Positions 1 through 44,879 of a stretch of 44,879 bases of DNA are shown in pieces. Each line of letters opens with the position of its first letter. Within the stretch, counting starts at the first letter, position 1. The stretch is from Thraustochytrium sp. TN22. Taxonomy: Eukaryota > Sar > Bigyra > Thraustochytrida > Thraustochytriidae. The notes beneath the pieces are model-generated. The model did no database searches. It was given only the letters and a program-made list of their open reading frames with translations, and was not told the DNA's origin. The stretch is from contig JABLUY010000277.1 of NCBI GenBank assembly GCA_013306675.1, forward strand, positions 1-44,879, read 5' to 3'. The translations under genes were made by a program, and so were the position numbers.

Positions 1-69
1 GGCGCGCGGCGACGCGAGGCGGGCGCGCGCGCGGGCTGGCCGGCCGGCCGCGCCCGTGCGGCGGCGTGC

Positions 70-91
70 ATGGGCCCCGGCGGCGCGTGGC

Positions 92-123
<32 letters not shown>

Positions 124-312
124 GGGGACCCGGAGGAGGACCGCGAGGTGGCCGGCATGGAGCCCGAGCCGCGCGCCGCGACCGCCGCGCTGCTGCAGCG
201 GTCCAGCAGCGCGGAATCCGCGCCGCGGCTGCCCGGCGGAGGCAGCAGCGGCAGCCTGAGCAGCGGCGGCGGCGGCGGCGAGAGCGGTGAGGGCGGGAGG
301 ACGGCCGACCTG

Positions 313-345
<33 letters not shown>

Positions 346-1038
346 CAGCACGACTTCGTGGCAAGCGGGAGCATGGGCCGCCACGCGCTGGCCGAGGAGC
401 GCCGCACGCAGCTGCGCGTGCACGGGCTGGAGTGGGTCTACCTGGTGGCCAATAGGGTCTACTTCAGCACGGCCTACTCGGCGCTGTACGTGATCATGAT
501 CTTGCTCAATCTGACGATGCTGGTGTGGCTCGTCGTCAACGGCACGGGCGAGCCGTCCATCGCCTTCCTCGTGTTGGAGGCGCTCGTGACGCTCGTGCTC
601 GGCATTGAGGTCGCCGCCCGCATGCTCACGCAGGGCCGCGGCTACTGGAAGCGCTGGTCCAATTGGTTCGAGCTCCTCGTGCTCGTGCTCTGCGTTGGCA
701 CGCTCGTCATGGCGCTCACCACGAACCAAATCTCCGTCTCCGAGGAGCTCGACGAGTTGCTTTCCACCGTGTTGCTCGTCGCGCGCTACGTGTTGCAGGG
801 CCTGCGCCTGCTCGCGCTCATGCGCCACCGCGAGCGCCTCTCGCGCAACTTTTATCAGCACCGCGACAGCCGCACCTCGTCCATGGGCATCATTGACTTC
901 GATCTCATCGACGAGGACGAGGCTGACCCGCTCCACGATGGCCTCGACCTCGACGCGCTCGTCGCTTCCGCGGACAGTCGCGCGCGTGGCTCCGTGTCCC
1001 CGCGCTCTTCCATTGAGATGGGCATTGTCTCGCATTAA
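70..1038 (+). CDS. Voltage-sensor-domain-like four-helix membrane protein
   Basis: A 322-residue protein that resembles a stand-alone voltage-sensor domain (S1-S4 with no pore), as in Hv1 or TMEM266. Seen directly: the first ~115 residues are low complexity with two polyglycine runs encoded by GGC repeats. Four hydrophobic helices follow at about residues 135-157, 163-183, 199-217 and 230-254. S2 carries an acidic residue (GIEVAARM), the S2-S3 link has the family-typical YWKRWSNWFE, and S4 reads ARYVLQGLRLLALMRHRER with arginines spaced about seven apart rather than three. The C-terminal tail is acidic and Ser-rich. The family suggests voltage sensing or proton/cation permeation in a membrane; the sparse S4 charge makes true gating uncertain. 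Start: first in-frame ATG; the ATG at 373 (residue 102) would drop the glycine tract. It lies upstream of, and on the same strand as, HPPK-DHPS. Confidence 0.7.
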
Positions 1039-1614
1039 TGCTCACTCATCATGAACATGGTCCCTCAGCCGCACTCATCAAGAACATGGTCCCTCACTCA
1101 TCAAGAACATCTCATCATGGTCCTCACACATCATGAACATGGTCACTCACTCATCATGAACATGGTCCAAACGGAGAGCCTCGTGAAGGGAACTCTCATT
1201 AGAGCGGTAATGAGGGCGTGAGAGTTCGCTAGTCGACTGGAGAGAGTCAGCTAGCTAGCGAGCGAGCGAGCGAGCGAGCAAGCGAGAATCTGCTGCCCGG
1301 CTACGGTTTCCTTGACGTAACTTACTGACCTGTCTGTGTCATTGTCATATTGCTCCATTCTTTGACCTCGTCACTTCCCACTGCAAGAGAACCGCTCGTC
1401 GTGGCGGAGCAGCTGAGGTGGCTAGTGCCGTGCTCCGCGCTCTTCTTCGCTCCGCACGCTCTTGCGAAAGCACGTGTGGCACGCGCGGACCACGGCGCGC
1501 GGCGTGCTGCGAAAAGCAAACCAGCAGCAAAGTTGAGCGCTCTGACGCAGTCACTGACGGCAGGGCGGCGCGGCGGCAGGGCGGCGCGGCAGGGCGCAAG
1601 GCGCAGCGGGCAGG
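1039..1614. other. Intergenic spacer between two + strand genes
   Basis: Contains five degenerate copies of a short repeat (1044-1168), an AGCG tetranucleotide tract at about 1255-1287, and the presumed promoter and 5' leader of HPPK-DHPS, which becomes CGGCAGGGCGG-rich just before the start. I see no convincing gene here; the open frames crossing it are out-of-frame extensions of GC-rich sequence. Confidence 0.6.
1044..1168. repeat. Degenerate short tandem repeat, five copies
   Basis: Copies of ACTCATCATGAACATGGTCC or close variants start at 1044, 1073, 1096, 1127 and 1149. Spacing is irregular (29, 23, 31 and 22 bp) and the third copy is broken by a partial duplicate. It lies directly after the stop codon of the voltage-sensor gene, so it probably falls in that gene's 3' UTR. 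Confidence 0.8.
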
Positions 1615-2964
1615 ATGCGGCGCACGGCGCTGGTAGCGCTGGGCAGCAACCAGGGGCAGAGCGTGTCCCTGCTTGGGCGCGCGGTGCGACTGGTGGGCGA
1701 GACGTGCGGGCGCGTCATGGAGTGCTCGCAGCTGTACAAGTCTCGTCCGCAGCTGGTGGAGGACCAGCCAGACTTTTACAACGCGGCCATCGCGGTGCAG
1801 ACGCACCTCGCGCCGGGAGAGCTGCTGCGCGAGCTCAAGGCCATCGAGGCGGGCCACGCCAAGAGCGAGGTGCGCTTTGGGCCGCGCGAGCTGGACCTGG
1901 ACCTCATCGCCTATGCGGACGGCGAGTCCGTGCCGGCGGTGGCGGACGAGCGGCAGCTGGCGCTCCCCCACCCGCGCGCACACGACCGCGACTTCGTGGT
2001 GCGGCCGCTGTGCGACATGGCGAGCGGGCGGCGCGCCGTCCTGGGCAACGGAGCGCGCGCCGAGGAGCTGCTGGGCCGCACGCCGGACGAGGCGTGCGTG
2101 CGCGTGGAGGCGGAGCCGTGGGCGGACGCCGGCCTTGGCGCCGCGCCGCTCATCATGGGCATTCTCAACGTGACGCCGGACAGCTTCTCAGACGGCGGCC
2201 GCTACGTGGGCGTGGACAGCGCCGTGGAGCAGGCGCTGCTTCTGGCGCGGCAGGGCGCGCACGTGGTGGATGTGGGCGGCGAGTCGACGCGGCCCAACGC
2301 CGAGGACGTGTCGCCGGACCAAGAGCAGGAGCGTATCCTGCCCGTGATCGAGGCGCTGCGCGCGCACCCGGACTTTGGCGCGCGCATCTCGGTGGACACG
2401 CGCCACGTGAGCACGGCGCGCGCCGCGGTGGCGGCCGGCGCGCACATCATCAACGACGAGGCGGGCGAGGTGGACGATGCGGCCGAGGGCATGCTGCGCG
2501 CGGCCGGCGAGCTGGGTGTGCCGATCATGACCATGCATGCGCGCGGCGACGCGCGCACCATGGAGGGGCTCAAATTCGCCGACGGCGAGCTGGACATCGT
2601 CGAATATGTGAAAAATTGGCTTACTGCGCGCGCTGACCGCGCCCTGCAGGAGTACGGCGTGCCGCGCTGGAATATCATGATCGACCCTGGCCTCGGCTTC
2701 GCCAAGACGCATGCGCAAAACATGCAGATTTTGGCGCGCACCGACGACTTTGTCGCCACGGGCTACGACGTCCTCATTGGCGCCTCGCGCAAGCGCTTCG
2801 TGCGCGAGTACACCGCATTTGACGCCGACGTGGCCACGGCCGCCACGTCCACGGCCGCTGTTCTTGGCGGCGCGCGCATGGTGCGCGTGCACAGCGTCCC
2901 GCACGCCGCCGACGCCGTCTCGCTCGCGCACGCGCTCCGCGTCGCGCGCCACGGCCGGCTCTGA
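1615..2964 (+). CDS. Bifunctional HPPK-DHPS folate biosynthesis enzyme
   Basis: A fusion of 6-hydroxymethyl-7,8-dihydropterin pyrophosphokinase and dihydropteroate synthase, which perform consecutive steps in de novo folate synthesis. HPPK occupies about residues 1-155: ALGSNQGQSVSLL at the start, DQPDFYNA, then the signature RFGPRELDLDLIAY and LPHPRAHDRDFVVRPL. DHPS occupies about residues 175-449: MGILNVTPDSFSDGGRY, VDVGGESTRPNAE, ISVDTRHVSTA, MIDPGLGFAKTHAQN, LIGASRKRF and the closing RMVRVHSV. All expected substrate-binding segments are present. The order matches plant and apicomplexan fusions; no FolB/DHNA domain is attached. The protein begins almost directly with the HPPK core, so no organelle-targeting extension is visible from this ATG, unlike the mitochondrial plant enzyme. 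The second domain is the usual sulfonamide target. Length (449 residues) is near minimal for a two-domain enzyme. Confidence 0.95.
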   Translation: MRRTALVALGSNQGQSVSLLGRAVRLVGETCGRVMECSQLYKSRPQLVEDQPDFYNAAIAVQTHLAPGELLRELKAIEAGHAKSEVRFGPRELDLDLIAYADGESVPAVADERQLALPHPRAHDRDFVVRPLCDMASGRRAVLGNGARAEELLGRTPDEACVRVEAEPWADAGLGAAPLIMGILNVTPDSFSDGGRYVGVDSAVEQALLLARQGAHVVDVGGESTRPNAEDVSPDQEQERILPVIEALRAHPDFGARISVDTRHVSTARAAVAAGAHIINDEAGEVDDAAEGMLRAAGELGVPIMTMHARGDARTMEGLKFADGELDIVEYVKNWLTARADRALQEYGVPRWNIMIDPGLGFAKTHAQNMQILARTDDFVATGYDVLIGASRKRFVREYTAFDADVATAATSTAAVLGGARMVRVHSVPHAADAVSLAHALRVARHGRL

Positions 2965-3472
2965 TCTGGCCTGGGCCTCCTTGGGCTTGCCGCCGCATCC
3001 CTCGGCGCAATGCGCTGCGCATGTGTAGTAGACCCTAATTGAGACGTATTTGGTGGCAGGTTGTATGGTATGGAACACCAAGAGCTTCTCCTGCGTCGTT
3101 GATGGCGTGTTGATGGAGAGGGAGGGAGGGAGGGAGGGAGGAATAAATGTACGAGCGCAAGAGCTCGGGGACTAGAAGCCGTAGGGAGAGCTTGAAAGCG
3201 ACACGAAGCGATACACTACTCACAACACACTCACTCACAATACACTCTTACATGCGCGGCAAATCTCGATACGAAGCACACGCATCGCGCGAGGCCAGGG
3301 TCCTGGCCTCCGGTGGCGCCTCTGCGGCCGACACGCCCTCAGCGACCTCGACACGTGCACCATCATCTTGAATCCTCGTGGAACGCATACTCTCTCTCTC
3401 TCGCTTGCTCTGTCTCGCTTGTCCTCTCCCCCCTCTCTCTTTCTCTCTGCCCTCCCCTACTCGCTCGCTCGC
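2965..3472. other. Convergent spacer between HPPK-DHPS and AMPK gamma
   Basis: Shared 3' region of two converging genes. It holds a GGAG microsatellite (about 3115-3141) followed directly by AATAAA (3142-3147), a possible polyadenylation signal for the + strand gene, a stretch of ACACTC repeats near 3217-3247, and a long pyrimidine tract (about 3388-3476) next to the AMPK gamma stop. No gene seen. Confidence 0.6.
3115..3141. repeat. GGAG tetranucleotide microsatellite
   Basis: About six GGAG units in the 3' flank of HPPK-DHPS, followed at once by an AATAAA hexamer at 3142-3147. Confidence 0.85.
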
Positions 3473-3476
3473 TCAA
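3388..3476. repeat. CT-rich polypyrimidine tract with CTCG repeats
   Basis: Runs of TCTCTCTC, then CTCG tetranucleotides, up to and over the AMPK gamma stop codon. On the sense strand of AMPK gamma this would be a purine-rich (GAGA/GAGC) start of the 3' UTR. Confidence 0.7.
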
Positions 3477-4945
3477 GGGTCCACAAAGTAGGCGAAGAGG
3501 TCGGTGAGCGTAATGACGCCCTCGAGGTCGCCTTCCTCGCTCACGTAGAGCAGCGTGTGGCCCCGGACCTCGGCGAAGCGAATGAAGACCTGCTGCAGCG
3601 TGTCGGTGACGCTACATGTGTGCACGCGCATGCGAGAGGGGATGCCGAGCTCGTTCTCGGAGGAGGTGGTGGTCTCCAGGTCGGAGGGCAGGCCGAGGGA
3701 CTCGGTGGCGCTGGTGGCCGAGTCGCTGCGCGTGGACTCGTGCAGCACGTGGAGATCGTCGTCCGCCATGTGGGCATCGAAAGACTCGCCAAAGATGAGC
3801 CGCCCCAGCGGCACATGCAGGCTGTTCTCGATGGAGTTCTGCGAGACGAGGTCGATGACGTTGGTTCGCGAGTAGGCCGCGATGGGCTTGCCCCGCCCGT
3901 TGAGGATGGGCACAACCGCGACGTTGTTCACGGAGAGCAGGTCGAGCACATCGTAAACGGGCGTCGCGAGCGTGGCTGTGTGCAGGTCAGCGCCGTGCGC
4001 CTTGAAGGTGCCAATGCCGAGCGACTCGACGGGCTGCTCGAAGAGCTGGCGGTCCTCGCAGAACTCGGCCACCAGGTACTGCAGCACGGCCACGTGCGTG
4101 AGCACGCCGAGGCAGACCTGTTCGTCGACGTCCACCACGGGCAACCAGTGCAAGCGGTGCGAGTGGAAGAACGCGCAGGCGTCCAGCAGCGAGCTGCTGG
4201 GGTGTATGCTGACCAGATCCGAGAAGGTGTCGGGCACCGGGAAGCCGTCGGCCACCCCGCGGCCGCTCTGCTCCTCGGCAGCGCGCCGCGCCGCCTCGAC
4301 GGCCGGCATGCCGGCCTCCTGCAGCGAGGTGGCCATGCCCGGGTCCTCGGAGAGCTGCAACACGAGGCTCCTCCACGAAGCCACCGAGTGCGCGTCCAGG
4401 ATGTCCGGCACCGACCCTGTCTGGTGGCCGTACCGAAGCATGTCGATAAAGTCCAGCGCCGTCAGCACGCCCGACAGCTTCTGGGACAAGGGATCCCACA
4501 GCGGCGCCGCGCCGATCTCGTGCTCCACCAGCGCGTAGTACGACAGTCGAATCGGAATGTTCCGGTCAAAGACCACCACCTTGCTGCTCGGCGGTACCAG
4601 GTCGTAGCACGACGACTCGCTCAAGAAGGCTGCGATCACGCGCCTGCCCTCGCGCACGTCCGCCGCCTCCGACCCGGTCGTCCTGCTCGCCTGCCCGTTC
4701 CCGCCGCCACTCGCGCTCGGCCCGTTGCCGGCCGCGGACGCCCCGCCCTCGCGCTCCTGCGCCTCCGCGTCGTCCGCCTCTGTCATGAACGCGGCCACCA
4801 CCGCGTCCGCGTCCGCATCCTCGGACTCGGACTCGCTCGCGCGGACCAGGTCCTCGTTCGTCATGGTCGTGCGGGGCGTCATTGGCGGCGACGACGACCC
4901 GTGCTCCGCTTCGCCCGCGCCGTCCGCCGCGCCGCCCTGCTCCAT
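3473..4945 (-). CDS. SNF4: AMPK/SNF1 gamma subunit with four CBS motifs
   Basis: Regulatory nucleotide-sensing subunit of the AMP-activated/SNF1 kinase; 490 residues. The first ~100 residues are acidic and low complexity. CBS1 begins with the family hallmark CYDLVPPSSKVVVFDRN and GAAPLWDPLSQKLSGVLTAL; CBS2 has LHWLPVVDVDEQVCLGVLTH; CBS3 follows ESLGIGTFKAH, with VAVVPILNGRGKPIAAYSR; CBS4 ends LEGVITLTDLFAYF. There is a ~50-residue insertion between the CBS1 part and CBS2, and a Ser/Thr-rich insert between CBS3 and CBS4. Against mammalian gamma1 (from memory), Arg70, Arg152, Lys170 and Arg299, which contact AMP phosphates, read Gly, Trp, Val and Thr, whereas the Asp after CBS1 and CBS4 (LDFI, TDLF) and both histidines are kept. 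Adenine-nucleotide sensing may therefore be altered. It is divergent from Nse4 across a long low-complexity spacer. Confidence 0.92.
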   Translation of the reverse strand: MEQGGAADGAGEAEHGSSSPPMTPRTTMTNEDLVRASESESEDADADAVVAAFMTEADDAEAQEREGGASAAGNGPSASGGGNGQASRTTGSEAADVREGRRVIAAFLSESSCYDLVPPSSKVVVFDRNIPIRLSYYALVEHEIGAAPLWDPLSQKLSGVLTALDFIDMLRYGHQTGSVPDILDAHSVASWRSLVLQLSEDPGMATSLQEAGMPAVEAARRAAEEQSGRGVADGFPVPDTFSDLVSIHPSSSLLDACAFFHSHRLHWLPVVDVDEQVCLGVLTHVAVLQYLVAEFCEDRQLFEQPVESLGIGTFKAHGADLHTATLATPVYDVLDLLSVNNVAVVPILNGRGKPIAAYSRTNVIDLVSQNSIENSLHVPLGRLIFGESFDAHMADDDLHVLHESTRSDSATSATESLGLPSDLETTTSSENELGIPSRMRVHTCSVTDTLQQVFIRFAEVRGHTLLYVSEEGDLEGVITLTDLFAYFVDP

Positions 4946-5039
4946 CCCCCCGCCGCCCGCGCCGCGCTTCGCGCCTTGCGCGCCTGCCCTGCCCTGCTCG
5001 TGCAGCTCGCGTGGCGCGCCTTCTAGCTACTAGAGGCTT

Positions 5040-5405
5040 GGCCGCCCTGCCCGCGGCCGTTCGCCGCCGCCGCCGCCGCGCGCCGCGCCGCGCCGCGCCG
5101 CCGCCGCCGCGCCGCGCGCGCGCTCCGCGCCGCCTCGCGCCGCCGCGCCGCGCGCCCCCGCCGCCGCGCTCGCGCGCGCAAGCGCGCAGGCGCACAAGCG
5201 CGCGCAAGCGCGCAAGCGCGCCGCGCAAGCACGCAGGCCGGCAGCGCTCCTGCCCTGGCGGCCTCCCGCGTGTCCTGCCTGCGTGCCTGCCTGCGCGCTG
5301 CCTGCCGCCGCCGCGCGCCGCCGCGCGCCGCCGCCGCCGCGCGCCGCCGCGCCGCGCGCCGCCGCCGCCGCCGCCGCCGCGCCCGCGCCGCGCGCCGCCG
5401 CGAGC
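5040..5405. repeat. CCG/GCGC low-complexity tract
   Basis: Nearly pure CGCCGC and GCGCAAGCGC sequence immediately upstream of the AMPK gamma start. Six-frame translation gives only Arg/Ala/Pro or Arg/Gly runs, so the open frames here are compositional. Confidence 0.85.
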
Positions 5406-5442
5406 GATCGCTTCGGCTTTGATTGATTGATCCATCCACCTG

Positions 5443-5664
5443 ATGAGCAGCACTTCGGTACCGCCGCCGGTACCGGATTCCGGGCCGCCCGACGTGGCCG
5501 CGGAGGGGGACCTGGAGGACGTGAGCGGCGTCGCCGCCGAGGACGGCGCCGGCGAAAGCGGAAAGAGAGCGGCCCCGACGCGGCGCGGCGCGGAGGGAGG
5601 CCCACTGGCACGGCTGGCACGGCAGGCGGGAGGGAGTGTTGTGGAAACGGCCGGGGAGGAGTGA
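5443..5664 (+). CDS. Small hypothetical ORF, doubtful
   Basis: A 73-codon frame starting MSSTSVPPPVPDSG and ending VVETAGEE. It is rich in Pro, Gly, Ala, Asp and Glu and has no hydrophobic core, membrane segment or motif I recognise. It sits in the divergent spacer about 560 bp before Nse4. It starts with an ATG shortly after a GATT repeat, and its composition is less extreme than the shadows around it, which is the only reason to list it. It may be a short disordered protein, an upstream ORF in the Nse4 leader, or chance. Confidence 0.15.
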   Translation: MSSTSVPPPVPDSGPPDVAAEGDLEDVSGVAAEDGAGESGKRAAPTRRGAEGGPLARLARQAGGSVVETAGEE

Positions 5665-6107
5665 GAGGTGGCGCTCGGACAGCGAGACCGAGCGCAGGGT
5701 TCCGTTCGTGAGGAGCCTGAGCGGCGCTCAGATGAGGGGCGAGAACTCGTGGGTGGCATGATGCGGGCTCATGCGGGCTGGCTGATGCATGTGATGCAGT
5801 AAACGTAGACGCATGGCCCAGGGGCCGGTGAAGCTAGCGAATGTTACATTGCCGCATCGACCTTGAGTGTTGGGCCGAGCTGAGCGACTCGTGAGCAGAG
5901 GACAAGATGGCAGCGGAACTCACGAGCTTAGAACCCGAGTCAGCCAGGCCTAGCGAGCGAGCGAGCGGCAAGGCTTTGCACACGCGACAAGGCAATCTCA
6001 GCGCGTTCCCTCTGCAGTGCGAGTCTCCGTGGTCGAGGTGGTTGACTAACCACCACCTTGGGCAAAGCCGCAAGGAGAGCGCGCGCGCGCGGCGGCGGCG
6101 GCGCGCG

Positions 6108-6155
<48 letters not shown>
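6108..6155. repeat. GCG triplet microsatellite before Nse4
   Basis: About 15 uninterrupted GCG/GGC units in the Nse4 leader. If translation began at 5907 this would be a polyalanine run; from the preferred start it is 5' UTR. Confidence 0.8.
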
Positions 6156-6156
<1 letters not shown>

Positions 6157-6227
6157 GGCAGCGAGAGCCGCAGCTGGAGCTTACGCCCCTGCGGCTTGGC
6201 GCGGCGCGGCGCGGCGCGGCCTTCGCC

Positions 6228-7148
6228 ATGGCGGACTCGGACAGGAAGCTGCGCAAGCAGCACAAGAGGCGGCTGCAGCAGCTGGAGGGCAGCAGGGCGA
6301 TCCAAGAGGCAGGGCAGACGTTCAGGAAGATCAACCTGGGCCGGCTGGAGCAGGACAATGAAAAGGATGAGGTGATCGCGGTGGTGCAGAAGCTGGACGA
6401 CAACCTGAAGAACGTCAAGGACACGACGCTGGCAAAGCAGGATGCCGAGGTGATGGGCGAGGTGGTGCACGGCGCCGCCGAGGCCATCAGGAACGCAGCG
6501 CGCGACTCGCGGCGTATCGACAAGGGCCAGCTCATGGACAAGCTCAGGCGTAAGTTCGGGGGCGAGAAGAAGGACGACCTCATCGGTTGGGCCCGCCTCG
6601 GCGACCACGTGAACAAGTACTTCAACGGCATCTTCAACAACGGCTTCATGATGAATGCGCTCGAGGTGGAGCGCAAAGAGCGCGCCGCACCGCAGAAGCG
6701 GCGAAAGCCGAACGAGGACGCGGTCTTCGACAAGCCCGAGCTCGTGCGCGCCGACGCGCCCACCGCCATGGGCCATCGCGCACAGAAGCACCACGAGAAC
6801 CTGCAGGAGGAGCTCAACCGCTACGTGCAAAAGAACAAGGAGGTTGGCATGCTGCAAACGCTCTTCAACCCTGAGTCCTTCACGCAGACCGTCGAGAACG
6901 TCTTCGCCGCCTCCTTCCTCGTGCAGGGCGAGTTCGCCATCAAGCTCGACGGCGAGGGCATGCCTCTGCTCGTCAGCCCCTCCGAGAGCTCTCGCGGCGA
7001 CGTCAACACGCACCAGACCGCCTTGAAGACCAACCAGTCCATCTTTTCCTTCTCCATGAGCGACTTTAAAAACGCCGTCGAGTCCTACGACATTCGCAAG
7101 CCGGCGCTCCGCACCAGGAAAGACGCCATCTACGCGAACACCACCTGA
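6228..7148 (+). CDS. NSE4: Nse4 kleisin subunit of the SMC5/6 complex
   Basis: Kleisin that bridges the SMC5 and SMC6 heads in the nuclear DNA-repair complex, working with Nse1 and Nse3. The 306-residue product starts MADSDRKLRKQHKRRLQQ. The N-terminal helical kleisin part contains RKINLGRLEQDNEKD and RIDKGQLMDKLRRKF. The C-terminal winged-helix domain (about residues 210-300) carries the family hallmark NPESFTQTVENVFAASFLVQ, then DGEGMPLLVS, and the closing SFSMSDFKNAVESYDIRKP. Length is close to the usual 300-400. The open frame extends upstream to an ATG at 5907, which would add 107 residues with a 15-alanine run from a GCG microsatellite. I chose 6228 because it has a strong GCCATGG context and begins where the conserved protein begins, but 5907 also has a fair context and cannot be excluded. 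Confidence 0.9.
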   Translation: MADSDRKLRKQHKRRLQQLEGSRAIQEAGQTFRKINLGRLEQDNEKDEVIAVVQKLDDNLKNVKDTTLAKQDAEVMGEVVHGAAEAIRNAARDSRRIDKGQLMDKLRRKFGGEKKDDLIGWARLGDHVNKYFNGIFNNGFMMNALEVERKERAAPQKRRKPNEDAVFDKPELVRADAPTAMGHRAQKHHENLQEELNRYVQKNKEVGMLQTLFNPESFTQTVENVFAASFLVQGEFAIKLDGEGMPLLVSPSESSRGDVNTHQTALKTNQSIFSFSMSDFKNAVESYDIRKPALRTRKDAIYANTT

Positions 7149-7411
7149 ATCTGCGACAGCAAGATATGGCAGCCTCCAATTCCTTTTACGCTCATGTTTG
7201 TCCTTACACGTCTGCACTCATGTTTGTCCTTTCACGCCTTTTACGCTCACCCTTGCGCTGGGAAAGAGCGATGCGCATCGTGCTTCAGGCGCCTCTCACG
7301 CTCACAAAAGGCCGGACCGGCGCGAAGCCACTCTCTCCCAAAGCTAACTTGGTTGGTCGTTTTTGGAGAAGAAACTTCAAGTTGGCGCCATCCCTGGTAC
7401 AGTTTGTTTTG
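7149..7411. repeat. Convergent spacer with a 26-bp duplication
   Basis: The 3' region shared by Nse4 and the AAA ATPase. CTCATGTTTGTCCTT-ACACG at 7191-7210 recurs as CTCATGTTTGTCCTT-TCACG at 7217-7236 (period 26). CCTTTTACGCTCA occurs at 7182-7194 and again at about 7238-7250. The region is less GC-rich than the genes. No gene seen. Confidence 0.7.
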
Positions 7412-9115
7412 TCAATGAAAGGTCATGAGCGTCGAATCGCCGCCGCTCAGCTGCTGCTTGCGGACGTCCAGCGACTCCAGGTAAACCTCAAAGGGTGGCG
7501 CTGCGATCTCCAGCTCTGGCCGCGGCGCCGACGCGCGCTGGCGCAGGCATTGCGAGACCCAGCGCCGCTCAGCGTGCTTGCACATGTCCTTAATGTCGCG
7601 GCCCGAAAAGCCCTCGGCCGCGGCGGCCAGCGTAGCGCGCTGGTCCGCCGTCAGCTGGCGCGCATAGCGCGAAAAGATTTCGCGGCGCGCACGCTCGGAC
7701 GGCAGCGGAAAGGCGATCGACAGGTCGAAGCGGCTCACCAGCGCCGCGTCCAAGTCCTGCTTGCGGTTCGTCGCCGCCACCAAAATGCTCGAGGTGCGCT
7801 CTTGGAAGCCCTCCAGCGTGCGCAGCAGCACAGAGAGCAGCCGCCGCGTTGACTCGTGCATGCCGACGCCCGGCGAGTCCCGCGAGGTGGCCAGCGAGTC
7901 AATCTCATCCAAGAAGACGATCGCATTGCCAAGCTCGTCACAGAGCTTCAGGATCTCCGCAAGCCGCGACTCGCTCTCGCCGTACCACTTGGACATGACC
8001 GATTCGATCGGGATGTACACCATTGGCACCTTGGCCTGCGCCGCCACAATGCGCGCCGTCGTAGTCTTGCCGGTCCCGGGCGGGCCCTCGAAGAGGACAG
8101 CGCGCGGCCGGTTGCTCTCGAAGCGCGCGCGTGTCTTGCGCGTCACCGTATCGTACTCCTCCGGGTGCTTGAGCCCCAGCAGGATGGTATCCTCCACATC
8201 GCGCCGCACCTCGTCGTAGCCGGCCAAGCAGCTCCAGTCCAGCGACCCGGCATCCCCGTCGTCCCCGTCGCGATACACGACCGCACCCAGCGCCTCGAGG
8301 CGGTCCAGCGGCGACCCGCCACCTTGCGCGCCCGGTCCGCCGCCGCCACCGACGCTGCCACCCGGCATCATGCCGCCGCTCGACATGCCGCCGCTGAACA
8401 GCTCCGGCGCCTGCCGCATAAAGTCATCCCAAGCGTGCCGCGGCCGCGCCGTGAGCGCCGAGCCGCGGTCGCTCGTGAACGCGCCCGCCGCATACGCCGC
8501 CACAAAGGCATCCAGCTCCGCGTCCGTCACCTTGGCATCCTTGTAAAACGTCAACCGCACGCTCCCGTTGCGCTGCATCGCCGCGCTCACGCTGCCCTTG
8601 CCGCCGTCGTACACCAGGCTCACCTCCTCGGCGTCCTCCGGGCCCGCCGGCGGGCTCAGGTACAGCCTCTCTGCGCCGGCCGCCTCGAGCCCAGTGGCGA
8701 AGGCGTTCAGGGTCGGCGCCAGGCCGCCCAGGCTCGCCACCGTAAAGCTCAGCCGCCACAGGCCCTGCGCGTCCACGCCCAGCTGCACGGACGGCGAGCT
8801 GCGCTTGGCCTCGCGCACCGGCTTGAGCCGCGGCAGCAGCCGCTGCTTGAGCTCCTCCTGCGCCTCTGGCCGTCCCTCGGCCCGCGCAGCCGCGCCCTCC
8901 TGCATGCTCGCGGCGCCCACGCCCGCCGCAGCCACCGCCGCGGCGCCCAGGAGCCCGAGACGGCGCGCTCGTCCCTCGCGGCCGCCACGTCCATGCTCGT
9001 CATGGCGCCCTTCTCCGCCTGCGGCGGCGGGCGCCCCGCGTGCCGCCGAGTGCAGGCGCGCGGCCGGCCGCGCCGCGCGCCGCGCCGCCGTTGCCGCCCG
9101 TCGTGCCGCGAGCAT
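7412..9115 (-). CDS. Mitochondrial membrane-anchored AAA ATPase
   Basis: A 567-residue AAA-family ATPase. The start MLAARRAATAARRAARPAARL is an Arg/Ala-rich, acid-free presequence typical of mitochondrial import, followed by a hydrophobic segment LGLLGAAAVAAAGVGAAS that could anchor it in the inner membrane. A middle domain of ~200 residues (starting near VQLGVDAQGLWRLSF) is not one I recognise. The AAA module has Walker A GPPGTGKTTTAR, pore-loop-like SKWYGESESR, Walker B IVFLDEIDS, sensor 1 VAATNRKQDLD, the arginine finger in LVSRFDLSIAFPLP, and sensor-2 helix EGFSGRDIKDMCKHAERRW. The AAA part resembles a plant-type organelle ATPase (the At4g04180 group, from memory) more than Msp1 or Bcs1. 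Likely role: ATP-driven protein remodelling or disassembly. An in-frame ATG at 9334 would add 73 Arg-rich residues before the presequence, so 9115 is preferred. Confidence 0.85.
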   Translation of the reverse strand: MLAARRAATAARRAARPAARLHSAARGAPAAAGGEGRHDEHGRGGREGRARRLGLLGAAAVAAAGVGAASMQEGAAARAEGRPEAQEELKQRLLPRLKPVREAKRSSPSVQLGVDAQGLWRLSFTVASLGGLAPTLNAFATGLEAAGAERLYLSPPAGPEDAEEVSLVYDGGKGSVSAAMQRNGSVRLTFYKDAKVTDAELDAFVAAYAAGAFTSDRGSALTARPRHAWDDFMRQAPELFSGGMSSGGMMPGGSVGGGGGPGAQGGGSPLDRLEALGAVVYRDGDDGDAGSLDWSCLAGYDEVRRDVEDTILLGLKHPEEYDTVTRKTRARFESNRPRAVLFEGPPGTGKTTTARIVAAQAKVPMVYIPIESVMSKWYGESESRLAEILKLCDELGNAIVFLDEIDSLATSRDSPGVGMHESTRRLLSVLLRTLEGFQERTSSILVAATNRKQDLDAALVSRFDLSIAFPLPSERARREIFSRYARQLTADQRATLAAAAEGFSGRDIKDMCKHAERRWVSQCLRQRASAPRPELEIAAPPFEVYLESLDVRKQQLSGGDSTLMTFH

Positions 9116-9909
9116 CCTCGAGCGAGAGCCCCTTGTCCGAGTTCGCGATCTGGCCTTGGCATGCCATGAACGATGCCCGGGACTCGGACCTCGGACCCGG
9201 GCTCGGGCTCGGGCTCGAACTCTCTGGCGGTCGTGATCGCGAACGAGCTCCGACCGCACGTGCCGCGCCGGGCCTGGCTGGCTGCAGCGAGCTCCAGCAC
9301 TGGCCGGTGTCTGTGCAAGCAGCTGGCTGTGCAAGTCATGCTACAACGCGCGGAGGTCGCCACTTGGAGCTCGAGCGGGAATGATCGAGAAGGACAGCTG
9401 CAGCCTGTACAAGGTCATTCGATTCATGCTGGTACAACCTTGGGAACGAGCCAGCGAGCAGCCAGGCGAAAGTTAGCTCACCCGTGGTGATTGACGGAGA
9501 ACCACAGTCTTTGGTGGGTTGCCCTGACCACGGTAGATGAGCTCGAATTCGAAGCAACTTAGCCTTTGATGTGCGTCTTGACCGCGTTCATTCATGGGCA
9601 GGCAGTCTGACTGACTGACCGACACACTGACAGTCAGACCGAAGGATACCAACACCTTTCCTTCTTTTGATTTATGTTCAATCAGCCTTTTTTCAGATTC
9701 GAGCTGGGGAAAAGCTCTGGCTGACCGCCACCGTGACATGGGATCGCCGGGATGACCGTTACGGTCACTCAGCTCCCGAGGACGACATCATCCGCCCGGT
9801 CGCTCGCCATCGCTCGCTGCACACGTTGCACTCGCTGTAGCCTGCTGGCTGATTCGCTCAGGCTGGCCGACTCACTCGCTCAAGACAGCAGAACGCGGAG
9901 GATGAGGCA
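9116..9909. promoter_or_regulatory. Divergent spacer between AAA ATPase and CD36 genes
   Basis: Bidirectional upstream region of ~790 bp. It contains an inverted repeat with 9-bp arms (GTCTGACTG at 9605-9613 and CAGTCAGAC at 9631-9639) and a near-perfect palindrome TGACCG-TTA-CGGTCA at 9753-9767, about 145 bp before the CD36 start. Open frames here lack recognisable protein features. Regulatory function is inferred from position only. Confidence 0.4.
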
Positions 9910-12900
9910 ATGGCGGGCCGCGGAAAGGCGCGCGAGGAGGCGCTGGACCTTGCGGACGCGGCGAGCGAGGATGTCGGGGGCCTGCTGCAGCGGCGGCTGG
10001 GCGTGCCTGCGAGCGGAAGCCGTGGCGTGCTGCCCACGTTCAAAGGGCGCGGGGCGGCGACCTCGGAGGAGGCTCGCACGGCGCTGGAGGAAAGCTACGA
10101 CAAGGATGCGGAGCGGCGGCGCCAGGAGGGCCTGGAGCAGGGCTTCCGCGACCTCAAGCAGCGATCGCGCGCGCGCAAGTACCTCGCCCAGGTCATGCAG
10201 CGCAAGCTGGAGACGCATGTGGACAATTTGCTGTGGAGTGAGACGCATGCGCTGGACGTGGAGAACGAGCAGCTGCAGCTGGCCAAGAAGGAGTTTGAGG
10301 AGTCCGGGCGAGCGCTGCTGCGCGAGGCAGAGCGCGCGGTCTTCGAGGAGGAGCGCGTCCGCGTGCACGAGGCCAAGGCCGTCGCCGCAGACACGCACGA
10401 GCGCGTGCGCCCGCGTCGCTTCCGTGTGCGCGTGGCAGCCACCAGCCTGTTGGCTGCCTGCATCGCGTTCTTTGGCTCCCTCCCGGTCACGCGCCGCGTC
10501 ACGGGCAACGTGCTCCGCCAGCGTATCGCGGACTACCTCCGGCTTGACACCGCCGCGAACTTGGCCAGTTGGCTAGCCTGCGATGACCCGCTAGGCGTTC
10601 CGATGGACTTTGACGCTGGGACCAGCACGCCTGGGGCGTTCTGCTTTGCAGAAGCCGACACCATCGCGACCTACTACCTGTACAATCTGACCAATCCGGA
10701 CGAGGTTGCACAGGACGGCGCGCAGCCCATCGTGGATGAGATTGGACCTTTTCCCATGATGGAGCGCGCTCGCAAACTGATTGCCGGCAACGGCTCCGCT
10801 ACAGTGCATGTGGACCGCCTCCCATACCACGCTTATGTCGGGGATGCTGCCCTCCTGGACCAGGTGCTTACCGTGCCAAATCTGGGCTACTTCAAGTTCG
10901 TTGCCCACCTGCAGTATGAGGTCGGTCTTTCCGACACAGACGCCGTCCTCTTCCCCTGGATTGCCACCCTGCGCGTCCACGCCAAGCTGCGAGAGCACGC
11001 CAACACGACCTCGGCGACGTGGTTCACGCAGACGGGCGACGGGGACGACTGCTGGACCTTTGGCTGCTTTTTACACGCCTTCAAGTTCGCCAACCTGCTG
11101 GCCTCGACGCCGGACGCGAGCGAGCGTGCCGCTGCCGTCGCTGGGAACCGCGAGAGCCTGCCGGTCTTCGGCAACGTGGGCTACTCGGATGCGCAAAAGG
11201 CGACTCTCTTTGCGGCCTTGGAGGCCGCCGCGGAGTACGCCACCGTAGATTCCGATGGCGACCCGGCCTGCACCTTTCCCTCGGCGTCCTTCTGCGCCGA
11301 GGTTGGTGCGGCCGTCTCCAATGCCAAGGTTCTTGTGGACGCCTTCTCGTCGCACTGGACGGCCACTGGCGACGCCGCCATCCTCACGAGTCTCGACCGC
11401 GTGCGCATGGCGTCCGGCGTGGAGACCGGCGACCTCACCGCCTTTTATGAGGGCCTCTCCTCGCGCGACCCGACCTGCCGCGCGTCCACCACTGTGCTCG
11501 GCTCGCTCTCCTGCACGCAGCTCAGCGACCTGGCGCTCTACCTGGACTGGCTCTTCCAGGCCGAGTGGCTCTCGCTCGCGACGCTGCGCGGGCCGGCCAA
11601 GGGGCCCTTCGCGCAGCTCACCGCGCGCGAGATCCTTCTCACCGGCTACGAGGACATCACCGTGGCGCTCAAGAGCGGGGCGGCCGCCTCCATGCCTGAG
11701 ACGCTCAATCAGGCGCGCTCAAGGGCGGACTTCCCTCGTGGCCTGTACGAGGGCATTTACGATGCTAGCGCGCTCTCCGAGAGCGATCTAGCCTGGCTCA
11801 CTGCGGGCTGGGTCCCGGCGATTGCCTCCGGGACGGCGAACGCCACCTTGGCCTCCGTGGAGGCGGCCCTGGCGGCCGACGACGACGGTGCACGTGTCTT
11901 TCCTGGTACATGGCTCCTCGCACCCACCACCCAAGACGGCGGGAGAGCGCTCGCACTCGAACGCCGCACGTATGCGAATGGAACCGCCTCGCCCGAGTAT
12001 ATGCAGAGCGTGCGCTGGATGAAGGCGATCGACGGCCGCATCGCCGTCACGCTCTTTGCTGAGCCCACGCCGCTGCAGGGGCGTGACCAGTGGCTGCAGC
12101 TGGCGCCCACATTTGACATGCTCTGGTCGCGCCTGCGCCTCGACCAGGATGGCAACACCTATGACGAGAGCGCGGCCCTGAGCGCCTGGCGCTCAGACGT
12201 GGACGTCTGGGTCGACGACTTGTATCGCGCGGTCACCTTCGCCGAGCGCGGCGCGCTCGCAAGCTACGGCGGCGTCGACGCGGACCTCTTACAATTCGGT
12301 CTCAAGTGGGACCGCATGCAGCGCCTGGCGCTGGACCGCGCCTCCAACTACACCACCACCTGCATGGTCAACCTGGCGCCCATCCATGACCACCTGCCGC
12401 TCTGGGCCGGCTTTCCAAGCTACCTAACCTGCAACAGTACCAACGGCGCTGAGACGCCCACAACCCGCGACACCAGCAGCACGGACCCGACCATGACGTA
12501 TGACGAGCTGCTCGCTCAGCTCAACAACGCAGACGAGTACGGCGCGACGGACGATGACGTGGACTACGACCTCGTGCCAGAAGACGAGATCCCGCTGCCG
12601 CTCGACGAGCGCGCCGTCATTCGCAATCCGTCCGACCGCCTCGCCTCCAACGAGAGCATGAACCTACTCACGGTGGAGCCGGTCTCGGGCACCACCGTCG
12701 CGCTCTCCGTGGACCTTGGCATCTATCTGCAGCTGCAGGCCATGACTAGCATGTTGCCGCACGCGCCCAACGTCAAGCTCCCGTTTTATACTGTGCTTCG
12801 GGAACGCGTCCTCCCCACGTCCCAATTGGACGCGCTCGCGTCCGCGCTAGCGCGCAGCGTGCGACAGATCAGAGCTGTGACCTGGATGGGCTCCCTCGTC

Positions 12901-13458
12901 GCCAGCGCCTGCGCGTTTCTCGCCTCCCTCGTGCTTTACCGCCACCGCGGCACGCCCGAGCTGTCTCCGGCCAAGGTGCGCCCCGTCGACCTGCTGGAGA
13001 CCGAAGCGGAGAGCCGCCGCCGCAACATGGAGCGCGAGCAGCGTGAGCGTCTCAAGGAGCTCAAGACCAAGTATCGCGCAGCCCGTGAGCGCCTCGAGGC
13101 GGCCCGCATCGAGCTCAACCAGCAGACCGCCGGCGACCTCGAGACGCTCTTCCGCATCAAGACGCGCCGCCGCCCGGGACAAGTGCAGAAACAGGTCTCC
13201 CCCAAGTCCGTGCTGGCGCTTGAGCGCCTCGATGCGAGCCGCCAGAAGAACGAGACAGAGGGCACCAACGTCCACGGAAAACCCAAGCGCAAGCGTAAGC
13301 GTCAGGTCGTCGATGATCTGGACGCCATCTACGGCATTGGCCGTGACGGCGACGTTTTTGAGTTCTCCAATGCGCAGCTCCGCACGCTCGTGGAAAAGTA
13401 CGGCAATCCGCTCGAGCACTTGATCCAGGACGCGCGCCCGGAGCGTGACGCTAGCTAG
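9910..13458 (+). CDS. Giant CD36/LIMP-2-family membrane protein
   Basis: An 1182-residue member of the CD36 scavenger-receptor family, which binds lipids or lipoproteins through a large luminal/extracellular domain held by a membrane helix at each end. The family core is clear: YYLYNLTNPDEVAQDGAQP followed by VDEIGPFPMMERARK near residue 254, and LLTVEPVSGTTVALSVDLG then YLQLQ before the second helix. Helix 1 is at about residues 170-192 (AATSLLAACIAFFGSLP) and helix 2 at about 991-1011 (MGSLVASACAFLASLVLY). The ectodomain is ~800 residues, about twice the usual size, with several Asn-X-Ser/Thr sites. Unusually, there is a ~170-residue charged, coiled-coil-like N-terminal tail and a ~170-residue C-terminal tail with a long Arg/Lys/Glu helix, a KPKRKRKRQ patch and a conserved-looking end (FSNAQLRTLVEKYG). 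Ordinary CD36 tails are very short. The start has a good AATGG context. Confidence 0.85.
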   Translation: MAGRGKAREEALDLADAASEDVGGLLQRRLGVPASGSRGVLPTFKGRGAATSEEARTALEESYDKDAERRRQEGLEQGFRDLKQRSRARKYLAQVMQRKLETHVDNLLWSETHALDVENEQLQLAKKEFEESGRALLREAERAVFEEERVRVHEAKAVAADTHERVRPRRFRVRVAATSLLAACIAFFGSLPVTRRVTGNVLRQRIADYLRLDTAANLASWLACDDPLGVPMDFDAGTSTPGAFCFAEADTIATYYLYNLTNPDEVAQDGAQPIVDEIGPFPMMERARKLIAGNGSATVHVDRLPYHAYVGDAALLDQVLTVPNLGYFKFVAHLQYEVGLSDTDAVLFPWIATLRVHAKLREHANTTSATWFTQTGDGDDCWTFGCFLHAFKFANLLASTPDASERAAAVAGNRESLPVFGNVGYSDAQKATLFAALEAAAEYATVDSDGDPACTFPSASFCAEVGAAVSNAKVLVDAFSSHWTATGDAAILTSLDRVRMASGVETGDLTAFYEGLSSRDPTCRASTTVLGSLSCTQLSDLALYLDWLFQAEWLSLATLRGPAKGPFAQLTAREILLTGYEDITVALKSGAAASMPETLNQARSRADFPRGLYEGIYDASALSESDLAWLTAGWVPAIASGTANATLASVEAALAADDDGARVFPGTWLLAPTTQDGGRALALERRTYANGTASPEYMQSVRWMKAIDGRIAVTLFAEPTPLQGRDQWLQLAPTFDMLWSRLRLDQDGNTYDESAALSAWRSDVDVWVDDLYRAVTFAERGALASYGGVDADLLQFGLKWDRMQRLALDRASNYTTTCMVNLAPIHDHLPLWAGFPSYLTCNSTNGAETPTTRDTSSTDPTMTYDELLAQLNNADEYGATDDDVDYDLVPEDEIPLPLDERAVIRNPSDRLASNESMNLLTVEPVSGTTVALSVDLGIYLQLQAMTSMLPHAPNVKLPFYTVLRERVLPTSQLDALASALARSVRQIRAVTWMGSLVASACAFLASLVLYRHRGTPELSPAKVRPVDLLETEAESRRRNMEREQRERLKELKTKYRAARERLEAARIELNQQTAGDLETLFRIKTRRRPGQVQKQVSPKSVLALERLDASRQKNETEGTNVHGKPKRKRKRQVVDDLDAIYGIGRDGDVFEFSNAQLRTLVEKYGNPLEHLIQDARPERDAS

Positions 13459-13626
13459 CTAGCCAGTCAGTGAAAAGAGCGCTCACACGAGCGAGCGACT
13501 CCCAGTCTCACCACGCTTACCAAAAATGCACCGCCACAGCGGCGCTACTCGCGATGACGCCGCTGGCCACGACAACGAAACCCTCGAATGCTCAATCACT
13601 TACTTACTTACTTACTGTTAGCAAGC
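13459..13626. repeat. Short convergent spacer with CTTA and TAGC repeats
   Basis: Only 168 bp separate the converging CD36 and PDI-JmjC stops. The spacer has a CTAG/TAGC tandem at the CD36 stop (13451-13464) and a CTTA tetranucleotide tract at 13598-13617. The two 3' UTRs probably overlap. Confidence 0.6.
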
Positions 13627-16600
13627 TCACTGTAGGTCAAGCTCCGAGGCCTGTGAGTACCAGCGCTGACTCTTGAACTCGCCAAAGGAAAGGTCGCGTT
13701 GGTCGCGCCGCAGGCCGCGAGGAAATGCTGGATTGGCGTATAGCTCGTAGTCGCGAAAGTCCTGCGTAACAAGGTTCTTCCACAGGTACAGGTGCTCGTT
13801 GCTCGCGTCCAGGTAGTTCATGGAAATGCCCACGATGTTGTCGTGGTTGCGCACGCCGTGCGGGCAGCCTCCCGGGATGAAAATCAGGTCGCCCGGTCGC
13901 TGTATGCCCTTGTACATGGGCGCGTTCACCAGGAGCGACATCTTTTCCGCGTCGGGGCGAAAAACATCCAGGAAGAAGTGCGCGGACAGCGGCTTCTCGT
14001 ACAGATCGACAATGTCGAAGCGATCGTAGAAGCGCCACTCCTTCTCGCCCTCGATCAAATACATCCAAAAGTTGGTTCCGCCCGAGTCCACGTGCATGCG
14101 CGACTCCGTCCCATTCGCGCCCACGAAGAGCGAGGGCCACGAGTGCTGGTAACCCAGGAACGGCATGCGCTGAAAGTAGTCCCCGGCAAAGTACTTGGGG
14201 AAGCGAAATTCCTCAAACGGCGGCGGCCCCAAAATCTCGGGACAGAACCGCGGCAGCCCCCAGTCGTGCAAGTACCACTGCCTGCGCGTCTCGTTGGTCG
14301 TGTGCGTGTCGAGGTACTCTTGGAGCGAGATTCGTTCCCTGACGCCCACGAGGCCGCCCCAATTCTGCGTCGTCGCGGACTTCTCCTTGAACTCGGGCCG
14401 GTGCTTGCCGCACTTTTCCGCAATGTGCGCCTTGGTCCAGGGAGTACGAAACATGTCCAAGTCCGTGATGATGAGCGGCTTGCGCTTCTTCGCGTAGTCC
14501 TCAATAAATTCCTCGAGGCTCAGGTCCTTGGCGCTGCGCCGCTCGATGTCGAGCATGCGCTGGTCCGCCAGCGATGGCGCGCGGCCCTTCTCCGTCATGT
14601 ACCGGGCAACCACCGCATCGTGCCGCCTCTTTATGAGTAGCACGCGCTCCTTGTACACGAACACCAGGTCCTCGTACAGCTGCGCGCGCGTTTGCTTCGC
14701 CCCTGGATCCGTCTCGTTCTTGAGATGCGCAAGCAACAACTGCGTGTATGCGGACGCGCGCTGGATCTTGACCCAGAGATCGTGCTGCCGCTCCGCGTCT
14801 GCGGAGATGCGTCCGAGCTCTTCCGAAGTCTCCGGGATCGCAGCCAAGATCGGCGCGAGGTACTCGCGCTCGCCGAGATATGCCAAGACGCGGTCGAGCG
14901 TCTCGCGCAGGATCTGGTTCTCCCGCTGCGCCTGCCGTTCCGCCGTGAAGCGCCTGTACGACTCTTCTGCAAGCAAGAAGTCCTCGTACAGGGTGCGAAT
15001 CCAGTCCAGCGCGACGCCTGGCTTCACGTGCAGCGGCGCAGACCTGGCGTTCATCACTCGCAGGTCCGTCCATTGCTCCGCCTTGGGCTTGGCGTTCGAC
15101 CCTGGTGCAACCTGCTCTTCTTCCTCCTCTTCCTCCTCCTCCCCTTCCTCCTGGTCGTCGTCCAATCCTTCCTCCTCGGCGGCCGCAGCGACTCCTTCGC
15201 CATCCTCATTGGCGAAAGGGTCGCCCTCCGCGAGGGCATCGGTCTGATTCACGGACCCGTCTCCTTGTCCCTGCGGGGCGGCGGCCTCTTCCTTCTCTGG
15301 TACCTCGGTCAGCTCGTTGAGAAGACCAGAGAGCCATGCGCTGACGCGGCCGACGCCAGCCTCATCGTCCTCGAGCTCGACTAGGCTCACCCCGGCCAAG
15401 TCCGTGGCGGAATCGGGGAAGACCCAGTATTGGTCATGCACCGCGGAGAACATGACAAGGCTGGGAAGGTCCTCAGCGGTGAGGTCGAACTGGAAGGCGA
15501 AGTTGCGACCGTTGGCAAAGGTGTACTTGATGCTGCGATACTGCGGGCTCGACGCTGGGGCCTGGGCGACCTTCTCCACCAGCGAGACCGCGCGCGCGCG
15601 AGACGCCTCGTCCTTTTTGTCGACGAGCAGCACGACGAGGAAGTCGAACGCGTCGATGATCTCCCAGCTGTTGTCCGGCGTCAGCTCGATGAGCACCGGA
15701 TCCCTGTACTTGAGGATGAATTGGTACAGCGCGGCACGGTACGAGGACGCGGCGCCGCGAGAGGTCGCGCCGGCGCCCACGCGCGTCGTGAAGACGGTGC
15801 CGACGCCGGGGGCACTGCGCACCAAGACGCTGCAGGCGCTGAGCCCTGTGTCGAAGCGCTCACAAGCGCTCGTATCCGTGGCCTTTCCATAAAAGACCAT
15901 GCCCCGCCGCCGCTCCACGAAGGTATCGAACGCCATCTCCTCGCTGGCACAGGCGGCGTCCTGAGGGAAGCAGGCGACGGCCATCGGGTAGGCACCAGAC
16001 GCCAAAAAGGCATCCGCGGCATCCGCATCGGCGAGGGCGGGCGCATCGGCAGCCAGTGAGCGCCTCAAGAAGTCGGCGATCTGCTCAGGAAGGATGGGAC
16101 CCGTGTACTCTTCCAACACCTTGCCGTACTGGAAAGACTTGGTGATGAGCGGGTAGAAGTTGGACCGGCCGAAGCGAAAGCCGTCAAGCCGGTGCGTCTC
16201 GTTGGCCGCCGTCGGGTCCGTGGCATGCTCCTGCCACGCCGCCGTGGTTTCCGGGCTGAAGCGCGTCTGCAGGTACGAGTCGACGGCCACGTTGACCACG
16301 CCCACGCTCGCCCTACCTCGCAGCGAGGCGTCCTGCGCAACGAGCTTGGCAGCCTTGTCCAAGTCTTTGCGCGTCACCAGGAATGACTCGGACCGTGGGT
16401 CGAAGAAGGACACCAGCACGACGCGGCCGTCCGACTGGTTCGTGAACTCCGTGAAGTTCCGCGTCGTCACCTGCTGCGCCCAGCGCATCGGCTTGGGGTC
16501 CACGAGCGGCAGCTCCATCTTGACCGTCTCCAAGCTTTCGTCCAGGTCCACGGCGCGCAGCAGTTCAGCGTGCGCCGGCCCAGCGTAGGAGGTCCCCGGG

Positions 16601-16803
16601 TCCGAGTCGGCGCCGCTGCCGGCGGCCGCCGCGGCGACCCCCACCGCTACGACAGCCAGCGCTGCGGCCTGCGCCCAGAGGCGCGAGCGTGGGCGTTGTT
16701 GGAGAGCTTCCTGCGGCTGCTCCTGCGCGGCTCGCCCGGCGGCTGCTGCGCGGCGCTGGTGCTTGGCGCCGCCGTCCTCCTTCCTGGCGGCCGCCCCAGC
16801 CAT
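13627..16803 (-). CDS. PDI-like (thioredoxin folds) fused to JmjC oxygenase, ER type II membrane
   Basis: A 1058-residue protein. A basic N-terminus and hydrophobic helix (AQAAALAVVAVGVAAAAAG, about residues 44-62) suggest a signal anchor with the rest in the ER lumen. Residues ~105-250 form a thioredoxin-like 'a' domain (RVVLVSFFDPRSESFLVTRK), in which the PDI CxxC position reads without cysteines. Residues ~265-500 resemble PDI b and b' domains (LYQFILKYRDPVLIELTPDN, DAFDFLVVLLVDKKDEASRA). An acidic Glu-rich linker, then a helical region (~590-740), lead to a C-terminal JmjC domain. Its metal ligands are visible: RMHVDSGGTNFWMYLIEG (His904, Asp906) and FIPGGCPHGVRNHDN (His982), closest in look to JMJD6-type hydroxylases. 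Predicted: a 2-oxoglutarate/Fe(II) oxygenase acting on secretory-pathway proteins, with the redox-dead PDI part binding substrate. There is no KDEL-type end (ELDLQ). The start has an excellent ACCATGG context; an ATG 21 bp upstream is weaker. Confidence 0.88.
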   Translation of the reverse strand: MAGAAARKEDGGAKHQRRAAAAGRAAQEQPQEALQQRPRSRLWAQAAALAVVAVGVAAAAAGSGADSDPGTSYAGPAHAELLRAVDLDESLETVKMELPLVDPKPMRWAQQVTTRNFTEFTNQSDGRVVLVSFFDPRSESFLVTRKDLDKAAKLVAQDASLRGRASVGVVNVAVDSYLQTRFSPETTAAWQEHATDPTAANETHRLDGFRFGRSNFYPLITKSFQYGKVLEEYTGPILPEQIADFLRRSLAADAPALADADAADAFLASGAYPMAVACFPQDAACASEEMAFDTFVERRRGMVFYGKATDTSACERFDTGLSACSVLVRSAPGVGTVFTTRVGAGATSRGAASSYRAALYQFILKYRDPVLIELTPDNSWEIIDAFDFLVVLLVDKKDEASRARAVSLVEKVAQAPASSPQYRSIKYTFANGRNFAFQFDLTAEDLPSLVMFSAVHDQYWVFPDSATDLAGVSLVELEDDEAGVGRVSAWLSGLLNELTEVPEKEEAAAPQGQGDGSVNQTDALAEGDPFANEDGEGVAAAAEEEGLDDDQEEGEEEEEEEEEQVAPGSNAKPKAEQWTDLRVMNARSAPLHVKPGVALDWIRTLYEDFLLAEESYRRFTAERQAQRENQILRETLDRVLAYLGEREYLAPILAAIPETSEELGRISADAERQHDLWVKIQRASAYTQLLLAHLKNETDPGAKQTRAQLYEDLVFVYKERVLLIKRRHDAVVARYMTEKGRAPSLADQRMLDIERRSAKDLSLEEFIEDYAKKRKPLIITDLDMFRTPWTKAHIAEKCGKHRPEFKEKSATTQNWGGLVGVRERISLQEYLDTHTTNETRRQWYLHDWGLPRFCPEILGPPPFEEFRFPKYFAGDYFQRMPFLGYQHSWPSLFVGANGTESRMHVDSGGTNFWMYLIEGEKEWRFYDRFDIVDLYEKPLSAHFFLDVFRPDAEKMSLLVNAPMYKGIQRPGDLIFIPGGCPHGVRNHDNIVGISMNYLDASNEHLYLWKNLVTQDFRDYELYANPAFPRGLRRDQRDLSFGEFKSQRWYSQASELDLQ

Positions 16804-17319
16804 GGTGACGAGATCTCGCCCCACGCCTCGACGACGCTGCCGCGACCAGCGCGCCGGGGAAGATCAACGGGGTCTGCGAGCTGCCGCGCGCCGTCCCCGC
16901 CGCCGCCGCCGCCGCCGCCGGGACCGCCGGGTCGGAGCAGCCAACGGCGTGAGGGCTCTGCCGGAGCCGAGTGCAGGCGAATCAGGGACGGGGCGGGTTT
17001 ACTGTTGTTGTGCCACGATGAGCCAATGTGATAGATCCGGTCAGCGGCGGCGACACGGCACCAATCTCGGCGCCGCTCTGTCTTGACAAAGCTGGCTGGC
17101 TCAGGCGCCTCTTGCCAGAGGAAGGCGAAGGCGGAGCGGGACGTCCAAGGCTGACTCGACGACGTCTTGCGCTGCACCGGCAGTGCTCGGGTGCGTGCTT
17201 GAGCGCGGCCTTCGAGGACGAAGTGCTGACGAGAGCTGCTGCAACGCGAGTAGCGCGCACCTGCGCGCGTACGAGGAGGACGCGCGACGAGGCAGTCGCC
17301 AGGTAGTGACAGTGAGTGA
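16804..17319. promoter_or_regulatory. Divergent spacer between PDI-JmjC and MFI-like genes
   Basis: Bidirectional upstream region of 516 bp. It contains a CCG triplet tract (about 16899-16922) on the PDI-JmjC side. No other element or gene seen; the open frames are GC shadows. Confidence 0.4.
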
Positions 17320-18678
17320 ATGGCGAAGATGCAGCGCCAGGACTCGAAGAAGAGGGTGAGGGTCCCGCCGCGGCGAGCGAGGGCAGCGACGAGACCGCAC
17401 GTGGCGCCTCGCAGGATGGAAGTGCAGGCACACTCGCTGCAAATGTCGGCCAAGAGCAGGCAACAGGGCGACATGCGCGTGTGGAACCACAAGTATCAGC
17501 GCCGCGCGCGCCGCTGGCGGCAGAGGCTCATCCGGGAGCCCTGGGAGCTGCCCATGATTGCCGTGAACCTGGCGGCCATTGAGATCCAGCGCATCATGCG
17601 GGCTGCGCTGTGCAGGACAGACTGCTTCGAGGCGCAGCGCATGGTGCGCCGAGCGCAGACGGAACGGGCGACCGTGCCCTTTGAAGATATTCGCGAGACG
17701 CGCAGCTTTATGATCTACCACGTGGCGGCGCTGCAGATCCAGCGCGCTTTCCGCGCCAAGTACGAAGCCACACTGCTCTCGGCAGCGCTCATGCAGGGCC
17801 CGCTGGAGCAGCAGGAGGCCGCGCGCCGCATGCAGCGGTGTTGGCGTCGCTTCCAAGATCGTTGCGCGTTTCTGGGTCGCGTGCAGCTCTTGCGTTTCCG
17901 CAACCAGCAGGACCCGGCACTCATTTTGCGCAGCATCAACCCGGCGGAGGCACAGCTCTTCGACAAGACAGCTCGCATCGTGCTCCGCTTCCGCTTCGGC
18001 GGCTCGCGTTTCCCGCCGCAGATCTACTACAAGGTCTTCACCCAGGCGCCGCTGTGCGATGTGGGCGCCTTTGCGCCACGCAACTACACCAAACCTCGCT
18101 TTGCGTTGCCGCGAGACCTGCACAACCACCCCGAGCCTGGCGCCGAAGCCATACGCGTCGGGAACGCGCTCTTTGCGGTGGAGTTGTCCGCCGAGACCAA
18201 GCAGGAGCTGGACGAGGCGGACGACCCGGAGAGTCTGGGCTGGTACGCGCGCCACGAGAACAATGGCTGGCGCTCCATCACCCAGGCCAAGCTGCGCGAC
18301 GCGGGTGCGGACCCGGTCACGAAGCGAACGCGCATCACGCGTGTCGCCTTCCACTATTCCAAGGCCAAGCGTCGCGAGAACCTCGAGGCCCTCCGCCGGC
18401 GGCGCAGGCGCGAGTGGCTCATGAAGCTCTACGGCGCGGAGGGCCGCCGCCACGCCATTGAAAATGGCCCCGAGTCCAAGTCTCGCGATTCTGACGTCGA
18501 CAACAGCGACGACCTTGCGGAGTTTCGCGACCTGGTTCGCGAGCAGGTTGGGGAGCACAAAGACGGCTCCGATCGTTTCGAAGACGCCGATGCGGAGGAC
18601 CTGCTGCAGTGGACGCAGCAGCTCGACTTTGACGACTACATCCGTGACTGGCACGGCCAGGCCACCTGTCTAGATTGA
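17320..18678 (+). CDS. MFI: C11orf65/MFI-family IQ-motif protein
   Basis: A 452-residue homologue of vertebrate C11orf65 (mitochondrial fission regulator interactor). Three IQ-like calmodulin-binding motifs lie in the first half: AAIEIQRIMRAALCR, AALQIQRAFRAKYEA and AARRMQRCWRRF. The family core follows: ILRSINPAEAQLFDKTA, LRFRFGGSRFPPQIYYKVFT and CDVGAFAPRNYTKP, then GWYARHENNGWRSI, VAFHYSKAKRRENLEAL, REWLMKLYGAEG and near the end LLQWTQQLDFDDYIRDW. I recall the human protein having the same blocks in the same order (FPPDIYYKIFTHRP, WYHRIENNGWRP, LNWTNTLNFDEYIASW), so the assignment is firm although function in protists is unknown. The vertebrate protein has been linked to mitochondrial fission; the IQ motifs suggest calcium/calmodulin input. 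Longer than the human protein at the N-terminus by the extra IQ region. Confidence 0.85.
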   Translation: MAKMQRQDSKKRVRVPPRRARAATRPHVAPRRMEVQAHSLQMSAKSRQQGDMRVWNHKYQRRARRWRQRLIREPWELPMIAVNLAAIEIQRIMRAALCRTDCFEAQRMVRRAQTERATVPFEDIRETRSFMIYHVAALQIQRAFRAKYEATLLSAALMQGPLEQQEAARRMQRCWRRFQDRCAFLGRVQLLRFRNQQDPALILRSINPAEAQLFDKTARIVLRFRFGGSRFPPQIYYKVFTQAPLCDVGAFAPRNYTKPRFALPRDLHNHPEPGAEAIRVGNALFAVELSAETKQELDEADDPESLGWYARHENNGWRSITQAKLRDAGADPVTKRTRITRVAFHYSKAKRRENLEALRRRRRREWLMKLYGAEGRRHAIENGPESKSRDSDVDNSDDLAEFRDLVREQVGEHKDGSDRFEDADAEDLLQWTQQLDFDDYIRDWHGQATCLD

Positions 18679-19006
18679 CCATGAAACGGTCCGCTTGCAT
18701 GGTTCGCAGGCAGCTGCTTGAGTACTTCACGTTGGCAAGCATGGAGCACACTTGCGTGGCCTTTTGTTCTCACGCAGAGTCCAAACGCATGCCGGATCAC
18801 CGGTGCCTGTGGACACCACAATCCTGCCCTAGACAAGGGCTCGCCATCCGTGTCGTTCGGATGGCACATGCAGCAGCGGCTCCTCTGTGTCCGCATTCTA
18901 AAGCAGTTGCGGCCCTCGAAATTACGATCTCTGGCCGTAGAACTCGTAAACGAGTTGAAGCATTCTGTTGCCGGTCTTTACCACTTATTATGAAACTGTG
19001 ACCTGT
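18679..19006. other. Convergent spacer between MFI-like and FG-GAP receptor genes
   Basis: The 328 bp between two stop codons; lower GC than the flanking genes. No repeat, RNA gene or ORF with recognisable features seen. Confidence 0.5.
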
Positions 19007-22000
19007 TCAGGCCATCGCCACGTCGTATGAGGGCTTGGGCTCGTCGTCTGATTTGGCAGAAGAGCGAGCTTCCTTGGGCGGGAAGAGACACCACACCGAG
19101 CGTGGCATGAACGAAATGAGCAGCACGAACGCTTCCAGCACAAGCACCGATAGCACAAGGGCCTCGACGCTGACCTCGTCAACGACCTCGGCTTCTCGCG
19201 CCAGGCCGATCCAGCCGAGACCCATGAGGAGCGCCAGAGAGACCACGGCCAGGGCGTTGTTGGTGTCATCCACATAAGGGCGGATCTTATCCGTCGCGTA
19301 CGTAAAGGCCAGACTGGTCACCGTGAAGAAGACCATGCTGCCAGTGAACGAGGCTTGGTGCGCCAGAAGGAAGACGGAGGAAAGCGCGAAGCGCCGGGCG
19401 AGGTCAAAGCTTGCGAACCATGCCCTGCCAGGCCTCAAGGGCTCGCGCAGGAACCTCGTGCCATCGAAAATGGCGTTCCTGTACGAGGCTGCCTCGTCGT
19501 CCTTACGCCTGAAGCGGGCCCCCATTACGAAAAGGGCTACCGTGCCAAGAGGGAGGCATATGAACATGACGACAGCATAGATGCGGCCACTTTGCGCCGC
19601 GGACGAGTCAAAGTCGACCGTGTAGTCTGCGCGCAGAGCGCGGTACGGGTCCGGGTCGCCCTCATAGTGCGGCATGGAGTGGTACAGGAAGGTCTTCGTG
19701 AGCGTGTTCGTGATGCCGATGAAGCAGAAGAGGAGGATTTGGAGCGACAGCCAGCACGCAAAGGAGAGCGATGCAAGCGTCGACGCGGTGCGGGGACGAA
19801 GTCCTATCGCCACGACCACGACGAGGCTCGTCAGCGCGACGGCAGCCGTCGGAAGAAGCGTGACGAGCAGCAGTTCCTGGAGGTGGCCCGGGCTCCACAC
19901 GCATCCAACGTGAAACGGCACGATGAGCATGGCCAAGTTCACCTCCAATACCGCGAGCACCGTGGAGACCCCTGATCCCGGAAGAAGTCCGGCAGTTGTG
20001 ATGAAAAGCGAGGCGAGCTGCGCAAAGGCAACCGTGATGCGAAGCTTTTCGCCGTACAGGTGCCACGCCCCTCGCAGGCGTCCCTTGAAGCCGCCAGCTC
20101 CGGGCGTCGGTGCGCTGCCTGCCTCGGTTGCGCCGTCTGCTCCGACTGAGCTGTCTGCCTCCGCCGCCTGAAATGAAGTGTGGCCAGCTCCGTTTAAGCT
20201 GGGCGAGTCGCAAGGCCTCGCGCGGCGCACCGCCCGCAACGAGATCGCTGCGCCCTGAACTGAGACCATGGCTCGCTTCGCCGCGGCGCCCATCGCGTGG
20301 TATGCCTGCGCGATGCGCGGGGAATGCGCGATACCCGAGGTGTTCGGCCGCGCCGACGACCCACACAAGACGCGGATGGTCAGCACGGCGGGCAGCACAA
20401 CAAGAACCCCGACCATTGTCGCAACGACAATGAGCACGTCGAGGTCTCTGCGCTCGCGTTCAGGCGTGCAAGAAGAGCACTCCCCGCCACTGCCCTGTAC
20501 GCTGAAGCCATGCACGCACTCGACGCAGAGAACGCCTCGGCGGCGCGCTTCGCAGTAGCTCGCCGCGGACAAAGCCGCCGACGCCTTGGCTTCGTGGGTG
20601 TGCGAGAAGACGCCGCCCTTGCAATGGCCAGGCGCGCAGGGCAGGAAGTCCTCGCTCCGGTTCGAGATGCGCCAGTAGCCCGGGCGAAGTGGTGCAGACT
20701 CCAGCGTAAGGCCGGGCTGGTCGCAGTCCAGCTGGTCTGCGCACCGCACTGCATCACCGTTGAGCTCGAGCATTCCAGGCCTCGTGACACATTCACGCGC
20801 GCTCGCCGCGCCTGCGCCAAGAGTTTCCGGAAACTCCCTGGGGCACTCGCTGCAGATCGTCGAGTCCTCTGGGTGCGTGTAGTAGCCACGGGCGCACACG
20901 CACATCTCGCCGACGGCCTCGCGGTCCGCCGGACAAGAGCACTCCTCGGCGCTCGTGGCGCCAAGACGCTGCGTGAGGGCGCCCGCCGGCGTGCACGGCA
21001 AGCACTGAGTGGCTTTGTCTGTGCCCGTCTTGTATTCGCCCAACATGCACTTCGTGCAGCGGCCCGCGCCAACATCCAGAAAGGTTCCCTCGGGGCAGTC
21101 GCACGAAAAGTCGCCATTGCCGAGGTCCACGGTGATGAAACCCTCGTCGCACACGCAGTCCGCGAGCGTCAGCGCGAGCGGGTATGCTGGTCTCGAATGC
21201 GTGTGCGAGAAGGCGGGGCAGGCTTGATTGCAGTCCCGTCCGAAGACATCGTCCCGGGCGCACAGCTCACAGGCGACGCCCTCGAAGGCGGAGGTGTCGC
21301 TGCAGAAGCAGGTACCAATCGAAGACCAGTCCTGGTCCTCTTCTGCGGGCCCAATCGTGAGGTCAAAGCCCAGCATAATCCGCTCGTTCGTCGTCAAGTA
21401 CCGCAGCTGTGCGATGGATGGCTGGGAACACGAGCCCCGGTACGAGCATCGCGACAGGCAATCGTTGGCCGTGTTCTGCGACAGCTCGAAAACAAGTTCG
21501 AGGTTTGGGACGACCTTGCCACCGAGACCGTCAAGGTCGCCGTCCCCGTCCATGTCGAACATGCTGAACAGAATGGTCTCAGACGTCCAATTGAACGCGC
21601 GAGGGACGAAGACCGGCCAGCCGTCACTCAGCGAGGCACTCGAGCAGTCCAGACGGCGAAAGTACGCAGGACTGGATAGAAACCAGACTACCAGGTCGGA
21701 GCAGCCATCCATGTCCACGTCAAAGAGGGCGAGCGACGAATAGAACGAATCATCCATGTCGGCGCTCGTGAGAAGGGTGCGGGGTGCGGCAAATGCCGGC
21801 TGCGTCGCCGTGCCCTCGTTGCGCAGGAGGAAGACCCCGTCTTCGGATAGCGCCACAATATCCAGCAGGCCGTCGCGGTCCATGTCCTCAAACTGCACCG
21901 CCGAGATATGCGGAAGATCCGTGAGCTCAAAGGAAGTGGGCCCGGCAAAGTTGATCGTGCGGCTGGATTCGTCACAGACGTAGACCAGATGAGAGAAGGT

Positions 22001-23518
22001 TCCCAGCTGAAGCGGCTGACCCCAGAGATCGGCTACTTCATCGATAAAGTTGAGCTGTCCGCGACACAGGTTCCCGGGCAGCTCCCACGAAACGCGCGCA
22101 GCTGGGAAGATATTCTTCTGCCCTGACGTATCGAGATGAAAGACACCGGACACGTTGCCATACGCATGGACCAGAAAGTGCGCGCCAACTCCATACTGGA
22201 GCGTCCCCCGGATCAGCTGGACGCCGATGCCAGCTTCCAAGCCAGGGTTGGACACCTCGCGCGTCGTCGCTTGCTGGCTCGCTTCGTAGCCCCACTCAGC
22301 CCTGTGATGACGATACGTGCCGCCACGCCGTGTGATGTAGTCCTGGCTTCGCTGCGTGGGGGCAGCGCTCATTCTGCCCACGGCGTGTGGGAGCCCTGCA
22401 TCCGCCGCAAAGCGAAGAGGGCTCTGGGCCGGTTCTTGCGCCACGAAGGGGGGCGACTGTGGCAGGACGGCGTTCTCCAAATACGCTCTGACGCTATAGG
22501 TGACCTTCCAGCTGTACTCACTCCACGCAAGCCAGTCGTAGACGACCACGTCCTGGTCACCATCCAGGTCCAGGTCAATTGCCATAGCATACCAGGTGGC
22601 GGCGTCGTAGGCGTAAGCGCCCATGTAGTCCTGCGTTCCCTGGGCCTTGACATACGTGGGACTCAGGTTGGTTCCCTCGTTGCGATACAGAGCCTTGTCC
22701 TGCCTGCTGAAGCGGTCCAGCACGCCGTCTCCATCGGCGTCGAGAAAGAGGCCCTCTTCGCTGGAAACCAGCTGGAAGGTGAGGTCCTCTCGCGGGCCTT
22801 GGCGAACGAAGACCGCTTGCTTGAGCAACGCAAAGTTCACGTACCACAGGTCAAAGGGATCCGGCTCCCAGTCCAGGCGCACTTCCAGGATAAAGTCGGA
22901 GGCCCCATCTCCGTCCACGTCGAACGAGGAGAGAAAGAAGGGCGCGACGTCCGATCTGGGGTCATACGCGTCCGACAGGAAGAAGTAGAACTCCTCCTGA
23001 GTGCTCGCGTTCACTAGCGTGATGCGGGACATGGACGTCTCGTGCACCTCGGTGCTAGCCCCGGCCATCTCGAGGACAAAGAATTCCACGCTGGAGTCAT
23101 TGCTCAGGACCGGCAGCGCGCAAAACACCAGATCGTCCGGGCTGTCCAGAGCGCCGACGAGATTCGCTGCGCCGACGAGCCGCAGCGAACGGCCTTCCAC
23201 CATGGGCAGAATCTCCGCGGCGTTTACAAGCCCATCCACGTCCAGGAACTCCGGTTCCTGCGGGTGCACGGCCTGCAGCACGGTACGTTCCGGGCTTGCC
23301 CTGTGCCTGCAAGCGCCTTGCGCCTGTGGCGCCGCAAACCCCTGCCGGCACTCGCCGCAGGATCCGTCTTCATCGGCGACTCTGTGCCACGCCTCGCACG
23401 TGCCATTCGTCGTGGAGCTCTCCCCCTCATACTCCGCGCTCACGCACCGCAGCGCGACCACCAGCGTCGCCAGCACGGCGAGCCTGACGGTGAGGAGGCC
23501 CGCGCGCAGCCGCTTCAT
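19007..23518 (-). CDS. FG-GAP/GCC2-GCC3 multi-pass transmembrane receptor-like protein
   Basis: A 1503-residue putative cell-surface protein. It opens with a signal peptide (MKRLRAGLLTVRLAVLATLV...). Between about residues 190 and 660 there are at least six FG-GAP/VCBS-type calcium-binding loops: DVDGDGASDF, DADGDGVLDR, DLDLDGDQDV, DMDRDGLLDI, DVDMDGCSDL and DMDGDGDLDG, an arrangement expected to form a beta-propeller-like ectodomain. Residues ~700-1020 are cysteine-rich with ephrin-receptor-like GCC2/GCC3 repeats (CTKCMLGEYKTGTDKATQC, CVCARGYYTHPEDSTICSEC). From ~1024 to ~1470 there are about eight or nine hydrophobic helices, including LIVVATMVGVLVVLPAVL, SFACWLSLQILLFCFIGI and LSVLVLEAFVLLISFMP; the C-terminal tail is short. 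Such propeller/Cys-rich/multi-TM proteins occur in protists, but the ligand and signalling output are unknown. It could be an adhesion receptor or a channel-like sensor. Divergent from the SPRY-IQ gene. Confidence 0.8.
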   Translation of the reverse strand: MKRLRAGLLTVRLAVLATLVVALRCVSAEYEGESSTTNGTCEAWHRVADEDGSCGECRQGFAAPQAQGACRHRASPERTVLQAVHPQEPEFLDVDGLVNAAEILPMVEGRSLRLVGAANLVGALDSPDDLVFCALPVLSNDSSVEFFVLEMAGASTEVHETSMSRITLVNASTQEEFYFFLSDAYDPRSDVAPFFLSSFDVDGDGASDFILEVRLDWEPDPFDLWYVNFALLKQAVFVRQGPREDLTFQLVSSEEGLFLDADGDGVLDRFSRQDKALYRNEGTNLSPTYVKAQGTQDYMGAYAYDAATWYAMAIDLDLDGDQDVVVYDWLAWSEYSWKVTYSVRAYLENAVLPQSPPFVAQEPAQSPLRFAADAGLPHAVGRMSAAPTQRSQDYITRRGGTYRHHRAEWGYEASQQATTREVSNPGLEAGIGVQLIRGTLQYGVGAHFLVHAYGNVSGVFHLDTSGQKNIFPAARVSWELPGNLCRGQLNFIDEVADLWGQPLQLGTFSHLVYVCDESSRTINFAGPTSFELTDLPHISAVQFEDMDRDGLLDIVALSEDGVFLLRNEGTATQPAFAAPRTLLTSADMDDSFYSSLALFDVDMDGCSDLVVWFLSSPAYFRRLDCSSASLSDGWPVFVPRAFNWTSETILFSMFDMDGDGDLDGLGGKVVPNLELVFELSQNTANDCLSRCSYRGSCSQPSIAQLRYLTTNERIMLGFDLTIGPAEEDQDWSSIGTCFCSDTSAFEGVACELCARDDVFGRDCNQACPAFSHTHSRPAYPLALTLADCVCDEGFITVDLGNGDFSCDCPEGTFLDVGAGRCTKCMLGEYKTGTDKATQCLPCTPAGALTQRLGATSAEECSCPADREAVGEMCVCARGYYTHPEDSTICSECPREFPETLGAGAASARECVTRPGMLELNGDAVRCADQLDCDQPGLTLESAPLRPGYWRISNRSEDFLPCAPGHCKGGVFSHTHEAKASAALSAASYCEARRRGVLCVECVHGFSVQGSGGECSSCTPERERRDLDVLIVVATMVGVLVVLPAVLTIRVLCGSSARPNTSGIAHSPRIAQAYHAMGAAAKRAMVSVQGAAISLRAVRRARPCDSPSLNGAGHTSFQAAEADSSVGADGATEAGSAPTPGAGGFKGRLRGAWHLYGEKLRITVAFAQLASLFITTAGLLPGSGVSTVLAVLEVNLAMLIVPFHVGCVWSPGHLQELLLVTLLPTAAVALTSLVVVVAIGLRPRTASTLASLSFACWLSLQILLFCFIGITNTLTKTFLYHSMPHYEGDPDPYRALRADYTVDFDSSAAQSGRIYAVVMFICLPLGTVALFVMGARFRRKDDEAASYRNAIFDGTRFLREPLRPGRAWFASFDLARRFALSSVFLLAHQASFTGSMVFFTVTSLAFTYATDKIRPYVDDTNNALAVVSLALLMGLGWIGLAREAEVVDEVSVEALVLSVLVLEAFVLLISFMPRSVWCLFPPKEARSSAKSDDEPKPSYDVAMA

Positions 23519-24234
23519 GTGCGGTCACGTGCGTCGCGCCACCGCGAACCGCAGGCCGACGCGCCCTCGCCGCCCTCGCAGCGGCGTGCGTGGTCGCGAG
23601 CGCCAGCCCGCCCAGGCTGCGCTCCGCGGGCTGCCGCAAAAGGTTTGCGACTCTGCTGCGCTCTGCTCCCGCGCGCCGGCTTGTGTTGACCTCTTGCGTA
23701 CCCTGCCAGTGCACGCGCCGGATCTCGTGCGCGTTGACGACTCGGAGCACACGGACTCGGACTCCTCCGCAGACATGGAGCTGCGCCTGCGCGCCGGCGT
23801 CTGCACCGCGTACGATCCTTCGCAAAAGGCACTCTGCGGCGGCTGCCGGGAGCGTTCTTGGCATCGCCCTGCTGCAGCTGCACGGTGGAAAGGACAGCGA
23901 GCACCGCGCGCGCGAGCGACGCCGCGATGCGCGTGGGCGCCACAGACAGCAGCGCCGACCTTGAAAGCCCGGCCATCAGCGGCAAGGCAACCTGAATCAG
24001 GCCGCTGAGGGGCAGGAGACGAGGCTCGCCCTGCTCGCGCGGCTGAGAGCGCCGGAGCGCCTGACCTGATTCGCCCTGCCTCTGTCCTTGAGCCTCTTAG
24101 CAGAAGTTGACCGTCATCACAACGGAAGACTGGGACGCGCGTCCCATCGACACCAAGTCCACGGTCGAGGTCGAGGTCGAGGTCGAGGGCGCGGCGGCGC
24201 GCGCGCAGAGCCGCAAGACCGGGGCCTTCGCGCG
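23519..24234. other. Divergent spacer between FG-GAP receptor and SPRY-IQ genes
   Basis: About 716 bp of upstream sequence for two genes. A GAGGTC hexanucleotide repeat runs from about 24161 to 24188, followed by GCGGCG-rich leader. Several open frames cross it on both strands but show only Arg/Ala/Pro-rich composition. No gene supported. Confidence 0.5.
24161..24188. repeat. GAGGTC hexanucleotide tandem
   Basis: Four to five GAGGTC units in the leader of the SPRY-IQ gene. Upstream of the chosen ATG the frame stays open only to a TTG. Confidence 0.75.
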
Positions 24235-26324
24235 ATGGGGCGCGGCGGCGGCGGCGTTGGCGGCGGCGGCGGCGACGAGGGCAGCGGCGGCGGCGGGAGC
24301 GGCAAGCGGCGCGCCGCCGTGACGCTGGAGCTGGCGCGCGAGCAGCATGCGGGCGGCAGCGACGAGGCGGCGGCCGGCGGCCAGGAGCGCGGCAAGGCAG
24401 GGCGCGGGGCGCTGCGCGACCAGGAGCGAGGCCAGCGGCTGTCGCAGCGGTCCATGGGGGAGATCGCGCGGCGGCAGACGCACATGCGCAAGCCGAGCAG
24501 GGTCCAGGAGCAGATGCTGCAGCGCCGCGAGCAGGAGCACGACGCGGCGCAGGACGCGCCGCTGTGGTTTGAGAAGATGTGCGAGCTGGAGGGCGTCGCG
24601 GAGGCCGGCGCCGCGCACACCGAGGCCAAACACGACGAGTCGCAGATGATCCGCAAGTGGTCCGAGGAGGCGCGCGGGCTGGTGGACATCAAGGCGCAGG
24701 AGAGCCAGCTGCGCGACGCTTCGGAGCTGGAGGACCTGCAGTTCCGCAACGCCGAGCTGGCGCGCGAGAGCGTGCTGGGCTGGGTCGGCGTTGAGGCCCT
24801 GGCTGCCATCATCAACCCGGTGGAGCGGCAGAAGCTGGCTACGCGCGAGCGCGCGTCGCAGCGGCAGAGCGAGCTGGAGACGCTGCAGGAGCTGGAGGCG
24901 GAGCGCCGCGAGATGGTCTTGGGCTACTATCAGCGCAGCCGCATGCGTGAGGCGGAGCTACGCACCACGGTGCGCGAGGGCCCAGCGATGCTGCGGCGCT
25001 TCGGCGAGCTGCTGGAGAGCGCCTGCAGCAACATGCTCTCGACGAACCAGAGCAAGCTGCTGGACGAGCTGCACAAGCACGGTGTCGAAGTGGGCCGCCT
25101 GCGCGCGACCGAGGCCACCAGCAAGCTGCATCGCAAAATTCTGCTCAACGAGCTGGACCGGCACCAGAGCGTGTTGCTGGAGCACGCGGACCTGACGATG
25201 ATCCGCCTGCCGGCCAGCGAGCCCGGGCTCTGGGGCTTTGCGCACGCCACGGACGGTCCGTGGCGTGTTCGGCGCTACGACAAGGCGCTTGTGCGCGAGA
25301 TGACGCGCGCCGCGGGCCAGCACATCAACGCGGAACATGCTACGACGCAAGACGTGCTCCGGAATCTAAGCCAGATCCTCGACGCCATGCTGGTTGGCAC
25401 GGAGATGGACGCCAAACTGCATGAGCAGGTCATCGAGACGCCGCAGCGCGCGAGAGAGCTCATCCAGGGCCGTCTCGACGCGCTCGGCATGGGCATTGCC
25501 GTGAATGGCGTGACGCGTTTGAACCGCATCCGCAGCGACATCGACGTCAAGGAGGCGGCACGCCAGGTGCTGCAGCAGGCCAACGAGCGCCTTGACTACC
25601 ACGGCCGCTTCTACTTTGAAGTCCACGCGCACCAGGTCGCCGCGGAGAACCTGCCCTTTTACGTACCGGCGCAGCCCCAGGCGCAGGCAACGGGGTTGGC
25701 CTCCTCCCCAACGGCCGCTTCCGCGTTGGCCCGGGCGCCCTCCGCGGGGAGCCTGCTGGGCGGCTCGCCTGCGTCTGCAAGGAGCCGAGACGCCTCGCCG
25801 CATCCGCACGAGGCGCCGCCGCGCGGGGCGCGCGGACCGGACATCTTCCAGCTGCTCGAGGGCCGGCCCTCGATGGACCTGGACGAGGCCGACAGCGACG
25901 ACGAAGCGCCCTACGAGGAGGACGTAAACGCGGATCAGTGGATGGTCGGCGTGAGCTTCGCGACGCTGGAGTGCCAGGGCTTTCCCGGTAACGATGCATC
26001 CAGTTTTGGGCTGCGCAGCGACGGCACGATCTGGCATGCGGGCCGCTCACGCCGCTTCTGCGCCGACCTCTCGCATGAGGCCGTGGTCGGGCTGCTGCTC
26101 GACCTCAACGTGGGGTCCATCACGCCATTTGCTGGCGGCGTCAGTCTCGGCGTGGCCTTTGGCGTCGGCAGCCGCATTTTTGGCAGCCGCGAGCAAGCGC
26201 GCCAGGGCGCGCTCCTGCGCGAGAGGCACCTCATCCCGGCGTTTGCGCTTAAAGCACGCCCGCGTGCCAACCTTGACGCCATGAGCGACTTGGACAGTCT
26301 GGGGTTTCTGCCCGAGGAGGAGTA

Positions 26325-26357
<33 letters not shown>

Positions 26358-27723
26358 TGAGGATGAGGAGAACGGCAACAAGCGGACCAGGCCAAGCGAA
26401 TACAAGAAGAAGATGATGAAGAACAACAACAACAAGGACAGAAGCACGAGTGGACAAGCTTCGGGCAGTGCGACAGCATGTGCAGGAACAGGCTTGAGTG
26501 ACCTGCTTGCGCTCGCCAATAGGGCAGACAGCGAAAGTGACAGCGAGAGCAGCGAGGACGATCGCACGGAGCGGCAGCGAACAGTCGTGACGAACGAAGC
26601 CTTTGAGCCGCCGGACACGGACTTCCGCACGCAAGCACTGAGCGTGAACTTTGGCAGCTTCGACTTCTCGCGACTACCGCCCCACTCGTTGTCGTGTGAC
26701 TCGTACCTTTCGTTCGCGACAGAGTCGAAGCAGGAGACGGACCGTGCGAACTTCCAGGCCAAGTGGCACCGGGAGCGGCAGCTAGCCTACCAACGGGCGC
26801 AGCGAAGCGTGACAAGCTTTGCGCCGGAGGATGAGGACGGCACGGGCGCCGCGGACGTGGGAGTTGTGCTCGAATACAAGGCGCGCGCGGCATTCCTGGA
26901 CTCCCTCCAGCACCGCGTGACGGCGTCGTGGTCCGCGTTTCCACCCGAGGCGCACCGGCTCGGGTACAGCGCTGCAACCCTGCAGCGCGCCGTTCGACGC
27001 TTCCTGGGCCGACGGTGGCGACGGCGCGAGTTGCTGGCGCAGTCGCTGGCCGTCACACTGCTGCAGCGGCGCATCAAGGAGGTGCTCCCGGCGTGGCGGC
27101 GGCAGAAGGACTCGTCCGCCACGCGTATCCAGAGCCTGTGGCGCGGGTACCGCGTCCGCAAGCAGTTTCGCTTAGCGCGCGAATTCGCGACGCACCCGGA
27201 CATGCTGAATGCCGCCGCAACGCGCGTGCAGGCCACGGTTCGCCGCCGCCTGGCGGAGCACCGCGTGCGCAAGGTGGCTGAGGACGTGGAGAAGGAGATC
27301 GACGGCCTGCTCAAATCCGCGAACCGCATCCAGAACAAGTGGCGCCAGCACCGCGCATCGCGCGAGGCGAAGCGTTACCGAGCCATTGCGCGGTCTGTGA
27401 ACCTGGTGCAGCGCCTCTGGCGTGGCCGCGCGGCGCGTGAAGCCCTCGACCCGGCCCTGCGGGAGCGGCTACGTGCGGCCGGCGACAATGTGCGTGGGAT
27501 GCAGGCCCAGATCGCCGCTGCCACCGATTTGCAGCGCGTCTGGCGCGGCAAGGCCGACCGTGAGTATGCGCGTATGCGCAAGCTCGCCTACAACGGGTCG
27601 GCCGCCACCATCCAGCTGGCCTGGCGCTCGTACAAGATCAAGATGCGCATCGACGCAATCTGCGACTGGACCACCGCGCGCGCCGTGAAGCTGTTCTTGC
27701 GAGGCATCGGTGCGCTTCTCTGA
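24235..27723 (+). CDS. SPRY-domain scaffold with eight C-terminal IQ motifs
   Basis: An 1162-residue cytosolic scaffold. After a polyglycine N-terminus, residues ~30-500 are largely helical and charged (for example RASQRQSELETLQELEAERR), with no motif I can name. A Ser/Pro/Ala-rich linker follows. Residues ~570-677 look like a B30.2/SPRY domain: SFGLRSDGTIWHAGR, VVGLLLDLNVGSITPFAGG, VSLGVAF and LIPAFALK. An Asp/Glu repeat (DEDEDEDEDEDEDEEN) and a Lys/Asn-rich stretch come next. The last ~250 residues hold eight IQ or IQ-like motifs, e.g. ATRIQSLWRGYRVRKQ, ANRIQNKWRQHRASRE, NLVQRLWRGRAAREA and ATIQLAWRSYKIKMR, predicted to bind calmodulin or myosin-type light chains. No myosin motor is present. 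Possible role: calcium-responsive cytoskeletal or flagellar scaffold (inference). The start is the first true ATG; the frame runs upstream to a TTG at 24088. Confidence 0.8.
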
Positions 27724-28086
27724 CTCTGAGGAGATGGAGTGAAGAGCTGCACGTGAGTGTCACGGTGGGTGAGTGCTGAGCGCGAAGCGAAGCTACATCA
27801 TCGGTTTACACGGGTAGCCGCTTTGCTACGCTACTGGACTCGCTGCTGCATCGACGCTGCGTCCCTCTCTCTCTCCTTTTAGCCTTGCGTCGCTGCTGCT
27901 GTGATTGGTGTTGTTTATGAATTTTGGGGTTGTGGTGGGTGGGTGGGTGGGTGGGTTGGTTGGTCTGGTCTGGTCTTGCTGGCGGTGCTACTCGAGCTTC
28001 CGGCCGGGCTCGATGCGCGAAAATTCGCGCTCGGGCAGACGCCGGCCGCTCCATGGGCTCTCTACTGGGCACGAGCGCGGCGCGGT
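27724..28086. other. Convergent spacer between SPRY-IQ and NDUFA1 genes
   Basis: The 363 bp of shared 3' region. It contains a strong G-quadruplex-type GGGT repeat (27937-27955) and a following GGTT/TCTGG repeat (about 27955-27977). No gene seen. Confidence 0.6.
27937..27955 (+). repeat. GGGT tandem with G-quadruplex motif
   Basis: Five GGG runs separated by single T bases on the + strand, about 215 bp after the SPRY-IQ stop. This satisfies the usual G3N1-7 quadruplex pattern and would lie in the SPRY-IQ 3' UTR if the transcript reaches that far. Confidence 0.85.
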
Positions 28087-28341
28087 CTACTCTTGCTCCT
28101 TCGCGGCCGCGGCCATGGCGGCCTGCACCTTGCGCTGCGCGTCCATTGATGCCCTCTCGGCGGCCTCGCGCTCCAGGCGGCGGTCGCGCTGGTACATGCG
28201 GAAGTCAAAGTCGTCCTGCAGGATCTGGCGCGGCTTGTCGCCGTGGAACAGGTAGTGCAGGCCGCCCTGCAGGCCGCCGATGCCCGCCACGCCCAGCACG
28301 ACCACGCCGATGGCCGGCAGGTTCGCCCAGTGCGTGGACAT
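28087..28341 (-). CDS. NDUFA1: Complex I MWFE subunit (NDUFA1)
   Basis: An 84-residue small membrane subunit of mitochondrial NADH:ubiquinone oxidoreductase, needed for assembly of the membrane arm. It starts MSTHWANLPAIGVVVLG, giving a single N-terminal transmembrane helix (about residues 8-28), followed by GGLHYLFHGDKPRQILQDDF and the conserved MYQRDRRLEREA; it ends in an Ala/Lys/Glu helix. The plant MWFE subunit (from memory) has the same pattern: helix, YIHKAYHGRPKHIG, DEWDVAMERRDKK. Length matches the family (about 65-75) with a short C-terminal extension. No cleavable presequence, which is normal for this subunit. It is divergent from mitochondrial SSADH. Confidence 0.85.
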   Translation of the reverse strand: MSTHWANLPAIGVVVLGVAGIGGLQGGLHYLFHGDKPRQILQDDFDFRMYQRDRRLEREAAERASMDAQRKVQAAMAAAAKEQE

Positions 28342-28473
28342 GCTGCTCGCCGCCGCCGCCGCCGCCGCCGCTCGCTACAGACGCACCGACACGCGCAAGC
28401 TCCGACAGACACACGCCGCCGCGCGCTGCCGCTCCGCGCCGCCTGCTGCCCGCGCGCGCTCGCTGCGACCGCC

Positions 28474-28504
28474 GATTGATTGATTGATTGATCGATCGAT
28501 CGAT
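28474..28504. repeat. GATT/GATC tetranucleotide tandem
   Basis: GATT repeated four times, changing to GATC repeated three times; the GATC part is self-complementary. A shorter GATT tandem sits at 5418-5433 in the other long divergent spacer. Confidence 0.85.
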
Positions 28505-29080
28505 GCTTGCCTGCAGCGCCGCGCGGCCGCGCAGGCAGCAACCCTGCCGCCGCGGTTACGCCCTAACATTGGCGCTACCGGCCGCAGGCGTAACTAGAAT
28601 GCCGAAGTTGCGGCGGTTCCGGCCGGTGCCGCGACACGGCGCGAGCAGGCGCCGCGCGCTCAGGGCGATTAACGTGGTGGCGCCCGTGCAGGACGACATC
28701 GCGTACGTGCGAATCGAGCTCGAGGTCGGGGCGGGCGCTCGCGAGGAGGCGGAGCTGGGGAGGGATGGAGGTCGTGCGTCGTGTCGGTTGCGACCTTGGA
28801 CGCGCTCGTCGTGTGATGGAGTGCTCAATGTGTGGGTGCTTTGGGTTGCCATGATGCGGCTGCTGTTCGTGCGTACGTCGTGAAGGAAGAGCTTTGCATC
28901 GATCGTGCTCCTCGTGAGGCTAGCCTACTCGAGCTCGCTGGGAGATGTGATCGGACGGTCTTTTCAGCTGTCTGCAGCCAGCGTCTACCTCGCTGCCTCG
29001 TCGGGCCGGGGTGACACCATCCGACGACCTCACAGTCGGTGCTGGCTGGCTTGCATGCTCGATCGCTCGCTCGTAGTTGA

Positions 29081-29170
29081 TTGCTTGCTTGTTTGTTTGC
29101 TTGGTTGCTTGCTTGCGTGCTTTGCTGATGCTCTTGCTGATGCTCTTGCTGTTGCTCTTGCTTGCTTGTG
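29081..29170. repeat. GCTT/GTTT and TGCTGATGCTCT repeats
   Basis: Tandem GCTT and GTTT units give way to two or three copies of a 12-bp TGCTGATGCTCT-like unit, then back to GCTT. Non-coding by composition. Confidence 0.75.
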
Positions 29171-29642
29171 CCACGGGAGCGCCGTCTCGCAGCCGCACAG
29201 TCAGTCAGTCGCAGCAATGCGCGCTTGCCATTCAGTACGTGCAGTACGAGCTGCTCAATTCGGCCGCGACTCGCAAATCACACTCGCCACAGCAGCAGCT
29301 GCGGCTGCACGGCAGGATCACCGGCAGCAAGAGGAGCAGCACGACGACGCCGACGTCGGCGCGGCAGGGCACATTCGCGGCCGACGCTTGTAAGTTATGT
29401 GATGAGCCTTGTGGTGAGGCGAGGATCAGATCAATCAGGACGACCCCAAGGTTGGCGAACCCGGGCCTCATCAACGTGAGCATCACCGCCCGGCCGGGCG
29501 ATGAGCGGCAGAACAGGATCGCGACCGAGCTCCCTCGCACACTGCACAGCGGCAGCGGTGACGGCGGCGCGCGGCGCAGGCGAGCGAGGCCGGCGTCGAG
29601 CTGCTTCCCTTGCGAGGAGATCGCTGTCGGAGGACGAGCAGG

Positions 29643-29678
29643 ATGAGCATGAGCATGAGCATGAGCATGAGCGTGAGC
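29643..29678 (+). repeat. ATGAGC hexamer repeat at the SSADH start
   Basis: Five ATGAGC units plus one GTGAGC at the very start of the coding frame, giving five consecutive in-frame start codons and a Met-Ser repeat. Confidence 0.95.
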
Positions 29679-31190
29679 CTTACGGCGGCGCTGCGGCGGC
29701 CGGCGGCGGCCGGCGGCCGGCGACTGCTGTCGTCGAGCCTGGGGTCGGGCCTGATCCAGGTGCGCGAGCAGGCGTACGTGAACGGCGAGTGGGTGGGCGC
29801 GTCGGACGGCAAGACCTTCGCGGTGAGCGACCCGGGGTCGGGCGAGGAGCTGGCGCAGGTGGCTGATCTGAGCGTGGACGATGTCCAGCGCGCGGTGGAC
29901 AGCGCGTACGACGCGTTTCCGGCGTGGCGCGACACGCTGGCCAAGGAGCGCAGCGACATCCTGCGGGGCATGTATGAGCTGCACATGGAGAACATCGACG
30001 ACCTGACGGAGCTGCTCTGCATGGAGAGCGGCAAGGCGCGCGCGGACGCGCGCGGCGAGATCATGTATGGCGCGAGCTTCCTCGAGTGGTTCTCGGAGGA
30101 GGCGCGCCGCATGTACGGCGACACGATGCCGGACGCGGTGCCGGGCCGGCGCATCCTCACCTACCGCGAGCCGGTGGGCGTGTGCGGGCTCATCTGCCCG
30201 TGGAACTTCCCGAACGCCATGCTGACGCGCAAGATTGGGCCGGCACTGGCGGCCGGCTGCACGGTGGTGTGCAAGCCGGCGTCTGAGACGCCGCTGAGCG
30301 CCTTTGCCATCGCCGAGATGGCCGCCAAGGCGGGCGTGCCCAAGGGCGTGCTCAACGTGGTCTCCTCGAGCTCCTCGTCGGAGGTCGGCAAGGTGCTCAC
30401 CAACGACACGCGCGTGCGCAAGCTGTCCTTCACCGGCTCCACGCGCGTCGGCAAGATCCTCTACAGCCAGTGTGCAGACACTGTCAAGAAGGTAAGCCTG
30501 GAGCTCGGCGGCAACGCTCCCTTCATCGTCTTCGACGACGCCGACCTGGACCTCGCGCTTGAGCAGTTCATGGTCGCCAAGTGGCGCTCCAACTCGCAGG
30601 CCTGTGTGGCGGCCAACTTTATTTACGTGCAGAGCGGCGTCTACGACAAGTTCGCCTCCATGGTGGCCGACCGCGTCAGCAAGATGAAGCTTGGCCACTA
30701 CGCGGAGCCCGATGTCAACTTTGGCCCCGTCATCAACAAGCCTGCGCTCGAGAAGATGCAGGACCTCGTCAAGGATGCCACCGACAAGGGTGCTACGATC
30801 ACGGTTGGCGGCAAGACCGTGGACCGCCCTGGCTACTTCTTCGAGCCCACAGTCATGACGGGCGTCACCGACCACATGCGCCTCGGCCAGGAGGAGACGT
30901 TTGGCCCCATCGCACCACTGCTCAAGTTCGACACCGAGGAAGAGGTGCTCGAGCGCGCCAACATGAGCCGCGCCGGCCTCGCCGCCTACTTTTTCACCCG
31001 CGACATGTCGCGCGCTTTCCGTGTCTCGCGCCTGCTCGAGAACGGCATGGTTGGTGTGAACACCGGCCTTGTCTCCAACACCGCCGCGCCCTTTGGCGGC
31101 GTCAAGGAGTCTGGCCTTGGCCGCGAGGGCTCGCGCTACGGCCTCGATGACTACACCGAGATCAAGTACATTGCGTTTCAGGCCGAGTAA
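29643..31190 (+). CDS. SSADH: Mitochondrial succinate-semialdehyde dehydrogenase
   Basis: A 515-residue NAD(P)-dependent aldehyde dehydrogenase of the SSADH (ALDH5) type, converting succinic semialdehyde from the GABA shunt into succinate for the TCA cycle. The N-terminus begins with five Met-Ser pairs, then VSLTAALRRPAAAGGRRLLS, a good mitochondrial presequence; the enzyme starts near VREQAYVNGEWVGASDGKTF. Active-site features: PWNFPNAMLTRKIGPALAAG, the NAD-binding FTGSTRVGK, general base Glu in LELGGNAPFIVFDDADLD, nucleophile Cys in NSQACVAANFIYVQ, and FGPIAPLLKF with the end APFGGVKESGLGREGSRYG. The Cys motif reads QAC where most SSADHs have QTC; this should not abolish activity. Start: the ATG at 29643 is the first true ATG; four more in-frame ATGs follow within 24 bases. 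Specificity for succinic semialdehyde is by overall similarity. Confidence 0.9.
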   Translation: MSMSMSMSMSVSLTAALRRPAAAGGRRLLSSSLGSGLIQVREQAYVNGEWVGASDGKTFAVSDPGSGEELAQVADLSVDDVQRAVDSAYDAFPAWRDTLAKERSDILRGMYELHMENIDDLTELLCMESGKARADARGEIMYGASFLEWFSEEARRMYGDTMPDAVPGRRILTYREPVGVCGLICPWNFPNAMLTRKIGPALAAGCTVVCKPASETPLSAFAIAEMAAKAGVPKGVLNVVSSSSSSEVGKVLTNDTRVRKLSFTGSTRVGKILYSQCADTVKKVSLELGGNAPFIVFDDADLDLALEQFMVAKWRSNSQACVAANFIYVQSGVYDKFASMVADRVSKMKLGHYAEPDVNFGPVINKPALEKMQDLVKDATDKGATITVGGKTVDRPGYFFEPTVMTGVTDHMRLGQEETFGPIAPLLKFDTEEEVLERANMSRAGLAAYFFTRDMSRAFRVSRLLENGMVGVNTGLVSNTAAPFGGVKESGLGREGSRYGLDDYTEIKYIAFQAE

Positions 31191-31746
31191 AGGAGTAATG
31201 GAACATCCGTCCGTTTGAAGGGACCTGCGCCGAGCAGGTGCTGTGGTTCGAAGGAGTCAGCTATCAGCATCTGTTTGCTCGCAGGCAGCCCGGCTGGAGT
31301 CTGCCATCTGCATTTGTTTACTCGCTGGCGGCCCGGTTGGTCTGCCTCACCGGCTCAATGGTACGCACGAGCTCGCGCCCGGCCCATGTACTTCGAGTTG
31401 CGTGCGCATGCCATCTTCCTTCCTTTTTTGTGCTATTTAAAATGCCATCGACAGCGAGCGGATGCGTGCGGGAAATGCCGGAATCGTGCAGAGGTAAATA
31501 TGGGCTCTCTTCCTTTGTGTGCTGTCTAGGTGCCATCGACAGCGAGCGAATGTATGTGGGGAAACGTGCAGAGGAGATGTCGACAGCGAGCGAATGCGTA
31601 GTGGGAAACGTGCAGAGCAGATGGGCTCTCTTCGTTTTGCTATTTACATGCCATCGACAGCGAGCGAATGCGTGCGGAAGTTGCCGAAATCGTGCAGAAG
31701 AGTGGAGTTCATGGGCTCTCACGATTCCGACACTTTCCGTGCGGAC
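31191..31746. repeat. Convergent spacer made of degenerate tandem repeats
   Basis: Two repeat systems fill most of this spacer. First, a 43-bp duplication: GCATCTGTTTGCTCGC... from 31268 and GCATTTGTTTACTCGC... from 31311. Second, four copies of a longer unit whose core TCGACAGCGAGCG starts at 31448, 31536, 31580 and 31654; each copy is followed by CGTGCAGAG-like sequence, and three are also followed by GGGCTCTC (near 31502, 31623 and 31713). The repeats keep frames open on both strands, producing spurious ORFs. Both genes' 3' UTRs probably lie here. Confidence 0.75.
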
Positions 31747-33648
31747 TTACTCGCCGACGAGGGACCAGGACGTGGACACAGACTGGGTATCGTCGTGTGC
31801 AGCAGCCTTGCGGAGCTTGGGGAGGATCTGCAAAAGGACCGTAGAGGTAACTGCGTCGAGGTCGGTGAAGACGCGCTCGGCAAGCTGGCGCTCCGCGTCG
31901 GTGAGCAGGAGCGGGCCATCCGAGCACATCACAGGTGTGTCGGCCTCTTCGCAAGAGCGACGCACCGGAGGCGGGCGGAAGGCCTCCGTCTCTGCTGCGA
32001 GAGCTGCGAGCAGTGCGTTGATCTTGGAGAGGTCGGGCCGAGAGGGATGGAAGCGGAACTGCTTGACGCGCTCGGCGAGGCCAAGTGTTTCCATGTGTTG
32101 AAGCATCTGGCCTGGCGCCGTCGAGTCCAAAAAGGAAACGAAAAAGCACGCAGCGTGCGGGTTGACCGTCTCGAGGTACTGCTTGAACAACGGCGCGAAG
32201 TATCCTTTGGACCGAGTCCCGCTGCCCCAGCCACCAGAGAAGGTCGTGTTCTCTTCCTCGTCGGTGACGACGATGAAGAGATCGACCATCTCCTTCTTGA
32301 CCAGGTATGGATGCAGCGCCGCGGCAGGGGCAGTGGACCCTGACGCGCGTACCTCTTTGCCAACCTTGAGCACGTCCGCAACGTTGCGGGGCTGCACAGA
32401 TGGGCGCAGCTCCGCGTTGGTGAAGAAGGAGAGGCGGCCGTCCAGCGCAGAGCACACTACGGAGCCAATGATCGTCGCGGACTTGATGGCAACATCCATG
32501 GAGGATGATGCATCACCGAGTACAGCGACCTTGGCGTTTGTAGGGATGGCTGTGCGGCGCAGCAGCTCATCCGCGTACTCCTTGAGGCGCGGAAGGAAGG
32601 CGAAGGTGGCAGCCTCCTCGTCCGGTGATGGGGACTGTTTCTGGCCGCGAATGGAGGAAAACCAACCCGAGCCCCGCCCTGGCTTCGAAGACTTCTGCGC
32701 CGCTTTCTCGTGGAAGTACACGAGGCGCTCCATGATCTTGCCAAAGCTGCCGCGGTTCTTGCCGGTCGAGTCCTCGAGGGACTCACCGGCTGCGAGGCGC
32801 TCGTTGACCACCTGGTCGAGGCCAGGATAATCGAGCTCCTCGTAGAACCAGATCAAATCTGCAAGCGGGATGACCTTGGCGAGGGCGCGCCGTGACACGC
32901 TGTCCTTGAGGCAGTCTGCGAGTGTTGTACGGATGAAGGAGTAGCACGTGGACAGCTGCGGGTGCTCCTCGAGAAGCTCGGCGAGGCGGGTGGACGTCTT
33001 GCAGGACTTTACCTCACGAACGAGGGAGCCCGCTGGCGCCTCCTCGCCGAAGCAGACTGACAAAAAATACTCGAGCTGGAAGTCGGACGGCTTGAGATGC
33101 GCCAGGTCCGCGAGCTCTTTCCACGAGTCCAGCGCAAAGTTCATCAAGAAGAACTCCAAGCGCTCCTTTTGAAAGGAACCGACCCACTTGCGCACACGCT
33201 TCATGAGCGCGCTCGTAGCGGTGGATCGGCCGGGGGCCCCGGGCGGGATGCGGACATCCTCCAGATCGTTGCGCTCTCGCTTCAGCTGGGACACCTTCTG
33301 CCGCTTCTTGGCGCGCTCCATCTTGCGCTCCACGCACGCAATCTGGCGGTCCGCGTCGAGCATCTTGACCAAGGCCAGCACCTCCGCTAGCTTCATCTTG
33401 GCCAAGAGCGCGTCCGTCACGTCTCGCCGGCCGATGCGCCAGCATAGCGCCGCGGCACGCACCTGCGTGTTGGACGCCAGGTCCACGCCCATGTTCACGA
33501 GTCGCAGCGCCTCGGCGGCGTACGCGTCAGCGTCCGCCTCCACGGCCTCCACATGCTCGCCAAAGGTCGCGCCCGCCGTCTGAAGTACCTTGGCGCCCTT
33601 GGGCTTGGTCACCATCACCACATCATTCGCGTCCACGCGCGCCGTCAT
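31747..33648 (-). CDS. vWA-domain protein, Ro60/TROVE-like layout
   Basis: A 633-residue protein with a helical N-terminal part (residues 1-330) and a C-terminal von Willebrand A domain (about 370-550). The vWA metal site is intact: VAVLGDASSSMDVAIKS (DxSxS), ASGSTAPAAALHPYL (Thr) and DLFIVVTDEEENTTF (Asp). Helix-rich blocks upstream (NFALDSWKELADLAHLKPSD, VSRRALAKVIPLADLIWFYE) suggest HEAT-like repeats. The order, helical repeats then a C-terminal vWA with FIV-TDEE, recalls Ro60, which binds misfolded small RNAs and Y RNA, but sequence similarity outside the vWA domain is not something I can confirm. A cytosolic adaptor is the alternative. Start: the frame stays open upstream to 33900 only through a GTG and a polyglycine stretch; the first ATG is at 33648 (MTARVDANDVV). 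Confidence 0.7.
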   Translation of the reverse strand: MTARVDANDVVMVTKPKGAKVLQTAGATFGEHVEAVEADADAYAAEALRLVNMGVDLASNTQVRAAALCWRIGRRDVTDALLAKMKLAEVLALVKMLDADRQIACVERKMERAKKRQKVSQLKRERNDLEDVRIPPGAPGRSTATSALMKRVRKWVGSFQKERLEFFLMNFALDSWKELADLAHLKPSDFQLEYFLSVCFGEEAPAGSLVREVKSCKTSTRLAELLEEHPQLSTCYSFIRTTLADCLKDSVSRRALAKVIPLADLIWFYEELDYPGLDQVVNERLAAGESLEDSTGKNRGSFGKIMERLVYFHEKAAQKSSKPGRGSGWFSSIRGQKQSPSPDEEAATFAFLPRLKEYADELLRRTAIPTNAKVAVLGDASSSMDVAIKSATIIGSVVCSALDGRLSFFTNAELRPSVQPRNVADVLKVGKEVRASGSTAPAAALHPYLVKKEMVDLFIVVTDEEENTTFSGGWGSGTRSKGYFAPLFKQYLETVNPHAACFFVSFLDSTAPGQMLQHMETLGLAERVKQFRFHPSRPDLSKINALLAALAAETEAFRPPPVRRSCEEADTPVMCSDGPLLLTDAERQLAERVFTDLDAVTSTVLLQILPKLRKAAAHDDTQSVSTSWSLVGE

Positions 33649-34422
33649 TCTCTTGAGATGTGTGAGGAAAGACAGTCTGGTGTGATGGGCTTGATGCGTG
33701 CTTGGCTTTCCTTGCTTCGCCACGCGGGGTTTCAGGTTTGCTTTCGCTTGCCCCGCCCCGCCGCCGCCGCCGCCGCCGCCACCAATCGCAGCAGCCTTGG
33801 CAGGGACACTCCCGTGCCACGATCGATCGTCGTTCTCGCCGCGATCCGATCCCGTGAACGTCCCGCGATCCTTCCCGCTCAGCAGCAAGCAATCACACAC
33901 TCATTCATCATCACGTGCAGTGGCGTAATCCTTATGAACGACAATCATGGATGACAGCCATTTGCCCTTTTTGTTTCGACTGCGTTCGGCGGCGTTCGGG
34001 CCGCGTCCTGGATCTCGCGGCACACGCACGGTACGCGCGAGGCTCGTGAACGGAACCGCACCACCAACATCATTAGAAGGATGACTTGACTGTCTCAGGG
34101 GAAGCACGGCAAGATCTCAACGGCGAGACGCGGAGGCCAAGCTTGTTGCACTCATTCGCGCCTTCGCGAACGGACGCTGACGTCTCTGGGACCCATCCGC
34201 GCTTTGAGGTCACTAGGTTAGGACACTCCGCAAAGAGAACCACACACGTGGCGGCGCAAGCGGCGCAAGGAGCACCTCCAGCGCGGCGGCGACGGTCGCC
34301 AGCCCTGTCAAGCTCGCCACAGCAGTACCAGAGGCCAGGCGTCTGGTATGGCATAGTTACCCCGTTACCACCACCTGAGGTACCATGCAGTGCAGATCTT
34401 CAATCTCAGGTGTCATTATATC
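33649..34422. other. Spacer between the vWA gene and the HECT gene (same strand)
   Basis: About 774 bp holding the vWA promoter/leader and the HECT 3' flank. A CCG triplet tract lies at about 33760-33782. The region 33930-34420 is less GC-rich and shows no recognisable gene, RNA or repeat. Confidence 0.5.
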
Positions 34423-37400
34423 TTACGAGCGGGCATCCTCGTGGATGCCGCCGAGCTTGGCGTCCTGAAAGGCGCCGGACTTGAAGGTCTCGAGCATGTG
34501 CTGCCAGTTGTCGTAGTCACTGGGCAGGTAGAGCGTCTTAGCGCAGGTGGTCGCCTTGGGACGCAGGTACGGGCGCATCTGGATGGCCTGTGGCTGCTCG
34601 ATGAGGCGGTCCACGCAAAGATCGGGCATACGCTTGGCGTCCTCGGCATCACCATTGTCGTCGTCGTCGGTATCGGCACTGTTTTCACCGCGCGGAACGC
34701 GCTCGACGGCGTGGCCGGCCTTGAAGGCGCGGCGAATGTCCATGGGCACGGAGGTGTCAAAGGTAAGCGTCCAGGTGTCCGGGTCCCAGGCGGAGACCTT
34801 GGCACGGACCTTGGCAGTACGGATGCAGTCGCCAGGACGGAACCAGGCTGCGCGCGAGCTCGCCGAGGCGCGCGCGCCGGCGCTCTCGTCGCCGGGTGAG
34901 CGCGCCAGGCGGCCGTCCGCGGTGCGCACAAGCGAGAGCGCGCGTGGCGAGTACCACCACTCCGCGACGCGGATGCGGCCGTCCACGTTAGTGACGACGG
35001 CCACCTCGCCCGGGCGCAGCGGGCCGCGGTCTGCATCGTCGTAGTTCCGGAAATCGGTGGAGAGCATGACGCTGTCACCAACTTCGAAGCCGCGGTCCAG
35101 GTCCGTCTGTACACGGACTACGACGGCTGGAATGAATTCCATGAGCGGCGGGTAGACCTTGATCTGCGGCAGGCCCGACAGAGGTACGCGGGGCTGCGCC
35201 GTGACAAAGCTGAGGAACTGGGCGCGCTCATTCATCGTCATCTCCTTCAGGCACTGCACGAGCATCTGGATGGCGGGACTCTGCGCCGAGTAACCCTGCA
35301 TCGGGACGATGCATCCCAGCAGCGGATCCTCGTCCTTCCACAGAATCTCCTCCTTGCCGCACAGCATACGGCGCAGCTCGGTGTGCGAGAAGTTGAAGAT
35401 CAGCGCGTCCCGGCCAGCCGCGCCCAAGACGTCCCGCAGGCCGTCGCAAAAGGCATCCGCCTGGCGCGCCACGCCGTTGCCCAGCCACCACGTGAGTACG
35501 AGCTCCAAGTACTCGCCCACGTTGGCGCGCGTCACGCGCCGCGTGGCACCGCCTGGTACCAGCTCCGCGGCGACGGCGATCTCGGCGCGCCGCTTCTCTA
35601 CGCGCTTCGCGCGCGCCAGGCCGATCTGCACGCGGGTCTTCTGCGACGCTTTGATGGCCTTCCACCGCTGTAGCTTTGCGTGGCCGACGCTCGCCAGCGC
35701 CGCGTCAATGTCGCCCTGGCTCTGGCCCAACTTGCTGGCCGCCTCCGCGTACGCCACCAAGTCTGCAGCGGGAGCGCCCTTGGCCGGCACGGCCAGCGCC
35801 TCAAAGGCCGCGCTCAGGTCGCGCGTCGCCTCGCCCGTGCCGCTCGCGCTCGCGGCGGCGCTACCACCCGCACTGCCTGCCGTGCTGCTGCTGCTGCTGC
35901 TGCTGCTGCCATCGTCGTTGCCGCGGTCCGCAACGGCGGCGCGCTTCTGCGCCGCCGCGGACCGCCGCCCAGCGCCAAAGGTGGTGTGCTCCAGCGTCGA
36001 CAGCCTCTGCGCAGGGTCCACAAAATAGAGCTCCACTACGTTGAGCAACTCCTCGATGCTGGCCATGTCGCCAGCCTCGTGCAGCGTGTACAGGCGACGC
36101 ACCAGGCCGCCCGAGCTTTGCGCTGCGATATCGCCCGCATTACCGTCGTCGCCGAGCCCGGCGCCGCCCTCGAGCAGCGCGAGCGCGGAGATGGGTAAGA
36201 GCGCCTCATCCATGCCGCGCTGGCGCTGCTGGATGAGCATGAAGAACTCCGAGGAGAGGGGCAGTGGAACGTTCATGCCGTCCAAGAGCGCCTTGGCCAT
36301 GATGCGGCCCAGGAACCGGAAGCGCCGCAGCACCCGCGCGTTCTGTGCCTGCGCGCTGCGCAGCACCTCATCGATCGTGTCGCGGTTCGTCTCCGCGTCA
36401 TCATCAAACTTGATGGCCGCCTCGTCCTCCTTGCCTTCACTCATCTCCACCTTGGCCGGCACCGCGCGCCCGCTAACCTTGGTGGTGGCTGTGGCTGTGG
36501 CTGTGGCGGCGGCACTTTCGGTCGCACCGCCACCCGCGCCGGCGCGGCGCTGCGCGCCCGCGGCCGGGCTCGTCACCACCGAGAGCGGCTGGAGCGCCTC
36601 GGGGCTGCCATCTCCGCCATGCACGGCACCCATAGGCAGAAGCGGCTGCGGGAAGAGCCCGGTGGGCGCGAGCAGGTGCACGTCGCCTGTGGCCTCCGCC
36701 TCGGTGTCCGTGTCCGCTTCGCCACCGTCCGCCTCCTCGCCCTTGGCAGCAGCGTCCTCCTCGCCGCTCTCGCCGAAGCTCGGGCCGCGGCTGCGCGAGC
36801 CGCGCGGCGAGGCCACGGGCTTGTCGCTGCCGGCAGGATTGGCCCAGAGCGGGATGTGGCGGTTCTCCGCCACAAGCTGCAGGCGCTCCGACACGCTCGA
36901 ATAAAAGTCCACCGTGACTCCTTCGCCGGCGCCCGTCTCGTCCAGGAACTGCACCACCAGCTCCGACCGCTGCTGCATGTGCTGCCGCATGAGGAGCTCC
37001 GCGTCGCGGAGCAAGTCCGACCGGCTCACCTTGACCAGGTCCTGGTGCAGCTGACCGATGCAGTGCTCCTGCTCGATCGCGCGGATCTCGTCCTCCAGGC
37101 GGTCGCTCAGCTCCTGCAGCTGCTCGAAGCGCAGCATGTCCGGCACGCCCTTGAACATGGCCGAGATCTCCAACGTCACGTGTGCCAGCTGCTTCTTCTT
37201 GGCGTTGTAGCCCGTGATCTCGTCCTGCAGCCACGCCACCGCGCGGGACACGCCCAAAGCCGCCGTGCGAAAGTGCATCTCCCGCACGCGCCGCCGGAAG
37301 AGGAAGGAGAACTCGCGCGGCATGAGCGCCACCCAACGCGGGAAGCACCGCGTCGCGATGGACAGAGGGTCGGAGAGTTGATCTAACAGCAGGTCCGAGA

Positions 37401-40400
37401 GCGTCTCGCTGCGCCACGGCAACGACTTGCCAAAAGCAGCCGCCAGAGGGTCTGCGCCCTCGTCGAAGGGTACCAGATGTGCCGACAGCAGGTGCAGAAG
37501 CAGCAGCGTGTCCCTCAGGCCCGGCACATTCGCGTCGATCCCGCACTCCTCCAAGAGCGTCATCACCTGCGCCATGCCGCCCTCCTCGCCGTCCTCCGCA
37601 TCCGCCGCCACCATGAGGTCCACCGGATGCCCTTGTTGCAGGAACGCCTCGTCCACGACGCGGCTCGCCAGCGGCAACGGCGAGCCCGCCGAGGAAGGCG
37701 CCGGCGCGGGAGCGGCCCCGGAAGTCCCTGAGATGACGCGCATGGCCAGCAGGTCGCGCCGCAGCAGCGTCGGCGACTTGATCGGCGACACCGCCGGGCT
37801 CATGGGCGCGTCGTCACCGGTCATCAGCGGCCGCTGGCACAACTGCGAGTACGCCGCGCAAATGGCCGCCCAGTTCACGCTGCGCTCCGCGCGCACGCTC
37901 TCGCCCGCCACGACGGCCGTCGACGCCTGCGCCTGCGCTTGCGCCTGGGCCTGCGGGGCGTTGCCGTCGATGCAACGAACGACCTCGGACAGCTTGTTAC
38001 GCACGGCCCAGTCGCGCAGGTCCGGCACCACGGGCCGCAGAGCCTTGACAAAGGAAGCGAGCGTCAGGTCCTTGTCCTGCGCCACGTCGTACGCCAGCAT
38101 GCGCGGCGTGCCCCAAGGCAGACGCTGCAGCAGGCGCCGCGGTGCGTGCTCGTAGTCCGGGTCGCCCGGAAAGAGGCACCGCACGCGCCAGTCCAGGTAG
38201 TACTCGCGGTCCCACTGCTCCCAGGCCGCCTCGTCCGAAGAGCCCATATTGTGCAGCTGAAAGAGCGCCTGGAACATGGACACCTCCACTTCCTGGTTGG
38301 CCAGGATCGGCGTTTGCGCCGACGCCGCCTGGTCCTCGTGCGCGTCGCGGTCAAAAGTCACGGACCGCTCGGTCTTGTCACCGCCGTCCACCGCGTCCTC
38401 GTCGCCCGCCAGGAGCGCGGGCCGCTTGCGGATGAGGAAGTCCACCGTGAGCCGCGGCACGCCCATCGCGAACAGCCGGTCGTCGTCCTCCTCCTCGTCG
38501 TCCGCGCCGTCCGGCGTACCAAAGCCGTCCGCGCCCTGATCATCGAAGTCGTCAATGCCCAGCGCATCCTCGTCACCGGTCTCGTCGCCGTCCGGCGTGA
38601 ACTGGATGCGCTTGTAGGAGGTGCTGTGGCCGAACGCAGTGAACTGCCGGCTCAAGTGCACGGGCTCTTGCACGTCGGCCTTGCTCGCCTTGCCGCTGCC
38701 TCCTCTGGACGGACCGTCGCCGAAATCCTCGTCGTCCGCGCGCCATGCGCTCGGGTCCTGCCGCTCCTTGCTCTTGAACGGGAAGACGCGCGAGGTGCGC
38801 TGCGCGATGCGCGCGCGCGTGTCCGGCACATCCCAGACCACGCGGCCATCGTCAAGGACGCAAGTCAAAAGCAGCTTGGGGGCCGCAGCGGCCGCGTCGT
38901 CCGGCGCTTCGCTGGAACTGACCTCGCTGCCGCCGGCCGCGGCCACCTCGCCCACATCGCGATGCGCCACTACCGTGGCGCTGATCCAGCGTCCGGGCTC
39001 CAGGGCCCGGGCCGCCGCAACCTCGCTGGCGGGGCCCTCCTCCTCGCGCCGCGTGTCGGGGTCCAAAAAGTCCTCCGGGAGCAGGGAGACCTGAGCGCGG
39101 TGGCCCGGGCGGGGCGGCGGGTCAAAGTGCCGCGCCGCGCGCCCGCTGCGGCGGCTGCGCAGGTGCTCGAAGGAGGACACGATGTCCCGCTCCACGACCG
39201 GAGGGATGGGCGCCTCCGGGAAGAGGTCCACGCGTGCCGACACGACGCGGTCGCGGCGGCTGCTGCTGCTGCTGCTACTGCTGCTGCCGCCGCCCACATC
39301 GCAGACGACGCCACCCACAACCCGCGTGCCGGGGCCGCCCGACGCCGAGACTTGCGAGGCGCCGCGCACGCGCGACTGCTGTGCGTAGCCCTGCACGCGG
39401 GTGTAGAGAATCTCCGCCTGGCGGCGCGTCTGGAACTGCGCAAAGACGCCACGGCCCTCGCCCTCGAGCGAGGTGGAAAACTTGGCGTAGAAGTCGGGCT
39501 GGTGCTCAAAGCCGCGGGTCACGAAGTTGTACTCGGCCTGCAGCACGCAGTCCTCGCGGCGAAGCGCGTCAAAGAGCGAGCGCCCGGCCGCATTCGGAAA
39601 CACCTTGCGAAAATCGAAGCTGACTACCTTGCCCGGGCCCTGGCCGATGTGGCACACGAGCTTGGGCTTGACGCCGCGCTCCGAGTCGCCGTCGTCGTAC
39701 GCAATGTCGTAGGTGCCGTCAGCGTTGACGCGCGCAATGCGGCCTTTGTAGTACCTGCTCTTGCCCGCGTACCGGCTTTCGATACGGTCATTGAGCTTGA
39801 ACTTGATGGGCGCATTTCCCGAGCCCTCGGCCTGCTGCGAGGCTTGGGCATCAGGGCTGCTGGCCAATGCGCGCGCCACGGCGCTCGTCGGCCCGGGCAC
39901 GAGAAAGACTGAAAACACGTGCCGCTCCTCGAAGGCCGCCGTAGTGTCCGGCACGCACAGCCGGCGTTGCGGGACGTCCTTGGCCACCTCGCGCTCCGCG
40001 GCCTCGGCCCCCGTCGTGGTCTCGCCCTGGCCCTCTGAGTCCTGCGCCGCGGCCCGCACCTTGACCAGGGCCTGCGCACTGTACGTGTAGTTGCCAAGAC
40101 CTTCGACGCGCACCTCGTTCTCCTCGACGGCCACGACGTTGCCCACCTGACCGCGGAAGCGCGGCATGTCGGACATGTAGCCACCGTGCTGCGCTGCGAG
40201 CCGCTCGAGTTCCGCGACGTCGTCGATGAGCTTGACCTCGTCGCCGACGCGGATCACGTCGTCATGCATGAGGCCGTCCTCCAAGAACGCGACATCGTAC
40301 GCGAAGGCGTCCTCCGGGCCGATGCCCTGCGCACGATTCACGGCACACGCCCGCACGGCGAGCACTTCGGCGCGCCGCCAGCCGGGCCTCATGTCGTCGC

Positions 40401-43400
40401 TGCCGCACCACCAGACGGCCACCTCGTCGCCCTTGGCAAACTTGGAGCCCTGCGTCGACAGGGACTCGGAGCTGGCGCCGCGAGCCACGTCCGTGGAGTG
40501 CACCTCGCCGTCGCGAATGGCGCGGTCCAACGAGGGCAGCACGGCGCCGAGCGCCTTGTCGCCAGGCGCGGGCGCGTCAAAGACGCGCTCCAGCACCTGG
40601 TAGTCGCGCAGCGCCAGGACAAACCAGCGCTTGTTCGTCTTCTTGTTGAGCGTGCGCGCCGACATGTCCTGCAGCAGGTGCGCGCCAGTGACTGGGTCGT
40701 ACCGGAGCACGAGCGCGATGGTGAAGTCGTCCGCCACGGCCGCCGGCGGAAGCCCGGGGCTGCGCGGCGTGCGCGGCGTGCGCGCCGACAGCGCATACAG
40801 GCTGGGCGAGGCGACGGGGCTCTGGCGCGCCGTGCCGGGCGACGCCAGGCTCGCCTGGGCGCCGGCCTCGCCTGGGCGCGTCTGAGCGCCCTTGCGGTGC
40901 AGCACCTTGCGGCCGACCAGGCGCGCGCAGTACGTTTGGTACCGCGGGTCAACGATGCGGACCCCGCGCAGCACCTGGCGCTGCAGCTCTTGCAGCGGTG
41001 TGAGCGGGAGCACCTGCACGACAAGCTCAGGGGCCTGCGGGTAGACCGTGGTAGCGTGGTCCAGCTCGGACTGGCGGCGCAGGTGCAGCTTGATCGGGTT
41101 CACCAGAGCGCGCACGCCGCCAGAAGAGGCCGTTGCGTCGTGGACGAGCACCGGGAAGTTGTGCGTGGCGTGCACGGAGAGCACAGTTTGCAGCTTCTGG
41201 ATGAGGCGAAAGAGGGCCGAGGTCGCAAAGGCGCTAGCGTCTACCGTGTTGGTTGCGCCGCCGCCGGGCGCGTCGATGGACTCCAGCGTGGTGGTCGCCA
41301 GGTTTTGCACCGACTCCAGCGTCATGGACGCCTGGCGGCCCAGCGTGGACCGGCTACGCTCGCGCGAGACAGACTGCTCGGCGCCGGGAGACCCGATGCC
41401 GTCGATGTGGTCGTCGCGGTGCTTGTCGTCATCGTCGTCGTCGTGGTCCTCGCCGCCTGCGCCGCCGGCTTCCGAAATGCCCTCACCCGCGCCTGCGCCC
41501 GCGCCGCTGCCACTGGTGGTGGCGCCGGCGCCGGTGGGTTGCGCGTGGTCGTCCTCCTCCTCGACGTCCTTGCTCACCACGGGCGGCGGCATGGCGGCCA
41601 GGAGCGCCTGCATGCGCGAGCGGCGCACGTCCGAGGCGACGCGCGCCATCTGCGCGGCGTCGTCGGCCGCCTCTGCGTCAGATCCGGCCGTCAGGTCGCG
41701 CGCCAGCAAAAAGTACAAGAGCGCGCTGGGGAGGCCGGACTGCTCGAACTCAAAGGGCGTAATGCCCTGCTCGCCATACATGCGCAGCAGCGGCGAGTCT
41801 ACCTCACCCAGAGCGCCGGGCGGCGCGCCGCCCCGGTGTGCGTCGTCCGTCGAAGGACTCGCGTAGCCGTCGCCCTCCTCGTCCTCCGCATAGGCCTCCT
41901 CGTCTTCGTCTTCTTCCGAGTCTGAGAGGTCAGCGTCGAGGTCAAAGTCGTCGGCATCCGCGTCCGGGTCATCGTCCTCGTCTAGCGCGGCGTCCTCCTC
42001 GTCGTCTGCGGCGCGCGCGTCCCGGTCCGAGTAGCCGAGCAGGCCGCGCGCCGCCAGCTCGCGACGGCGACGGCGACGCTGGCGCTGACGCAGTCGCTGG
42101 CGGCTGGACACCTTGGGCCTGCTCTGTCCCATCATCCAGACAAGGTGCTCCAAGACCGAGTCGTCGCCGGCGCGCAGGCGCTTGCAGACGTCGAGCAGCG
42201 CCGCGCTGCGGCCCAGCAGCGTCTCCTCGGTGAGTCCGAGGCGGTCCACGATGCAGGCCGAGATGCGCTGCACGACCTGCGCCGCGCCGCGCTCCAGCTC
42301 CGGCTTGGCCGGGGCGCGCAGCTCGCGCAGACGTGAAGCGATGCCGTAGCGGCAGAGGCTGAGGCAGAGCTGCGCGTGGATGCCGAGGAAGGAGGAGCCG
42401 TCGACAGCGGTGGAGCCGGCATCGTCCTCCTGCTCGGTGCCTCGGAGCAGCGCCTCGGTCATATCTACAACGAGCTCCAGGCTGGTGGAGTCCTCGTTCT
42501 CCGGCGTGAACACCGACTGCAAGAGCTGCAGTAGGCGGTCGTACTCGAGCTTGCCGAGGATGGTGACCGCATCCGAGTGCGGCTTGGGCCGGAAGCGCTT
42601 CACAAGCATGCCGAGGATCTCCATCGACCGGTGCATGGTGGATGCGTGCTTGGTGAGCGCGATGGCGCGAAGGAGCGCGCGGAAGAAGCGCCGCGCGTCC
42701 TTCTTCCACCAACGGTGCACCGCGCCCTCGGAGACCGCCGCGCCGGTGTCGGCGCGACGCCGAAGGCGCGTGGACTCGCGGTCGCCGGCGCGCTCCGCCG
42801 TGATGAGCTCGCGCGCGCCGCTCGTCATGGAGTCCAGCTTGTCCAGGACGTCGTCGTCCACACAGGCACCCGAGTCCAGGAGCACCTCGACGGCCGCGCG
42901 GCTCCAGCGGTCGCGCGCCCGGACGAACTCCGGGTCCTGCTCGCTGTAGGCGTCGTCGTCAGCGCCGCCGGCGCCGCCGGCCTCGCGCGAGAGCCGCAGC
43001 GCGCGGTGCTCAAGACCGCCCCGCGCGCCATGAGAGCGCACGCCGCCGCCGCCGCCGCCGCTGCCGGGCTCTGCGCTGCTGCCGCCCGAGTTTGGGTCGC
43101 TGCTGCCAGAGGGCGACCCGGAGCCGGCGGCGCGCTGGCGGCGCCAATGCTTGGCGAAGCCATGCGCGCGGCCGGCCACGACAAGGGGCGAGGGCAGGGA
43201 ACCGAGGCGGTCGGGGTCTGGGTTCACATTGGCACGGCAGCCGTTCACCGGGTCGACAAGGACCTCGAGCATCTCGATGGAGCAGCCCTGCGCGAGCGCG
43301 CACGCCAGCATCTCCGCCTCGGTCCTGCGGTCGCGCCAGGACGGGTCAAAGTTCTCCATAAGCCAGAGCTGGCGAAGGCCGTCCACGTCGTCGCCCGGCA

Positions 43401-44598
43401 CGATGCGCTCCAGAAAGATCTCCGTGAAGCTGTTGCGCGCAAGGCGGCGCGAGCTCGACCGGCGCGCCGGGATGAACCACCAGCCGCAGTGGCTCACGCA
43501 GTCCGAATGGCCGTCGCAGACGATGCGCATGATGCACTCCACCAGCTGCAGCAGGCGCACGGCGAAGCCGTCTTCGCCCGCGCAAATGGCCATGGGCAGG
43601 CCGGCCGCCACGACCTTGCAAATGCCGAGCTCCAGGTAGGTCTCGGCTAGCTCTGGGCTGCGCAAACAGGCGGCGCCCACCTCCGGCGCCTTCTCCCAGA
43701 CGCCCGACCGCAGCGCCTGCACGTGCGCCGTGGCGCGCTGCGTGTCGTCCAGGATGCGGTTCGAGCTGAACGGCCCGTAGTAGCTCTGCACGCCGCCGCC
43801 CGACCCGCCTGCGCCCCCGGCCACGGCGCCCATCATGGCGCTTAGATCTGCGCCGGTGAGGCCAAGCAGCGAGGACTCCATGTCGCGCCCGCCGCGCAGG
43901 ATCCACGAGCGGTCCGCCTCGCTGGGGCCGGCGCCAGAGCCGTCCGCGCCGCCGTAGTTCGCCTGGAACGTCGGCAGCACGTGGGAGCCAAGGCCGCGAG
44001 AGCGGGATCGGTGGCTGCTGCTCCCGCTGCCGCCGCCGCCGCCGCCGCTGCCGCCGCTGCCACTGCTGCTGTTGTTGGTGTGGTTGCGGCTGCGCGCGGC
44101 CCGTAGAGGCGCTTCAAGCATCTCCAGGGGCGTGCCGGACAAGAACAGGTTTACGGCCTGCTCCAGCTGGTTGCCCGCCACCACCAGGAAACGGCGCGCA
44201 CGGTCACGGTCCGTAGACCCGGTGAACTCCAGAAAGGTGTCCACGGACTCCTCCGGAACGCCACTCGTGTCGCGGCCGCCGGGGCCGGCCGACCCTGACT
44301 GTTGCGCGGCTTGCCGCGGCGCGCGCGGCGGCTCCAGCTGCGCCGTGAGCGCCTGCAGCTGCGACTGCAGCGTGGCCACAAGGTTGAACCCGCTCTCGTC
44401 CAGCTGGCCCGCCAAGTCGGCGCCCAGCTGGTTCTGGATGTCCGCGTCCAGGGCCTGCTCCAGCGCGCTCGCGGCTGCAGCGGCCGCCGCGTCCTGCCCC
44501 TCCTGCTCCGAGCCCGAGTGCTGCTGCTCCTCCTGCTGCTGCTCCTGCTCCTGCTGCTCCTGCTCCTGCTGCTCATCGTTGTGTGACGATGACGACAT
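34423..44598 (-). CDS. Giant UFD4/TRIP12-type HECT E3 ubiquitin ligase
   Basis: A 3391-residue single-exon HECT ligase. N-terminus: Gln/Glu repeat, then a UBA-like helix bundle (about 113-158, FLVVAGNQLEQAVNLFLSG). Armadillo-type helices follow, with an acidic tract (~863-909) and the TRIP12-like segments GITPFEFEQSGLPSALLYFL (~943) and LIQKLQTVLSVHATHNFPVL (~1130). A Mind-bomb SH3-repeat-like domain spans ~1447-1514 (VGDEVKLIDDVAELERL, GGYMSDMPRFRGQVGNVVAV) and a Tudor-like domain ~1598-1646 (RYAGKSRYYKGRIARVNADG, TYDIAYDDGD). The HECT N-lobe includes RFRFLGRIMAKALLDGM (~2757); the C-lobe has IFNFSHTELRRMLCGKEEIL, FLSFVTAQPRVPLSGLPQIK and the catalytic Cys3352 in KATTCAKTLYLPSDYDNW, 39 residues from the end. 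About 170 residues, containing a second SH3-like unit, are inserted within the C-lobe. Predicted to transfer ubiquitin through Cys3352. Confidence 0.9.
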   Translation of the reverse strand: MSSSSHNDEQQEQEQQEQEQQQEEQQHSGSEQEGQDAAAAAAASALEQALDADIQNQLGADLAGQLDESGFNLVATLQSQLQALTAQLEPPRAPRQAAQQSGSAGPGGRDTSGVPEESVDTFLEFTGSTDRDRARRFLVVAGNQLEQAVNLFLSGTPLEMLEAPLRAARSRNHTNNSSSGSGGSGGGGGGSGSSSHRSRSRGLGSHVLPTFQANYGGADGSGAGPSEADRSWILRGGRDMESSLLGLTGADLSAMMGAVAGGAGGSGGGVQSYYGPFSSNRILDDTQRATAHVQALRSGVWEKAPEVGAACLRSPELAETYLELGICKVVAAGLPMAICAGEDGFAVRLLQLVECIMRIVCDGHSDCVSHCGWWFIPARRSSSRRLARNSFTEIFLERIVPGDDVDGLRQLWLMENFDPSWRDRRTEAEMLACALAQGCSIEMLEVLVDPVNGCRANVNPDPDRLGSLPSPLVVAGRAHGFAKHWRRQRAAGSGSPSGSSDPNSGGSSAEPGSGGGGGGVRSHGARGGLEHRALRLSREAGGAGGADDDAYSEQDPEFVRARDRWSRAAVEVLLDSGACVDDDVLDKLDSMTSGARELITAERAGDRESTRLRRRADTGAAVSEGAVHRWWKKDARRFFRALLRAIALTKHASTMHRSMEILGMLVKRFRPKPHSDAVTILGKLEYDRLLQLLQSVFTPENEDSTSLELVVDMTEALLRGTEQEDDAGSTAVDGSSFLGIHAQLCLSLCRYGIASRLRELRAPAKPELERGAAQVVQRISACIVDRLGLTEETLLGRSAALLDVCKRLRAGDDSVLEHLVWMMGQSRPKVSSRQRLRQRQRRRRRRELAARGLLGYSDRDARAADDEEDAALDEDDDPDADADDFDLDADLSDSEEDEDEEAYAEDEEGDGYASPSTDDAHRGGAPPGALGEVDSPLLRMYGEQGITPFEFEQSGLPSALLYFLLARDLTAGSDAEAADDAAQMARVASDVRRSRMQALLAAMPPPVVSKDVEEEDDHAQPTGAGATTSGSGAGAGAGEGISEAGGAGGEDHDDDDDDKHRDDHIDGIGSPGAEQSVSRERSRSTLGRQASMTLESVQNLATTTLESIDAPGGGATNTVDASAFATSALFRLIQKLQTVLSVHATHNFPVLVHDATASSGGVRALVNPIKLHLRRQSELDHATTVYPQAPELVVQVLPLTPLQELQRQVLRGVRIVDPRYQTYCARLVGRKVLHRKGAQTRPGEAGAQASLASPGTARQSPVASPSLYALSARTPRTPRSPGLPPAAVADDFTIALVLRYDPVTGAHLLQDMSARTLNKKTNKRWFVLALRDYQVLERVFDAPAPGDKALGAVLPSLDRAIRDGEVHSTDVARGASSESLSTQGSKFAKGDEVAVWWCGSDDMRPGWRRAEVLAVRACAVNRAQGIGPEDAFAYDVAFLEDGLMHDDVIRVGDEVKLIDDVAELERLAAQHGGYMSDMPRFRGQVGNVVAVEENEVRVEGLGNYTYSAQALVKVRAAAQDSEGQGETTTGAEAAEREVAKDVPQRRLCVPDTTAAFEERHVFSVFLVPGPTSAVARALASSPDAQASQQAEGSGNAPIKFKLNDRIESRYAGKSRYYKGRIARVNADGTYDIAYDDGDSERGVKPKLVCHIGQGPGKVVSFDFRKVFPNAAGRSLFDALRREDCVLQAEYNFVTRGFEHQPDFYAKFSTSLEGEGRGVFAQFQTRRQAEILYTRVQGYAQQSRVRGASQVSASGGPGTRVVGGVVCDVGGGSSSSSSSSSRRDRVVSARVDLFPEAPIPPVVERDIVSSFEHLRSRRSGRAARHFDPPPRPGHRAQVSLLPEDFLDPDTRREEEGPASEVAAARALEPGRWISATVVAHRDVGEVAAAGGSEVSSSEAPDDAAAAAPKLLLTCVLDDGRVVWDVPDTRARIAQRTSRVFPFKSKERQDPSAWRADDEDFGDGPSRGGSGKASKADVQEPVHLSRQFTAFGHSTSYKRIQFTPDGDETGDEDALGIDDFDDQGADGFGTPDGADDEEEDDDRLFAMGVPRLTVDFLIRKRPALLAGDEDAVDGGDKTERSVTFDRDAHEDQAASAQTPILANQEVEVSMFQALFQLHNMGSSDEAAWEQWDREYYLDWRVRCLFPGDPDYEHAPRRLLQRLPWGTPRMLAYDVAQDKDLTLASFVKALRPVVPDLRDWAVRNKLSEVVRCIDGNAPQAQAQAQAQASTAVVAGESVRAERSVNWAAICAAYSQLCQRPLMTGDDAPMSPAVSPIKSPTLLRRDLLAMRVISGTSGAAPAPAPSSAGSPLPLASRVVDEAFLQQGHPVDLMVAADAEDGEEGGMAQVMTLLEECGIDANVPGLRDTLLLLHLLSAHLVPFDEGADPLAAAFGKSLPWRSETLSDLLLDQLSDPLSIATRCFPRWVALMPREFSFLFRRRVREMHFRTAALGVSRAVAWLQDEITGYNAKKKQLAHVTLEISAMFKGVPDMLRFEQLQELSDRLEDEIRAIEQEHCIGQLHQDLVKVSRSDLLRDAELLMRQHMQQRSELVVQFLDETGAGEGVTVDFYSSVSERLQLVAENRHIPLWANPAGSDKPVASPRGSRSRGPSFGESGEEDAAAKGEEADGGEADTDTEAEATGDVHLLAPTGLFPQPLLPMGAVHGGDGSPEALQPLSVVTSPAAGAQRRAGAGGGATESAAATATATATTKVSGRAVPAKVEMSEGKEDEAAIKFDDDAETNRDTIDEVLRSAQAQNARVLRRFRFLGRIMAKALLDGMNVPLPLSSEFFMLIQQRQRGMDEALLPISALALLEGGAGLGDDGNAGDIAAQSSGGLVRRLYTLHEAGDMASIEELLNVVELYFVDPAQRLSTLEHTTFGAGRRSAAAQKRAAVADRGNDDGSSSSSSSSTAGSAGGSAAASASGTGEATRDLSAAFEALAVPAKGAPAADLVAYAEAASKLGQSQGDIDAALASVGHAKLQRWKAIKASQKTRVQIGLARAKRVEKRRAEIAVAAELVPGGATRRVTRANVGEYLELVLTWWLGNGVARQADAFCDGLRDVLGAAGRDALIFNFSHTELRRMLCGKEEILWKDEDPLLGCIVPMQGYSAQSPAIQMLVQCLKEMTMNERAQFLSFVTAQPRVPLSGLPQIKVYPPLMEFIPAVVVRVQTDLDRGFEVGDSVMLSTDFRNYDDADRGPLRPGEVAVVTNVDGRIRVAEWWYSPRALSLVRTADGRLARSPGDESAGARASASSRAAWFRPGDCIRTAKVRAKVSAWDPDTWTLTFDTSVPMDIRRAFKAGHAVERVPRGENSADTDDDDNGDAEDAKRMPDLCVDRLIEQPQAIQMRPYLRPKATTCAKTLYLPSDYDNWQHMLETFKSGAFQDAKLGGIHEDARS
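34640..35150 (-). other. Insertion within the HECT C-lobe
   Basis: Part of the HECT gene, about residues 3150-3320. In TRIP12-type ligases roughly 20-30 residues lie between the NPPLTIV-like strand and the LP..TC catalytic loop; here there are about 200. The insert contains GDSVMLSTDFRNYDDADRG, LRPGEVAVVTNVDGRIRVAE and WWYSPRALSLV, resembling an SH3-like Mind-bomb/HERC-type repeat, followed by a second barrel-like unit (FRPGDCIRTAKVRAKVSAWD) and an acidic linker. Confidence 0.7.
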
Positions 44599-44879
44599 GG
44601 CTGCGTCGAGTGCGAGCTTGTGCTCGTTCGCGTTCTTCTCCCTTCTGTCGGCGCCTCCCGCCCGCGCGGAGCCGCGCTTCCGGGGCCGGCGCCCTCACGC
44701 GGGCGCGCTGTCCACCCTCCGGCCGCCTGCGCCCGCTGCCTCGCGCCCGTTGCTCGCGAGCGCGCAGCGAGAGTTCGCGCGGTGCGGAGCTGGGATCCGC
44801 GCCGCCGCCGCGCCGGCCTCGCCGCGCCGCGCCTCGCCGCGCCGCGCCGCGCCGCGCCTCGCCGCACTGCGCCGCGCCG
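44599..44879. other. 5' flank of the HECT gene, window edge
   Basis: Leader and probable promoter-proximal sequence of the HECT gene, ending in a CGCCGCGCCTCGCCG low-complexity tract (about 44803-44879) like the tracts before other genes. No gene seen before the window ends. Confidence 0.5.

Follow-up and report, generated by a model that had tools for sequence, protein, structure and literature searches.

What could a PDI-like module that has lost its redox site do on the same chain as a JmjC oxygenase, in the secretory pathway? The question is raised by one gene of Thraustochytrium sp. TN22 (genome of 37.9 Mb in 453 contigs), within the 44,879-nucleotide stretch of DNA analysed here (the window). 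The first-pass annotation had proposed that a single open frame joins a signal anchor, three thioredoxin-like regions and a JmjC metal site, and this is borne out: an intron-free frame of 1058 codons plus stop runs on the reverse strand from an ATG at 16803 to a stop at 13627-13629. From the N to the C terminus, it encodes a hydrophobic segment, three thioredoxin folds in the a-b-b' order of PDI, an acidic linker, a helical region and a JmjC/Cupin_8 domain (Table 1). We consider it fairly probable that the product is a type II, signal-anchored luminal Fe(II)/2-oxoglutarate (2OG) hydroxylase with a redox-dead, PDI-derived arm, a single-chain counterpart of collagen prolyl 4-hydroxylase.

Table 1. 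Parts of the PDI-JmjC gene; nucleotide coordinates are positions in the window and residue numbers are those of the query protein
Feature	Position	Strand	Basis or conservation
Whole gene	13627..16803	-	1058 codons plus stop, intron-free
Signal-anchor-like hydrophobic segment, residues 42-60	16624..16680	-	Kyte-Doolittle scan; low-confidence model helix 42-57
Thioredoxin fold 1, PDI 'a'-like, residues 104-253	16045..16494	-	Model
SFFDPRSESFLV, residues 132-143, DPRSESF replacing APWCGHC	16375..16410	-	Alignment and hhalign register
Thioredoxin fold 2, 'b'-like, residues 256-366, with invariant C278 and C314	15706..16038	-	Model, fold match
Thioredoxin fold 3, b'-like, residues 372-499	15307..15690	-	Pfam Thioredoxin_6, model, fold match
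Acidic linker, residues 500-588, 34% D+E, mostly low model confidence	15040..15306	-	
Helical region, residues 589-745	14569..15039	-	Model, pLDDT about 88
JmjC / Cupin_8 oxygenase domain, residues 750-1000	13804..14556	-	Pfam, fold, sequence profile
Metal ligands H904-V-D906	14086..14094	-	H904 and D906 in 41/41
K921, aligned with the JMJD6 2OG-binding Lys position	14041..14043	-	41/41
Distal metal ligand H982	13858..13860	-	37/37 rows reaching it
Invariant JmjC-domain C798	14410..14412	-	41/41
Invariant JmjC-domain C854	14242..14244	-	41/41
N-glycosylation sequon N837-E-T	14287..14295	-	Sequon kept in 30/41
N-glycosylation sequon N897-G-T	14107..14115	-	Sequon kept in 23/41
C-terminal extension ending LDLQ	13630..13803	-	Median family identity 40% (29 members)

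The arm is recognised both by sequence and by fold. Searched as a single sequence with Pfam, the protein has Thioredoxin_6 at residues 357-465 (2.3e-7, above the cut-off); this search overlooks the a and b domains, which emerge from profile comparison. A profile of 30 of the 41 family members (see below) aligned by hhalign with the PDI of the same genome at an E value of 2.2e-10, placing DPRSESF over APWCGHC, and scored 84.8 versus 19.9 for the best of 100 column shuffles and 15.8 for the reversed profile. Alone, the a piece scored 52.5 (17.5 for its 40 shuffles) and the b piece 29.3 (19.7 for its 40 shuffles). The b' piece alone did not exceed its shuffles against this one PDI (17.7 versus 18.0), hence its assignment rests on Pfam and fold. 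The ER_PDI_fam model TIGR01130 gave 1.9e-5 and 24.4 bits, below its cut-off of 344.25. The AlphaFold model of the PDI part (pLDDT 87) has three thioredoxin domains at about the residues given in Table 1 and superposes on PDI, ERp57 and calsequestrin among the PDB fold matches listed. The a-b-b' order, a PDI-family feature that the annotation had read from the letters, is thus recovered in the predicted structure, in its fold matches and in the sequence profile, and the structure search returned thioredoxin folds for residues 100-500.

Could the arm be purely structural? It might form a calsequestrin-like, acidic luminal scaffold, associating with Ca2+ or with itself, that clusters or retains the oxygenase. 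Calsequestrin also consists of three redox-inactive thioredoxin folds (excerpts of PMC12781119 and the fold match), but these are of the b-b-b' type according to the same excerpts, its sequence match is much weaker and it has no enzyme domain. When the family profile was compared with the PDB by sequence alone, ERp57/PDI (3.1e-15) came far ahead of calsequestrin (1.3e-5) among the best 60 of 67 matches, which also included yeast PDI at only 1.1e-5 and an unrelated chain, CFAP46, at 2.7e-4 over profile positions 431-546. Furthermore, individual catalytic domains of PDI-family members, among them ERp46 and P5, match the first domain of the arm (rmsd 1.4-1.9), and the acidity of the linker is inconstant, ranging from 7 to 46% D+E over 29 members. 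We regard such a scaffold as unlikely.

If the arm derives from PDI, what became of its chemistry? A motif scan found no CxxC in the query protein, unlike in PDI-family a domains, which are expected to have CxxC or at least one reactive Cys, and DPRSESF does stand in its place, as first annotated. The first active-site cysteine is replaced by S138, with Ser in all 32 rows having that column, and the column of the second one holds F or Y in 29 of 32; two of the 32 rows (P0017 and P0031) are poorly aligned at these columns. The motif offers no candidate cysteine for thiol-disulfide exchange. P136 is kept in 27 of 30 rows, and P218, presumably the position of the thioredoxin cis-Pro, in 28 of 37. 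The loss of CxxC is itself conserved across the family, and since the same non-Cys motif is found in distant lineages, its retention points to a role rather than to decay. Among PDI-family proteins, ERp44, ERp57, PDI and PDILT share the a-b-b' thioredoxin arrangement and, unlike the query, have no oxygenase fused to it. ERp44, described as a-b-b' in the excerpts of PMC12781119, keeps one cysteine where the query motif has none, and the a domain of PDILT has SKQS (same excerpts).

The other module is a JmjC domain with all its expected catalytic residues. Pfam finds Cupin_8 at residues 764-997 (4.6e-16, 59.9 bits versus a cut-off of 27.4) and JmjC at residues 892-996 (2.5e-7, 31.6 bits versus 24). 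The metal triad HxD...H (H904, D906 and H982), previously annotated as intact, is so, as is the 2OG lysine K921, whose alignment column we take to be that of the 2OG-binding Lys of JMJD6. These residues are invariant in every family row that reaches them (41/41 or 37/37) while the arm drifts, which makes it very unlikely that the domain is a non-catalytic binding module with idle ligands. JMJD6 and JMJD5 are the closest solved relatives of the domain among the PDB matches listed: JMJD6 came first by sequence (4e-18, among the best 60 of 67 matches of the family profile), and by fold JMJD5 headed the 50 rows listed for the JmjC part. They match the query over the JmjC part only, and its C798 and C854 align to gaps in JMJD6. 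Because these are the nearest relatives, we favour hydroxylation over demethylation as the putative reaction. JMJD6 and JMJD5 are nuclear or cytosolic proteins. The next relative of the domain in the same genome is a JmjC protein (L011, G000 C63:66496-67227, reverse strand) with 34% identity over residues 746-998, in which Pfam found no thioredoxin domain.

Is the fusion real? A full-length paralog on contig C165 has the same order of parts and is 35% identical over residues 2-1050. Two protein database searches gave 19 and 39 proteins and, combined, 39 relatives after removal of P0020 (E 3.1e-15, none of the motifs), which preceded all family counts; the family alignment has 41 rows, i.e., the relatives, the query and the paralog. 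A profile search with a 13-row alignment returned only 2 proteins, probably because its search words were drawn from the less conserved N-terminal 500 residues; redone on the JmjC region, it returned 39. At an E value of 0.01, Pfam identifies Cupin_8 in all 41 members, JmjC in 38, Thioredoxin_6 in 26 and PhyH in 5. Both a DPRS-like motif and the JmjC HxD are present in 28 relatives (P0017 not counted), five of which have transcript-type source names: P0003, P0022, P0027, P0033 and P0038, the GFBE name of the last presumably denoting a transcriptome record. The idea that a faulty sequence or gene model fused two neighbouring genes thus has a practically negligible probability, since the fusion is shared by a paralog on another contig and by relatives found on transcripts. 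The annotation had suggested looking for the same domain pair in other protists; with the 39 relatives and the paralog in its own genome, the fusion architecture is well beyond chance.

The named sources among the relatives are Hondaea fermentalgiana, a thraustochytrid, and Effrenium voratum, a dinoflagellate; the label MMETSP0325 of another presumably stands for Crypthecodinium. No relatives were confirmed in virus contigs or prokaryote genomes, each searched with two peptide patterns, which is weak evidence of absence. The family identity table covers 29 of the 41 members. One protein of Effrenium voratum (P0028) has more than 300 extra residues past the usual end of the family, Cys-rich by eye, and this extension may be a joined gene model.

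A tree of the JmjC domain (39 rows including the outgroup; P0005, P0008 and P0019, with cut JmjC ends, were omitted) places the query in a labyrinthulid-type clade of six rows (support 98/95), and the paralog with Hondaea fermentalgiana in another labyrinthulid-type clade of three (100/99). Effrenium belongs to a 17-row clade (100/98), P0032 stands alone, and our guess is that a five-row clade (100/100) represents mamiellophyte green algae. Five members (P0012, P0014, P0023, P0024 and P0025) also form one clade (100/98) and carry an added N-terminal PhyH oxygenase domain. In each of the five, an HPD motif and a distal motif, H-H or F-H, precede the DPRS motif. The dead PDI arm of this clade has an oxygenase on either side in the same chain, and a hydrophobic segment precedes PhyH in four of five members, hence both oxygenases would be luminal. 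We put forward tentatively, as a possibility, that marine protists independently arrived at a single-chain form of the collagen-hydroxylase arrangement, a dedicated luminal protein-hydroxylation system in which the dead arm presents secretory clients to JmjC and, in this clade, also to PhyH, so that the same client could be modified twice in succession.

Several features bear on where the protein resides. The query has a single hydrophobic peak, at residues 42-60 (Kyte-Doolittle mean 1.98). The hydrophobicity threshold is reached by 21 of the 41 members; several of the 20 below it are N-terminally cut and some (e.g., P0027 and P0033) start signal-peptide-like by eye. Three members have a second hydrophobic stretch. 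Over the 41 proteins we counted 410 N-X-S/T sequons versus 197 expected by shuffling (7 versus 2.7 in the query), a family-wide excess that fits the lumen and is absent in P0002, P0007, P0009, P0010, P0016, P0017, P0018 and P0031. Only four columns with at least 20 filled rows have at least 60% Cys, namely C278 (37/37), C314 (38/38), C798 (41/41) and C854 (41/41). Half of these invariant cysteines belong to the b domain and half to the JmjC domain, which would fit disulfides in an oxidising lumen. Luminal topology in the secretory pathway is therefore supported, in keeping with the location first annotated, but the ER is not singled out: the query ends LDLQ, with no KDEL-like signal, and one of the 41 members ends KKEL. 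The protein may reside in the ER or, just as well, in the Golgi. In the excerpts of PMC12781119, by comparison, ERp44 ends RDEL and PDILT ends KEEL. A motif [LFYM]D[LI] occurs within the last 20 residues of 28 of the 41 members.

A Golgi location would suit another reading, in which the enzyme works in the Golgi lumen on a non-protein substrate (small molecule, glycan or lipid) and the arm serves only the folding and solubility of the protein itself. Golgi enzymes typically span the membrane once, in type II orientation, and PhyH, whose family includes small-molecule oxygenases, was added in one clade. Yet its closest relatives of solved structure (JMJD6 and JMJD5) are designated protein oxygenases, and PDI-type folds bind polypeptides (excerpts of PMC12781119), so we hold this reading to be quite unlikely, although it and the calsequestrin-like scaffold are the two alternatives still in contention.

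The luminal protein hydroxylase that we favour could work as follows. The N-terminal signal anchor would place the protein in the secretory lumen in type II orientation, where the C-terminal JmjC domain would act as an Fe(II)/2OG hydroxylase of side chains. The a-b-b' arm, having given up disulfide chemistry for good, would retain peptide or partner binding and scaffolding; it could hold unfolded or extended secretory clients or brace the catalytic domain. By analogy, a substrate-holding arm is plausible: PDB entry titles among the fold matches include PDI in complexes of collagen prolyl 4-hydroxylase, MTP, EDEM/Htm1 and tapasin, in which it is a partner subunit. The parallel drawn here is with collagen prolyl 4-hydroxylase, an alpha2-beta2 assembly of P4HA and PDI/P4HB that likewise brings 2OG hydroxylation and PDI together in the lumen of the secretory pathway and whose PDI subunit contacts the catalytic domain via the a and a' sites and the b' pocket (excerpts of PMC9676403). 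The dead arm may do in cis what this separate subunit does. The two systems differ in that collagen prolyl 4-hydroxylase uses a separate, redox-competent a-b-b'-a' PDI and a 2OG oxygenase of another family, whereas the query is one chain with JmjC, no a' and no CxxC. In the same genome, the collagen model has 12 matches, of which 9 exceed the cut-off (best 4.6e-9), and there are further 2OG oxygenases (15 PF13640 and 17 PhyH matches); no substrate could be picked.

Very few enzymes of the JmjC type are known from the secretory pathway. JMJD8, described as the earliest JmjC protein to be located in the lumen of the ER, is also luminal, signal-directed and N-glycosylated (excerpts of PMC5684140), but it is a JmjC-only protein without the PDI-like arm. 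The claim that no enzyme of this architecture had been described agrees with the open-access literature as far as searched: no description of a PDI-JmjC fusion was found among the matches listed for open-access full texts (subscription papers and preprints lay outside this scope), the word JmjC is absent from the main text of the PDI-family review PMC12781119, jumonji, cupin and hydroxylase were not found in the excerpts of the thraustochytrid proteome paper PMC12221091, and PMC11953307, from its excerpts, is unrelated. The claim does not extend to the databases, where the domain pair is already present, e.g., in a Hondaea protein named JMJD6. A Symbiodiniaceae "JMJ21-like histone demethylase" named in the excerpts of PMC12743301 might belong to the same family. 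What is new is the fusion architecture, both modules being well known, and it is present in several protist lineages.

If our reading is right, luminal protein modification would be a regular job of the JmjC family and not the odd exception of JMJD8. A hydroxylase would have gained a PDI module in cis whose redox site was lost and has stayed lost, a natural experiment that parts the holding role of PDI from its disulfide role. At least one such gene, that of Hondaea, bears in databases the name JMJD6, which implies roles unfit for this topology.

The rest of the window encodes other proteins. On the forward strand, there are an HPPK-DHPS folate-synthesis fusion (1615-2961), a frame with the C-terminal domain of Nse4, part of the SMC5/6 complex (5907-7145), and a 1182-residue frame with a CD36-family match (9910-13455). 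On the reverse strand, a 1503-residue frame with FG-GAP and ephrin-receptor-like repeats (19010-23518) is perhaps a surface protein, and a 3391-residue frame with HECT, UBA-like and Mind-bomb SH3 matches (34426-44598) is likely a ubiquitin ligase.
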